Shown here one piece after another: positions 1 to 33,509 of a DNA stretch of 33,509 nucleotides. Under the pieces are notes generated by a model. That model saw nothing but the letters and a program-made list of their open reading frames with translations. It was not told the origin of the DNA and did no database searches. The position numbers were made by a program, and so were the translations under genes. The stretch comes from a virus: the IMG/VR virus record IMGVR_UViG_3300032304_002372, positions 1 to 33,509 of that record, one strand, 5' to 3'. Positions within the stretch are counted from its first letter, which is position 1. Each line of letters opens with the position of its first letter.

Positions 1-1596
1 AATAATGTACTGTCCTGTCATGGTTATGCCCTCAGCGATACGGTCGTCGAAGTACCTGAAGTAGTAGTTGGCCCAGGCACCGAATAAACTATTGAGCTGG
101 ATTTTGCGGGCCATCTGGAAGTTGTTGTACTTGCTGATATCATTCTGATACTTGGCATCCTTGGTATCTTCATATTTCTTCTGCGCCTCAATCATCAACG
201 TTTTATAATCCTGTCTATCCTTGAATAGCTTGGCCACTATTTCAGGGAACAGCCCCATCTTATCGCGTCTAAAGGTATAACCATTGGCACTCATGGCCAG
301 ATCGTTGTCTACAAGATCTGCAGTATTAATTTTTCTGTCTAGCAGATCATCTACCGTAGTAGGTATGTTAACACCAGTCAAACATTCTGGACTCATGTTA
401 TACTGCATGATGATACTTGGATACAGTGAAGTGGCATCAAAGCTCACAACCCAGTCATACTTGCCTGGTACTGGATCCTGCACATAGGCACCAACAATGC
501 TTCGATCTGGACGACTATTGTCACGAGGATGTACAACTATGTTCTGATCCCAGAGATGATTGTATAGAGTACAGTCCCAGATGCGCACAGCACTGAACAC
601 ATCATTGTAGTTACACTTGGCATCATAGGCCATGGTCAGGGCCAGCTCAATGAGCTTCATCTTATCCTCTAGCTGGCTTACTCGCTCCACGTCAACAATA
701 TTATATTTCACGAACTGAGACCAGTCCTTGGTATAAAAATCCTTGAAGGTGTCATAAGGATTTTCCAGCTTACCTACTCCTAGCTCTACTCTACAGATAT
801 GATCCAGTTTATAGCTCTCCTGTGCATTGTAGGTAAACTTCTTGTACAGGTCCAGGTAGTCTAGCTGACTTACTCCGGCTATCTCATAGGCTGTCAGCAC
901 CTTGTCATTCATTCTAATTTCACGAGCTCGAACATTACGCCAGGGACTCAGCATCTTTACTGCATCTTCGCCTAGGACACGACGAATTCTATGCACCAGA
1001 TAGGGCACATCGAACAGGCCGATGTTCCAGCCTGTAATTACATCGGGCGTGTTATGTGACCAGTCTTCGAGAAAACGTCGCAGCATCTGCTCTTCGTTTT
1101 TACTCTGCCGATAGTCTACATGTTCAGCATAGTTACTATAATCGCGAGTGCCATAGGTACGAATCTCTTTGGTAGCATAGTCCTGCATGGATATCAGCAA
1201 GATGGCTTCATTGGCAGTCTCGATGTTGGGAAAGCCTGATTCGGTTTCTGTCTCGATGTCAATGCTGCGAATGTCGACCAGCCGCATATCAAAGTCGATG
1301 TGGCCAGCATAGTTCTCAGTAATATACTGATACTGCCAGTTGGTATTACCATGAATCTTCATGTTACCAACATCTTCATAGGTTTTAATGAATTCGCGAG
1401 CGTCAGCCAGATCGCCGAATTCAATCATTTCTAGCCCTTCACCAAAGATATTGTGATAGGTGTTCTTGGCTAGCTTGGTCTGCGGAACGAATAACTTGGG
1501 TTTGAACTGAGCCTTCTGCTGGAAACGACGACTGTTTTCCACGCCTCGAACGCAGATCTGATTGCCTAACTGTACAACACTAGTATAGAATTTCAT
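1..1596 (-). CDS. 43: DNA polymerase gp43, family B (5' part; C-terminus outside window)
   Basis: Replicative phage DNA polymerase with 3'-5' proofreading. The frame is open from the ATG at 1596 to the window edge, giving the first 532 residues (T4 gp43 has about 900). Visible: the exonuclease motif DIETETESGFPN at about residue 113, ITGWNIGLFDVPYL (ExoII region), the polymerase A motif SFDATSLYPSII and the B motif KIQLNSLFGAWANYY near the cut. These are the standard B-family order. The catalytic C motif and clamp-binding tail lie beyond position 1. The gene has its own sigma70-like promoter at 1624-1652, and is transcribed away from the plus-strand gene at 1686. In T4 it follows regA directly; here it is separated from regA by about 15 kb, so the replication operon is split. 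Confidence 0.97.
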   Translation of the reverse strand, partial: MKFYTSVVQLGNQICVRGVENSRRFQQKAQFKPKLFVPQTKLAKNTYHNIFGEGLEMIEFGDLADAREFIKTYEDVGNMKIHGNTNWQYQYITENYAGHIDFDMRLVDIRSIDIETETESGFPNIETANEAILLISMQDYATKEIRTYGTRDYSNYAEHVDYRQSKNEEQMLRRFLEDWSHNTPDVITGWNIGLFDVPYLVHRIRRVLGEDAVKMLSPWRNVRAREIRMNDKVLTAYEIAGVSQLDYLDLYKKFTYNAQESYKLDHICRVELGVGKLENPYDTFKDFYTKDWSQFVKYNIVDVERVSQLEDKMKLIELALTMAYDAKCNYNDVFSAVRIWDCTLYNHLWDQNIVVHPRDNSRPDRSIVGAYVQDPVPGKYDWVVSFDATSLYPSIIMQYNMSPECLTGVNIPTTVDDLLDRKINTADLVDNDLAMSANGYTFRRDKMGLFPEIVAKLFKDRQDYKTLMIEAQKKYEDTKDAKYQNDISKYNNFQMARKIQLNSLFGAWANYYFRYFDDRIAEGITMTGQYII

Positions 1597-1623
1597 ATTA
1601 CCCCTTAAAGCTAATTGTCTACC

Positions 1624-1652
1624 ATGATAAATACTTTTACCCCTGATGTCAA
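1624..1652 (-). promoter_or_regulatory. sigma70-like promoter for gp43
   Basis: Minus-strand TTGACA (1647-1652), 17-bp spacer, TATCAT (1624-1629), ending 28 bp before the gp43 ATG. The -35 is perfect and the -10 matches 5 of 6. It overlaps a plus-strand ATAAATA element (1627-1633). Confidence 0.7.
1626..1634 (+). promoter_or_regulatory. possible late promoter (GATAAATAC) for the plus-strand genes
   Basis: ATAAATA at 1627-1633 is a near match to the T4 late element TATAAATA and lies about 52 bp upstream of the first plus-strand ATG. The same TGATAAATA string occurs before the fibre genes (minus strand, 10736-10744). A 7-mer can occur by chance; position is the main support. Confidence 0.35.
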
Positions 1653-1685
1653 TACCTATATTACAATAACCTAAAAGGACACATC

Positions 1686-1925
1686 ATGTGGATGCAACCA
1701 ACGCTGCCAACTTTCAATATCGATACCTGCGCAGAAAAACAACAAAAATTTCTATGTGAATTTGTAGAAATCAAACGCAATGGCTGGATGCACTATACCA
1801 GAGCTTATAATGAGCTAACCTATAATTTCTGGAAACCCCTGACTGACAAACAAGATGCTTTTGTAAATGACTTGGCTGAAAACATGAAGTCGTTTATAAA
1901 GGCCAAACATGTCGGACGAAACTGA
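1686..1925 (+). CDS. hypothetical protein, 79 aa
   Basis: I do not recognise the family. The start is supported by AAAAGGA nine bases upstream. The product is soluble-looking, rich in aromatic residues (WMHYTRAYNELTYNFW in the middle) and ends in a basic tail. It is the first gene of the plus-strand island and overlaps the next gene by 17 bp, so the two are probably translationally coupled. No catalytic motif or membrane segment is visible. Confidence 0.7.
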   Translation: MWMQPTLPTFNIDTCAEKQQKFLCEFVEIKRNGWMHYTRAYNELTYNFWKPLTDKQDAFVNDLAENMKSFIKAKHVGRN

Positions 1926-2115
1926 CGATCTTCGCAACAAACTCAATCAATTCAAGCCCGCTAAAAAGAAGTTAACCATACCCAAGGAACTATTGGAGGG
2001 TGCGAATAACTACGATGAAAAATTAGGCGTCATTAAGATTATTACTGAAAAAGAAATGAAGAAGGTCATACTTTTAGTTAAAGGAATGTTAGCGGAAGAC
2101 CGAAACAAAAAATAG
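1909..2115 (+). CDS. hypothetical lysine-rich protein, 68 aa
   Basis: Small highly charged protein, unrecognised. It begins MSDETDDLRNKLNQF and continues with a Lys-rich stretch (KPAKKKLTIPKELL) and a helical C-terminus ending in basic residues. The start overlaps the end of the preceding gene in another frame, an arrangement common in this genome. It could be a nucleic-acid-associated or regulatory protein, but nothing in the sequence proves it. Confidence 0.65.
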   Translation: MSDETDDLRNKLNQFKPAKKKLTIPKELLEGANNYDEKLGVIKIITEKEMKKVILLVKGMLAEDRNKK

Positions 2116-2141
2116 TATCAGCGATCTAAAACAATAATAAC

Positions 2142-2795
2142 ATGGATCCAATAACAGCATTCGCGGCCGCTCAGGCCGCGTTGGGTATGATACGCAAGGG
2201 CGTGGACTTCTACAAGGAGTGTAAAGCCACTGCGAACGACGTATCTGCCATTACTGCTGAAGTATCTGGCCACATTGGCAAATTTCTTGATGCCAAGAAC
2301 ATCGTACAAGAAGCAGCAGAAAAAGCCAAGCAAGAAAGTGAAGATCCAGATATTACTGACAATCTCAATTCCCGAGCTCTAAACAATGTCATGCTGCAGG
2401 TACAGCTTGAAGCAGCAGAAAGAGCACTGCGTGAAATGTTGATCTATGAATCTCCGGGTCTGGGCGATATCTGGAGCAAGTTTGAAAAAGAAAGACAACG
2501 TCTCAACGAACTAAGAAAAAAGAAACAACAAATTGCCGAAGAACGTCGCCAAAACGAACTACAGGAAGCCAGACTAAGAGCAGACCGACGTCGAGCAAAG
2601 GCTCACAAACTTTGGGATGAAGCACAATGGATGATCATAGCTCTGTCCATGGTCATATTCTATGGCGGTTGCATGTATTTAATCTACAAAGACAGAGTTG
2701 AACAAAGTCCTGAACTGGGAACCTGCTTTATACCCAAAGGATCACCTGGTTATGAAACCTGGAGTAACCTCAGATGGATAAACTGCACAAAATAA
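2142..2795 (+). CDS. membrane-anchored coiled-coil protein, 217 aa
   Basis: Three parts are visible: an Ala-rich helical N-terminus (MDPITAFAAAQAALGM), a long charged coiled-coil at about residues 112-158, and one hydrophobic segment at 163-182 (WMIIALSMVIFYGGCMYLIY), followed by a 35-residue tail with two Cys (195 and 215). The large domain therefore precedes the single membrane span, and the tail probably lies across the inner membrane. Proteins starting DPITA with this shape are familiar from marine T4-like phages, function unknown. Its position upstream of late secreted proteins makes a lysis or envelope role possible (inference). No strong Shine-Dalgarno precedes the ATG. Confidence 0.8.
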   Translation: MDPITAFAAAQAALGMIRKGVDFYKECKATANDVSAITAEVSGHIGKFLDAKNIVQEAAEKAKQESEDPDITDNLNSRALNNVMLQVQLEAAERALREMLIYESPGLGDIWSKFEKERQRLNELRKKKQQIAEERRQNELQEARLRADRRRAKAHKLWDEAQWMIIALSMVIFYGGCMYLIYKDRVEQSPELGTCFIPKGSPGYETWSNLRWINCTK

Positions 2796-3001
2796 ATCAG
2801 ATCAATCATCAGAATCATCATTCTGTGTACAACGAACAGGGTGCGCTATTGCTGTATACAACCAATGGCAGACTGGCTCGATTTGTTGCTGCTCGTGCTG
2901 TTGGCATTGAATCAGATTTTAGACTACGCGTCGGCGGAGATCCTGGCACACGTGCAGTGGACAAACAAGGTCACTGGATTAGAATGGCTCCTAGAAAATA
3001 G
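2774..3001 (+). CDS. small basic protein, 75 aa (probable)
   Basis: Unrecognised. It begins inside the end of the preceding gene (22 bp overlap), with GGAG nine bases before the ATG. Codon choice and composition in this frame look like the neighbours. The product starts with a His/Asn-rich stretch and ends in a basic segment (GHWIRMAPRK). Its TAG stop abuts the late promoter at 3002 exactly, which supports a real gene boundary. The competing frame from 2841/2865 (Leu-rich, reading through into the 3030 gene) is less convincing. Confidence 0.55.
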   Translation: MDKLHKINQINHQNHHSVYNEQGALLLYTTNGRLARFVAARAVGIESDFRLRVGGDPGTRAVDKQGHWIRMAPRK

Positions 3002-3009
3002 TATAAATA
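3002..3009 (+). promoter_or_regulatory. T4-type late promoter, TATAAATA
   Basis: A perfect match to the T4 late-promoter octamer TATAAATA, intergenic, immediately after a stop codon and 20 bp before the ATG of a secreted protein that has a strong ribosome-binding site (AAAGGAG). T4-like late promoters are read by sigma gp55 plus the gp33/gp45 coactivators. gp45 is in this window; gp55 and gp33 are not. Confidence 0.7.
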
Positions 3010-3029
3010 ATAATTTAAAGGAGAAGATC

Positions 3030-3338
3030 ATGCGTAAACTTGTGCTTGCTCTGTTGTTGGTTTCTGGGTTGGTTCATGCCAAAGAATTTAGATCAGAAAA
3101 ACCCATAGTCTGTGATGGCATGGAACGAATAGTCAGATATTTTACCAGTGAGCCATATCTGGAATCACCGGTATGGATGGGTACTGATATTATAGATACT
3201 ACAATTCAATATACACTGATGTCTAACTATAAAACTGGTTCCTGGACCATGATCATGATCAAAGGCGACATTGGCTGTGTATTAGCTGCTGGTACACTGC
3301 ATACCATGATTCCCAATATCATAGGCAATCCCACCTAA
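3030..3338 (+). CDS. small secreted protein, 102 aa
   Basis: The start is placed at 3030 because AAAGGAG lies seven bases upstream and the product then opens with a classic signal peptide (MRKLVLALLLVSGLVHA, cleavage after AHA-type site). The longer in-frame start at 2841 would hide the signal peptide inside. The mature part is about 85 residues with two Cys (about 29 and 84), possibly a disulfide. No enzyme motif is visible. Its TAA overlaps the ATG of the DD-peptidase gene by one base (TAATG), so the two are coupled and share the late promoter at 3002. A periplasmic partner of the peptidase is plausible. Confidence 0.8.
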   Translation: MRKLVLALLLVSGLVHAKEFRSEKPIVCDGMERIVRYFTSEPYLESPVWMGTDIIDTTIQYTLMSNYKTGSWTMIMIKGDIGCVLAAGTLHTMIPNIIGNPT

Positions 3339-4063
3339 TGCGTTGGTTAGTTGGTCTTTGTCTGCTGTTGACTGTTAGTACAGCAGCTGCCAACCTTACT
3401 GCCCGCAGCTGGCTCATTGCCGACAGCGAACTGAACATCGAGGCTGGCGAAAACTTCTATGAAGTGCGCAGCATTGCCAGCCTGACTAAACTGCTGACTG
3501 TGATGGTGGCTCTGGACGATAATACTCGGCATCATAGTCTGGTTAAAATGTCCATGGTGCGCAGCAGTAATTCAGCTGCCCATCAACTATGTCAGCGTCA
3601 TAGCCAGGGGTATCAGGGCTGCATAGACGCCATGAATGCCAAGGCTCGCTGGTTGGGTGCTATCAACACCCGAGTCTATGAACCCACGGGGCTGGACCCT
3701 AGAAATCAGAGCACTGCAGTAGACATTGCCAAGATAATTCGCGGTGCCAGTCTATATCCTGAAATTGTTCAAGTAAGTCAGATTGATACGATCAAAATAA
3801 ACAAAAGAAGAATAGCGCACAATACCAATCCTCTGGTAACAAAATACAACACAGTAGTAAGCAAGACAGGTTGGACAGTTCGTGCCGGTGGTTGTTTAGC
3901 CATGATTGTCGATGATCGAATAATAGTTTTACTCGGGAGCAAGAACACTCACACCCGAGTAAAAGAAATGCAACAGCTCATAGAATCAGCTCCAGTTACT
4001 CAGTGGTCCACTGAGCCCTGGATGTCCACCTTCAAGCCGACTACGTTCCAGAACCTCGTCTAA
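3338..4063 (+). CDS. compact secreted serine DD-peptidase (S11 / PBP-like)
   Basis: Penicillin-binding-protein-type D-alanyl-D-alanine carboxypeptidase/endopeptidase acting on peptidoglycan in the periplasm. All three active-site motifs are present: SxxK as SLTK (48-51), SxN as SSN (76-78) and KTG (176-178). The first 18 residues form a signal peptide. At 241 aa it is shorter than host homologues such as PBP7 (about 310). Only 28 residues separate SxxK from SxN, against roughly 60 in typical S11 enzymes, so part of the helical subdomain is missing. It is cotranscribed with the secreted 102-aa protein from a late promoter, suggesting lysis, wall remodelling or superinfection functions. Its 3' end overlaps a convergent gene by 78 bp. 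Confidence 0.9.
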   Translation: MRWLVGLCLLLTVSTAAANLTARSWLIADSELNIEAGENFYEVRSIASLTKLLTVMVALDDNTRHHSLVKMSMVRSSNSAAHQLCQRHSQGYQGCIDAMNAKARWLGAINTRVYEPTGLDPRNQSTAVDIAKIIRGASLYPEIVQVSQIDTIKINKRRIAHNTNPLVTKYNTVVSKTGWTVRAGGCLAMIVDDRIIVLLGSKNTHTRVKEMQQLIESAPVTQWSTEPWMSTFKPTTFQNLV

Positions 4064-4552
4064 GCTGATGGGACGATAGTCAGTCTGCTCCACGCACACG
4101 CAGTGATAGCGAACATCAACCTTGCCGTCGGTCATTACACGCTTGTCATGCAGATGTCCATGAATATTCAATCCAAAGCGACCATGACTGTCGATGTGCA
4201 GAGGAATGTGACTTAATATAACCCCAACACCAGGCATGACATTGTAACTGCGTATGTCACGAAAGTATGGAGTATAGTCTTCGAGCTTGAAGATGTCGTG
4301 ATTACCTTTGATCAACACTTTGTCGCCATTCAATCGCTCCATGATCTTCAAGGCTTTTCTATTGATCACAACATCACCTAAATGATAGACTTTGTCGGTA
4401 GGTCTGACTGTCTCATTCCAACGTTCAACCATGGCCTCATCCATGGCTTCGGAATCATCCCAGGGACGAAGTTTAGTACCATCGGCTCGTAGAAATTTGC
4501 AGACACCCATGTGTCCAAAATGTGTATCGCTAACTAAGAATGTATTTGCCAT
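3986..4552 (-). CDS. calcineurin-like metallophosphoesterase, 188 aa
   Basis: Two-metal phosphoesterase. The canonical ligand motifs appear in order: DTHFGH (9-14), GD in HLGDVV (57-62), GNHD near residue 83, the later H in LSHIPLH, and GHLH in NIHGHLHDK. The size fits the small single-domain phage and bacterial family; the substrate cannot be read from sequence. It is the downstream end of the minus-strand oxygenase operon, starting four bases after the neighbouring stop. Its last 26 codons are antisense to the end of the DD-peptidase gene, and no terminator is visible between the two convergent genes. Confidence 0.92.
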   Translation of the reverse strand: MANTFLVSDTHFGHMGVCKFLRADGTKLRPWDDSEAMDEAMVERWNETVRPTDKVYHLGDVVINRKALKIMERLNGDKVLIKGNHDIFKLEDYTPYFRDIRSYNVMPGVGVILSHIPLHIDSHGRFGLNIHGHLHDKRVMTDGKVDVRYHCVCVEQTDYRPISLDEVLERSRLEGGHPGLSGPLSNWS

Positions 4553-4555
4553 ATT

Positions 4556-5164
4556 TTACCTAAATGGTGGACCACCCACCCACAATACTAGACTACGTCT
4601 GATGCCTCGGGTCACCGGAGTTACTCGATGCAACATCCAGCTTGGAAAGAACCAGGCACGACCACGTCGCTGTTCTACTGTCCTTGATTCTGAATTATCA
4701 ATCAATACCTGCAGCTCACCACCTTCAAATTCACTAGGATCACTCAACAACAAGGACATGCTTAATTTTCTGGGAACCACAGTTGGATCCTTACCATTGG
4801 CATCAGCATGCCAGCTGTAATGACCAGGATCATCGGGACTATATTCATAGGTGCCAAGTTGTATAGGTTCATAACAACCAGTAAGATCGTAATGAAAAAA
4901 TTGCGCATTAACTCGAGCCACAGTATTGGTTATGATGGCCCAGTAACGATCAGTATCAGCATCTCTCTGCAACCAACCAACCTTGCTGGATCTAATCTTG
5001 GTATCCAAGGCATGATTTGATGATAATCCAACAACACCATAATCAGCTGCAGCCCATTCAGGCCTGGCCAATAATCCCTGGATATCATCTTCACTTAAAA
5101 AGTCTTCCCACCAGGCTAGATTATCTGTGTCTGGTGAGTGTCTGGGTGGTATGTTTGCAATCAT
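4556..5164 (-). CDS. Fe(II)/2-oxoglutarate dioxygenase (PiuC/prolyl-hydroxylase type)
   Basis: Double-stranded beta-helix dioxygenase, 202 aa. The iron triad is clear: H119-A-D121 (YSWHADANGK) and H179 (WMLHRVTPV). The 2OG-binding Arg is R189 or R190 (GIRRSLVLW). The EFEGGELQVL segment between them is typical of the prolyl 4-hydroxylase superfamily. The substrate is unknown; protein side chains, nucleobases and small molecules are all known for the superfamily. It starts at an ATGA overlap with the next oxygenase upstream, so they are translated together. Confidence 0.9.
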   Translation of the reverse strand: MIANIPPRHSPDTDNLAWWEDFLSEDDIQGLLARPEWAAADYGVVGLSSNHALDTKIRSSKVGWLQRDADTDRYWAIITNTVARVNAQFFHYDLTGCYEPIQLGTYEYSPDDPGHYSWHADANGKDPTVVPRKLSMSLLLSDPSEFEGGELQVLIDNSESRTVEQRRGRAWFFPSWMLHRVTPVTRGIRRSLVLWVGGPPFR

Positions 5165-5610
5165 TGATGACTCACTGGTCTATGATCCCAGGGATTGATG
5201 GATACACTGAATCTAGTGCCTGACCATTCTTCTACTCCATGATAAATGCCTGGGGAAAATACTATCATTCTATTTGTTTGAGGTGTCACAGTTTCTGTGT
5301 TGGTTAAAAATCTGCCACCAGTTAAATTTTCTATGCACGGATAATAGACTATGCTACACAGAGGTGTCTGTAGTTCGCGCATACCTTCGTCTTTATCTAC
5401 ATGCCATCCTGGTCGTGTTGTCTGATGTGCCCAACATTCAATGCCCTGCATGCTGCTTAGATCAATGACTGCACGAGCTTTCTCCAAGAGAATAGATTGC
5501 CAGTACTCAGTTGTGGTCAACCAGTGTATTGCTAATTTATCTGCTGTAAAATATTCTATACAGGCTGCGCGATCCGCGGTGTCAAGAACATCGTCAAGTA
5601 TTAGTATCAT
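5161..5610 (-). CDS. Fe(II)/2-oxoglutarate dioxygenase-like protein, 149 aa
   Basis: Short oxygenase with the full triad: H70-V-D72 (GWHVDKDEG), H124 (GIYHGVEEW) and R133 in GTRFSVSINPW. GGRF at 98-101 fits the family's core strand. At 149 aa it is near the minimal beta-helix with little N-terminal extension. It lies in a run of similar genes, overlapping the upstream one by 17 bp and the downstream one by four. It is divergent from its neighbours, so the run is not a simple recent tandem duplication. Confidence 0.85.
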   Translation of the reverse strand: MILILDDVLDTADRAACIEYFTADKLAIHWLTTTEYWQSILLEKARAVIDLSSMQGIECWAHQTTRPGWHVDKDEGMRELQTPLCSIVYYPCIENLTGGRFLTNTETVTPQTNRMIVFSPGIYHGVEEWSGTRFSVSINPWDHRPVSHQ

Positions 5611-6103
5611 AGAACATACTCAAGGTAAATCTATAGTAGGGTGCAATGTGCGACTGTGGACGTATTGTATGTGGTATTTCTCCATCAAAGACAACTATGC
5701 GTCCTGGAACATAGGGCAGGGCCTGACGTATGCTTAGATCGTCGTTGTAGAACAAAGTCTCACCATGCCAGCCATTGATTTGCCATTCAGTATTCATGTA
5801 GTATAAGATGACTCGCCAACCCTTGTGTACATGAATAAAATGTGAATCTGCAGGTGTGCTCAGATTGACCACTGATTTAACTCTCTTGAGTCCAGTCACT
5901 TCATTTAATATGCCGGCTCGTTGTAGTTCAACATCAATGCCCAGCTTGACCATATCCTCTTCAGAATAGGTTGAGTGCAAATAACTATGTCCACGCTGCT
6001 GATTGTCGTCATCCCAGCCAATGCGATAGTAGCTGTCACGAGCAAAATTCAGAGCCTCAAATCTAAATTTAAAATTTAGTGCATCATCAATGATTTTAAT
6101 CAT
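5594..6103 (-). CDS. 2OG-Fe(II) oxygenase-like beta-helix protein with HxH motif
   Basis: 169 aa. The pattern resembles phage prolyl-hydroxylase-like proteins: an HFIHVHKG segment (88-95), GETLFYNDD (114-122), PGRIVVFDG and IPHTIRPQ (H145), and R158 in YYRFTLSMF. Where the usual iron motif is HxD, this protein has H91-V-H93. Either a non-standard ligand set is used or another acid (for example E115) completes the site. It may therefore be an oxygenase with altered metal binding, or a cupin-like relative. Third in the five-gene run. Confidence 0.72.
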   Translation of the reverse strand: MIKIIDDALNFKFRFEALNFARDSYYRIGWDDDNQQRGHSYLHSTYSEEDMVKLGIDVELQRAGILNEVTGLKRVKSVVNLSTPADSHFIHVHKGWRVILYYMNTEWQINGWHGETLFYNDDLSIRQALPYVPGRIVVFDGEIPHTIRPQSHIAPYYRFTLSMFYDTNT

Positions 6104-6666
6104 TTAACTTCCATGTTATAGGTTCTGTCTCTTAGATATCGTGTATCTCCAATGCGCTTATCATTGGCCCAGTCAGCATGCTCACCGTTGGTTTTAACGA
6201 AATGCATGAATACCTGACCACTGTAGTAGCCTGGTGGTCCATCACAACCATTTCTCCAGTGTTCAATTTCACAGCCAGGGTAGATTACTGCATCTCCTTC
6301 AGCCAAATCGATGCGCTGATTACCCATGAATATAGGCCAGCTATAATGATGGCTACGACCCAACTGCAGAGTTACACTGACTTCACAACTGGGCCTGTCT
6401 TTATGAGGTACCAGTACGTCTTCATTGTGATACAGTCTAGCATAACTATAGGTTGGTGTCAAGCTTTCTCCGAAATATTTTTCAATGGTTGGCCATAGTC
6501 GTTCCTGTAGTGTCTCAAAAACGATGTCTGAGGGCATCACAGTCAGTGCATTGGGCATCTGTGCATCGGTACGACGATTGATTGCACTGTGACGCAGCAA
6601 AACATGAGTCAAGAACTGACAGAATTCAATGGGGACTAGACGTGGAATGATTTGAAGTGTGGACAT
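6100..6666 (-). CDS. Fe(II)/2-oxoglutarate dioxygenase-like protein, 188 aa
   Basis: Iron motif H88-K-D90 in LVPHKDRPSCEVSVTL, second His H136 in YPGCEIEHWRNG, and the preceding YSYARLYHNED segment are typical of a small dioxygenase family common in marine phages. The GDAVIYPG strand before the distal His is also standard. The ATG is 41 bp inside the upstream gene. The substrate is unknown. An ATAAATA string lies about 60 bp upstream inside the neighbouring gene, but I do not call it a promoter. Confidence 0.85.
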   Translation of the reverse strand: MSTLQIIPRLVPIEFCQFLTHVLLRHSAINRRTDAQMPNALTVMPSDIVFETLQERLWPTIEKYFGESLTPTYSYARLYHNEDVLVPHKDRPSCEVSVTLQLGRSHHYSWPIFMGNQRIDLAEGDAVIYPGCEIEHWRNGCDGPPGYYSGQVFMHFVKTNGEHADWANDKRIGDTRYLRDRTYNMEVK

Positions 6667-7186
6667 GTTTTAAAACCTCATCAAAGGAAAGACCTAAAAA
6701 AATTTGCAGCATGGTTCGTGTACTAGAACTATTTATCGCGGTAATTGAATGTGGTTGTCTGGTATTCAATAACCAAACATCACCAGGCCTGGCAGTAAAA
6801 CTTTCTGCCCAGGTTAAATTTTCTGGATTGACTGTAAGATACAGATTGCCATTGTCGGTAAAAGTATTCAAGGATTGGGCACTGCCTTCCCAGAAGTTAG
6901 TGGCTTCTCCGTTGACATGATCATAGATGTTAATCACCGACTGATCCTTGGTATGTACATGCGCTGGTAACGCCTGACTTTCAGTTAAATGTATGCCCTG
7001 TATATGCGGTATCAGTGCAGCTGGCAGACTCTGTTTTATTCTAGCAATCATCTTTTTAGATACAAATCTGCGGGTGAGCTGTACTTCAGCATTGCCTAGA
7101 CCATGCTGTGCCATGATGCGAGTTCTGCGCAGGATATCCTGCACCTCAACGTTCAACTTTAAATCAATTTTACTGGCATATTTCAT
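6626..7186 (-). CDS. cupin/2OG-oxygenase-like beta-helix protein, 186 aa
   Basis: The start is placed at 7186, where ATG overlaps the upstream stop as ATGA, rather than at the longer in-frame start at 7207. Visible metal-type motifs: H76-V-H78-T-K-D81 (LPAHVHTKDQS) and H146 (NTRQPHSITA), separated by beta-rich sequence with GDVWLLN before the distal His. This fits a cupin or 2OG-Fe(II) oxygenase fold, but an HxH first motif and no obvious 2OG Arg leave the chemistry open. The tail after residue 165 is His/Ser-rich and overlaps the next gene by 41 bp. Confidence 0.68.
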   Translation of the reverse strand: MKYASKIDLKLNVEVQDILRRTRIMAQHGLGNAEVQLTRRFVSKKMIARIKQSLPAALIPHIQGIHLTESQALPAHVHTKDQSVINIYDHVNGEATNFWEGSAQSLNTFTDNGNLYLTVNPENLTWAESFTARPGDVWLLNTRQPHSITAINSSSTRTMLQIFLGLSFDEVLKHVHTSNHSTSSPH

Positions 7187-7644
7187 GTAAAGATCAATCC
7201 ATAGCAATGTGATACAGCCTTCAATTCAGCGTTGGGTGTTTTAATTCGTACCTGAGTTGGACCTGTAATAGTTCGATCCTGAGTCTGTAGATCACCGCGA
7301 CAAAGAAATAATTTGGTGTTGACTGCTAACTCTGCAGTTGCACCAGTTTCAAGCTCAAATTTTTCAACATCGGGCAGATAACCACGATTGGCTTCGGGGC
7401 TATAACACCAGACTGTATAATTGTCGTGCATGCTGGCAATCACAGTACCTGATGTATGTTCCTGCTTTACCCAGGCCAGGTCGCCAGCCTCATAGACCTT
7501 GATGCCATTCTGTAGCTCAAACCCCTCAGAAGTATATAATATGTTGTTGGAAGTATCGTAGGTAACAACATTTACTGTCTCGCCTTCGTCATAGACGTTG
7601 CGCATCAGCATTAGCCCAAAGCAGGCAAACGGTGTTAGCTTCAT
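7183..7644 (-). CDS. hypothetical beta-rich protein, 153 aa
   Basis: Not recognised with confidence. The sequence alternates short beta strands throughout (for example TVNVVTYDTSNNILYTS and TQVRIKTPNAELKAVS) and could be another cupin-like sandwich, but no HxH/E metal motif is visible. The first 15 residues are hydrophobic with a Cys but do not make a convincing signal peptide. It overlaps both neighbours by four bases, sitting between the fibre genes and the oxygenase run. A structural or fibre-associated role is possible from position only. Confidence 0.75.
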   Translation of the reverse strand: MKLTPFACFGLMLMRNVYDEGETVNVVTYDTSNNILYTSEGFELQNGIKVYEAGDLAWVKQEHTSGTVIASMHDNYTVWCYSPEANRGYLPDVEKFELETGATAELAVNTKLFLCRGDLQTQDRTITGPTQVRIKTPNAELKAVSHCYGLIFT

Positions 7645-7946
7645 ACTACTTCCTGCAGCTGTACTAGATCGGCTACATGCAGGCTGGGCAAATTTTCTAC
7701 TTCGTGTATGGGATACGCATGGTCCTGACCAATCAGAGCCTGCATGGTCTGTTTAAATTCAACCTTGCGAATTTCTTCGATGCCACGTTGTGCTATGCGA
7801 CGTTTAATTTCTTCGACATCGGTTACACCTGGGCATTCCTGCAAGAGCCCAAAGACTACGCCGTCGACAACAATGTCGGCTGCTGCATAGTTAACTGTGA
7901 AGGCAAAATTATAGGGATCGTAGCCCATGATCTGAAATTTAATCAT
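7641..7946 (-). CDS. hypothetical protein, 101 aa, fibre-linked
   Basis: Small mixed alpha/beta protein, unrecognised. Its N-terminus (MIKFQIMGYDPYNFAFTVNY) is beta-like and the middle is a charged helix (DVEEIKRRIAQRGIEEIRK). Its start overlaps the stop of the tail-fibre gene by four bases, so it is translated directly after the fibre. Such genes are often fibre chaperones or accessory adhesins, but no motif supports a specific call. Confidence 0.75.
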   Translation of the reverse strand: MIKFQIMGYDPYNFAFTVNYAAADIVVDGVVFGLLQECPGVTDVEEIKRRIAQRGIEEIRKVEFKQTMQALIGQDHAYPIHEVENLPSLHVADLVQLQEVV

Positions 7947-10153
7947 CCTACAGTACCTGATCTAGTACCTGTATTAACCCAGGTCACCAACGGACTACCA
8001 ACGACATAGTGTCCAGGTCCGCCGCCTGGTTGGGCAGCACCAGTAGGTGATGCCAATGATGTATTACCAGTAGTACCTAGAGCACCACCATTGGCACCAG
8101 CTGTCCCAGTAGCATTGGTAGCAGCTACTCGCGCACCACCAACACCAGCTGTAAAGCTGGCCTGAGCTGGTGGTGTTCCCAGTGTAAAGGTAGCGCCTGG
8201 GGACGGTACAGGCATTCCAATGACGGCATAATCAAAGTAACCTGAATTTGGATCTGCACCAGCACCACCACCGCCTGCGCCTCCGCCGGCTGATGAAACT
8301 CCTCCCTTGGGCGTATTTGATGGTCCTGAACTACCTCCGCCACCGCCACCGCCACCACCGCCAATGACGCCTATGTTGTCAATGGTCACTGGTCTGAAGA
8401 CGCCCAGAGCATCGCCACCACGACCACCAGGCCTGCCTACAGGGCTCACGGGATTACCTAGGGCTGGCACAGTTACGGGCGTTCCAGCCTGACCACCTCG
8501 GCCACTTGCACCAACAATGCTGCCATTGTTGACAATTCTAACTGTATCACCAGAATTAAATCTGCTTGGTACTGATACTGCATAACTGGTTGTCAGGGTT
8601 TCGCTGGTTGTATAGATGTTGTAGGATCCAGTTAGTGTAGGTGGTGAGAAATGAATATAACCGGCGCTCGTAGTTTCCACATACTGTTGATTGACTGCGG
8701 CTGCCCCAGTACCCACACTGGTAGTTATCATTGGTCCCCAGGCAAAGATCGTCTGGTCGCGCTGCATCCCAGAATTGCTAGCCATTTGACTCCCTCCGTT
8801 GGTATAAAGCAAGAATCTTTGTCCACCCGTGTTGTTGACATTGCAGACCAGTCTTTGCCAACTAGCAGTCAGTATTATACTACTTTGAGTTTGAGCTGTA
8901 CCCGCACTAATTCTTAGACCTATAGAAGTACCCCATCCTTTGAGCCAGATACTTACGCAATAGGCTGTTGTGGCATTTAACAGAGTCTGTGTCTGTTGAA
9001 AATAATCATTGGTTGACACATTATTCATCCATAATGCTATAACTCCAGTGGTTGTACCATTGGGTGATATTATACCATAGGTAACTGGAAATGATGTATC
9101 AACTCTGTTAAACGGTCCCCATTGCCAAAATGCACCATCAGACATGTTTTGAGAATTGTTGACCAGATTGCCCCGAGTATAGGCACCAGAGCCCGAAGCC
9201 AAAGATACACTAAAACTATCAGTAATCGAACTACCAACACTACCAACAATGGCACCTGTACCAACGTTAAGAACAACATCGGTCAGGCCTGTGGTGTATC
9301 CTGAACGCAGCGCAATATTGTAGAGATTTAGATTGCTGGTATATGTAGTGGCTGGTACAGTAATGGTAATTGTTGTTCGTCCACCAGGTACTCCTGATGC
9401 TGGCCCAGTTATTCCATAGAATTGACTCATGGAAATGGCACCCTGTGCTGCTACAGTGGTATTAACAAAAGCACCAGTATTACTAATAGCAAATGGTTCA
9501 GGAACAATTTGATCAGTAGTTTGAACATAGGCCCGCAGAGTCGAACCCGTGGTAATCTGATAACCCCAGGCAAACACTGCTTCACCGACTGCTACATTGG
9601 AGCCAGCAACACCATTGGGCTGAATAAATATGTTCCTGTTTGAACTTGCGCTGCCAGTAAATGTTGCACTCAGCCGTTGCCAGTTTGCAGTCAGGGTCAA
9701 TGAAGTCTGGCCAACTCTGGCGCCATTATCAAAATTACCAATGGCACAAAGACGGCCCACCGAAGTACCATCGCCTCTTAGGTACACGCTGTGTGTATAT
9801 TGAACACCGGCCTTCAATGTTTTAACATCATCTTGTTGGATATAGCTACCACCACCTAGCCCAGTAACCAATATTTTTTCAGCTGTTGTGTTACCATCGG
9901 GAGCCACAATCTGATCAGCTGATACACTTGCATTGAATGCTGTCCAAGGTGCAATATTAAACCGTTCACTCCAGGTTATAATATTACCACCACCAATAGA
10001 TACCGATGTTGTTACAGCAACTGTACCGATTACCAGGTTTGCACTATTGTACACGTCAGCCATGGACAATGCGTATCGTTGAAATCCATAAGGACCCTGA
10101 TACTCATTGGCAAGATCTAGGAACGAAATTGCTCCACTAACCGGAGTAGTCAT
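7943..10153 (-). CDS. tail fibre / adhesin with duplicated lectin-like modules and Gly-rich tip
   Basis: 736-aa structural protein, predicted receptor-binding fibre. An N-terminal attachment-like segment (MTTPVSGAISFLDLANEY) is followed by two copies of one module, at about 60-215 and 328-495. Both carry P(D/N)GTT-type loops, a (Y)xxSxxL(R/K)GxGTS strand, LTAxWQRL and FAWGxxITT. Residues 545-720 are a Gly-rich tip with a ten-Gly run (598-607), recalling the glycine-rich sandwich of T-even gp38 adhesins. The C-terminus (TWVNTGTRSGTVG) resembles host-range tips of other marine phage fibres. The S74 chaperone is the next gene upstream. GGAG precedes the ATG. Confidence 0.85.
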   Translation of the reverse strand: MTTPVSGAISFLDLANEYQGPYGFQRYALSMADVYNSANLVIGTVAVTTSVSIGGGNIITWSERFNIAPWTAFNASVSADQIVAPDGNTTAEKILVTGLGGGSYIQQDDVKTLKAGVQYTHSVYLRGDGTSVGRLCAIGNFDNGARVGQTSLTLTANWQRLSATFTGSASSNRNIFIQPNGVAGSNVAVGEAVFAWGYQITTGSTLRAYVQTTDQIVPEPFAISNTGAFVNTTVAAQGAISMSQFYGITGPASGVPGGRTTITITVPATTYTSNLNLYNIALRSGYTTGLTDVVLNVGTGAIVGSVGSSITDSFSVSLASGSGAYTRGNLVNNSQNMSDGAFWQWGPFNRVDTSFPVTYGIISPNGTTTGVIALWMNNVSTNDYFQQTQTLLNATTAYCVSIWLKGWGTSIGLRISAGTAQTQSSIILTASWQRLVCNVNNTGGQRFLLYTNGGSQMASNSGMQRDQTIFAWGPMITTSVGTGAAAVNQQYVETTSAGYIHFSPPTLTGSYNIYTTSETLTTSYAVSVPSRFNSGDTVRIVNNGSIVGASGRGGQAGTPVTVPALGNPVSPVGRPGGRGGDALGVFRPVTIDNIGVIGGGGGGGGGGSSGPSNTPKGGVSSAGGGAGGGGAGADPNSGYFDYAVIGMPVPSPGATFTLGTPPAQASFTAGVGGARVAATNATGTAGANGGALGTTGNTSLASPTGAAQPGGGPGHYVVGSPLVTWVNTGTRSGTVG

Positions 10154-10154
10154 G

Positions 10155-10712
10155 CTATTCTCCAGCCTGTGTTTTTAGACGCTGAACTTCGGACTGCAGT
10201 TCTTTGATGGCTTCAACCAGCAAGGGAATCAATCTTTCATAGCGTATGGTTAGATAGTTGGGATCAGCTGGTGCAGGTGCAACAGCCTCGGGCATGATGG
10301 CCTGCACTTCCTGTGCGCTCAGGCCGATCTCACGTATGCTAGGATCATAGCCCAGAGCCTCGGCAGTCTTGTTGGCATGGTAATAGAAAGCAGTTAGCTT
10401 GCCAATCTTGGACAGGGGATTTTCAATTTCACCCACATGAACTTTGAGTCGCTCATCGGAATAAAAGGCAGTAATGTTTCCTGCAGCAACAATGCTGCCA
10501 CCGATGTTGGAGTTGCCTCCGGTACGTATACTACCGGTATGTATGATATCACCGGCATCGCCAATTTCTTCGGTGCCCACGCTCAGGGGCGCCATGATGA
10601 CCTGGGGTTCGTTGGTAGTGGTAGACGCACGTCGTGTCGTGCGATTGACAAACAAACCACGAGTACTATCATACTGTTGAATAAATGGGTTTCTGGTTGC
10701 GGTATTAGGCAC
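10155..10712 (-). CDS. stand-alone S74 intramolecular-chaperone protein
   Basis: 185 aa. Residues 85-180 are a peptidase S74 (endosialidase-type) chaperone domain: SDERLK puts the putative catalytic Ser85 and Lys90 five residues apart, as in known self-cleaving domains, and it ends in the usual coiled coil (YERLIPLLVEAIKELQSEVQ). Residues 1-80 are a short beta-structured region with T/G repeats (GSIRTGGNSNIGGSIVAAG). The domain normally trimerises a beta-helical fibre and then cleaves itself off. Here it is on its own small protein, upstream of and probably serving the fibre at 7943, or capping a short fibre. The start is GTG with a good AGGAG. Confidence 0.9.
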   Translation of the reverse strand: MPNTATRNPFIQQYDSTRGLFVNRTTRRASTTTNEPQVIMAPLSVGTEEIGDAGDIIHTGSIRTGGNSNIGGSIVAAGNITAFYSDERLKVHVGEIENPLSKIGKLTAFYYHANKTAEALGYDPSIREIGLSAQEVQAIMPEAVAPAPADPNYLTIRYERLIPLLVEAIKELQSEVQRLKTQAGE

Positions 10713-10727
10713 GGCGATCTCCTGATT

Positions 10728-11876
10728 TTATTGGTTATTTATCAGGTATTTTATGCGTTGATCCAGTTCTATCCAATATGTTTCATTGGCTATCTGAGGT
10801 ACAACGAATGATAAACTGTTGGTGTAGAATTGATTGGTCAACAGTCCAGCCTGTTCCAGGATCCGTGGATCAATGTTTCCATGGAATACAAGTTCTCTGA
10901 TCAGACCCTGACCACGATGTTCTTTGATTGCAGTTCCTAGACTGCGAATCCAGGCATCGGTTCGGCCAACCAGGTCATTGAATCTGGTCTGATCAACCAG
11001 GTCCAGTACTTTATTGACCAGACTCAAGCCTGGTACCCAGGGCTGCCAGGTATGACCATGAACCCAACGACACTGCTGCAGAGCCGGAGCCAATCGTTGA
11101 TGGGCCAGGGCGCAACTCAGAGGAGCATGACCGCCAGTCAGTGATTTGCCCAGAGCCACAATGTCGGGTTCTATGCCCAGACTGGCATGTGTGCAGGTAG
11201 CCGCGGCTTTACCAAAGCCACCAGCCACATCGTCAATCATCAACAGTATGCCACGTTCAGTACAGAGTTGACGCAGATTCTGCCACCAACTCTGGCTCCA
11301 GGGTTTTAATCCGCGTAGCCAGGGTATGCTTTCCATAATGATGGTGCCTACACGTTGCCCTGCAGTTGAATCTAAAGTGGTCAGCAGATTGTTCCAGGCC
11401 TCAGCTTCAGAGCTGGCATCCACTACGACAACCTGAGTGTTCCAGGATCGTTCACGCCGCAGCGATTTAGATAACCAGGTACAGCCATGATAGTTCGGAG
11501 TAAAACTTAAAATTCTGGGACGGGGGTTGGCTTGCTGCTGTTGCCATTGCCAGGCTATTTCCAGACCAGCTTCAACAGCATCCGATCCTGATACAGTCCA
11601 GAGTATGCTGTGCATGCCTGTGAGAGCAGTTAGTCGTTGATTGACCTGATCCAGTATGTCGCAGGTTTCACCCTGACGTCCACGCACGAATGATACACCA
11701 GACATACCTGTGGCCAGAGCCTGATTTAAATCAGCATTGTTGTAGCCCCAGACATAGGCACTGTTACCTAACCAGAGATCCAGATATTGTCCTTGTGTGG
11801 TATTGACCCAGTAGCCCCGATTAGATACTACGGTACGTGCAATTTCTCCATGATTATGATCAGCTAGTTCTATCAT
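10728..11876 (-). CDS. PLP-dependent class III aminotransferase, 382 aa
   Basis: Fold-type I class III (omega/ornithine-type) aminotransferase. Motifs: SGSDAVEAGLEIA (96-108; usual SGSEAVEAALK), YHG (129-131) that stacks on the PLP ring, D215 in MIDDVAGGFGK (usual DEVQTGFGR) and Schiff-base lysine K244 in VALGKSLTGGH. It is somewhat shorter than the usual 400-450 aa. The amino donor and acceptor cannot be deduced. It is the last gene of the amidinotransferase/AdoMet decarboxylase cassette, four bases from the decarboxylase gene, so a polyamine, guanidino compound or amino-ketone substrate is a reasonable inference. Confidence 0.9.
   Translation of the reverse strand: MIELADHNHGEIARTVVSNRGYWVNTTQGQYLDLWLGNSAYVWGYNNADLNQALATGMSGVSFVRGRQGETCDILDQVNQRLTALTGMHSILWTVSGSDAVEAGLEIAWQWQQQQANPRPRILSFTPNYHGCTWLSKSLRRERSWNTQVVVVDASSEAEAWNNLLTTLDSTAGQRVGTIIMESIPWLRGLKPWSQSWWQNLRQLCTERGILLMIDDVAGGFGKAAATCTHASLGIEPDIVALGKSLTGGHAPLSCALAHQRLAPALQQCRWVHGHTWQPWVPGLSLVNKVLDLVDQTRFNDLVGRTDAWIRSLGTAIKEHRGQGLIRELVFHGNIDPRILEQAGLLTNQFYTNSLSFVVPQIANETYWIELDQRIKYLINNQ
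10736..10744 (-). promoter_or_regulatory. possible late promoter (TGATAAATA) before the fibre genes
   Basis: Minus-strand ATAAATA (10736-10742) lies 24 bp upstream of the GTG start of the S74 gene, at the 3' end of the aminotransferase gene. It is identical over nine bases to the element at 1625-1633. It fits late expression of structural genes but is one base short of the T4 octamer. Confidence 0.35.
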
Positions 11877-11880
11877 GCTA

Positions 11881-12231
11881 TCATGCCTGTCTAGTTAAAA
11901 ATGTCACCTTGATGCTAGAGCACTGAAAATACTGCGTCACAGTATCCTTGACTGTCTGTACATCAAATTCCTTGCAGGAGAATACATCAAAGTATGCTGT
12001 ATTATTGGCCTCAACAAAGTGTGCGCAGATATTGCTGGTAGTGATCAGCTGCATTAGACTGTAACCACAGTTGGGTTCACCAGGCAGACAATATTCAATT
12101 ATGGGTTCGCCTACAGCCACCATGTCAATGCGATGTACCAGGTCTTTGACAAACTTATATATCTGTGATCTGTCCCGAATATTCCTGCAGCCTGCACAAT
12201 CTAATATCAGATGATATCCCCAGTATTTCAT
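11881..12231 (-). CDS. speH: S-adenosylmethionine decarboxylase proenzyme (SpeH-like), 116 aa
   Basis: Pyruvoyl-type AdoMet decarboxylase, making decarboxylated AdoMet, the aminopropyl donor for spermidine synthesis. The proenzyme cleaves itself before the Ser that becomes pyruvoyl. The three key residues are in place with the spacing of bacterial SpeH: S66 (ITTSN), H71 (CAHF) and C86 (FDVFSC), 5 and 20 residues after the Ser, as in S63/H68/C83 of the Thermotoga enzyme. It begins MKYWGYHLILD, like other small class 1B enzymes of about 120 aa. Its ATG overlaps the amidinotransferase stop. No spermidine synthase is in the window; the host's could be used. Confidence 0.88.
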   Translation of the reverse strand: MKYWGYHLILDCAGCRNIRDRSQIYKFVKDLVHRIDMVAVGEPIIEYCLPGEPNCGYSLMQLITTSNICAHFVEANNTAYFDVFSCKEFDVQTVKDTVTQYFQCSSIKVTFLTRQA

Positions 12232-13262
12232 ATAACCTTTCTTCGATTACCAGAACGTCGAACGTCCAGGGTAAGACAATGTATACCAGCTTCCCAGAAC
12301 ATGCCATGCCGTTGTTCACATACATGACAATTTATACCCAATTTTTCCAGCAGTTTAAATACCTGGGGCTGCACTGCTGAGAAGATAATGTTCTGAGAAT
12401 CTACAACCAGTACATTGGCCTCAAATGCTACAGGCTGAGCATAGCCCCGCCATTCAGTCAACCAACGATCCAACCAGGGCTCAGTAAATCTATCACCAGC
12501 AGTTGCCGCAGCAAAAGCAGCATAATCAAAGGCTGTATATTTACCTGACAAATCTATGATGCGTTTATTCTTTAACACTGCAGGCAACCAGTCCTGATTT
12601 AAACATATTACGGTCTCATCGTCTGTCATGTAAAATCCATGATCAATGTGTCCAAAGTTTCTGGCCAATGTGCCTGGATTGCGAAAAATTCTTGCATCAA
12701 TGTTGCGTCGCATCCATTCCAGTCCCTGCTGAGTACCTGGTCCCTTGCTGTTGGTAATCAGTGCATCACCGCATTTAAACATGGTGGCAGTATGCCAGAG
12801 CAGACGATCCTTCAACTCTTTGCCATAGATGCGTCCTCCTGCAGTATACCAGCGATCATTAACATCAAAGTTTTTAATCATGGGCGGTGGCATGCTCAAC
12901 CAGTTGTAACCCTGCTTGAATAGGTCGGCAAACACATCATAGTAGGCATAGCCGTCGGCATATCGATCGGGCATGCTGGTATAGGTCTGATACACAGTAG
13001 AACCATAGACCAAATACTGATCTCGGGGCACTATGGGTTGTGTGGGTAACCGAACTTTGAAGTCGGTAAAGTCAATTTCGTTGAGGTTGGTTGCCCTGGG
13101 CCTCTGTACCTTGACACCCAGCCTGGTCAGATAGTCGGCTAGATTGTCCAGATCGGCCTTGGTCTCTTCAAGTATAAGATCCAGAGAAGCTGATAGATTG
13201 GATTGAATGCTGCAGTTACCAACAATGACTTCTTCCAGCGGGTCCCAGTTAGTAAAAATCAT
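12228..13262 (-). CDS. amidinotransferase (glycine/inosamine amidinotransferase family)
   Basis: 344 aa, alpha/beta-propeller guanidino-group-modifying enzyme. The catalytic His lies in GHIDHGF (204-210) and the nucleophilic Cys in GIHCLTLDVRR (C329), as in human GATM and StrB. The N-terminal WDPLEEVIVGN and PRDQYLVYG segments are also typical. It transfers an amidino group from arginine to an amine. The acceptor is unknown. Related genes occur in marine phages. It is coupled to the SpeH gene (4-bp overlap) and overlaps the CPFAR-motif gene by 14 bp, making a four-gene unit. Confidence 0.92.
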   Translation of the reverse strand: MIFTNWDPLEEVIVGNCSIQSNLSASLDLILEETKADLDNLADYLTRLGVKVQRPRATNLNEIDFTDFKVRLPTQPIVPRDQYLVYGSTVYQTYTSMPDRYADGYAYYDVFADLFKQGYNWLSMPPPMIKNFDVNDRWYTAGGRIYGKELKDRLLWHTATMFKCGDALITNSKGPGTQQGLEWMRRNIDARIFRNPGTLARNFGHIDHGFYMTDDETVICLNQDWLPAVLKNKRIIDLSGKYTAFDYAAFAAATAGDRFTEPWLDRWLTEWRGYAQPVAFEANVLVVDSQNIIFSAVQPQVFKLLEKLGINCHVCEQRHGMFWEAGIHCLTLDVRRSGNRRKVI

Positions 13263-13677
13263 GCCCAGTAATTTCCTTCAAATATTCTGGCGACCAGTAC
13301 TGATAGTAGTTGGTCTTACTCAATACTTTTCTGGCGCTTAGTAATTTGTCCCGGGGTTGACAAAGTATGAGATTGTATACACCATTGTTGGTCTGTACAT
13401 CGCCGATCAGTGTTTGTCTATCTTTTGGATCGGGCAGAAAAATATAGTTGGCATGTTGTTCGTTCAACTGTCTGCAGTAGTCAAACAACTGATCCTGAGT
13501 CTGATCTGCTGACAGAACAAAAACAATTATTTCAAACTCTCGATTAGGTACAACAATGTCGTTGGTTTCTATGATTTCATAGACTGCCTTCCTGGCAAAA
13601 GGACAGACAGCCATACCACCCAAGGATGCCTGTGGTAAGCTCAGATGTTGAATCCAGGCATCAACATGTTCCTGCAT
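13249..13677 (-). CDS. CPFAR-motif protein, 142 aa
   Basis: I know of no function. The N-terminus has a motif SLGGMAVCPFARKA (residues 18-31) seen in uncharacterised marine phage and bacterial proteins. The rest looks like an alpha/beta fold with strand segments FEIIVFVLSA and YNLILCQPRD. The single conserved-looking Cys25 next to Pro could be a nucleophile or ligand. First gene of the amidinotransferase cassette, starting exactly at the stop of the 62-aa gene upstream, so likely to act in the same pathway. Confidence 0.8.
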   Translation of the reverse strand: MQEHVDAWIQHLSLPQASLGGMAVCPFARKAVYEIIETNDIVVPNREFEIIVFVLSADQTQDQLFDYCRQLNEQHANYIFLPDPKDRQTLIGDVQTNNGVYNLILCQPRDKLLSARKVLSKTNYYQYWSPEYLKEITGHDFY

Positions 13678-13865
13678 TACTTTTTATCCAGCTCCAAAGC
13701 ATCAATGATAGATTCTTCGGTACTGAGTTGGTCCTGATATTCGTTGTTAGCAGTACCAGTATTGTCGGGTCGGTGCGGGTTGCTGCCAAAAATTACGTCC
13801 CAGTTATTCTTGTAGACTGTCATATCCACGCTAAAAGGTCTGGGTTTGCTTCCTTTGCCGCTCAT
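13677..13865 (-). CDS. conserved small protein (MSGKGSKPRPF family), 62 aa
   Basis: The opening MSGKGSKPRPFSVDMTVYKN and the following NNWDVIFGSN are characteristic of a small protein widespread in marine T4-like phages. Function unknown. The N-terminus is basic and the C-terminus acidic (STEESIIDALELDKK), so an adaptor or nucleic-acid-contacting role is possible. Overlaps both neighbours by one to four bases. Confidence 0.8.
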   Translation of the reverse strand: MSGKGSKPRPFSVDMTVYKNNWDVIFGSNPHRPDNTGTANNEYQDQLSTEESIIDALELDKK

Positions 13866-14113
13866 GGCTTCTCCGTTTTTCTAAGTTTAATTCCAATCCA
13901 TGTACCACAAAAAGCACCCATGCAGGCTGGAATCAACAACCAATGATTGCTGGTATATTCAATGACTGCTATGCTGCCAAACAGCCATACCACAGCACCC
14001 CAAAAACCAGCTTTCACGGCTCGGTTATCATTGACAGACTTTATATAGTAGGTGTAAAAAATATCTACAACAGTCACGGCAACAAAGGTTACAATAAAAT
14101 TTATTACAGTCAT
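13862..14113 (-). CDS. small integral membrane protein, 83 aa
   Basis: Three hydrophobic segments (about 3-22, 35-52 and 56-77), with the first carrying the DIFYTYYIK motif and the last a GAFCGTWIG glycine-zipper-like run, then a basic tail. This shape is known from marine phages, function unknown. AAAAAGGAA lies seven bases upstream of the ATG, directly next to a strong 10-bp hairpin (14125-14147) that may control access to it. Confidence 0.85.
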   Translation of the reverse strand: MTVINFIVTFVAVTVVDIFYTYYIKSVNDNRAVKAGFWGAVVWLFGSIAVIEYTSNHWLLIPACMGAFCGTWIGIKLRKTEKP

Positions 14114-14124
14114 ATGAATTCCTT

Positions 14125-14147
14125 TTTACTATGGCACCATAGTAAAG
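14125..14147 (-). promoter_or_regulatory. 10-bp hairpin at the ribosome-binding site of the 13862-14113 gene
   Basis: TTTACTATGG (14125-14134), two-base loop, CCATAGTAAA (14137-14146): a perfect 10-bp stem. In the minus-strand transcript it ends where the Shine-Dalgarno AAGGAA begins. No U-run follows, so it is not an ordinary terminator. A third copy of the arm at 14285-14295 can compete for pairing. Confidence 0.6.
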
Positions 14148-14284
14148 CATACTAGTGAGCCAGTCTAACGCAGCCATCGCAACTTTGCAGATCGTTTCCA
14201 ATCTGTGTATCGTCTTTCTAGGCGAGCTGTATGATAGAGCTCCGCAAGTTCTCAGTGCAATTGCTTGCAAGGACAACTAATATA
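14148..14284 (-). ncRNA. possible structured leader or small RNA between two membrane-protein genes
   Basis: 137 bases without a convincing gene, enclosed by an 11-bp inverted repeat (14137-14147 with 14285-14295). Local stems are visible: GAGCT/AGCTC (14224-14228, 14238-14242), CAGAT/ATCTG (14188-14192, 14201-14205) and the palindrome GCAATTGC (14257-14264). It does not fold as a tRNA (no T-loop sequence). The only reading frame is a Cys-rich TTG-started one that looks non-coding. A structured 5' leader is inferred, not proven. Confidence 0.35.
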
Positions 14285-14295
14285 CTTTACTATGG
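14285..14295 (-). repeat. third copy of the CTTTACTATGG repeat
   Basis: CTTTACTATGG, identical over ten bases to the left hairpin arm at 14125-14134 and the exact reverse complement of CCATAGTAAAG at 14137-14147. It contains the TAG stop of the upstream membrane protein gene. Confidence 0.7.
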
Positions 14296-14514
14296 CTTCA
14301 ATGAATAGATAAAACCAGTACTGTAGATTACCAACAATCCTGCATTGACTAAAATAAGATTCAAGTCTCGTATTCTAATGGACCAGCTCAGGTATAATAT
14401 GCTACCCAGATTACACAAGTAGATGTTCACTGGGTAGATATTCAAGCTAGTACAGATAGCACCAGCAATCGTAGCCACTAGGGCTGTCCATTTCAATATA
14501 TTATTTAAGTTCAT
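14290..14514 (-). CDS. small integral membrane protein, 74 aa, probably leaderless
   Basis: Two or three membrane segments (about 8-24, 33-48, 54-71), with the TSLNIYPVNIYLCNLGS motif seen in a small membrane-protein family of marine phages; the length and Pro-containing helix recall half-size transporter folds, which is only a suggestion. No Shine-Dalgarno is visible. The -10 box of a perfect sigma70 promoter (14521-14526) ends only six bases before the ATG, so transcription should begin at or within a base of the start codon. Confidence 0.8.
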   Translation of the reverse strand: MNLNNILKWTALVATIAGAICTSLNIYPVNIYLCNLGSILYLSWSIRIRDLNLILVNAGLLVIYSTGFIYSLKP

Positions 14515-14520
14515 GCTACG

Positions 14521-14549
14521 ATTATAGCACCTTTGATGCTAGCTGTCAA
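14521..14549 (-). promoter_or_regulatory. strong sigma70 promoter, TTGACA-N17-TATAAT, extended -10
   Basis: GCTTGACA with the -35 at 14544-14549, a 17-bp spacer, then TGC-TATAAT (14521-14526): consensus at both boxes plus an extended -10. Drives the 74-aa membrane protein gene and what lies downstream (structured region, 13862-14113 and probably the amidinotransferase cassette). Confidence 0.85.
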
Positions 14550-14554
14550 GCACT

Positions 14555-14851
14555 TTAGGCCGTCAATGCCGACTTGGGCAAAATCAGCCCTGCTCCATAG
14601 ATGCTGTCATACTGACGACTCAGCTCTTCCACGGGCTCGCTGACCACTACGATTCTGTCGTTGCTGATCAGGAAGTCCTTGTCTGAACTGTAGTGCATCC
14701 AAGGCACCAGACCAACCTTGGGCTGAGCCGACTGCTGGCCTGGCTGCATGTACAGCATCAATGGATTGGTAATCTGAACATGATCTTCTTCCTGCTTGAA
14801 TTCACAGACTATGTCTTCACCGGTGATTAGACGTACTAATTTTATATTCAT
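14555..14851 (-). CDS. Sm-like domain protein, 98 aa
   Basis: The opening IKLVRLITGEDIVCEFKQE, followed by VQITNPLMLYM and VGLVPWMHYSSD, matches a small beta-barrel family often described as Sm-like in marine T4-like phages (a TGEDIV motif then a PxW motif). Such proteins may bind RNA, but this one has no demonstrated role that I know. AAGG lies six bases upstream of the ATG. It ends six bases before the strong promoter at 14549. Confidence 0.75.
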   Translation of the reverse strand: MNIKLVRLITGEDIVCEFKQEEDHVQITNPLMLYMQPGQQSAQPKVGLVPWMHYSSDKDFLISNDRIVVVSEPVEELSRQYDSIYGAGLILPKSALTA

Positions 14852-14862
14852 GTTATACCTTA

Positions 14863-15363
14863 TTAATGTTTATGATATGATTGATTCAATTGATGCTGAT
14901 TAAAAGGAAGGTCAGGCTCAACAATTAACCAGACGTCATCTTCGTTAGGTACCAAGAATGTATCAAACATGACAGCGTCAGTTTTACCTGTATTGACTCC
15001 GGACATACGTACTCGAGCCGGCATCCAATAACATTCACCGGCTACCTTACGAGCTGGTTCTGCACCATCCATGAACAGGGTCATCTCACCCCTGATGACA
15101 CAGGTCTGACCACCATAGGGATGAATATGTATGGGAGCACGCGTACCACGAGCACGGGTTGTGCGATGTGTAATCAGGGTAAGAGCAGTACCATTGATCT
15201 GTGTTACCGATAATTCTAAACTCTGTTTCTTGGCCAAGGTAGGATTCATTGGCAAGAGTTTTCCGTTGATAAGATTGCTTACCGGCGGAATATTGGGATT
15301 GGGTAACTCTGCGGCCATTAGACCAGTTGACAGCAGTATTGCTGCTAAAAGATATTTTTTCAT
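14863..15363 (-). CDS. secreted cupin-domain protein, 166 aa
   Basis: The start is placed at the ATG at 15363, which opens a signal peptide (MKKYLLAAILLSTGLMAAEL), rather than the in-frame TTG at 15375. The mature protein has a cupin core: the metal-type motif HIHPYGGQTCVIRGEMTLFMDG (H-x-H, then a G-x-M/L strand), followed by GECYWMP. This predicts a periplasmic metal-binding beta-barrel. Substrate unknown. Its leader contains a very stable GC hairpin (15380-15397) about 16 bases before the ATG, which doubles as the Hsp20 terminator and leaves little room for a Shine-Dalgarno. Confidence 0.8.
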   Translation of the reverse strand: MKKYLLAAILLSTGLMAAELPNPNIPPVSNLINGKLLPMNPTLAKKQSLELSVTQINGTALTLITHRTTRARGTRAPIHIHPYGGQTCVIRGEMTLFMDGAEPARKVAGECYWMPARVRMSGVNTGKTDAVMFDTFLVPNEDDVWLIVEPDLPFNQHQLNQSYHKH

Positions 15364-15372
15364 AATCACTTT

Positions 15373-15397
15373 CAATAAAGCGGGGATTGCTCCCCGC
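15373..15397 (-). terminator. terminator-like hairpin after hsp20
   Basis: In the transcript, GCGGGGA-GCAA-TCCCCGC (15397 to 15380): a perfect 7-bp GC-rich stem capped by a GNRA tetraloop, then UUUAUUG. It lies just after the hsp20 stop and just before the cupin ATG. The U-tract is short, so it could be a partial terminator or an mRNA-stabilising element. Confidence 0.65.
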
Positions 15398-15401
15398 AGG
15401 T

Positions 15402-15872
15402 TTATTGTTCTGTCAGCAATTGTTTCTTGCCATCAGCCTTTTCTTTGACGTCGATCTTCTTGGGCTTCTTATGCTCAGGTATGATACGCTCTAGTGCAAT
15501 CTTGAGCATGCCATTGAACATTTCAGCATCCTTGATTTCAATCTGATCATCTAGAGCAAAGGTGCGTGTAAAGTTACGAGCAGCAATACCCTTGAACAAG
15601 TAGTTGCCATCGTCTTCAGATGTATTGCCGCGTACAATTAACTTGTCATCGGCAAATTCAATATCAATTTCATGCTTGGCAAAACCAGCTACTGCTAGTT
15701 CAATGGCGTAGGTATTGTCACTGGTCTTCTTGATATTGAAGGGTGGATAGTTTGGAATATTTTTTGTGACATCGTCGTGCAGCTTGGCGATGCGATTGAC
15801 ATGTTCTTCAAATCCAACAAAGAATTTGTCGAAATCTTTAGGTAGGTTATTCATAGGTAACAACCAAGTCAT
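15402..15872 (-). CDS. hsp20: Hsp20/alpha-crystallin small heat-shock protein
   Basis: 156 aa, IbpA-type holdase chaperone. The alpha-crystallin domain spans about 45-135: YPPFNIKKTSDNTYAIELAV at the start, the strand region HEIDIEFADDKLIVRG, RNFTRTFALDDQIEI, and GMLKIALERI, followed by a Lys-rich tail. The N-terminus (FDKFFVGFEEHVNRIA) matches the IbpA N-terminal helix. T4-like marine phages commonly carry this gene. It is preceded by a good AAAAGGAG and bracketed by terminator-like hairpins on both sides, suggesting a separate transcription unit, though I see no consensus promoter in the 105-bp gap upstream. Confidence 0.95.
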   Translation of the reverse strand: MTWLLPMNNLPKDFDKFFVGFEEHVNRIAKLHDDVTKNIPNYPPFNIKKTSDNTYAIELAVAGFAKHEIDIEFADDKLIVRGNTSEDDGNYLFKGIAARNFTRTFALDDQIEIKDAEMFNGMLKIALERIIPEHKKPKKIDVKEKADGKKQLLTEQ

Positions 15873-15900
15873 ACAGTTCTCCTTTTAATTAAGCGAGTTA

Positions 15901-15928
15901 AAAATAAATGCTACCCCTGAGGCGTAGC
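15901..15928 (-). terminator. terminator-like hairpin after the 78-aa gene
   Basis: Transcript GCTACGCC-TCA-GGGGTAGC (one G-G mismatch in an 8-bp stem), followed by ATTTATTTTT. It would end the gp45-gp44-gp62-regA-78aa operon before hsp20. Confidence 0.6.
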
Positions 15929-15977
15929 TGTTGGGCAATTTTTACAACATACCCAGGTTGACTCCCCTCCCGAGAAA

Positions 15978-16214
15978 TTACTTACCAGGCATGGGCACGT
16001 GACCCACGTCTTCGGCCTGCACCAGCTCAGTGAGCTTGCTGGCCATTTCCTGTCTGCGTTCGTCATTGCGCTGGTCTTCTGGCACCTGCGGCAATGCCTG
16101 CTCGCGAATCTTATCGATTAGTTGTGCAACCGTATCATAGGGTTGCTTGGCCAAGGCAAATAAGATTGCGTTGGTTTCGTTGATGCTTAGATTTAGATGT
16201 ATGTTATCACCCAT
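15978..16214 (-). CDS. conserved small protein, 78 aa
   Basis: The start is set at 16214 because AGGAG lies seven bases upstream; the longer frame to 16289 runs antisense-like through regA with no ribosome-binding site. The product opens MGDNIHLNLSINETNAILFAL, followed by LPYDTVAQLIDKIREQA-like sequence: a helical protein resembling small proteins found in many tailed phages (LsxxEVNxIL...L...P...V..LI.KI..QA). Function unknown. It is the last gene of the replication operon, just after regA. Confidence 0.8.
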   Translation of the reverse strand: MGDNIHLNLSINETNAILFALAKQPYDTVAQLIDKIREQALPQVPEDQRNDERRQEMASKLTELVQAEDVGHVPMPGK

Positions 16215-16218
16215 AGTA

Positions 16219-16647
16219 TTACTCCTTGTAACCACGTTTTTTACCAATGTTATATTTCGCCTGAAGATTCCATTGATTCTTCTCATCATAGTTCAGAATC
16301 TTTATCTGGCTCATGGGAGCCTGATCCTGATATTTATCCGAGTCGATAATAGAAACTAGACCCCAATCTGCCAAAAGTTTAGCAATACTGTTGCGACGCT
16401 GTATATCATTGCGACTTAGATCAGCAGCTTTCCCATCCAAGGCGAACAGCTCTTTGAAGTGTACAATGAAATAATGCCCTTGTTTGTGCAGGATATGACA
16501 GCTCTGATACAGCGTATTATCTCTGCGGCTAGCCACACCGATGCGAGTCAGGGTTTCACGAACCTTGAGGAAATCGTCGGGCTGCGTTAATCGTACTTCA
16601 AGAGGACTGTATTCAAAAGGTAAGTCCAGATTAAAAAAATCAGTCAT
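16219..16647 (-). CDS. regA: RegA translational repressor
   Basis: T4 RegA binds early phage mRNAs at their initiation regions and blocks translation. The match is clear: DDFLKVRETLTRIGVASRRDN, LYQSCHILHKQGHYFIVHFKE and AKLLADWGLVSII align with T4 RegA along its length. It is 142 aa versus 122 in T4, with about 16 extra N-terminal residues and a basic tail (YNIGKKRGYKE). The ATG overlaps the gp62 stop as ATGA, keeping the T4 order 62-regA. In T4, RegA represses itself and the clamp-loader genes; the same is likely here. Confidence 0.96.
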   Translation of the reverse strand: MTDFFNLDLPFEYSPLEVRLTQPDDFLKVRETLTRIGVASRRDNTLYQSCHILHKQGHYFIVHFKELFALDGKAADLSRNDIQRRNSIAKLLADWGLVSIIDSDKYQDQAPMSQIKILNYDEKNQWNLQAKYNIGKKRGYKE

Positions 16648-17084
16648 AATTTACCGCCTTTGTTCAATTTTTTCTTTATTATTTCCAGCTGAACATCGGA
16701 CAACAGGGGAAGTACCTGGCGGGCTTTATCTATGCTATAACCATAGTATTCCTGGACTGTTTCCAGCGCATCAACCGTTTCTGGTTTCAACCACTTGTTG
16801 AATCTTTTGCGTGGTCTAACGGTATTTATAAGAAAATCGAACTGAAGGCGAGCAGTGATATGCGGACGACTGTTCATTTCGTTGGCATAGATTACGGTGT
16901 CTGCTCCATAGCTTAGCCCTTTGTTGATGAGCCAGGGACTGTACTGCTTTTCTGACCATTCATCAACAATGAGTTCTTCCTTGCTATGATGGATAGCATT
17001 GATAAAATCAAAGGGGCTGATGCTGGGCTTTTTCCAGACTTCTTCTACCTTTTCTACTACATCAAATCCCAGAGCATTCTTCAT
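16644..17084 (-). CDS. 62: clamp loader small subunit gp62
   Basis: Partners gp44 in the clamp loader that opens gp45. Identified by position (between gp44 and RegA, as in T4) and by features of the short marine version: SPFDFINAIHHSKEELIV, YSPWLINKGLSYGADTV, NEMNSRPHITARLQFDFL, RPRKRFNKWLKP. It is 146 aa against 187 in T4. ATGA overlaps couple it to both neighbours, which would help fix the 44:62 ratio together with the intervening genes. Confidence 0.9.
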   Translation of the reverse strand: MKNALGFDVVEKVEEVWKKPSISPFDFINAIHHSKEELIVDEWSEKQYSPWLINKGLSYGADTVIYANEMNSRPHITARLQFDFLINTVRPRKRFNKWLKPETVDALETVQEYYGYSIDKARQVLPLLSDVQLEIIKKKLNKGGKL

Positions 17085-17272
17085 TTCAGGAAGTCCTCGG
17101 CTTCTTCATCAGACAAGGGTCGCTGCACCAGAGTAAACAACAGGGGCATACCATCGGCTGCACGACGCAGCAGCAGTTGGCGGAGAAATTTTTCTCCCTG
17201 AGCTCGCCAGATCGGACTATTCAAAATAGTAAAGCCGCACTGATCTGCTAGCTTTCTAATATCATCATTCAT
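17081..17272 (-). CDS. small conserved protein, 63 aa
   Basis: Unrecognised helical protein: MNDDIRKLADQCGF, then WRAQGEKFLRQLLLRRA and an acidic end (PLSDEEAEDFLK). GGAG lies five bases before the ATG, but a promoter -10 at 17282-17287 suggests some transcripts begin downstream of that GGAG. Its stop overlaps the gp62 start. It may be a replisome accessory protein by position only. Confidence 0.7.
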   Translation of the reverse strand: MNDDIRKLADQCGFTILNSPIWRAQGEKFLRQLLLRRAADGMPLLFTLVQRPLSDEEAEDFLK

Positions 17273-17281
17273 CTAAGCTCC

Positions 17282-17310
17282 ATTTTATAGATTCCAGCAT
17301 TGTTTGTCAA
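17282..17310 (-). promoter_or_regulatory. possible sigma70 promoter before the gp62/regA group
   Basis: TTGACA (17305-17310), 17 bp, TAAAAT (17282-17287). It lies across the end of the hydroxylase-like gene and would add transcription of the 63-aa gene, gp62 and regA independent of gp45/gp44. Confidence 0.5.
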
Positions 17311-17872
17311 TCTCAACCACTGCAGTAATTCTCCAATCCGACCCCTGGTTGTGCATGTAATGCTGGGTATGTATACCATTAAAGGCACGAAACTCGCCAG
17401 TGCCCCAGATCTTTTCTTCTCCACCAAATACCAGACATTGTTTTTCTGGTTCAGGTATATGTATACCAAAGCTTACTGTATAACCTTCTACAGGCTGATC
17501 AGGCTGACCCATGGATTCAGATATCCAAGCCCAGACATTGCTATCGTCATGCACTGGTAACTGCTTGCCTGGGCGAATAAAATTGATGCACATATCAATC
17601 ATACCAGGACACTTGAACAATTGATCCAGACTACGTTCCCAACCATGAGCAAACTGCTCCTGTACTGTCCTGGCATCAACCATGGGCAGAGCCATGAAAC
17701 CTAGCGCATTCTCGGCTGGCATAACATAACGAGATTGTGCATCTATTCCAATTTCATCGATGTTATATTTTAATTTCCAGTCTGCATAATCATCTAGTAA
17801 ACACTGTTGCAGTAATTCTAGTTGATCATAGTACTGATATTGTCTTGGATCACCCAGCCACATTCCATTCAC
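17285..17872 (-). CDS. aspartyl/asparaginyl beta-hydroxylase-like Fe(II)/2OG protein A
   Basis: 195 aa. Motifs of the Asp/Asn beta-hydroxylase superfamily: FIRPGKQLPVHDDS with H108-D-D110, the strand GYTVSFGIHIP, FGGEEKIWGTGEFRAFNG, distal His (H168 or H171) in HTQHYMHN and R181 in DWRITAVVEID. Homologous along its length to the next gene upstream, so they are old tandem paralogues. The start is probably GTG at 17872 or ATG at 17863; neither has a clear ribosome-binding site, and the gene overlaps the paralogue by up to 23 bp. The substrate is unknown. Confidence 0.82.
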   Translation of the reverse strand: MNGMWLGDPRQYQYYDQLELLQQCLLDDYADWKLKYNIDEIGIDAQSRYVMPAENALGFMALPMVDARTVQEQFAHGWERSLDQLFKCPGMIDMCINFIRPGKQLPVHDDSNVWAWISESMGQPDQPVEGYTVSFGIHIPEPEKQCLVFGGEEKIWGTGEFRAFNGIHTQHYMHNQGSDWRITAVVEIDKQCWNL

Positions 17873-18416
17873 TACTTTCTATGTCAAAGACTGCAGTCAC
17901 ACGCCAGCTATCAGCATTGTTTAAAACTCGGTGCTCATGCAGACCATCAAAGGCATAGATCTCCTGATTGACATGCGCACGCTGATCAGCACCAAAAGCA
18001 ATGTACTGCACATCTGCATTGGGCGGCATTAGCATATCAATACCTATGGCTATGGTATAGCCAGTTGTTCCTGGCCAGCGGTTGTTGATGCGTTCCCAGT
18101 TAGTGTCTGTATGTGGAGGTAACTGGCCGCCGGGTCTGACATAGTTAATTACACCCTGTTTAAGACCAGGAAATTGTAGAATCAATTGTCTGGTTTCGGT
18201 AAACCAGGGATCTGGATTTAGTAAACCATTGAAGTAAACAAGATAGGCCCACCAGTCAGCATCATATTCGGTAAGCTCAGGATATTCTTGAGCTGTAACA
18301 TCTATGCAATAGCTGGTTGGATCTAAATCTTTTACCTGCTGATAATCCCGGGTCAGGGCACCAACCAGATCCTGCAGTAAATTATAGTGCTTGTACAGGG
18401 TTGGGTCTATGAACAT
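17850..18416 (-). CDS. aspartyl/asparaginyl beta-hydroxylase-like Fe(II)/2OG protein B
   Basis: 188 aa paralogue of the gene downstream, sharing VRPGGQLPPHTDTN (H102-T-D104), GYTIAIGIDM, FGADQ, IYAFDGLHEHRVLNN (H160/H162) and WRVTAVFDIE (R172). All three catalytic elements of a 2OG-dependent hydroxylase are intact. It begins at a TAATG junction with gp44, so it is translated in the replication operon. Not part of the T4 operon and has no known role in replication. Confidence 0.85.
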   Translation of the reverse strand: MFIDPTLYKHYNLLQDLVGALTRDYQQVKDLDPTSYCIDVTAQEYPELTEYDADWWAYLVYFNGLLNPDPWFTETRQLILQFPGLKQGVINYVRPGGQLPPHTDTNWERINNRWPGTTGYTIAIGIDMLMPPNADVQYIAFGADQRAHVNQEIYAFDGLHEHRVLNNADSWRVTAVFDIESSEWNVAG

Positions 18417-19366
18417 TACTTGGACTCCTTGAATTCCACGGCAGCCATGATTTCAGTCAGGCAAGCCACAAGATTGATTTCGGCATCAGCTACAAATGCT
18501 GCCTTGTACTGATAGTCTGCCAACAACAAAATTAACTGTGGAACCTGCTTGACCTGATCGGTTAGCTGATCGTAGATTAGACGAAACAGAGTCTGTGGAT
18601 CTGAGTCAATGTTGTTCACAACCCACTGACGCATCTTCTTGAAGTCTTTGTCCTTCAAGGCATCAGTCAGGTCTTTGATGTTGGCTTCTTTCATATTTAT
18701 CAGAACGCCTTCATCGATCACACCACTGACACTATACCTTTGCAACTCATTCAATACTCGACGATAGTCTGGAAAGTGTCGCTCAACCAGCTTGGCCACA
18801 CTCTTGGAGTCTGCTGTAATGTTCTCAGTCTTTAATATCTCCATGACACGTTTAAAGAAGCCTGCAGCAATCTTGGGCCGATCTGCATTCACAATCTTAA
18901 ACTCTACCACAGTCGTTCTACTGTGCAGTGGAGCAATAATTCTGTTCTTAAAATTACAGGTAAAGATGAAACGACAATTGCTGCTGAACTCTTCGATAAA
19001 GTTACGCAGAGCTGGTTGAGTGCTGTTAGGATTAAGATAGTCAGCCTCATCTAAAATTACTATCTTGGTCTTACCAGTAAAGCTGACTGTGCTTGCAAAG
19101 CCCAGTATTTCATTTCTCAGAGTATCAATATTGCCATTCATACTTCCATTGATCACAATATAATCGGTACCCAACTCTTCACACAAGGCTCGTGCCACAG
19201 TAGTCTTGCCCATGCCTGCTCCACCACAGAGCAGCATGTTGGGTATCTCACCCTTGTCCAGAAACTGCTTGAAGGTTGCCTTCTGGTCTTCGGGTAAGAT
19301 ACAGTCATCAATAGTTCTAGGGCGATACTTCTCTACCCATAGAAACTCATCATCACGATATTGCAT
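18416..19366 (-). CDS. 44: clamp loader large subunit gp44 (AAA+ ATPase)
   Basis: 316 aa (T4 gp44 319). ATP-driven loader of the gp45 clamp, acting with gp62. Walker A GGAGMGKTT (48-56), Walker B VILDEADYL (102-110), the sensor-1 region SNCRFIFTCNFKNRI and an arginine-finger-like HSRT about residue 150. N-terminal LWVEKYRPRTIDDCILP is the usual RFC-type start. It lies between a 64-aa gene and the two hydroxylase paralogues. Confidence 0.97.
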   Translation of the reverse strand: MQYRDDEFLWVEKYRPRTIDDCILPEDQKATFKQFLDKGEIPNMLLCGGAGMGKTTVARALCEELGTDYIVINGSMNGNIDTLRNEILGFASTVSFTGKTKIVILDEADYLNPNSTQPALRNFIEEFSSNCRFIFTCNFKNRIIAPLHSRTTVVEFKIVNADRPKIAAGFFKRVMEILKTENITADSKSVAKLVERHFPDYRRVLNELQRYSVSGVIDEGVLINMKEANIKDLTDALKDKDFKKMRQWVVNNIDSDPQTLFRLIYDQLTDQVKQVPQLILLLADYQYKAAFVADAEINLVACLTEIMAAVEFKESK

Positions 19367-19561
19367 CTAGTCTTCCTCGCCGGTTAAATCTGGCTCTGCC
19401 TTGATCTGAACTTCCAACGGATAACCTGTAGCAGCCAACCAGGTATTGATGTTCATCATTACTTTGTAGGTGTTACTTGACTCAAAGGTAACGTCAACAT
19501 CTAGTTCGGTGTCACCATTGTCATTGTTCTGTGTATACTGCAGACGGAATCTTTCGTTCAT
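19367..19561 (-). CDS. small acidic protein between gp45 and gp44, 64 aa
   Basis: Unrecognised. Strongly acidic (ends AEPDLTGEED) and predicted to be mostly beta (TELDVDVTFESSNTYKVMM). Its ATG overlaps the gp45 stop, and its own stop directly abuts the gp44 ATG. Similar small genes lie at this spot in marine T4-like phages. A clamp or loader modulator is a guess from position. Confidence 0.75.
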   Translation of the reverse strand: MNERFRLQYTQNNDNGDTELDVDVTFESSNTYKVMMNINTWLAATGYPLEVQIKAEPDLTGEED

Positions 19562-20217
19562 ACTACGCTATCCTTTTCCATGACGATCCAATACTGCAGA
19601 TCCTTGGTTGTGTGTTTAAAGTGCAGGAACTTCTTCTTGCTCAGGGTCACCTTATAGGCATCGGGAATCATTTTAAAATTCTCAATGGCAATCAGTCCAT
19701 TGAATTCATGTTCACTGTCTGGCAATTGACGCTTGTAGCTATTGGCAGTCGCTATCTTTGGATCGCCAATGCTGAGTGTTACTTTACCAGCCTTGCTCAC
19801 CAGGTTCACAAACTTGGCACCTACAATGGCTGCTGCCTTGTTTAGTGTCTCAATGTCGGCCTTGCTTAGATCAAACTCATAGTGGTTGTCCACTGGAATT
19901 GACTTGCCTGCTTCGGGAGCAATAATAACATTCTCTTCGGCATAGAAGTATTCAAACTTACCACCGTCTTTGGTTACTGTTAGGCTCTTGTCACCGAACT
20001 CTACATCCTGATCTTCCATCAATGTCAGTAAACTCAACAGGCTACCTAACTCATAGATGCAACAGTCCTGTGGAAATTCATCGGCCACAGTTGACTTAGC
20101 GAAGATAGTCTTGTTGGGGCTAATGGTTGCCAATTCTTTGCCTGGACGGATATGCAGGTTACCATTGATGCTAGCGAAATTCTGCATCAGTTTAATTGTA
20201 TCATTGCTTATTTTCAT
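19558..20217 (-). CDS. 45: DNA polymerase sliding clamp gp45
   Basis: 219 aa (T4 228). Trimeric processivity clamp, also the mobile activator of T4 late transcription. Start set at 20217, where AAGGAG lies seven bases upstream and the product opens MKISNDTIKLMQNFASING; the longer frame has no ribosome-binding site. The domain pattern (SLLSLLTLMEDQDVEFGDKS, the repeated second domain, C-terminal HFKHTTKDLQYWIVMEKD) matches T4-type clamps. It heads the gp45-gp44-gp62-regA operon and has its own promoter at 20243-20271. Confidence 0.95.
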   Translation of the reverse strand: MKISNDTIKLMQNFASINGNLHIRPGKELATISPNKTIFAKSTVADEFPQDCCIYELGSLLSLLTLMEDQDVEFGDKSLTVTKDGGKFEYFYAEENVIIAPEAGKSIPVDNHYEFDLSKADIETLNKAAAIVGAKFVNLVSKAGKVTLSIGDPKIATANSYKRQLPDSEHEFNGLIAIENFKMIPDAYKVTLSKKKFLHFKHTTKDLQYWIVMEKDSVV

Positions 20218-20230
20218 ACTCACTCCTTGG

Positions 20231-20857
20231 TTAATATGGATCATTGTAATGTATATTGAGCGCGTTGTCAATAGACTGATTGAGTTCGTCTATCGTTCCG
20301 TGATTAAGTATAAAGCCATCTAGATCCAAACCCATCCAGGCCCATTCGCTCTGATGTGGAATATCAGAGGGCGGTTTGCCTGCAGGAAATTCTAAATACC
20401 ACATGGCATCATGCACCCAGTCTGGATCTGCACCCCGCTGTATTTTAAATACCTTGCCGCCAGCTTCTTGTATGGCCTTGATCTCGTTGGGGAAACGACA
20501 GTCGGTAATAACTATGTTGCTGGTAGCAGTGCGTAGTCGATTCTCTAGACTGGCTACCCAGATGTCAGTATGGAAACCCTGACGACCAACTTCGGTGCCC
20601 CATTGCTGCAGTATCCAGCGCGGTGTCAGCTCCAGTATACCCAGACGACTGGACCACCAGAGGTCGGTCTGCTCACGCCAATGACGACTTTCTGCTGTTG
20701 CGCCTTCTAACAGATCCCGATCCCAGCCAAAGACGTTTGCCACTGCGTCTTTCAACGGAGCAGCAAAACTATCTCGTTTAAAACCACGATTATTGACCAG
20801 ATAATCGGCAGCAGTATCCTTACCACTGCCGATCAGGCCCACAAAGCCTATTATCAT
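20231..20857 (-). CDS. 1: deoxynucleoside monophosphate kinase (gp1-like)
   Basis: 208 aa P-loop kinase that phosphorylates dNMPs for phage DNA synthesis. P-loop GLIGSGKDTAADYL (7-20), SFAAPLKDAVANVFGWDRDLL (substrate lid region), WILQQWGTEVGR and IVITDCRFPNE match T4 gp1-type kinases. T4 gp1 is 241 aa. T4 gp1 accepts modified hydroxymethyl-dCMP; whether this one prefers modified nucleotides cannot be seen. Start overlaps the CobS-like stop by four bases. Confidence 0.9.
   Translation of the reverse strand: MIIGFVGLIGSGKDTAADYLVNNRGFKRDSFAAPLKDAVANVFGWDRDLLEGATAESRHWREQTDLWWSSRLGILELTPRWILQQWGTEVGRQGFHTDIWVASLENRLRTATSNIVITDCRFPNEIKAIQEAGGKVFKIQRGADPDWVHDAMWYLEFPAGKPPSDIPHQSEWAWMGLDLDGFILNHGTIDELNQSIDNALNIHYNDPY
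20243..20271 (-). promoter_or_regulatory. sigma70-like promoter for gp45 operon
   Basis: TTGACA (20266-20271), 17 bp, TACAAT (20243-20248), within the 3' end of the dNMP kinase gene and 26 bp before the gp45 ATG. Perfect -35, five of six at -10. Confidence 0.7.
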
Positions 20858-22005
20858 ATTGGTTGAACCTCCTGGATAACTTCAACTGGCGCTGGTGCTG
20901 GATCAGGATTGACAGCCGGAGCATCTACCTTGCTGTACAAGTCCAGGAAGGCTGTCTTGGTCTCATCGTCGAAACGATTGGTACAGAGTTCGATAGCCTT
21001 GCTACGATCACCGAACATGGCAAAGGCCTTGACAATATGCAGTAATCGACGTGTGCTAACCAATTCATCGATGCCACCCTCTTCGAAGGTACGACGAATA
21101 ATGTCGGCCCAGCTTACCAGTTTGTTGGCAAAATCTTCGTCAGTGCATTTTAATTCTTCCATCTTGCCCAGCACAATCTTCTTCTCTACCTTGCTATTGG
21201 GAAATTCCTGCTCCACAGTAATGGCAAAGCGTTCCAAGAAGGCATCGTCAATCATCTGTGCACCACTGAAGCGACCATCTTCAGTACCCCGACCCTTGGT
21301 ATTGGCAGTAGCAATAATAGTAAAGCCTGGAGCTGGTTCAATAACCTCGCCAGTCTTCTTGTTCAGGTAGCTCTTGCCTTCCATGATAGCCTGCATACAC
21401 ATGAGCTTGTTGCTGCCACGATCACATTCGTCAATCAACAATACTGCACCACGTTTCATGGCCATCAATACTGGACCTTCACGGTACACAATATTACCAT
21501 TGACCAGGGTATTGCCGCCGATTAAATCGTCTTCGTCGGTCTCGATGCTGATATTGACACGAATACATTCACGTTTAAGATCTGCGCACACCTGCTCCAC
21601 CATGGTAGTCTTACCATTGCCACTCAGGCCAGTAATGAATACAGGATAGAAGATTTTACTCTGCAAGATGCTTTTCAGATCTTTGAAAAAGCCAAAAGGA
21701 ACATACTGCGATTCTTTGGTAGGTACCAGATTGTCCACCTTGGTCTCCAGTGTCTGTGGTTTAACCATGGGCAGTACCTGAGCAACCATGGCAGGCGCAT
21801 ACACCAGGTTATCGGAAAAACATGATATGTTGTACATGCCACGCCCAGCCTTGGCTTCGGGATTGTCAAGAATAAAACGGGGATAGGGCAGATTTAACTG
21901 CTTGGCTTCTTCAATAATCTCACCCCGACTGACCGCAGTGCCGTAGCCTCGGGCCAGATGATTGACGAACTGTTCTTTCTGATCGTCGGTCCATTTTGTC
22001 GTCAT
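20854..22005 (-). CDS. cobS: CobS/MoxR-like AAA+ ATPase
   Basis: 383 aa. Walker A GLSGNGKTTM (126-135), Walker B AVLLIDECDRG (187-197), then IIATANTKGRGTEDGRF and AFLERFAITVE, a typical MoxR/CobS core. Start at 22005 chosen because GAGGAG lies eight bases upstream. Bacterial CobS with CobT forms the cobaltochelatase chaperone for B12 synthesis; in T4-like marine phages the role is unproven. The neighbouring gene encodes the matching VWA protein, as in other MoxR-VWA pairs that remodel protein complexes. It has its own consensus promoter at 22046-22074. Confidence 0.92.
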   Translation of the reverse strand: MTTKWTDDQKEQFVNHLARGYGTAVSRGEIIEEAKQLNLPYPRFILDNPEAKAGRGMYNISCFSDNLVYAPAMVAQVLPMVKPQTLETKVDNLVPTKESQYVPFGFFKDLKSILQSKIFYPVFITGLSGNGKTTMVEQVCADLKRECIRVNISIETDEDDLIGGNTLVNGNIVYREGPVLMAMKRGAVLLIDECDRGSNKLMCMQAIMEGKSYLNKKTGEVIEPAPGFTIIATANTKGRGTEDGRFSGAQMIDDAFLERFAITVEQEFPNSKVEKKIVLGKMEELKCTDEDFANKLVSWADIIRRTFEEGGIDELVSTRRLLHIVKAFAMFGDRSKAIELCTNRFDDETKTAFLDLYSKVDAPAVNPDPAPAPVEVIQEVQPI

Positions 22006-22045
22006 AGTATATCTCCTCATCAAATTAAATCATCACTGTACTACT

Positions 22046-22074
22046 ATTATAGCAAAAATTCAGCAGTTTGTCAA
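22046..22074 (-). promoter_or_regulatory. consensus sigma70 promoter for the CobS-like gene
   Basis: GCTTGACA (-35 at 22069-22074), 17 bp, TGC-TATAAT (22046-22051). Perfect at both boxes with an extended -10. The TGA stop of the CobT-like gene (22073-22071) lies within the -35. Confidence 0.88.
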
Positions 22075-24203
22075 GCAATCATTCCAATAAATCTGTTAAG
22101 CAGTACGCGGTTTTGCTGTCTGCTGTTGCGTGATTTGCTAAATGCCTTCAGGATTTCACGATGTGCAGCACCAGATTCTACAGCAATCTCATCGTCGTCG
22201 ATGTCCAGAGCGTCGCCACCTAAAATCAGATAGTGTTCAGTCCAGCCCTGATTCTCAATTACATAGATGCCTTGTTTACGAAACTGCTTGGTAATTACAT
22301 CTATCTTGTCACTCACCTTGGCATCATACCAGTTCTGCCATCTGAACAGTTTATTGGCAATCATTCTGCGACCAGTACTCTCAACAATGTCAAAGCAGAT
22401 CATATTAGCACCAGTTATATCGCCAACAAGTTTAGCCAGGCCCTTGGTATGCTTGACATCACCAGGACCAAATTGTACAGTCTTGCGTGTAGTCTTGTGT
22501 GTCAGGAATATGTTGTAGTGACCTGGTTGCTGCATATAAGTATAGGATCTGTATCTGTCATCTTCTCTCTTGACCATTAGTGCGTCGTCACTCTCACCGT
22601 CGGTCAACACTACCATGTTTACAATCTCAGCCTTGGTACGTTCAATAAATCTGCGATGGATATCTGGACTAATCAACAGGGCCTGATTCAGTGGAGTACC
22701 ATTGAGCCTTTCAGGTTCAGGTATATAGGTCTCCATGTGCTTGTCAATGCCATGATGATGCCATTTTTTTCTTGTCTGATAAATTGTGGCCTGCAGTACT
22801 AGCAGACCCAGCATGGTCTTATACTCGGTAGGGCGCATGGTATCGGTAAAATACTGACGTACATAAAATCCATTGTCATAGACTATGGCAGCACCAGGTT
22901 CTTGCACGTCACGCAGATCCATGTTTTCTCTGTACTTTTCATCGCTACACAGATTGGTAAAGCCATAGACTTCAAAAGGTATATTGACCTTGCGACAAAA
23001 TTCTACCAGCACTATCATCTGTTCAAGCACACCGTGCATCTGGCTACCCATGCTGCCACTCATGTCAAAGAACATGATCAGGCCATGATTTTTACCATTG
23101 GGCAGAGTAGTAAAGCGGCGGAAAAGGTCTTCACTGATCCGATAATTGAACACCTTCTTCATGTCCAGCTCACCACTCTTGCTAATTTTAGCCCGAGCCT
23201 GCTGCTGAGCATTGCGTTTCAGTTCAAATTCTTTGACCAGATAGTTGACAAACTTGTCATTCTTGTTACGAAACTCTTTGACCAGTCCTGGTATCATAGC
23301 AAACTGATTCGCAGTAAATGCCATGTCAGCTATTACCTTTTTATAGGGTACAGTAAATGGACGGCTATCAATATCAGTCAAAGTATAGTAGCTATAGGGC
23401 AGGCTACTCTGATCCAGCAGCTCATTTTCGTTGCTGCGGAACGACGTATCGGTCTGCGCCATGGGCATTTCTTGACTAAAGAGTTCGCGTTCCTGCTCGG
23501 TAAGTTCTTCGTCATCAATTTCAATCTCATCAATATCATCGAGATCGATATCTTCTAGTTCGCCACCAGTGTCACCATCTTCCATGGCGCCCGTCAATCT
23601 TAGTTTGATTTTACGTTTGCCCTGCTTGATTTCATCCTTGGCTTTTTCATAGAGTTCGCGAGCCAGCGCCTCAACCTCTTCCCAGGTCTCCAGCTTCTCC
23701 ATGCGGGAGATATAGGGTTTTTCTTCTTCGGAGAAAGGAACAGCAATAAAGCTGCCCAATTTAAAATGCAGGTTGATGCGGTCTATGAATAATAGATCAG
23801 CTAATATCTTGTCCTTGACTTCAAAGAAGTCGCGTTCGTGCAGATTATGATAGGCACGATAAAAGTTGGCACGCAGACCTGGAAAGCGAGTTTTAATCTT
23901 CTTCTCAATTCTGGCATCTTCAATTACATTTAAGAAGCTCTTGAAGGCCATGTCAGCCTTTTTAATGTCGCCGTCAGGGCAGATAGCATCGTGCCAGCCC
24001 TGAGGTGGAGTAAACTGGGCATGGCCTACTTCATGACCAACTAAGAGGTCATACAAGTCGCCATCCATTTCTTTCCAGATTGGCAAGGTAAGTACTCGAT
24101 TGGTAGTATCGAAGCTGGCAGTGGGTGCCTTGGCATGCACGACTGTGATGTCTTCTTGTGCTAGCAGTTTAGCTAGAATTGACTTACTGTTCTGAATCGT
24201 CAT
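22071..24203 (-). CDS. cobT: CobT-like protein: HExxH domain plus VWA domain
   Basis: 710 aa, partner of the CobS-like ATPase. Start at 24203 from GAAGGAG. Three parts: an N-terminal domain with a metalloprotease-type motif H57-E-V-G-H61 and a downstream E in NVIEDARIE (about 95), an acidic linker (about 212-240), and a C-terminal von Willebrand A domain with an intact MIDAS motif D380-x-S382-x-S384. VWA plus MoxR-type ATPase is the architecture of CobST and magnesium chelatase. The HExxH hints at a real or fossil zinc peptidase domain; substrate unknown. It has a consensus promoter at 24227-24255. Confidence 0.88.
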   Translation of the reverse strand: MTIQNSKSILAKLLAQEDITVVHAKAPTASFDTTNRVLTLPIWKEMDGDLYDLLVGHEVGHAQFTPPQGWHDAICPDGDIKKADMAFKSFLNVIEDARIEKKIKTRFPGLRANFYRAYHNLHERDFFEVKDKILADLLFIDRINLHFKLGSFIAVPFSEEEKPYISRMEKLETWEEVEALARELYEKAKDEIKQGKRKIKLRLTGAMEDGDTGGELEDIDLDDIDEIEIDDEELTEQERELFSQEMPMAQTDTSFRSNENELLDQSSLPYSYYTLTDIDSRPFTVPYKKVIADMAFTANQFAMIPGLVKEFRNKNDKFVNYLVKEFELKRNAQQQARAKISKSGELDMKKVFNYRISEDLFRRFTTLPNGKNHGLIMFFDMSGSMGSQMHGVLEQMIVLVEFCRKVNIPFEVYGFTNLCSDEKYRENMDLRDVQEPGAAIVYDNGFYVRQYFTDTMRPTEYKTMLGLLVLQATIYQTRKKWHHHGIDKHMETYIPEPERLNGTPLNQALLISPDIHRRFIERTKAEIVNMVVLTDGESDDALMVKREDDRYRSYTYMQQPGHYNIFLTHKTTRKTVQFGPGDVKHTKGLAKLVGDITGANMICFDIVESTGRRMIANKLFRWQNWYDAKVSDKIDVITKQFRKQGIYVIENQGWTEHYLILGGDALDIDDDEIAVESGAAHREILKAFSKSRNSRQQNRVLLNRFIGMIA

Positions 24204-24226
24204 ATCGTCTCCTTCATTATTCAACA

Positions 24227-24255
24227 ATTATAGTATAACTGCTGTACAATGTCAA
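24227..24255 (-). promoter_or_regulatory. consensus sigma70 promoter for the CobT-like gene
   Basis: GCTTGACA (-35 at 24250-24255), 17 bp, TATAAT (24227-24232). The -35 contains the TGA stop (24254-24252) of the 43-aa gene upstream. Same GCTTGACA context as three other promoters in the window. Confidence 0.85.
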
Positions 24256-24383
24256 GCACCAAAGAAGTAGATCGTAGCTGCACCAGAGATCAACACCCAA
24301 ATAGCAGCATCATCACTGCTGGTCATTACTCCCCAGAAACCAATTAAAACCATGGCAACGCCAACTGTAGTAGCTGCATCCAT
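24252..24383 (-). CDS. membrane micro-protein, 43 aa
   Basis: Short gene with AAAGG about nine bases before ATG 24383 (an in-frame ATG at 24389 is too close to it). The product starts MDAATTVGVAMVLIGFWGVM, has a short polar turn (TSSDDA) and a second hydrophobic stretch (AIWVLISGAATIYFFGA): two predicted membrane helices. It has its own promoter (24416-24443) and ends inside the next promoter's -35. I do not recognise the family; a host-membrane effector or holin-like protein is possible but unproven. Confidence 0.7.
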   Translation of the reverse strand: MDAATTVGVAMVLIGFWGVMTSSDDAAIWVLISGAATIYFFGA

Positions 24384-24415
24384 AATCATTCGCCTTTCTC
24401 ATTTAACATACCTCT

Positions 24416-24443
24416 ATTATAAATGAACGATTCTAGAAGTCAA
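24416..24443 (-). promoter_or_regulatory. sigma70 promoter for the 43-aa membrane gene
   Basis: GCTTGACT (-35 at 24438-24443), 16 bp, TATAAT (24416-24421), in the 101-bp gap between the PRTase gene and the micro-protein. One mismatch in the -35. Confidence 0.75.
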
Positions 24444-24484
24444 GCCTGGAAAACCCTTGATGCTATTGGGTTATCGAGCCTGAT

Positions 24485-24961
24485 TTAGCGACTCCACCAG
24501 TCCTCCCACGGAAACACCACCCATTCGTGTTCTTTCTCAGGATCTATATACTGACCCACGAAATCGGCTTCTGCGTGGCTGCTATGCTTTTGCAATAATA
24601 CTGCATATCGAACCGTGGTCTGATCCAGCAGCAGCATACTTTTAGTGGCTTCTTTGATGCTGTTTACTGTCTTGCCGCTGTCATTGATGTCATCGACAAT
24701 CAAAACGGAACCACGACGCTTGGCTTCTTTGAAGGCCCATTCCAGACTAACATAGTCAACCACATCCATGTCTCTATGGCTGACCTGTACTGGGTAATGA
24801 GGGCAGTCATAGTAATGGCTAAGCATTACTCCTAACTGTAGTCCGCCACGATTGGGCGAAATGATGGTTGCAGGTTTAAAGTCATGTATGGCTGCTTCAC
24901 GTGTAATATTCAATAACCAGTTTGTAATATCAGACTGGGTTACATAATTATAGTGTATCAA
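24485..24961 (-). CDS. type I phosphoribosyltransferase, 158 aa, TTG start
   Basis: PRPP-binding motif VLIVDDINDSGKT (86-98) and the PPi-loop-like SPNRGGLQLG (35-44) identify a purine-type phosphoribosyltransferase (hypoxanthine/xanthine/guanine PRT class). The start is TTG at 24961: it has a near-perfect GGAGGAA five bases upstream, overlaps the previous stop as TTGA, and no in-frame ATG exists before residue 46. The substrate base is unknown. It is coupled to a glutaminase-like gene, so the two may act in one salvage or base-modifying step. Confidence 0.88.
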   Translation of the reverse strand: MIHYNYVTQSDITNWLLNITREAAIHDFKPATIISPNRGGLQLGVMLSHYYDCPHYPVQVSHRDMDVVDYVSLEWAFKEAKRRGSVLIVDDINDSGKTVNSIKEATKSMLLLDQTTVRYAVLLQKHSSHAEADFVGQYIDPEKEHEWVVFPWEDWWSR

Positions 24962-25596
24962 GTTTCCTCCATTATATGATCAACAAATTCCAAAAGTAAT
25001 TGATTGTGATATCCGTCATGCCAATGCTTCTTTAAATACTTGGGTCTGTCATACCAGTAGGGCCGACTCTCAGGATGACATCCAATTAGGCCTATTCTGT
25101 TCTGAACAATGGCCATGGGATAGTCTGTAGCATAACTGGCATACACATCCTGCTCTCCACCAACAAAGGTACAGCCGTCATAGAAGTACATGTTCATGGC
25201 CTCGCCTTGCCAGATTACTGGCATGGCTTTAGGATGCGGACGACGAGTGTCTGATCCTGGTTGAGTAATGTATTGTTCGACTCTGGTGTCTTTTAGTATG
25301 TCAAAATAGTATTCATCGGCCCAATAGGCACCCATGCAGATACCAATGTAGCGACCGCCACGTGCAATGTATTGTTGTATGCGTTCTTTGTGTACCTTGG
25401 CCACAGAATAAAATCGATCAGAATCGCCAATGCCACCAGGGAACAGAACAGCATCCACATCGTCGAAGAAGCTTTCTTCCATTTCATTCTTGCCAAACAA
25501 CTTGAACAGATACTTGGATTCCAGAGATTCAATCACACCATTGCTGCACTGAGCATCGCAACTGGGTTCATGCATGAATAGGGCTATACGTTTCAT
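24958..25596 (-). CDS. class I glutamine amidotransferase-like protein (BPL_N type)
   Basis: 212 aa. DJ-1/GATase-I-like fold with FPGGIGDSDRFYS (52-64), nucleophile elbow GRYIGICMGAYWAD with C87, and H174/E176 in GCHPESRPYWY. The whole protein resembles the biotin-protein-ligase N-terminal domain family found in marine phages and bacteria. It may supply ammonia to, or hydrolyse an amide of, the product of the coupled phosphoribosyltransferase. Substrate unproven. ATGA overlaps on both sides. Confidence 0.85.
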   Translation of the reverse strand: MKRIALFMHEPSCDAQCSNGVIESLESKYLFKLFGKNEMEESFFDDVDAVLFPGGIGDSDRFYSVAKVHKERIQQYIARGGRYIGICMGAYWADEYYFDILKDTRVEQYITQPGSDTRRPHPKAMPVIWQGEAMNMYFYDGCTFVGGEQDVYASYATDYPMAIVQNRIGLIGCHPESRPYWYDRPKYLKKHWHDGYHNQLLLEFVDHIMEET

Positions 25597-25835
25597 GATC
25601 GAGTAATTGCTAGAATTCTGTCCATTTGCTTCTGCACAACCGCCTCGCGGTTAGGCCAATGGATATAGGCCTTGTCTGGATTCTTCATTAAATTTTTAAG
25701 CAGGGGAACAATCAGACTTTCTACCTGCTGTAGTTTACTCTGTGCTGTATCAACCTCGGCCTGTACTGCTGTAGGATCAAAATCTACCGCAGTAAAACCA
25801 AAGTCGTAGTCGTCGCTAAAAGGGTCGTTGCTCAT
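25593..25835 (-). CDS. conserved small protein, 80 aa, gp46-linked
   Basis: Opens with an acidic, aromatic stretch (SNDPFSDDYDFGFTAVD), then a helix and LIVPLLKNLMKNPDKAYIHWPNR. This FGFTAVD...NLMKNP...IxWPNR pattern is shared by small proteins of many marine T4-like phages; no function known to me. It is coupled to gp46 by a 4-bp overlap, so a recombination accessory role is possible. Confidence 0.8.
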   Translation of the reverse strand: MSNDPFSDDYDFGFTAVDFDPTAVQAEVDTAQSKLQQVESLIVPLLKNLMKNPDKAYIHWPNREAVVQKQMDRILAITRS

Positions 25836-27547
25836 CGTGCTATCCTAGAAAAGTTCTGATATTTTTCAAACTTCACCACAGATCTAAATTTATCAAATAA
25901 CTGATCGCCTTTATGACTAATAACAAAGACATTGGTATCTTCACCCAGGGTGTTCAGAACATTCATCAAATATTCTGTACCATTGTTATCCAGACTGCTG
26001 TCAAATACTTCATCCAGCAATAGCAGATTGGTGGCAGCACTATTCTTCATCTTGGCTATGGTACGCCAGGTAAATAACAGGGCCAGATCGATACGTTGCT
26101 TCTCGCCTTCACTAAATGATGCATAGCTAAAATCATCTCTGTGTCTACTCTTGATGGTTTCATTGAAGGCTTCATCTAATTCAAAGCTAACAAAGAAGTC
26201 CATGGCATGCAAATACTTGTTTACCAGCTTATTTATGGCAGGTAAATACTGACGTATAACCTTGGTCTTGATACCAGTATCTTTAAGCAGGCTCGATGCT
26301 ATTTCCTGATAGTAGCGTTCTTCATTGAGCGCAGTCTTTTCCTGAGTCTTGATAACTACCTCACGAGCCAGTCCACGAAGCTTGCCCTTCTCTTCGTCGA
26401 TATTCTCAGTAGTATCAGTATGGGTAGCCAATTCAGTCTGTAGCTTCTGAATGTACTTTTGCCCAGCTATTATGGTATTATTGTGAGCAATGATTTCCTG
26501 ATTGTGAACAGATATCTGATTGGATATTCCGTGTATAACATCAAGCCTTTGCTGTACTGCTGCTATATTATTGCTTAGAGCGGTCAGAGCTTCCTGTATT
26601 TCAGTCATTTTAGCATTCTGTGCTTCAATGGCTTCGGTCTTTAATTCATGTGGCAGGCCCTGTTGACAGGTTGGACAGTTATCATTGTCATGATAGAAGG
26701 CAATTTCGGTCTGTGCTTTGCTAATCTTTTCTGTCATCTTGCGCTGCAGGTCAGCCAGCTTGCGTGCTTTGTCTATCTGAGTATCTTCATCGTCAATTTG
26801 TGCACGCAATCTATGCACCACAGACTCAATGGTGCTAACCTGATCGCCGGCTGATTTAATTTCAGCAGCAGTAGTATCAATGCTGGCCTGTATTTCCTGA
26901 CTGCGATTCTGTCTGTCTACTTCCAGAGTCTTGATATACTCGTCCTGAATGCGTACTCGTTCTTTATGCACTTCTATCTCTGAATCTATCTGACGTATGG
27001 CATCTTTAAGCTGACTCTGACGGTCTTTGAGTATCTGATTCATGGACGTAAAGATACGTATGTCCAGCAGGTCTTCGATGATCTCACGACGATGACTGGG
27101 AGGCAGCTGCATGAACGGAGTAAATGACGCACTGCCTAAGATAACAATCTGAGTAAAGCTCTTGTAGTTTAACTTTAAAATACTTTCTTCCAAGAACTTC
27201 TGATAGTCACGACTGTCGGCTTCCTGGTTAAGGAAGTTACCATCCAGGTATATTTCAAAGACAGCAGGCTTGTGACCACGCACAATGCGATATTCTTTGC
27301 GGCCTATGCTAAACTCCAGCTCAACAATTAACTGCTTCTGGTTAATAGAGTTCAATAACTGTGGCTTGCTGATGTTACGAAATGCTTTGTTGAATAGTGC
27401 AAAGCAGATGGCATCGAGAATAGTACTTTTGCCAGCACCATTCTCACCAACAATGAGCGTTGATGGACTGCGGTTCAGCAATATCTCAGTAGGTTGATTA
27501 CCAGTGCTTAGAAAATTCTTCCAGCTTATCTTTTGAAATTTTATCAT
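25832..27547 (-). CDS. 46: recombination endonuclease subunit gp46 (SbcC/Rad50-like ATPase)
   Basis: 571 aa (T4 560). With gp47 it resects DNA ends for recombination-dependent replication and host DNA breakdown. Walker A GENGAGKST (34-42), a long coiled coil broken by a zinc hook CPTCQQG near 297-303, ABC signature FSEGEKQRIDLALLF and Walker B LLLLDEVFDSSLD, then the H-loop VISHKGD. All motifs are intact and in order. ATGA overlap with gp47. Confidence 0.97.
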   Translation of the reverse strand: MIKFQKISWKNFLSTGNQPTEILLNRSPSTLIVGENGAGKSTILDAICFALFNKAFRNISKPQLLNSINQKQLIVELEFSIGRKEYRIVRGHKPAVFEIYLDGNFLNQEADSRDYQKFLEESILKLNYKSFTQIVILGSASFTPFMQLPPSHRREIIEDLLDIRIFTSMNQILKDRQSQLKDAIRQIDSEIEVHKERVRIQDEYIKTLEVDRQNRSQEIQASIDTTAAEIKSAGDQVSTIESVVHRLRAQIDDEDTQIDKARKLADLQRKMTEKISKAQTEIAFYHDNDNCPTCQQGLPHELKTEAIEAQNAKMTEIQEALTALSNNIAAVQQRLDVIHGISNQISVHNQEIIAHNNTIIAGQKYIQKLQTELATHTDTTENIDEEKGKLRGLAREVVIKTQEKTALNEERYYQEIASSLLKDTGIKTKVIRQYLPAINKLVNKYLHAMDFFVSFELDEAFNETIKSRHRDDFSYASFSEGEKQRIDLALLFTWRTIAKMKNSAATNLLLLDEVFDSSLDNNGTEYLMNVLNTLGEDTNVFVISHKGDQLFDKFRSVVKFEKYQNFSRIAR

Positions 27548-28599
27548 TCGTCCACATTCTGTGCTTCAACATAGAGCTCTTTGAGCAGGGATTTGATTCT
27601 GGGTTTATCAGCATCAGTGTCAGTACCATCAACGAAACTGTTGAGCAGGCTCATGGTATCTTCAATGTTAATGTTCTCATCGTCTAAAGCGTCGGCTTCA
27701 AACTCTGAAAAGTCTTCAATGATCTTCAATTCTAGCAAATTCTGCTTGTAAAGTCTATCTATCAATCTATCAAATTTAGTAAAGTCGGTCTTGTTGACTA
27801 CCACCAGTTTTACATTCTTTTCCGCATATAACGCAGCATCAATAGTATCAGGATCAGTAACAGTATCGTCATAGGTCAGCTTATCAAACATTGTATAGGG
27901 ATTGGCTATAAAAGTCAATTCCAAAGTCTTGGTATCAAAGATATGAAAGCCACGCTGATCGTCATAGTCACTCCAGGTCATCTCATAGGGGTTACCCAGA
28001 TACTGAATATTTTTACTGCGACTACGATGATGGAAATGACCCGAACAGACAAGATCAAACTTGTCAAAGATACCAGGGTCCATGCCACCTTCACTCTGCT
28101 GTCCTTTGTGCATGACAAAGCCAGCCAACTCTAGATGACCAAATAATACTGGAGCAGTAGATTCCTTGATTGCCTGCATGCACTCTGCATAGTTGTCGGA
28201 ACATATCCAGGGCATCATCAGGATGCTGGTGCAGTCCAACTGCAGAGTGTCAGGCTTGTCATGGATGACAATGTTTGGATAGTCCCTGAGCAGAAGGTCA
28301 GGACTATTTACTTCATTGGTATTTTTAAAATAGGTATCATGATTACCAGCCAGCATATGAACATCAATGCCATTTTCTTCTAACCTATCAAAGAAATATT
28401 CACGACTATTTTTTAGCGTATTAAAGTTGATATACTTACGACGGTCAAAACAATCGCCAAGATGAATGACACTGGTAATATGTTCTTGTGCAAGCGTTGG
28501 AAAAAAGATATTATCATAGAATTTTCTAAAGAAGTTATCGAAAGGAATACTATCCGATCTGGCACCAAAGTGTGTGTCGGTAATCAGGGCAATTTTCAT
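27544..28599 (-). CDS. 47: recombination endonuclease subunit gp47 (SbcD/Mre11-like nuclease)
   Basis: 351 aa (T4 339). Metallophosphoesterase nuclease: DTHFGAR (8-14), HLGDCFDRR (46-54), GNHDTYF (about 81-87), FGHLEL and SGHFHHRS. The order gp47 then gp46 in one operon with 4-bp overlap is the T4 arrangement (upstream gene 47). Confidence 0.97.
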   Translation of the reverse strand: MKIALITDTHFGARSDSIPFDNFFRKFYDNIFFPTLAQEHITSVIHLGDCFDRRKYINFNTLKNSREYFFDRLEENGIDVHMLAGNHDTYFKNTNEVNSPDLLLRDYPNIVIHDKPDTLQLDCTSILMMPWICSDNYAECMQAIKESTAPVLFGHLELAGFVMHKGQQSEGGMDPGIFDKFDLVCSGHFHHRSRSKNIQYLGNPYEMTWSDYDDQRGFHIFDTKTLELTFIANPYTMFDKLTYDDTVTDPDTIDAALYAEKNVKLVVVNKTDFTKFDRLIDRLYKQNLLELKIIEDFSEFEADALDDENINIEDTMSLLNSFVDGTDTDADKPRIKSLLKELYVEAQNVDE

Positions 28600-28763
28600 A
28601 CATGGTTTCTCAGAGCTTCAATTTCGTCTTTGATCATTAGTTTTTCTTGCTTCATTTTCTTCATATTAGCGTCATCCAGGTAATTGGTATAGCCCCAGGC
28701 GATATCATATTCTAGTTGTCTATGCTTTTCTTCTAAGACTTGTATTCTTGTTTGAATATCCAT
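28596..28763 (-). CDS. small coiled-coil protein, DUF465/YdcH-like, 55 aa
   Basis: Start at 28763 from AGGAGG seven bases upstream, not the earlier in-frame start at 28796. The product is a single helical hairpin (LEEKHRQLEYDIAWGY, then KMKQEKLMIKDEIEALRNHV), the pattern of the DUF465 family: H-x-x-L-x-x-x-I followed by L-K-x-x-K-L-x-x-K-D-E-I. Function unknown. Coupled to gp47. Confidence 0.8.
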   Translation of the reverse strand: MDIQTRIQVLEEKHRQLEYDIAWGYTNYLDDANMKKMKQEKLMIKDEIEALRNHV

Positions 28764-28771
28764 ATTGCCTC

Positions 28772-29278
28772 CTAGTCTAATAAATTTTCGTTCCATTCTC
28801 TGTGACCTTCTCTGAAGGCCATGTTTGACTGCGTTTCACGAACCTCAACTCTGTAACACCAGAGTCGGTCTGCCTCACCTGGTCCCCAGTAGTCGGGTAT
28901 ATAAACTCCATTGACATACTTGTAGAGCATGTCAGCCAAGCCTTCACAGCCTAGTCTAGGTAAGATGGTTAGCTTGGCCATCTTCTTTTCCTGCAACAAT
29001 CTATAGGTTGCCATTTCAGGGTCGTCTTCGGCTACCAATAAAGTATGATCAAACTGGTCTTCTAAAACAGATTTCAATTCTTTTAGACCACCGTAGTCGG
29101 CTGCCCAATTACGCACATCTAAGTCATTGGTACCAAAATAGAACTTCATTGAAAAGGCATAGCCATGAATTAGATTACAATGACTGTCGGCACGCCATTG
29201 ACGATAGGCAACTGGAAATGCGTTATGATATTCTTTGGTGCTGGTATACTTGTAGGCTACGGCTTTGGTTTCTGCCAT
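28772..29278 (-). CDS. QueD/6-pyruvoyl-tetrahydropterin synthase-like T-fold protein
   Basis: 168 aa. The pattern HNAFPVAYRQW, CNLIHGYAFSMKFYF (C34, H38), then GGLKELKSVLEDQFDHTLLV (D77-H78) and the C-terminal CYRVEVRET (E about 151) follows QueD/PTPS in order. Two of the three usual zinc histidines are altered: the A-H of the first motif is A-Y (24-25), and HGH is H-G-Y (38-40). C34, D77-H78 and the final Glu are kept. It may use other ligands, bind a different pterin or deazapurine, or be non-catalytic. It lies downstream of a DpdA-like gene. Promoter at 29311-29339. Confidence 0.8.
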   Translation of the reverse strand: MAETKAVAYKYTSTKEYHNAFPVAYRQWRADSHCNLIHGYAFSMKFYFGTNDLDVRNWAADYGGLKELKSVLEDQFDHTLLVAEDDPEMATYRLLQEKKMAKLTILPRLGCEGLADMLYKYVNGVYIPDYWGPGEADRLWCYRVEVRETQSNMAFREGHREWNENLLD

Positions 29279-29772
29279 GCGTGCTCCTCAAATTCGTTAT
29301 CAAAGTCTTTAGTATATTGTATATCAACTAATTTGTCAATGGCCTTTGGCGAATGCTTTTTAGTCTGGCGAACAAATTCAGCGTCAAATACACGCTTGCG
29401 CAATTCAGTACTTGAAAAACTATGACTACGTTTATTATAATGAATAGGTATGCCCAACTCTTTGCCAGTAAAATCAATATCACGATACTCTTCACCAACA
29501 AATCTAACATCGATATTCTGGCTCTGCAGTATGTCCATCAATTCTTTTTCTGTGGCATAGGGTATGATATTATCAACATATACACAGGCTTCTAATTGAA
29601 CCCAGCGTTCATATAAACTCTGTATGGGTTTATTCTTTGTAGGTCGATCTATGGTAGGGTCGGACTGAATGCCAACAATTAAATAGTCACAGTTCTTTTT
29701 TGCTTCTTCAAGCATACAGATATGACCTGCATGAAACAGGTCAAAGGTTGAGCAGGTAAAACCAGTGGTCAT
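29257..29772 (-). CDS. cytidylyltransferase-family nucleotidyltransferase, 171 aa
   Basis: Glycerol-3-phosphate cytidylyltransferase-like fold: TFDLFHAGHICMLEEAK with the H14-x-G-H17 signature, VGIQSDPTIDRPTK, and the SSTELRKR C-terminal motif (usual ISTT/SSTxIxxR). It links CTP (or ATP) to a phosphorylated small molecule such as glycerol phosphate or a sugar phosphate. Coupled by ATGA to the glycosyltransferase, so a nucleotide-activated donor for that enzyme is a sensible inference. Length is normal (TagD about 130 aa) with a longer C-terminal tail. Confidence 0.87.
   Translation of the reverse strand: MTTGFTCSTFDLFHAGHICMLEEAKKNCDYLIVGIQSDPTIDRPTKNKPIQSLYERWVQLEACVYVDNIIPYATEKELMDILQSQNIDVRFVGEEYRDIDFTGKELGIPIHYNKRSHSFSSTELRKRVFDAEFVRQTKKHSPKAIDKLVDIQYTKDFDNEFEEHAWQKPKP
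29311..29339 (-). promoter_or_regulatory. sigma70-like promoter for the QueD-like/gp47/gp46 group
   Basis: TTGACA (29334-29339), 17 bp, TATACT (29311-29316), within the 3' part of the cytidylyltransferase gene, 33 bp before the QueD-like ATG. Would drive the QueD-like gene, DUF465, gp47 and gp46. Confidence 0.65.
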
Positions 29773-30827
29773 TTTTCCCCCAAAATCTTATCAAACATTA
29801 TATTGGCATTCATGTAATGATCAATCAGTATCTTCTGCTGCTTCTGCAAGGCAGGCAAGAATTTAGTTCTATTACCAACTCGCTCATTGATAAAATCAAT
29901 CAACAGATCTTTGTGCGCCAAATAATTATTATAGCTGCTGGTCCATTCGCTAGGATATAAAAACTCATCCATGTACATTTCGGCATAGCTAGCTCGATTA
30001 GGAACAATGGGAATAGCACCTGTCAGGGTACCTTCCATGACACTGATGCCTAGATTTTCATGCAGGGCACAACTAAAGATAGCAGCTGCCTTGCCCATCT
30101 CCTGATAGTAGGCTGCCTTGCTTAGATTCTGCTTCTGAGTAATCTGCATGGTAAAATAGGTATTTAAATCTTCGGCAATTTCTGGTTGCTTGTCTGAATT
30201 ATAACGATGTGGCCACATTACTACAGGATGCTTTTCCTGCGTATTATAGGACAGCAGATTCTCAATAACTGGATCATGTGGTTGACCACTTCTATAAGCC
30301 AAGGATCTATCAACACCTAAATTTTCAATGAACATATCTTTATGGAAGTTAGTAGCAAAGTAATTATAATCACAGGCATAGTACCAGGCACGCTCCTGAT
30401 TGCTGCTCCAGGCCTTGCCCATCTTCATGCCTAGTATGTCGGTTGGATCATAGGCGCCTGCATGCCAGATGCCATGTATCTCCACAGGAATGGCCAAGAG
30501 CTCACTCATATATTTGATGCTGGTTATAACTGGATTCCAGGCATCAGTGATTAAAAATTTATCGCCAGGCTGAATTTCTCCAGCAGCAAATTTACGAGCT
30601 ATGGTTTCTGTCTGACTGGCTTTATAGATGTTGGTTACTGCAAAGTCCAGGAAGGCGCCAGCAGTAGTACCAGCATTGGTCTGAATACCATCAATGGTAA
30701 CAATCTGCCATTCTTCCTTGGCTTTGTCTAGGACCTGATTGGCAAACAACTTGGGGATATTAGTATACCACTGCTTGGTATAACGCTGATCTATAGGTTC
30801 AATTGGTACTATATAAAGTGTTCTCAT
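29769..30827 (-). CDS. GT-B glycosyltransferase, 352 aa
   Basis: C-terminal half carries a GT4-like donor site: HENLGISVMEGTLTGAIPIV (E-x7-E form, about 256-275), then PNRASYAEMY. The N-terminal Rossmann-like half opens LYIVPIEPIDQRYTKQWYTN, with WHAGAYDPTD in the middle. Acceptor unknown: candidates are modified phage DNA (as with T4 glucosyltransferases) or a cell-surface or virion glycan. Overlaps the T-fold gene upstream and the cytidylyltransferase downstream by four bases each. Confidence 0.82.
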   Translation of the reverse strand: MRTLYIVPIEPIDQRYTKQWYTNIPKLFANQVLDKAKEEWQIVTIDGIQTNAGTTAGAFLDFAVTNIYKASQTETIARKFAAGEIQPGDKFLITDAWNPVITSIKYMSELLAIPVEIHGIWHAGAYDPTDILGMKMGKAWSSNQERAWYYACDYNYFATNFHKDMFIENLGVDRSLAYRSGQPHDPVIENLLSYNTQEKHPVVMWPHRYNSDKQPEIAEDLNTYFTMQITQKQNLSKAAYYQEMGKAAAIFSCALHENLGISVMEGTLTGAIPIVPNRASYAEMYMDEFLYPSEWTSSYNNYLAHKDLLIDFINERVGNRTKFLPALQKQQKILIDHYMNANIMFDKILGEK

Positions 30828-31198
30828 ATTGTTGGATGCGCCCAGTAATGTAGAATTGCTCCATTTTCACCATCTTCAGATACTTCAACTTCCATGTCAC
30901 GACCAGGATACTTGTCCTTGATTGTTGCAATCAAAGACTCGGCCAACATTTCACAGCTCTGATAATCTAGCTCGAGAGTGGAATTAGAATACAGATTTTC
31001 GAGCCATCGTTTAAATTGGATGAACTCAATGTCCCTGTCATTATGCTGCACGGAAATGCGCACGCTGAAATGGAAGATATGGCGATGAGGATGAGCAAGA
31101 AACGAGACATCGGCTAGTTTAGGATCTGTGGCTGCTGCAGGATATTTATGTATTCCTTCCTTTTGAAAGGTAACTTTAATCCATCTACGTATCATCAT
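30824..31198 (-). CDS. second T-fold-like (PTPS/QueD-like) small protein, 124 aa
   Basis: I call this family tentatively. EGIHKYPAA, FLAHPHRHIFHFSVRISV (H36, H38, H40), then LELDYQSCEMLAESLI (C82) and VEVSEDGENGA follow the layout of 6-pyruvoyl-tetrahydropterin synthases: a His-rich first motif, a Cys/Glu helix and a final VxVxE strand. Its His-rich segment complements the His-poor QueD-like protein at 28772. The start uses the ATG that overlaps the DpdA-like stop (ATGA). It could instead be an unrelated beta-barrel. Confidence 0.5.
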   Translation of the reverse strand: MMIRRWIKVTFQKEGIHKYPAAATDPKLADVSFLAHPHRHIFHFSVRISVQHNDRDIEFIQFKRWLENLYSNSTLELDYQSCEMLAESLIATIKDKYPGRDMEVEVSEDGENGAILHYWAHPTI

Positions 31199-32445
31199 GC
31201 GAATAACTCCTCTAGGCTAGATTGTTCGGTATATACCTGCACAGGCTCTGAATCCATGTAAGGGCCTACATGAGTAACCCAGTGTTCAAAGTCTGCAGCA
31301 GTCTTTACTGAGTATAAGGCATCAAAGGCATTCCTGTCAAGCCCTTTTGCAAACTTCATGACCTCTTTACGGCAGCGGCTTACTCGGTCAACCTGCTCAA
31401 TAAAGTTCTTGATTGATGAGCTGACATAGGCAACATACAACTGCAGACTTGGATCGATTGTGCCAAAATTCTTTTCATAGGTACGACTGCTTTGATTGAG
31501 AATATTGTATAGATCATCTACCGTATATTCAATGAATGGAAAATTCTTTTTCATATTTTCCAAGACAATTCTGTAGCTATCATCATAGGCACGAGTAAAT
31601 GTAAAGGCATAATCGTTCATGTAATAACGACCCTGAGTCACACCTGACGTATGAGTAGTACTATCATAGCTCATATGCACACCATCATACATGCCATTCT
31701 GAATAAAGATCATCTGTGGCAGCATACGATACACGCTGCCAACTCCCAGCAGATGCAGATTTTTATGCTCCAATTCAATGGGTAACTGAGTAAAGTAAAA
31801 TGCCCGCTTGATGTCTTCCAGACTACCTTTGCCCAGAGCAGCTGCTCCCATGGCTATACCACCAATGTGCTTGACATAATCAGCTGGCATTTCTAATTGT
31901 ACATACTCCACCCACTTCATATAACTGTCATAGTCATTGCCCTGAGCAATAAGCATGGGCTTGGAAGTAGTACCTTTTTCCAGAAAATATTCTATTTGCC
32001 TTTTTAAATTCTTGCCAGTTTCGCGAGCACAATGCTCAAGCTGAGATGCATCAAAGCGACGGTTACTAAGATCCAATCTTTCTGATCTACCATTGTCCAG
32101 AGTACGCACAGGAATAACATCGAAGCACATGGCAATGTCGCTGTTCTGAGCCTGATTGGTATAGACTTCTTCCTTGAGTTCTTCTGTGATAGTACGGCCC
32201 AGAGTAATCATCTGCAGGCCGCCTGAGTCGGCATGGATGTTGTGAACCAGATTACGATAATGGGAGCCGCACCAACGGCCAGGTCTTTTCTCAGTATAAG
32301 CGTTATATAGTAAACTTATCTTATGGTTGTGCTGATCATTAAGACTTCCAAAGGTGCGGCTAAACCAGTCCAGGTTCTGTGGCAGTAAACTTTCTTCATA
32401 CATTAACTTGAAGTAGCTGGTACCACTGGCGACATATTCAAACAT
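31195..32445 (-). CDS. tRNA-guanine transglycosylase family protein, DpdA-like
   Basis: 416 aa. TGT signatures in order: HADSGGLQMITLG (D73-S74; TGT has DSGGFQ), AMCFDVIP (D109), HIGGIAMGA, HLLGVGS (231-237; TGT has YLMGVG) and YDGVHMSYDSTTH (D261, the position of the nucleophilic Asp). The C-terminal CxCxxC...H zinc site of tRNA enzymes is not seen. Phage members of this family (DpdA) exchange guanine in DNA for a 7-deazaguanine. DNA versus tRNA cannot be settled from sequence, but phage origin, missing zinc motif and the neighbouring T-fold genes favour DpdA. Confidence 0.82.
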   Translation of the reverse strand: MFEYVASGTSYFKLMYEESLLPQNLDWFSRTFGSLNDQHNHKISLLYNAYTEKRPGRWCGSHYRNLVHNIHADSGGLQMITLGRTITEELKEEVYTNQAQNSDIAMCFDVIPVRTLDNGRSERLDLSNRRFDASQLEHCARETGKNLKRQIEYFLEKGTTSKPMLIAQGNDYDSYMKWVEYVQLEMPADYVKHIGGIAMGAAALGKGSLEDIKRAFYFTQLPIELEHKNLHLLGVGSVYRMLPQMIFIQNGMYDGVHMSYDSTTHTSGVTQGRYYMNDYAFTFTRAYDDSYRIVLENMKKNFPFIEYTVDDLYNILNQSSRTYEKNFGTIDPSLQLYVAYVSSSIKNFIEQVDRVSRCRKEVMKFAKGLDRNAFDALYSVKTAADFEHWVTHVGPYMDSEPVQVYTEQSSLEELFA

Positions 32446-32446
32446 A

Positions 32447-32950
32447 TTAACTTCCCAGTATTTTAATTAGATGCTTGGTCTGTGTCATTGCATCATCGAG
32501 AGCATTATGATATGTTCCCTCACGTTTGTCAATAGGTACATTGACTATATTCTTCATGGTACGATAACAGCGATCATCCCAGGGTAACCAGGGACGTTTT
32601 CTATCTAAAGCAAAGTAGGCATTCTCTAAGATGACATTATCGAAGCCTGCGCCATTGCCCCAGGTAGGTAAACTTTTACTGCCATACCAGGCTTCAAAGT
32701 TGGTCAGGGCTTCTTCTAGATCCAGATTATCCTTGAGCAAGGCATCGCGTGCTTCCTTGCTTTGCTTGCTCCACCACAGCAGAGTTTCTTTATCGAAATG
32801 TAGACCCGCAGCCTTACAGGATTTAGGATCAATGGTACAGTAAAAGGTATCTACGATTTGATCGTCTTCCCATTTTACTGCACCTATGCTGGCAATGGCC
32901 GCATTGGCCTTGGTGCTGTAGGTTTCGAGGTCTAACATTACATTAATCAC
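32447..32950 (-). CDS. DEDDh 3'-5' exonuclease (DexA/RNase T-like), GTG start
   Basis: 167 aa. Exonuclease motifs: VMLDLETYS (D7, E9), WGNGAGFDNVILENAY (D of ExoII) and YHNALDDAMTQ (His and Asp of ExoIII). Start set at GTG 32950, which has AAGGAA seven bases upstream; the ATG at 32980 lies inside the previous gene with no ribosome-binding site. T4 DexA is 227 aa; this is a shorter relative. It degrades single-stranded DNA or trims 3' ends. The stop is one base from the DpdA-like ATG. Confidence 0.9.
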   Translation of the reverse strand: MINVMLDLETYSTKANAAIASIGAVKWEDDQIVDTFYCTIDPKSCKAAGLHFDKETLLWWSKQSKEARDALLKDNLDLEEALTNFEAWYGSKSLPTWGNGAGFDNVILENAYFALDRKRPWLPWDDRCYRTMKNIVNVPIDKREGTYHNALDDAMTQTKHLIKILGS

Positions 32951-33164
32951 GTGGCGGTTCCTTGTATTTGATTGCGCCATGTTGAAGCATAGTACTTAGC
33001 AACATCTCTGTACTTGATCCATAGCGTTTGGCATAGCTACGAAATGCCTTGGGAATACCATACTGGGCAGCCAGCTTCTTGTCCCAGCGTTTTTCTTTTT
33101 TACGCTTGGCATTACCCATTAAGGTTGCTTCGGTATCCAGCTGATTCTTTACAATATCGTTCAT
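32943..33164 (-). CDS. small basic protein, 73 aa
   Basis: Unrecognised. The middle is very basic (GNAKRKKEKRWDKKLAAQYG) and could bind nucleic acid. The remainder is helical with LLSTMLQHGAIKYKEPPRD at the end. Overlaps the MazG stop by four bases and the exonuclease start by eight. No catalytic motif. Confidence 0.75.
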   Translation of the reverse strand: MNDIVKNQLDTEATLMGNAKRKKEKRWDKKLAAQYGIPKAFRSYAKRYGSSTEMLLSTMLQHGAIKYKEPPRD

Positions 33165-33451
33165 GACAGTTCCTTGTTAAATAAATGAGTAGTCCATTTT
33201 TCCAGTTTAATGCGTTTAGCACTCTTGGCTTCTTGCACAAGTTTGATATCAATGAGTTCAAATTCTTCTAATAGATCAATCATGCATAGCAGATCACCAA
33301 TTTCTTCTTCCAATCTCTGACGATTGGTTCGATCAGTATATGCTTCGTCTAAACCAAAACGAAATATTTTGCTGATAACCTGCGATACTTCGCCACATTC
33401 TTCTTGCATGATAAGCAGAGTTTCTGTTTCCTTGGGTGTAATAGGTCTCAT
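33161..33451 (-). CDS. mazG: MazG-like NTP pyrophosphohydrolase, 96 aa
   Basis: All-alpha NTP-PPase. The metal site motif is present: QEECGEVSQVISKIFRFG (E-E-x-x-E) followed by RLEEEIGDLLCMIDLL (E-E-x-x-D). The size fits the single-domain phage MazG. Phage MazG proteins have been proposed to lower host ppGpp or clean up NTPs; the real substrate here is unknown. Its ATG lies one base after the stop of the upstream partial gene. Confidence 0.9.
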   Translation of the reverse strand: MRPITPKETETLLIMQEECGEVSQVISKIFRFGLDEAYTDRTNRQRLEEEIGDLLCMIDLLEEFELIDIKLVQEAKSAKRIKLEKWTTHLFNKELS

Positions 33452-33452
33452 G

Positions 33453-33509
33453 TTATTTCATCTTCGCCACGATTGAGAAAAATTCTTGCTTGAGTGCTGC
33501 GTCTTCGCG
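33453..33509 (-). CDS. 3' end of a gene that continues outside the window
   Basis: The frame is open from the window edge to TAA at 33455-33453 and encodes the last 18 residues, ending EFFSIVAKMK. The frame and overlap with the MazG gene fit the operon. Too short to identify. Confidence 0.7.
   Translation of the reverse strand, partial: REDAALKQEFFSIVAKMK

What the first reader, a model, noticed from the sequence alone, without database searches (positions are those of the whole stretch)
10728..13677. Four-gene coupled cassette: CPFAR protein, amidinotransferase, AdoMet decarboxylase, class III aminotransferase
Seen: the genes overlap or abut (14 bp, ATGA, 4-bp gap) and all have intact catalytic residues. 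Known: each enzyme class handles amines (amidino transfer from Arg, dcAdoMet for aminopropyl transfer, omega-transamination). Inference: together they could make or destroy a guanidino-polyamine. A modified polyamine for DNA packing, a base hypermodification, or a host-directed metabolite are all possible. AdoMet decarboxylases and amidinotransferases are known singly in marine phages; I know of no pathway for this set.
Basis: partly seen in the sequence, partly recalled or inferred. Interest (0 to 1): 0.8.

Follow-up and report, generated by a model that had tools for sequence, protein, structure and literature searches.

The report
Recurrent viral aminotransferase–amidinotransferase gene cassette
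A T4-like marine phage carries four interlocked enzyme genes that recur together, in shuffled order, in many other viral contigs; they most likely act as a tailoring unit that puts a guanidine group on a still unknown small molecule or sugar, rather than the simple polyamine pathway first proposed.

Summary
The four genes are real, overlap as described and are homologous to the stated classes. Their linkage is not an accident. In 47 non-redundant viral loci found through the amidinotransferase alone, CPFAR was within 10 kb in 24 (abutting or overlapping in 21), the aminotransferase in 28, a SpeD homologue in 12, all four in 8. Two three-gene operons recur, SpeD–CPFAR–AT and AmT–CPFAR–AT; the window is their union. 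AT/CPFAR and AT/AmT distances correlate (r 0.53 and 0.67).

The amidinotransferase does not have an intact triad: the acid of StrB1 (Asp179) and AGAT is His157 here and His in all 46 viral sequences aligned. SpeD keeps Ser66/His71/Cys86, but its substrate is open, and no spermidine synthase was found in 30 viral records that carry AT.

CPFAR has no solved fold relative. It is remotely similar to DUF6875, reported to be heme proteins that oxidise tryptophan, and in one contig it is fused to a flavin halogenase.

Best reading: an amine-then-guanidine tailoring relay (AmT, then AT) with oxidation and decarboxylation helpers, part of larger phage biosynthetic clusters. The product is unknown; a polyamine is possible but not favoured.

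The parts
13249..13677 (-). CPFAR protein, 142 aa; small protein without a solved fold relative, remotely DUF6875-like, probably oxidative
   Evidence: phrog_10325 6.5e-22; >572 viral relatives; confident model pLDDT 94.7 with no PDB fold match; invariant W8, C25, Q107, Y124; hhalign chain to DUF6875 through cyanobacterial homologues
12228..13262 (-). amidinotransferase-like pentein protein (AT), 344 aa, with triad Asp replaced by His157
   Evidence: StrB1 2.6e-21; fold match to HsvA, SxtG, AGAT, StrB1; His157, His205, Asp207, Cys329 invariant in 46 aligned viral sequences
11881..12231 (-). SpeD (class 1b AdoMet decarboxylase-like, pyruvoyl) protein, 116 aa; substrate undetermined
   Evidence: PF02675 2.8e-17; Ser66, His71, Cys86 align with T. 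maritima S63, H68, C83
10728..11876 (-). class III PLP aminotransferase (AmT), 382 aa
   Evidence: PF00202 7.2e-40; Lys244 and Asp215 invariant in the 30 sequences aligned
13677..13865 (-). 62-aa ORF overlapping the start of CPFAR; same transcription run, role unknown
   Evidence: ORF and TAATG junction
10155..10712 (-). tail-fibre protein with S74 chaperone domain, 15 bp after AmT
   Evidence: PF13884 5.8e-12; phage long-tail-fibre PHROGs
7943..10153 (-). 736-aa glycine-rich fibre-like protein in the same run
   Evidence: weak tail-fibre PHROGs
4556..6103 (-). three tandem 2OG-Fe(II) oxygenase-like genes (4556-5164, 5161-5610, 5594-6103) further down the same run
   Evidence: PF13640 1.1e-14, 1.7e-5, 1.8e-4; the last two under Pfam's cut-off

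Best explanation
The four genes are one realisation of a recurrent viral tailoring module. Core step (inferred): AmT makes a primary amine from a carbonyl by transamination, and AT moves an amidino group from host arginine onto that amine, giving a guanidino group plus ornithine. This is the logic of the aminotransferase/StrB1 pair in streptomycin and of the PLP-enzyme/SxtG pair in saxitoxin (established knowledge). CPFAR, the usual neighbour of AT, is most likely an oxidase or oxygenase (possibly heme-bound) acting on the same substrate. SpeD supplies a decarboxylated building block (an amine, or decarboxylated AdoMet). The module is a subset of larger phage clusters with radical SAM enzymes, a flavin halogenase, 2OG oxygenases and methyltransferases; the product is probably a guanidino-bearing small molecule, perhaps a sugar. 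Shown: linkage, homology, residue conservation. Inferred: order of steps, acceptor, CPFAR chemistry, product.
For: Co-occurrence in an AT-first sample: 47 clusters; CPFAR 24, AmT 28, SpeD 12. Overlapping operons SpeD-CPFAR-AT (L048, L056, L058, L060, L071) and AmT-CPFAR-AT (L101; L066 with a gap). Correlated divergence AT/AmT r=0.67 and AT/CPFAR r=0.53, no permutation of 2000 as high. AmTs beside AT belong to several divergent subfamilies (18-43% identity to the window's; motifs DDIAMCGGK, DDVMGGMGK, DDIFMGGGK, DEVLTGMGR), which suggests repeated recruitment. AT is closest in sequence to StrB1 and in fold to HsvA and SxtG. In L080/L075 AT sits among sugar-nucleotide genes: in L080 a DegT/StrS-family fragment, a deoxysugar-type C-methyltransferase, a UDP-glucose dehydrogenase and an epimerase. 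CPFAR is fused to a flavin halogenase (PF04820 6e-90) in L001. CPFAR reaches DUF6875 through cyanobacterial homologues (99.4% then 92.5% probability); DUF6875 proteins are described as heme-binding and tryptophan-oxidising (PMC13307353).
Against: The triad acid of AT is His in the whole viral family, so amidino transfer itself is not assured; it could be a hydrolase or a different transferase. Direct CPFAR-DUF6875 similarity is only a short N-terminal match (33% probability; five of 54 members reach Pfam E<0.1, best 3.5e-4). CPFAR often occurs without AT (cyanophages next to gp25/gp6; 49 of the loci mapped). SpeD distances do not track AT, and four of the eight all-four loci have a dead or different-type SpeD. 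AmT is often on the opposite strand. No product, no substrate and no expression evidence.
Confidence: 0.42

Rival explanations
1. Post-translational decoration of a virion protein: the cassette, with the 2OG oxygenases further down the same gene run, modifies residues or glycans of the tail fibres encoded between them.
For: Near-gapless co-directional run from the cassette through two fibre genes to tandem 2OG oxygenases; a fibre gene 37% identical to the window's lies downstream of CPFAR-AT-AmT in L055; 2OG-like genes follow AT directly in L058; CPFAR is next to baseplate genes in cyanophages.
Against: Most AT loci with radical SAM, SGNH or sugar genes show no fibre next to AT in the parts read; AT relatives act on small amines; fibre regions are common insertion sites for accessory genes.
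Confidence: 0.2
2. Guanidino-polyamine synthesis: SpeD gives decarboxylated AdoMet for aminopropylation by the host, and AT amidinates the polyamine; the product helps DNA packing or acts on the host.
For: The closest fold match of AT is HsvA, titled a polyamine amidinotransferase; the nearest phage SpeD, phiN3 (37%), restores spermidine to an E. coli speD mutant (PMC9992855).
Against: No spermidine synthase in 30 AT-bearing records; the proline said to be constant in true AdoMetDCs (PMC10407285) appears to be missing, although phiN3 lacks it too; a linked SpeD is dead; partners in relatives are not polyamine enzymes; it gives CPFAR and AmT no clear role.
Confidence: 0.17
3. DNA base hypermodification, for example amidination of a 7-deazaguanine amine such as preQ1.
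For: The window has a PTPS/QueD-like gene 85-87% identical to genes beside AT in L073, L076 and L080; GTP cyclohydrolase I and a QueE-like radical SAM gene lie in the L080 cluster.
Against: PTPS also occurs in CPFAR-only phages (4 of 13, against 11 of 26 AT records); no TGT-family hit in 40 records and only a sub-threshold one in the window; in the window the gene lies 15 kb from the cassette.
Confidence: 0.08
4. Unrelated auxiliary genes gathered at an insertion hotspot, with no shared pathway.
For: CPFAR occurs alone; SpeD types are mixed; the genes lie beside fibre genes.
Against: Repeated overlapping adjacency in different orders and correlated divergence.
Confidence: 0.07

Closest known systems
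AGAT/StrB1/HsvA/SxtG amidinotransferases
   Same: Fold (TM about 0.72), guanidinium-binding Asp, catalytic His and Cys, GxHCxTLDxxR motif
   Different: Triad Asp replaced by an invariant His; viral clade not found in bacterial or archaeal genomes by the two peptide patterns scanned; sits next to CPFAR
Campylobacter phage CP220/CPt10 interchangeable module (five radical SAM genes plus a putative glycine amidinotransferase; PMC2853527)
   Same: Phage-borne amidinotransferase in a radical SAM-rich metabolic cluster, as in many relatives here
   Different: CP220 AT is 25% identical and keeps the Asp; no CPFAR hit outside cyanophages among phage records; no radical SAM gene of the three families searched in this 33.5-kb window
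Phage SpeD enzymes (AdoMetDC, or pyruvoyl ODC/ADC; PMC9992855, PMC10407285)
   Same: Pyruvoyl Ser, His, Cys
   Different: Groups (50-66% identity) with other AT-linked SpeDs with TTSNxxAHF and no Pro; substrate untested; no SpeE seen
DUF6875 heme-binding tryptophan-oxidising proteins (ZigI, PMC13307353)
   Same: N-terminal W..F....HP.LG...CPF motif through cyanobacterial intermediates
   Different: CPFAR is shorter and below the Pfam cut-off; no His is invariant
Viral creatine-pathway genes (GATM/GAMT, PMC11360552)
   Same: Marine viral amidinotransferase genes are probably annotated there as GATM
   Different: Neighbours are not those of creatine synthesis; whether the sequences are the same clade was not tested

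Membership tests
AGAT/StrB1-type amidinotransferase | pentein fold | tested here: met
AGAT/StrB1-type amidinotransferase | Cys-His-Asp triad | tested here: not met
   Cys329 and His205 present; Asp replaced by His157 in 46 of 46
AGAT/StrB1-type amidinotransferase | guanidinium-binding Asp pair (PRD and HxD) | tested here: met
   Asp81 and Asp207 invariant
AGAT/StrB1-type amidinotransferase | Arg-dependent amidino transfer | not testable with these tools
   needs enzyme assay
Class 1b AdoMet decarboxylase | pyruvoyl Ser plus catalytic His and Cys | tested here: met
Class 1b AdoMet decarboxylase | NCBIfam equivalog cut-off (SAM_DCase_Bsu) | tested here: not met
   30.6 against 75.65 bits; Pfam AdoMet_dc cut-off is met
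Class 1b AdoMet decarboxylase | AdoMet-specific proline | tested here: inconclusive
   position read by alignment to T. maritima, absent here; functional phiN3 also lacks it
Polyamine (spermidine) pathway | aminopropyltransferase partner | tested here: inconclusive
   PF01564 in 0 of 30 AT-bearing records, but many are fragments and the window's own record was not in that search
Class III aminotransferase | PLP lysine and Asp | tested here: met
   Lys244 and Asp215, 30 of 30; no equivalog cut-off reached
DUF6875 heme protein | Pfam gathering score | tested here: not met
   13.4 against 24.5 bits
DUF6875 heme protein | heme binding | not testable with these tools
   spectroscopy needed
CP220/CPt10 radical SAM-AT module | radical SAM genes beside AT | tested here: not met
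   none of three radical SAM HMMs hits the window; met in many relatives

The most novel reading that the evidence does not exclude
A widespread virus-specific biosynthetic system: viruses carry multi-enzyme clusters (aminotransferase, His-triad amidinotransferase, CPFAR heme-type oxidase, pyruvoyl decarboxylase, radical SAM enzymes, halogenase) that make a dedicated guanidino natural product during infection, with an amidinotransferase of altered catalytic mechanism and a new oxidase family.
Probability: 0.25. Interest if true: 0.9.

Novelty: new variant of a known kind. Interest (0 to 1): 0.62.

Why it matters
Phage auxiliary genes are usually read one at a time as host-metabolism boosters. 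Here the unit of inheritance is a set of tailoring enzymes: the amidinotransferase has more than 200 viral relatives and was not found in cellular genomes by the scan made, and it carries a triad substitution that I know of in no other pentein enzyme. If the product can be found, it would show what viral halogenases, radical SAM enzymes and 'GATM' genes in marine phages are for, a question open since the CP220 and cyanophage genomes. It also warns against annotating viral amidinotransferases as creatine synthesis and viral SpeD as spermidine synthesis by name alone.

Tried and rejected
PDB and viral fold search for CPFAR: no solved relative, only viral proteins without a known function. PADLOC: no defence match. 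T4 late-promoter scan: matches at chance level. Genome scan for AT in bacteria and archaea: 54 pattern matches, none a relative; only two peptide patterns were used, so divergent cellular relatives may be missed. CPFAR genome scan: one cyanobacterial MAG contig with housekeeping genes and no AT in reach. TGT family in 40 records: none, although a 538-aa L075 protein has a TGT-like GDSGGFQIAKG motif that Pfam does not match. Creatine reading considered; GAMT was not searched.

Full report
OBSERVATION. The window is a whole IMG/VR virus record of 33,509 bases from a T4-like phage: clamp loader, clamp, SbcC/D-like nuclease subunits and an Hsp20-like protein. On the minus strand four ORFs run 13677->10728 with a 14-bp overlap, an ATGA junction and a 4-bp gap. 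AmT and SpeD pass Pfam cut-offs; AT has no Pfam hit but matches StrB1, HsvA, SxtG and AGAT, and its model (pLDDT 90.9) matches the same enzymes best. The run is longer than four genes: two small ORFs overlap its start, and after AmT come two fibre-like genes and tandem 2OG-oxygenase-like genes.

CATALYTIC RESIDUES. In the phmmer alignment the StrB1 triad acid Asp179 (FDAAN) aligns with His157 (WHTAT). That this Asp is the triad acid is established knowledge of StrB1 and AGAT. His157 is invariant in all 46 viral sequences aligned, as are Asp81, His205, Asp207 and Cys329; the Campylobacter phage CP220 protein, 25% identical, keeps Asp. From memory, the equivalent AGAT mutant is inactive, so the viral proteins either use another acid/base or do another reaction. 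Conservation of everything else argues for an active enzyme. AmT keeps Lys244 and Asp215 in 30 of 30. SpeD keeps Ser66, His71 and Cys86.

LINKAGE. Starting from AT only, 207 relatives were confirmed in viral contigs and none in genome contigs. The best 80 collapse to 47 clusters at 95% identity. Within about 10 kb, CPFAR is found in 24 (21 abutting or overlapping AT by my reading of the table), AmT in 28, SpeD in 12, radical SAM families in 19-26, a halogenase in 8. Eight have all four, but in L034 SpeD lacks Ser/His/Cys, and in L036, L039 and L049 it is of the HTVC201P type; L043, L047, L054 and L056 have the window's SpeD type. SpeD-CPFAR-AT and AmT-CPFAR-AT are recurrent operons. Distance matrices correlate for AT/CPFAR and AT/AmT (0 of 2000 permutations as high), not for AT/SpeD; that set of loci includes some found through CPFAR, and shared phage ancestry can contribute to the correlation. 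So AT, CPFAR and AmT form the core; SpeD is a frequent but looser member.

CPFAR. More than 572 viral relatives exist; in cultured Synechococcus phages the gene stands alone before gp25/gp6. Its model is confident but has no solved counterpart. Homologues in 8 of 386 genomes of the cyanobacterial phylum bridge to DUF6875 by profile comparison (99.4%, then 92.5%; direct match weak, 33%). Cys25, Gln107 and Tyr124 are kept in all phage and cyanobacterial members compared. A 2026 paper says that DUF6875 proteins bind heme and oxidise tryptophan (PMC13307353). In L001 CPFAR is the C-terminal part of a protein whose N-terminal part is a flavin halogenase. An oxidative role is therefore the best guess, not a result.

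CONTEXT IN RELATIVES. AT loci carry B12-type and other radical SAM genes, methyltransferases, aspartyl-hydroxylase-like and TauD oxygenases, or a sugar-nucleotide cluster with GTP cyclohydrolase I and PTPS. No spermidine synthase was found in 30 records. PTPS occurs in 11 of 26 AT-bearing and 4 of 13 CPFAR-only records (my split), so the DNA-modification reading gets little support.

MECHANISM. The pairing of an aminotransferase with a StrB1-like protein is the known way to make a guanidine from a carbonyl (streptomycin; established knowledge). I take AmT->AT as the core and CPFAR and SpeD as modifiers of the same or a linked substrate. The order of steps, the substrate and the product are inferred.

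NOVELTY. Single phage SpeD and amidinotransferase genes are known (PMC9992855, PMC11360552), and CP220/CPt10 have radical SAM+AT clusters described as an interchangeable module of probably non-essential metabolic genes (PMC2853527). In the papers searched I found no description of the CPFAR-AT-SpeD-AmT set, the His-triad clade or the CPFAR-halogenase fusion; subscription papers are mostly not held. I rate it a new variant of a known kind.

Noticed in passing
window 28772-29278, 29257-29772, 31195-32445: PTPS/QueD-like gene (PF01242 6e-14), nucleotidyltransferase-like gene and a phrog_10773 protein with a sub-threshold TGT match (0.019): possible partial 7-deazaguanine pathway in this phage.
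   Followed up: partly
window 24485-25596: Adjacent phosphoribosyltransferase-like and glutamine-amidotransferase-like genes of unclear purpose.
   Followed up: no
window 17285-18416: Two adjacent genes (the first weakly Asp_Arg_Hydrox) whose homologues (67-68% and 42%) lie just after AT in L058 but about 4 kb from the cassette here.
   Followed up: partly
window 6100-7207: Two further ORFs with HxD-like motifs in the run of 2OG oxygenase-like genes, no Pfam match.
   Followed up: no
L001 2250-2606: SpeD homologue that has lost pyruvoyl Ser, His and Cys yet is kept between other cluster genes: possible non-enzymatic role.
   Followed up: partly
L192 7935-8462: Solitary CPFAR gene, 51% identical to the window's, on a cyanobacterial MAG contig with aroA- and gcvT-like genes; possible transfer between phage and host.
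   Followed up: partly
L003, L007 (family of about 170-200 aa): Up to seven copies per locus of a small HxD...H protein family near AT, without Pfam match in the member scanned; probably divergent 2OG oxygenases.
   Followed up: partly

Follow-up and report, generated by a model that had tools for sequence, protein, structure and literature searches.

The genes clustered near one end of IMG/VR virus record IMGVR_UViG_3300032304_002372 would seem, on a modest balance of the evidence, to form an operon that equips the phage's DNA with a glycosylated 7-deazaguanine, although no chemistry has been shown. The window, meaning the whole stretch of DNA analyzed, is 33,509 nucleotides long. The identities, folds, order, and co-conservation of the genes and their exclusion of QueC are shown by computation. 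The relevant features are as follows:

33453..33509, minus strand: folE (GTP cyclohydrolase I), the C-terminal 18 codons plus stop, truncated by the contig end; reads REDAALKQEFFSIVAKMK-stop
33161..33451, minus strand: MazG-like pyrophosphohydrolase, 96 aa (PF03819 8.7e-6, phrog_4856 3.9e-23)
32943..33164, minus strand: small protein of unknown function, 73 aa (ORF kept in nearest relatives)
32447..32980, minus strand: DEDD 3'-5' exonuclease, 177 aa (PF16473 1.5e-43)
31195..32445, minus strand: predicted DpdA2-type DNA-guanine transglycosylase, 416 aa (TIGR00449 2.8e-6, similarity to nt-1 DpdA2)
30824..31198, minus strand: T2, QueD-like T-fold protein, 124 aa (phrog_17812 1.3e-38; model pLDDT 90.6)
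29769..30827, minus strand: GT, GT-B glycosyltransferase, GT4-like, 352 aa (model pLDDT 93.4)
29257..29772, minus strand: CT, HIGH-superfamily nucleotidyltransferase, 171 aa (PF01467 8.5e-18)
28772..29278, minus strand: QueD homologue with altered zinc ligands, 168 aa (PF01242 6.4e-14, phrog_2389 1.4e-34)
24485..24961, minus strand: phosphoribosyltransferase, 158 aa (PF00156 1.4e-9, phrog_8995 7.9e-18)

The original prediction, made from sequence alone, named five open reading frames, from the transglycosylase to the QueD homologue, and all five were confirmed, on the minus strand. Its claim that they are coupled throughout by 4-bp overlaps held in part: the DpdA/T2, T2/GT, and GT/CT junctions overlap by 4 bp, but CT and QueD overlap by 22 bp. 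The order DpdA-T2-GT-(CT)-QueD is repeated in dozens of contigs, which argues that the operon is more than a chance arrangement. The T-fold and GT-B calls were upheld by comparison of model structures. The cytidylyltransferase call was confirmed at the level of a PF01467 nucleotidyltransferase, the best NCBIfam model (g3p_cytidyltrns, 2.2e-18) being matched only under its cut-off, and the QueD/PTPS-like call held by PF01242, but with altered zinc ligands. There are indeed two T-fold proteins, the second of which, T2, belongs to a distinct family and is no spare QueD. The statement that FolE is not in the window failed, as the last 57 bases hold a FolE C-terminus cut by the contig end; its reading matches the FolE C-terminus of relatives, KSLKKEFYDIVAKMK-stop. 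QueE and QueC are absent from the window, as claimed; in the relatives' loci, QueE and FolE lie upstream in 15/15 of the closest, and QueC is found in none of these 15. The suggestion that the host supplies the precursor, or that the genes lie elsewhere, was therefore only partly right: the phage line is without QueC, not without the whole precursor pathway, and with FolE encoded at the edge of the window, the host does not have to provide all of the precursor route.

Assignment of the transglycosylase to DpdA2 is supported by the TGT-superfamily profile, similarity to the nt-1 protein, conserved aspartates, and the lack of a zinc motif; its activity in inserting bases into DNA is inferred. 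The match to TIGR00449 (tRNA-guanine transglycosylase superfamily) falls under that model's cut-off, while a DpdA2 profile aligned with E. coli Tgt in hhalign at E 1.8e-6 (probability 79.6), and identity to nt-1 DpdA2 is 39.7% over 66% of the query (8e-41). D73 and D261 are invariant in 7/7 sequences, and the motifs DSGGLQ and DS[TS][TS]H occur in 76/76 DpdA2 proteins, the window protein reading DSGGLQ and DSTTH. The catalytic roles of the DSGG-motif Asp and of the nucleophile Asp are known from Tgt. The predicted lack of the tRNA-type zinc motif was borne out: CxCxxC is absent from the window protein and from 76/76 DpdA2 proteins of at least 380 aa and present in the E. coli Tgt control. With this motif missing and the cut-offs of both Pfam TGT (14.5 bits against 26.3) and TIGR00430, the NCBIfam Tgt model (26.9 against 306.75), unmet, a Tgt acting on tRNA was dropped as the lead reading.

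The window's QueD homologue has C34, D77, H78, E112, and E148 aligned with E. coli C27, D70, H71, E86, and E110, which we take to be the catalytic Cys, Asp-His, and pterin Glu residues. It does not meet a three-zinc-histidine test, as Y25 and Y40 replace E. coli H16 and H33, taken to be zinc ligands. T2 (PHROG 17812, function unknown) has an AlphaFold model for which E. coli QueD is the nearest match (4ntk, Z 12.4, rmsd 2.4, 110 aligned), with QueF-L (5k0p) at Z 9.6 and QueF (4f8b) at Z 8.0; these are fold scores and do not cover thioimide cysteine geometry. A T2 profile set against the single E. coli QueD sequence gave no support (probability 0.7), although the residue alignment was sensible. 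T2 shares with the QueD/6-pyruvoyl-tetrahydropterin synthase family the T-fold, three zinc-position histidines, and a purine/pterin glutamate, and its invariant residues are H17, H38, H40, C82, and E83. It differs from that family in lacking the catalytic cysteine position: no cysteine aligns with E. coli C27, and the sole invariant one, C82, adjoins E83. Because T2 also coexists with a QueD homologue in 36 of the 39 long (≥15 kb) DpdA2 loci, we ruled out a second QueD. Gene content supports T2 as a distinct family that replaces QueC, its reaction being inferred. A 2023 NAR paper (gkad657) reportedly covers DpdL, a 7-carboxy-7-deazaguanine decarboxylase, and DpdA3. In phages that lack QueC, phiST for one, T2 could fit such a decarboxylase, a possibility raised without any sequence comparison of T2 with DpdL.

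This replacement rests on a comparison set of 80 IMG/VR DpdA2 loci, 39 of them at least 15 kb long; the loci are not independent samples, and some are near-copies. Among the 39 long loci, 38 have T2 and GT without QueC, and one (L146), placed inside the T2+GT clade, has QueC without T2 or GT. All 39 carry QueE and a TGT-like protein, and 28 carry the DEDD exonuclease. Loci found through the GT contain 7-deazaguanine genes in every case (80/80), T2 in 71/80, and QueC in 0/80, with T2 within 3 kb in 68 of the 71 that have 1.5 kb upstream; 50/80 include a homologue of the phosphoribosyltransferase, whose membership in the module is a possibility only. Loci found through T2 (n = 80) have a TGT-like protein in 73, of DpdB type in 68, DpdA2 in 3, and a small type in 2. 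At least 95% of 64 DpdB sequences keep D294 (PA5oct numbering), at the DpdB nucleophile motif, and comparison of the DpdB and small-family profiles with the single E. coli Tgt sequence gave no support. The T2-GT pair is not obligate, since T2 occurs without GT, adjoining the small TGT-like protein, in phiST, MA9V-3, Ahp1_CNU-2021, and D479, and GT occurs without detectable T2 in two DpdA2 loci (L259 and L260). The module is common: IMG/VR holds at least 481 GT-related and at least 587 T2-related stretches, and PA5oct and ACP17 are among the cultured phages that carry the pair.

The whole records of nt-1, pf16, Moby, and L146 matched QueC, and 14/18 whole T2+GT records gave no QueC match. Partial PF06508 matches lie above the cut-off in 3/18 of these records, and X1 has one below it, which leaves some room for a QueC-like activity. 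The nearest record (167 kb) encodes no QueC of the preQ0-type pathway; the window itself is incomplete. Comparative evidence supports the predicted 7-deazaguanine in phage DNA, possibly glycosylated, in that the TGT-like protein is a DpdA2 and every GT locus found also held 7-deazaguanine genes.

The GT had no Pfam, PHROG, or NCBIfam match passing the cut-off, and profiles of DpdA2, T2, and GT hit nothing strongly among PDB sequences. Its model has an unambiguous GT-B fold, scoring highest against sucrose-phosphate synthase (Z 27.2), BshA (26.2), and MshA (26.0). The 50 listed entries span Z 27.2 to 21.5 and include no T4 DNA glucosyltransferase, an absence that carries no weight either way. 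An E-x7-E motif, typical of retaining GT4-like glycosyltransferases, falls at E257/E265; E265 is kept in 39/39 sequences, and the first position holds E in 26 of them and D in the other 13. The model predicts a retaining GT4-like GT-B enzyme. Operons of relatives include sugar-nucleotide genes, among them a GDP-mannose dehydratase (PF16363 3.4e-135) and mannose-6-P isomerase cupins. A thymidylate-synthase-type hydroxymethylase (PF00303) is missing from 16/18 T2+GT records, which makes hmC or hmU of hydroxymethylase origin an unlikely target; action on hydroxymethylcytosine is disfavored but remains open for Phosso and PA5oct, which have one. The window also encodes two 2OG-Fe(II) oxygenases, which could in principle make some other hydroxylated acceptor.

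The pathway we propose is inferred in its DNA target, step order, T2 reaction, sugar and attachment point, and protective role. FolE, QueD, and QueE would convert GTP to 7-carboxy-7-deazaguanine (CDG), on which T2 would act at the step taken by QueC in preQ0-type phages. Its likeliest reaction would be removal of the carboxylate at a zinc site, which would leave a 7-deazaguanine whose position 7 is open to substitution. DpdA2 would swap guanine in DNA for this product after replication, and the GT would decorate the inserted base with a sugar taken from an NDP-sugar. The NDP-sugar may come from the nucleotidyltransferase, with a GDP-mannose dehydratase, epimerase, or cupin isomerase in some relatives, and the sugar-decorated DNA would be shielded from host nucleases. 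Among the points against this explanation, decarboxylation by T2 would require the GT to act on a ring carbon, which is an uncommon acceptor, and QueC may be provided by hosts.

An unglycosylated 7-deazaguanine in DNA (dCDG, dDG, or, with host QueC/QueF, dPreQ0/dPreQ1) is the likeliest rival, with T2 finishing the base and the GT acting elsewhere, for example on glycans of the host surface or on a protein of the phage. In its favor, the DpdA2 phage nt-1 carries mainly dPreQ0 (PMC6884629), T2 stands without GT beside the small TGT-like protein in the four phages named above, and GT clusters of jumbo phages have been assigned to capsular or O-antigen polysaccharide (PMC7824862). However, the GT family never appeared apart from 7-deazaguanine genes in the 80 loci found through it, the GT and T2 reading frames share 4 bp in the window, and a surface-glycan enzyme is not expected to track the transglycosylase across DpdA types. 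We regard this reading as unlikely.

Still less likely are two readings without a modified DNA base. FolE, two PTPS-fold proteins, and a GT could make a glycosylated pterin, such as tetrahydrobiopterin glucoside, and the GT fold does match the tetrahydrobiopterin glucosyltransferase PsBGluT (9v0l, Z 22.1). PsBGluT is, however, one of many GT4 matches, others of which score higher, and QueE, the enzyme that commits the route to CDG, occurs in all 39 long DpdA2 loci, as does the TGT-like protein, found also in 73/80 T2 loci. Alternatively, the TGT-like protein might act on tRNA, the operon making a phage-specific glycosylated queuosine-like base. Superfamily kinship with Tgt favors this, and sugar-decorated queuosine is known in animal tRNA. 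Against it stand the missing zinc motif, the Pfam TGT and NCBIfam Tgt scores below cut-off, and the fact that nt-1 DpdA2, the nearest family for which there is evidence, is associated with modified virion DNA (PMC6884629). Both readings seem very unlikely.

Returning to glycosylated 7-deazaguanine as the preferred product, the closest described systems each differ from it in part. Vibrio phage nt-1, whose DNA contains mainly dPreQ0 plus dG+ and dADG (PMC6884629), shares with the window the transglycosylase subfamily, adjoining FolE/QueD-type genes, and a large tailed phage, but nt-1 has QueC and ends in dPreQ0, whereas the window's line has T2 and GT and no QueC in its nearest 167-kb relative. 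Jumbo phage PA5oct has a described deazaguanine synthesis and incorporation system (PMC7824862); sections of that paper on the system link no glycosyltransferase to it, and we find T2 and GT homologues adjoining QueE and a TGT-like protein. Its transglycosylase is of the DpdB type (~540 aa), unlike the window's DpdA2. Phage DNA glycosylation is known for hydroxymethylated pyrimidines. T4-type glucosylation of hydroxymethylcytosine resembles the proposed system in that a phage glycosyltransferase decorates a modified base in DNA, but the base proposed here is a purine analogue from base exchange. We found no prior description of glycosylated 7-deazaguanine DNA in the literature searched, which excluded gkad657 and most subscription papers. 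Because PA5oct and Paride (listed host of Paride, Pseudomonas aeruginosa PAO1) are among the culturable phages that carry the module, the prediction is directly testable.

It is possible, as a bolder reading, that phages of a widespread class carry in their DNA a C-glycosylated purine of their own making: T2 would decarboxylate CDG, a transglycosylase of one of several families would insert 7-deazaguanine, and the GT would join the sugar to C7 through a carbon-carbon bond, the sugar being varied by swapping sugar-nucleotide genes. Such a sugar-decorated purine genome would parallel the glucosylated hydroxymethylcytosine of T4. If the proposed pathway is correct, a dedicated 7-deazaguanine glycosyltransferase would extend DNA glycosylation to a purine from base exchange, would explain why many QueC-less phages retain FolE, QueD, and QueE, and would offer a way to study how phages escape restriction and Cas nucleases.

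This 33,509-base virus record comes from a T4-like phage, as shown by its DNA polymerase, clamp-loader and putative gp46-like and gp47-like genes. A single compact minus-strand operon comprises folE, MazG, a 73-aa protein, a DEDD exonuclease, a DpdA-like protein, a small T-fold protein (T2), a glycosyltransferase (GT), a nucleotidyltransferase (CT), QueD, a 66-aa protein, gp47 and gp46. Genes overlap by 4 bp from DpdA through CT, and CT and QueD overlap by 22 bp. The genes that matter here are as follows.

33453-33509 (-), folE, C-terminal 18 codons only, at the contig edge
31195-32445 (-), DpdA2-type transglycosylase (putative)
30824-31198 (-), T2, small QueD-like T-fold protein
29769-30827 (-), GT, GT-B glycosyltransferase
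29257-29772 (-), CT, the window's one HIGH-superfamily nucleotidyltransferase
28772-29278 (-), QueD homologue

The original prediction placed a possible 7-deazaguanine DNA modification locus at 28772-32445, and these coordinates held; its statement that FolE was missing did not, as the folE C terminus sits at the contig edge (33453-33509). Elsewhere the window encodes two overlapping 2OG-Fe(II) oxygenase-like genes (4556-5164 and 5161-5610), a class-III aminotransferase adjoining tail-fibre-type genes (10728-11876; PF00202, 7.2e-40) and a D-alanyl-D-alanine carboxypeptidase family protein (3338-4063, +; PF00768, 2e-25).

The DpdA-like protein matches a TGT superfamily model (2.8e-6) and falls under the Pfam TGT and NCBIfam Tgt cut-offs. 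Relatives were found by tblastn in 70 of 50,697 phage records, including Vibrio phage nt-1 (39.7% identity over 66%), whose protein is defined as DpdA2 and whose DNA carries mainly dPreQ0 (Nature Communications 2019, PMC6884629). The DSGG motif and second aspartate, D261, are invariant in 7/7 aligned proteins. A DpdA2 profile scan of IMG/VR gave 383 stretches encoding relatives, of which the best 80 loci were retained; DSGGLQ and DS[TS][TS]H occur in all 76 homologues of at least 380 aa from these loci, and the CxCxxC of E. coli Tgt in none. From its sequence, we classify the window transglycosylase as a DpdA2.

Among the 39 of these 80 loci that reach 15 kb, 38 have T2 and GT without QueC; the remaining one, L146, has QueC and lacks both. 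The other 41, shorter loci hold T2 and GT in 29 cases, T2 alone in 2 and neither in 10, with QueC in none. By clustering, QueE is present in 39/39 and QueD in 36/39 of the long loci, and QueE and FolE lie upstream in 15/15 loci found with the window protein. The nt-1, pf16 and Moby loci contain QueC and no T2 or GT, while BUCT-ZZ01, X1 and ACP17 have both T2 and GT. Two extra loci from scans with QueC-type DpdA2 queries have GT with neither T2 nor QueC; a 340-aa protein lies between DpdA2 and GT, in place of T2 (L259:9710-10732 and L260:6782-7804). The QueC-type locus of Stenotrophomonas phage Moby also includes an inositol-3-phosphate synthase gene (L020:4508-5758). A rapid tree built from 67 DpdA2 proteins places L146 within the T2+GT clade, and three changes are needed for the QueC or T2+GT label; the tree is midpoint rooted, and several long branches meet in it. 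From its position for L146, taken with locus gene content, QueC and T2+GT appear to be alternatives at one step, exchanged more than once.

QueC was also sought across 24 whole records (4 QueC-type, 18 T2+GT and 2 T2-without-GT). It was matched in all four QueC-type records (nt-1, pf16, Moby and that of L146) and not in 14/18 T2+GT records, including the window's nearest relative (167 kb), ACP17, BUCT-ZZ01, Phosso and PA5oct. Three further T2+GT records (G006, G009 and G013) gave partial matches of ~50-60 profile positions near the C terminus, and X1 gave one match below the cut-off. We tentatively take the partial matches for other proteins with a common zinc region. Neither T2-without-GT record (phiST and RHph_I1_18) had a QueC match anywhere.

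The association also holds starting from GT. A scan with the GT alignment only returned at least 481 related stretches; every one of the best 80 loci holds one or more genes of the set FolE, QueE, QueD, T2 and TGT-like, with T2 present in 71 and QueC in none. Where the sequence extends 1.5 kb or more on the upstream side of GT (71 loci), T2 lies within 3 kb of GT in 68. The reverse scan with T2 returned at least 587 stretches, and of its best 80 loci, 76 have GT, 73 have a TGT-like gene and none has QueC. A window phosphoribosyltransferase (24485-24961), which overlaps a glutamine-amidotransferase-like protein (24958-25596) by 4 bp, has homologues in 50/80 GT loci and might salvage guanine freed by base exchange.

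DpdA2 is not the only partner. A TGT-like family of ~515-540 aa, distinct from DpdA2 and recognised by no Pfam or PHROG model, occurs in 68/80 T2 loci with the motif DSGG[FY]Q and, also conserved, FDxASP; profile comparison relates it to DpdA2 (hhalign E 2e-7). We label it "DpdB type," a working name unrelated to the bacterial ATPase DpdB. Its gene adjoins GT in PA5oct, Paride and relatives and lies 170 kb away in Phosso. A small protein (259-290 aa) with TGT-like motifs follows T2 in phiST, Ahp1_CNU-2021, D479 and MA9V-3, where it adjoins a kinase-like gene; conceivably it exchanges the base on a nucleotide instead of DNA.

L045:5655-7202, DpdB type
PA5oct L023:6367-7989, DpdB type
L104:8807-9586, small TGT-like protein after T2
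L107:8426-9298, small TGT-like protein after T2
L108:8701-9558, small TGT-like protein after T2
L109:8785-9579, small TGT-like protein after T2

Because T2-GT occurs with either DpdA2 or the DpdB type, the pair moves as a unit between transglycosylases of different kinds.

The T2 model (pLDDT 90.6) is a T-fold nearest to E. coli QueD (Z 12.4), then QueF-L, dihydroneopterin aldolase and FolE. H17, H38, H40 and C82-E83 are kept in 33/33 aligned proteins; we take the histidines to occupy the QueD zinc-binding positions and the glutamate to be the residue that holds the pterin ring. There is no counterpart to the QueD catalytic cysteine. The QueD homologues of the window (28772-29278) and of T2 loci show the reverse pattern: Cys, Asp-His and both Glu are retained, whereas two of three zinc histidines are replaced (F/Y and Y), as in 65/73 T2-locus proteins. 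All these histidines are kept in QueC-type L146 and two in pf16. A shared or mixed oligomer of T2 and the QueD homologue is conceivable. By its model (pLDDT 93.4), GT is a retaining GT-B glycosyltransferase of GT4 type, and it has the E-x7-E motif.

Relatives carry extra genes at the CT position: a nucleotidyltransferase fused to a mannose-6-phosphate-isomerase cupin in L001, free cupins in L142, and GDP-mannose 4,6-dehydratase in L003 and L117 (the last in 7/39 long DpdA2 loci). T2 loci include an epimerase in 26/80 and a DegT aminotransferase in 13/80. Since sugar-nucleotide enzymes lie inside the operon, GT probably draws on an activated sugar produced for this purpose, and the sugar would differ between phages. 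A Vut_1 (YhhQ-like) transporter gene also occurs in the module (L050:12898-13521; cluster in 9/80 T2 loci).

FolE, QueD and QueE lead to 7-carboxy-7-deazaguanine (CDG) by an established pathway (PMC13329287). In our proposal these enzymes would supply CDG, with QueC absent and T2, by gene content, in its place. Judging from its model and conserved residues, T2 seems well suited to a guanine-like ligand and zinc, and a zinc site facing the CDG carboxylate would suit a decarboxylase. A 2023 NAR paper (gkad657) reportedly names a CDG decarboxylase, DpdL, and DpdA3; that T2 is DpdL is no more than a suspicion. T2 occurs without GT, alongside the small TGT-like protein, in Cellulophaga phiST and others, which fits a scheme in which T2 would make the base and GT would add an optional decoration. 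Should T2 decarboxylate CDG, C7 would be the outward-facing position most plausibly available to the sugar, making GT a C-glycosyltransferase; without decarboxylation, the carboxylate or a derivative could accept the sugar.

A deazaguanine system in PA5oct has been mentioned (PMC7824862), with no glycosyltransferase linked to it in the bearing sections of that paper, and the open-licence literature searched holds no description of glycosylated 7-deazaguanine in phage DNA. Against that literature, the module would be a form of the known 7-deazaguanine DNA modification, with glycosylation, that had not been described before.
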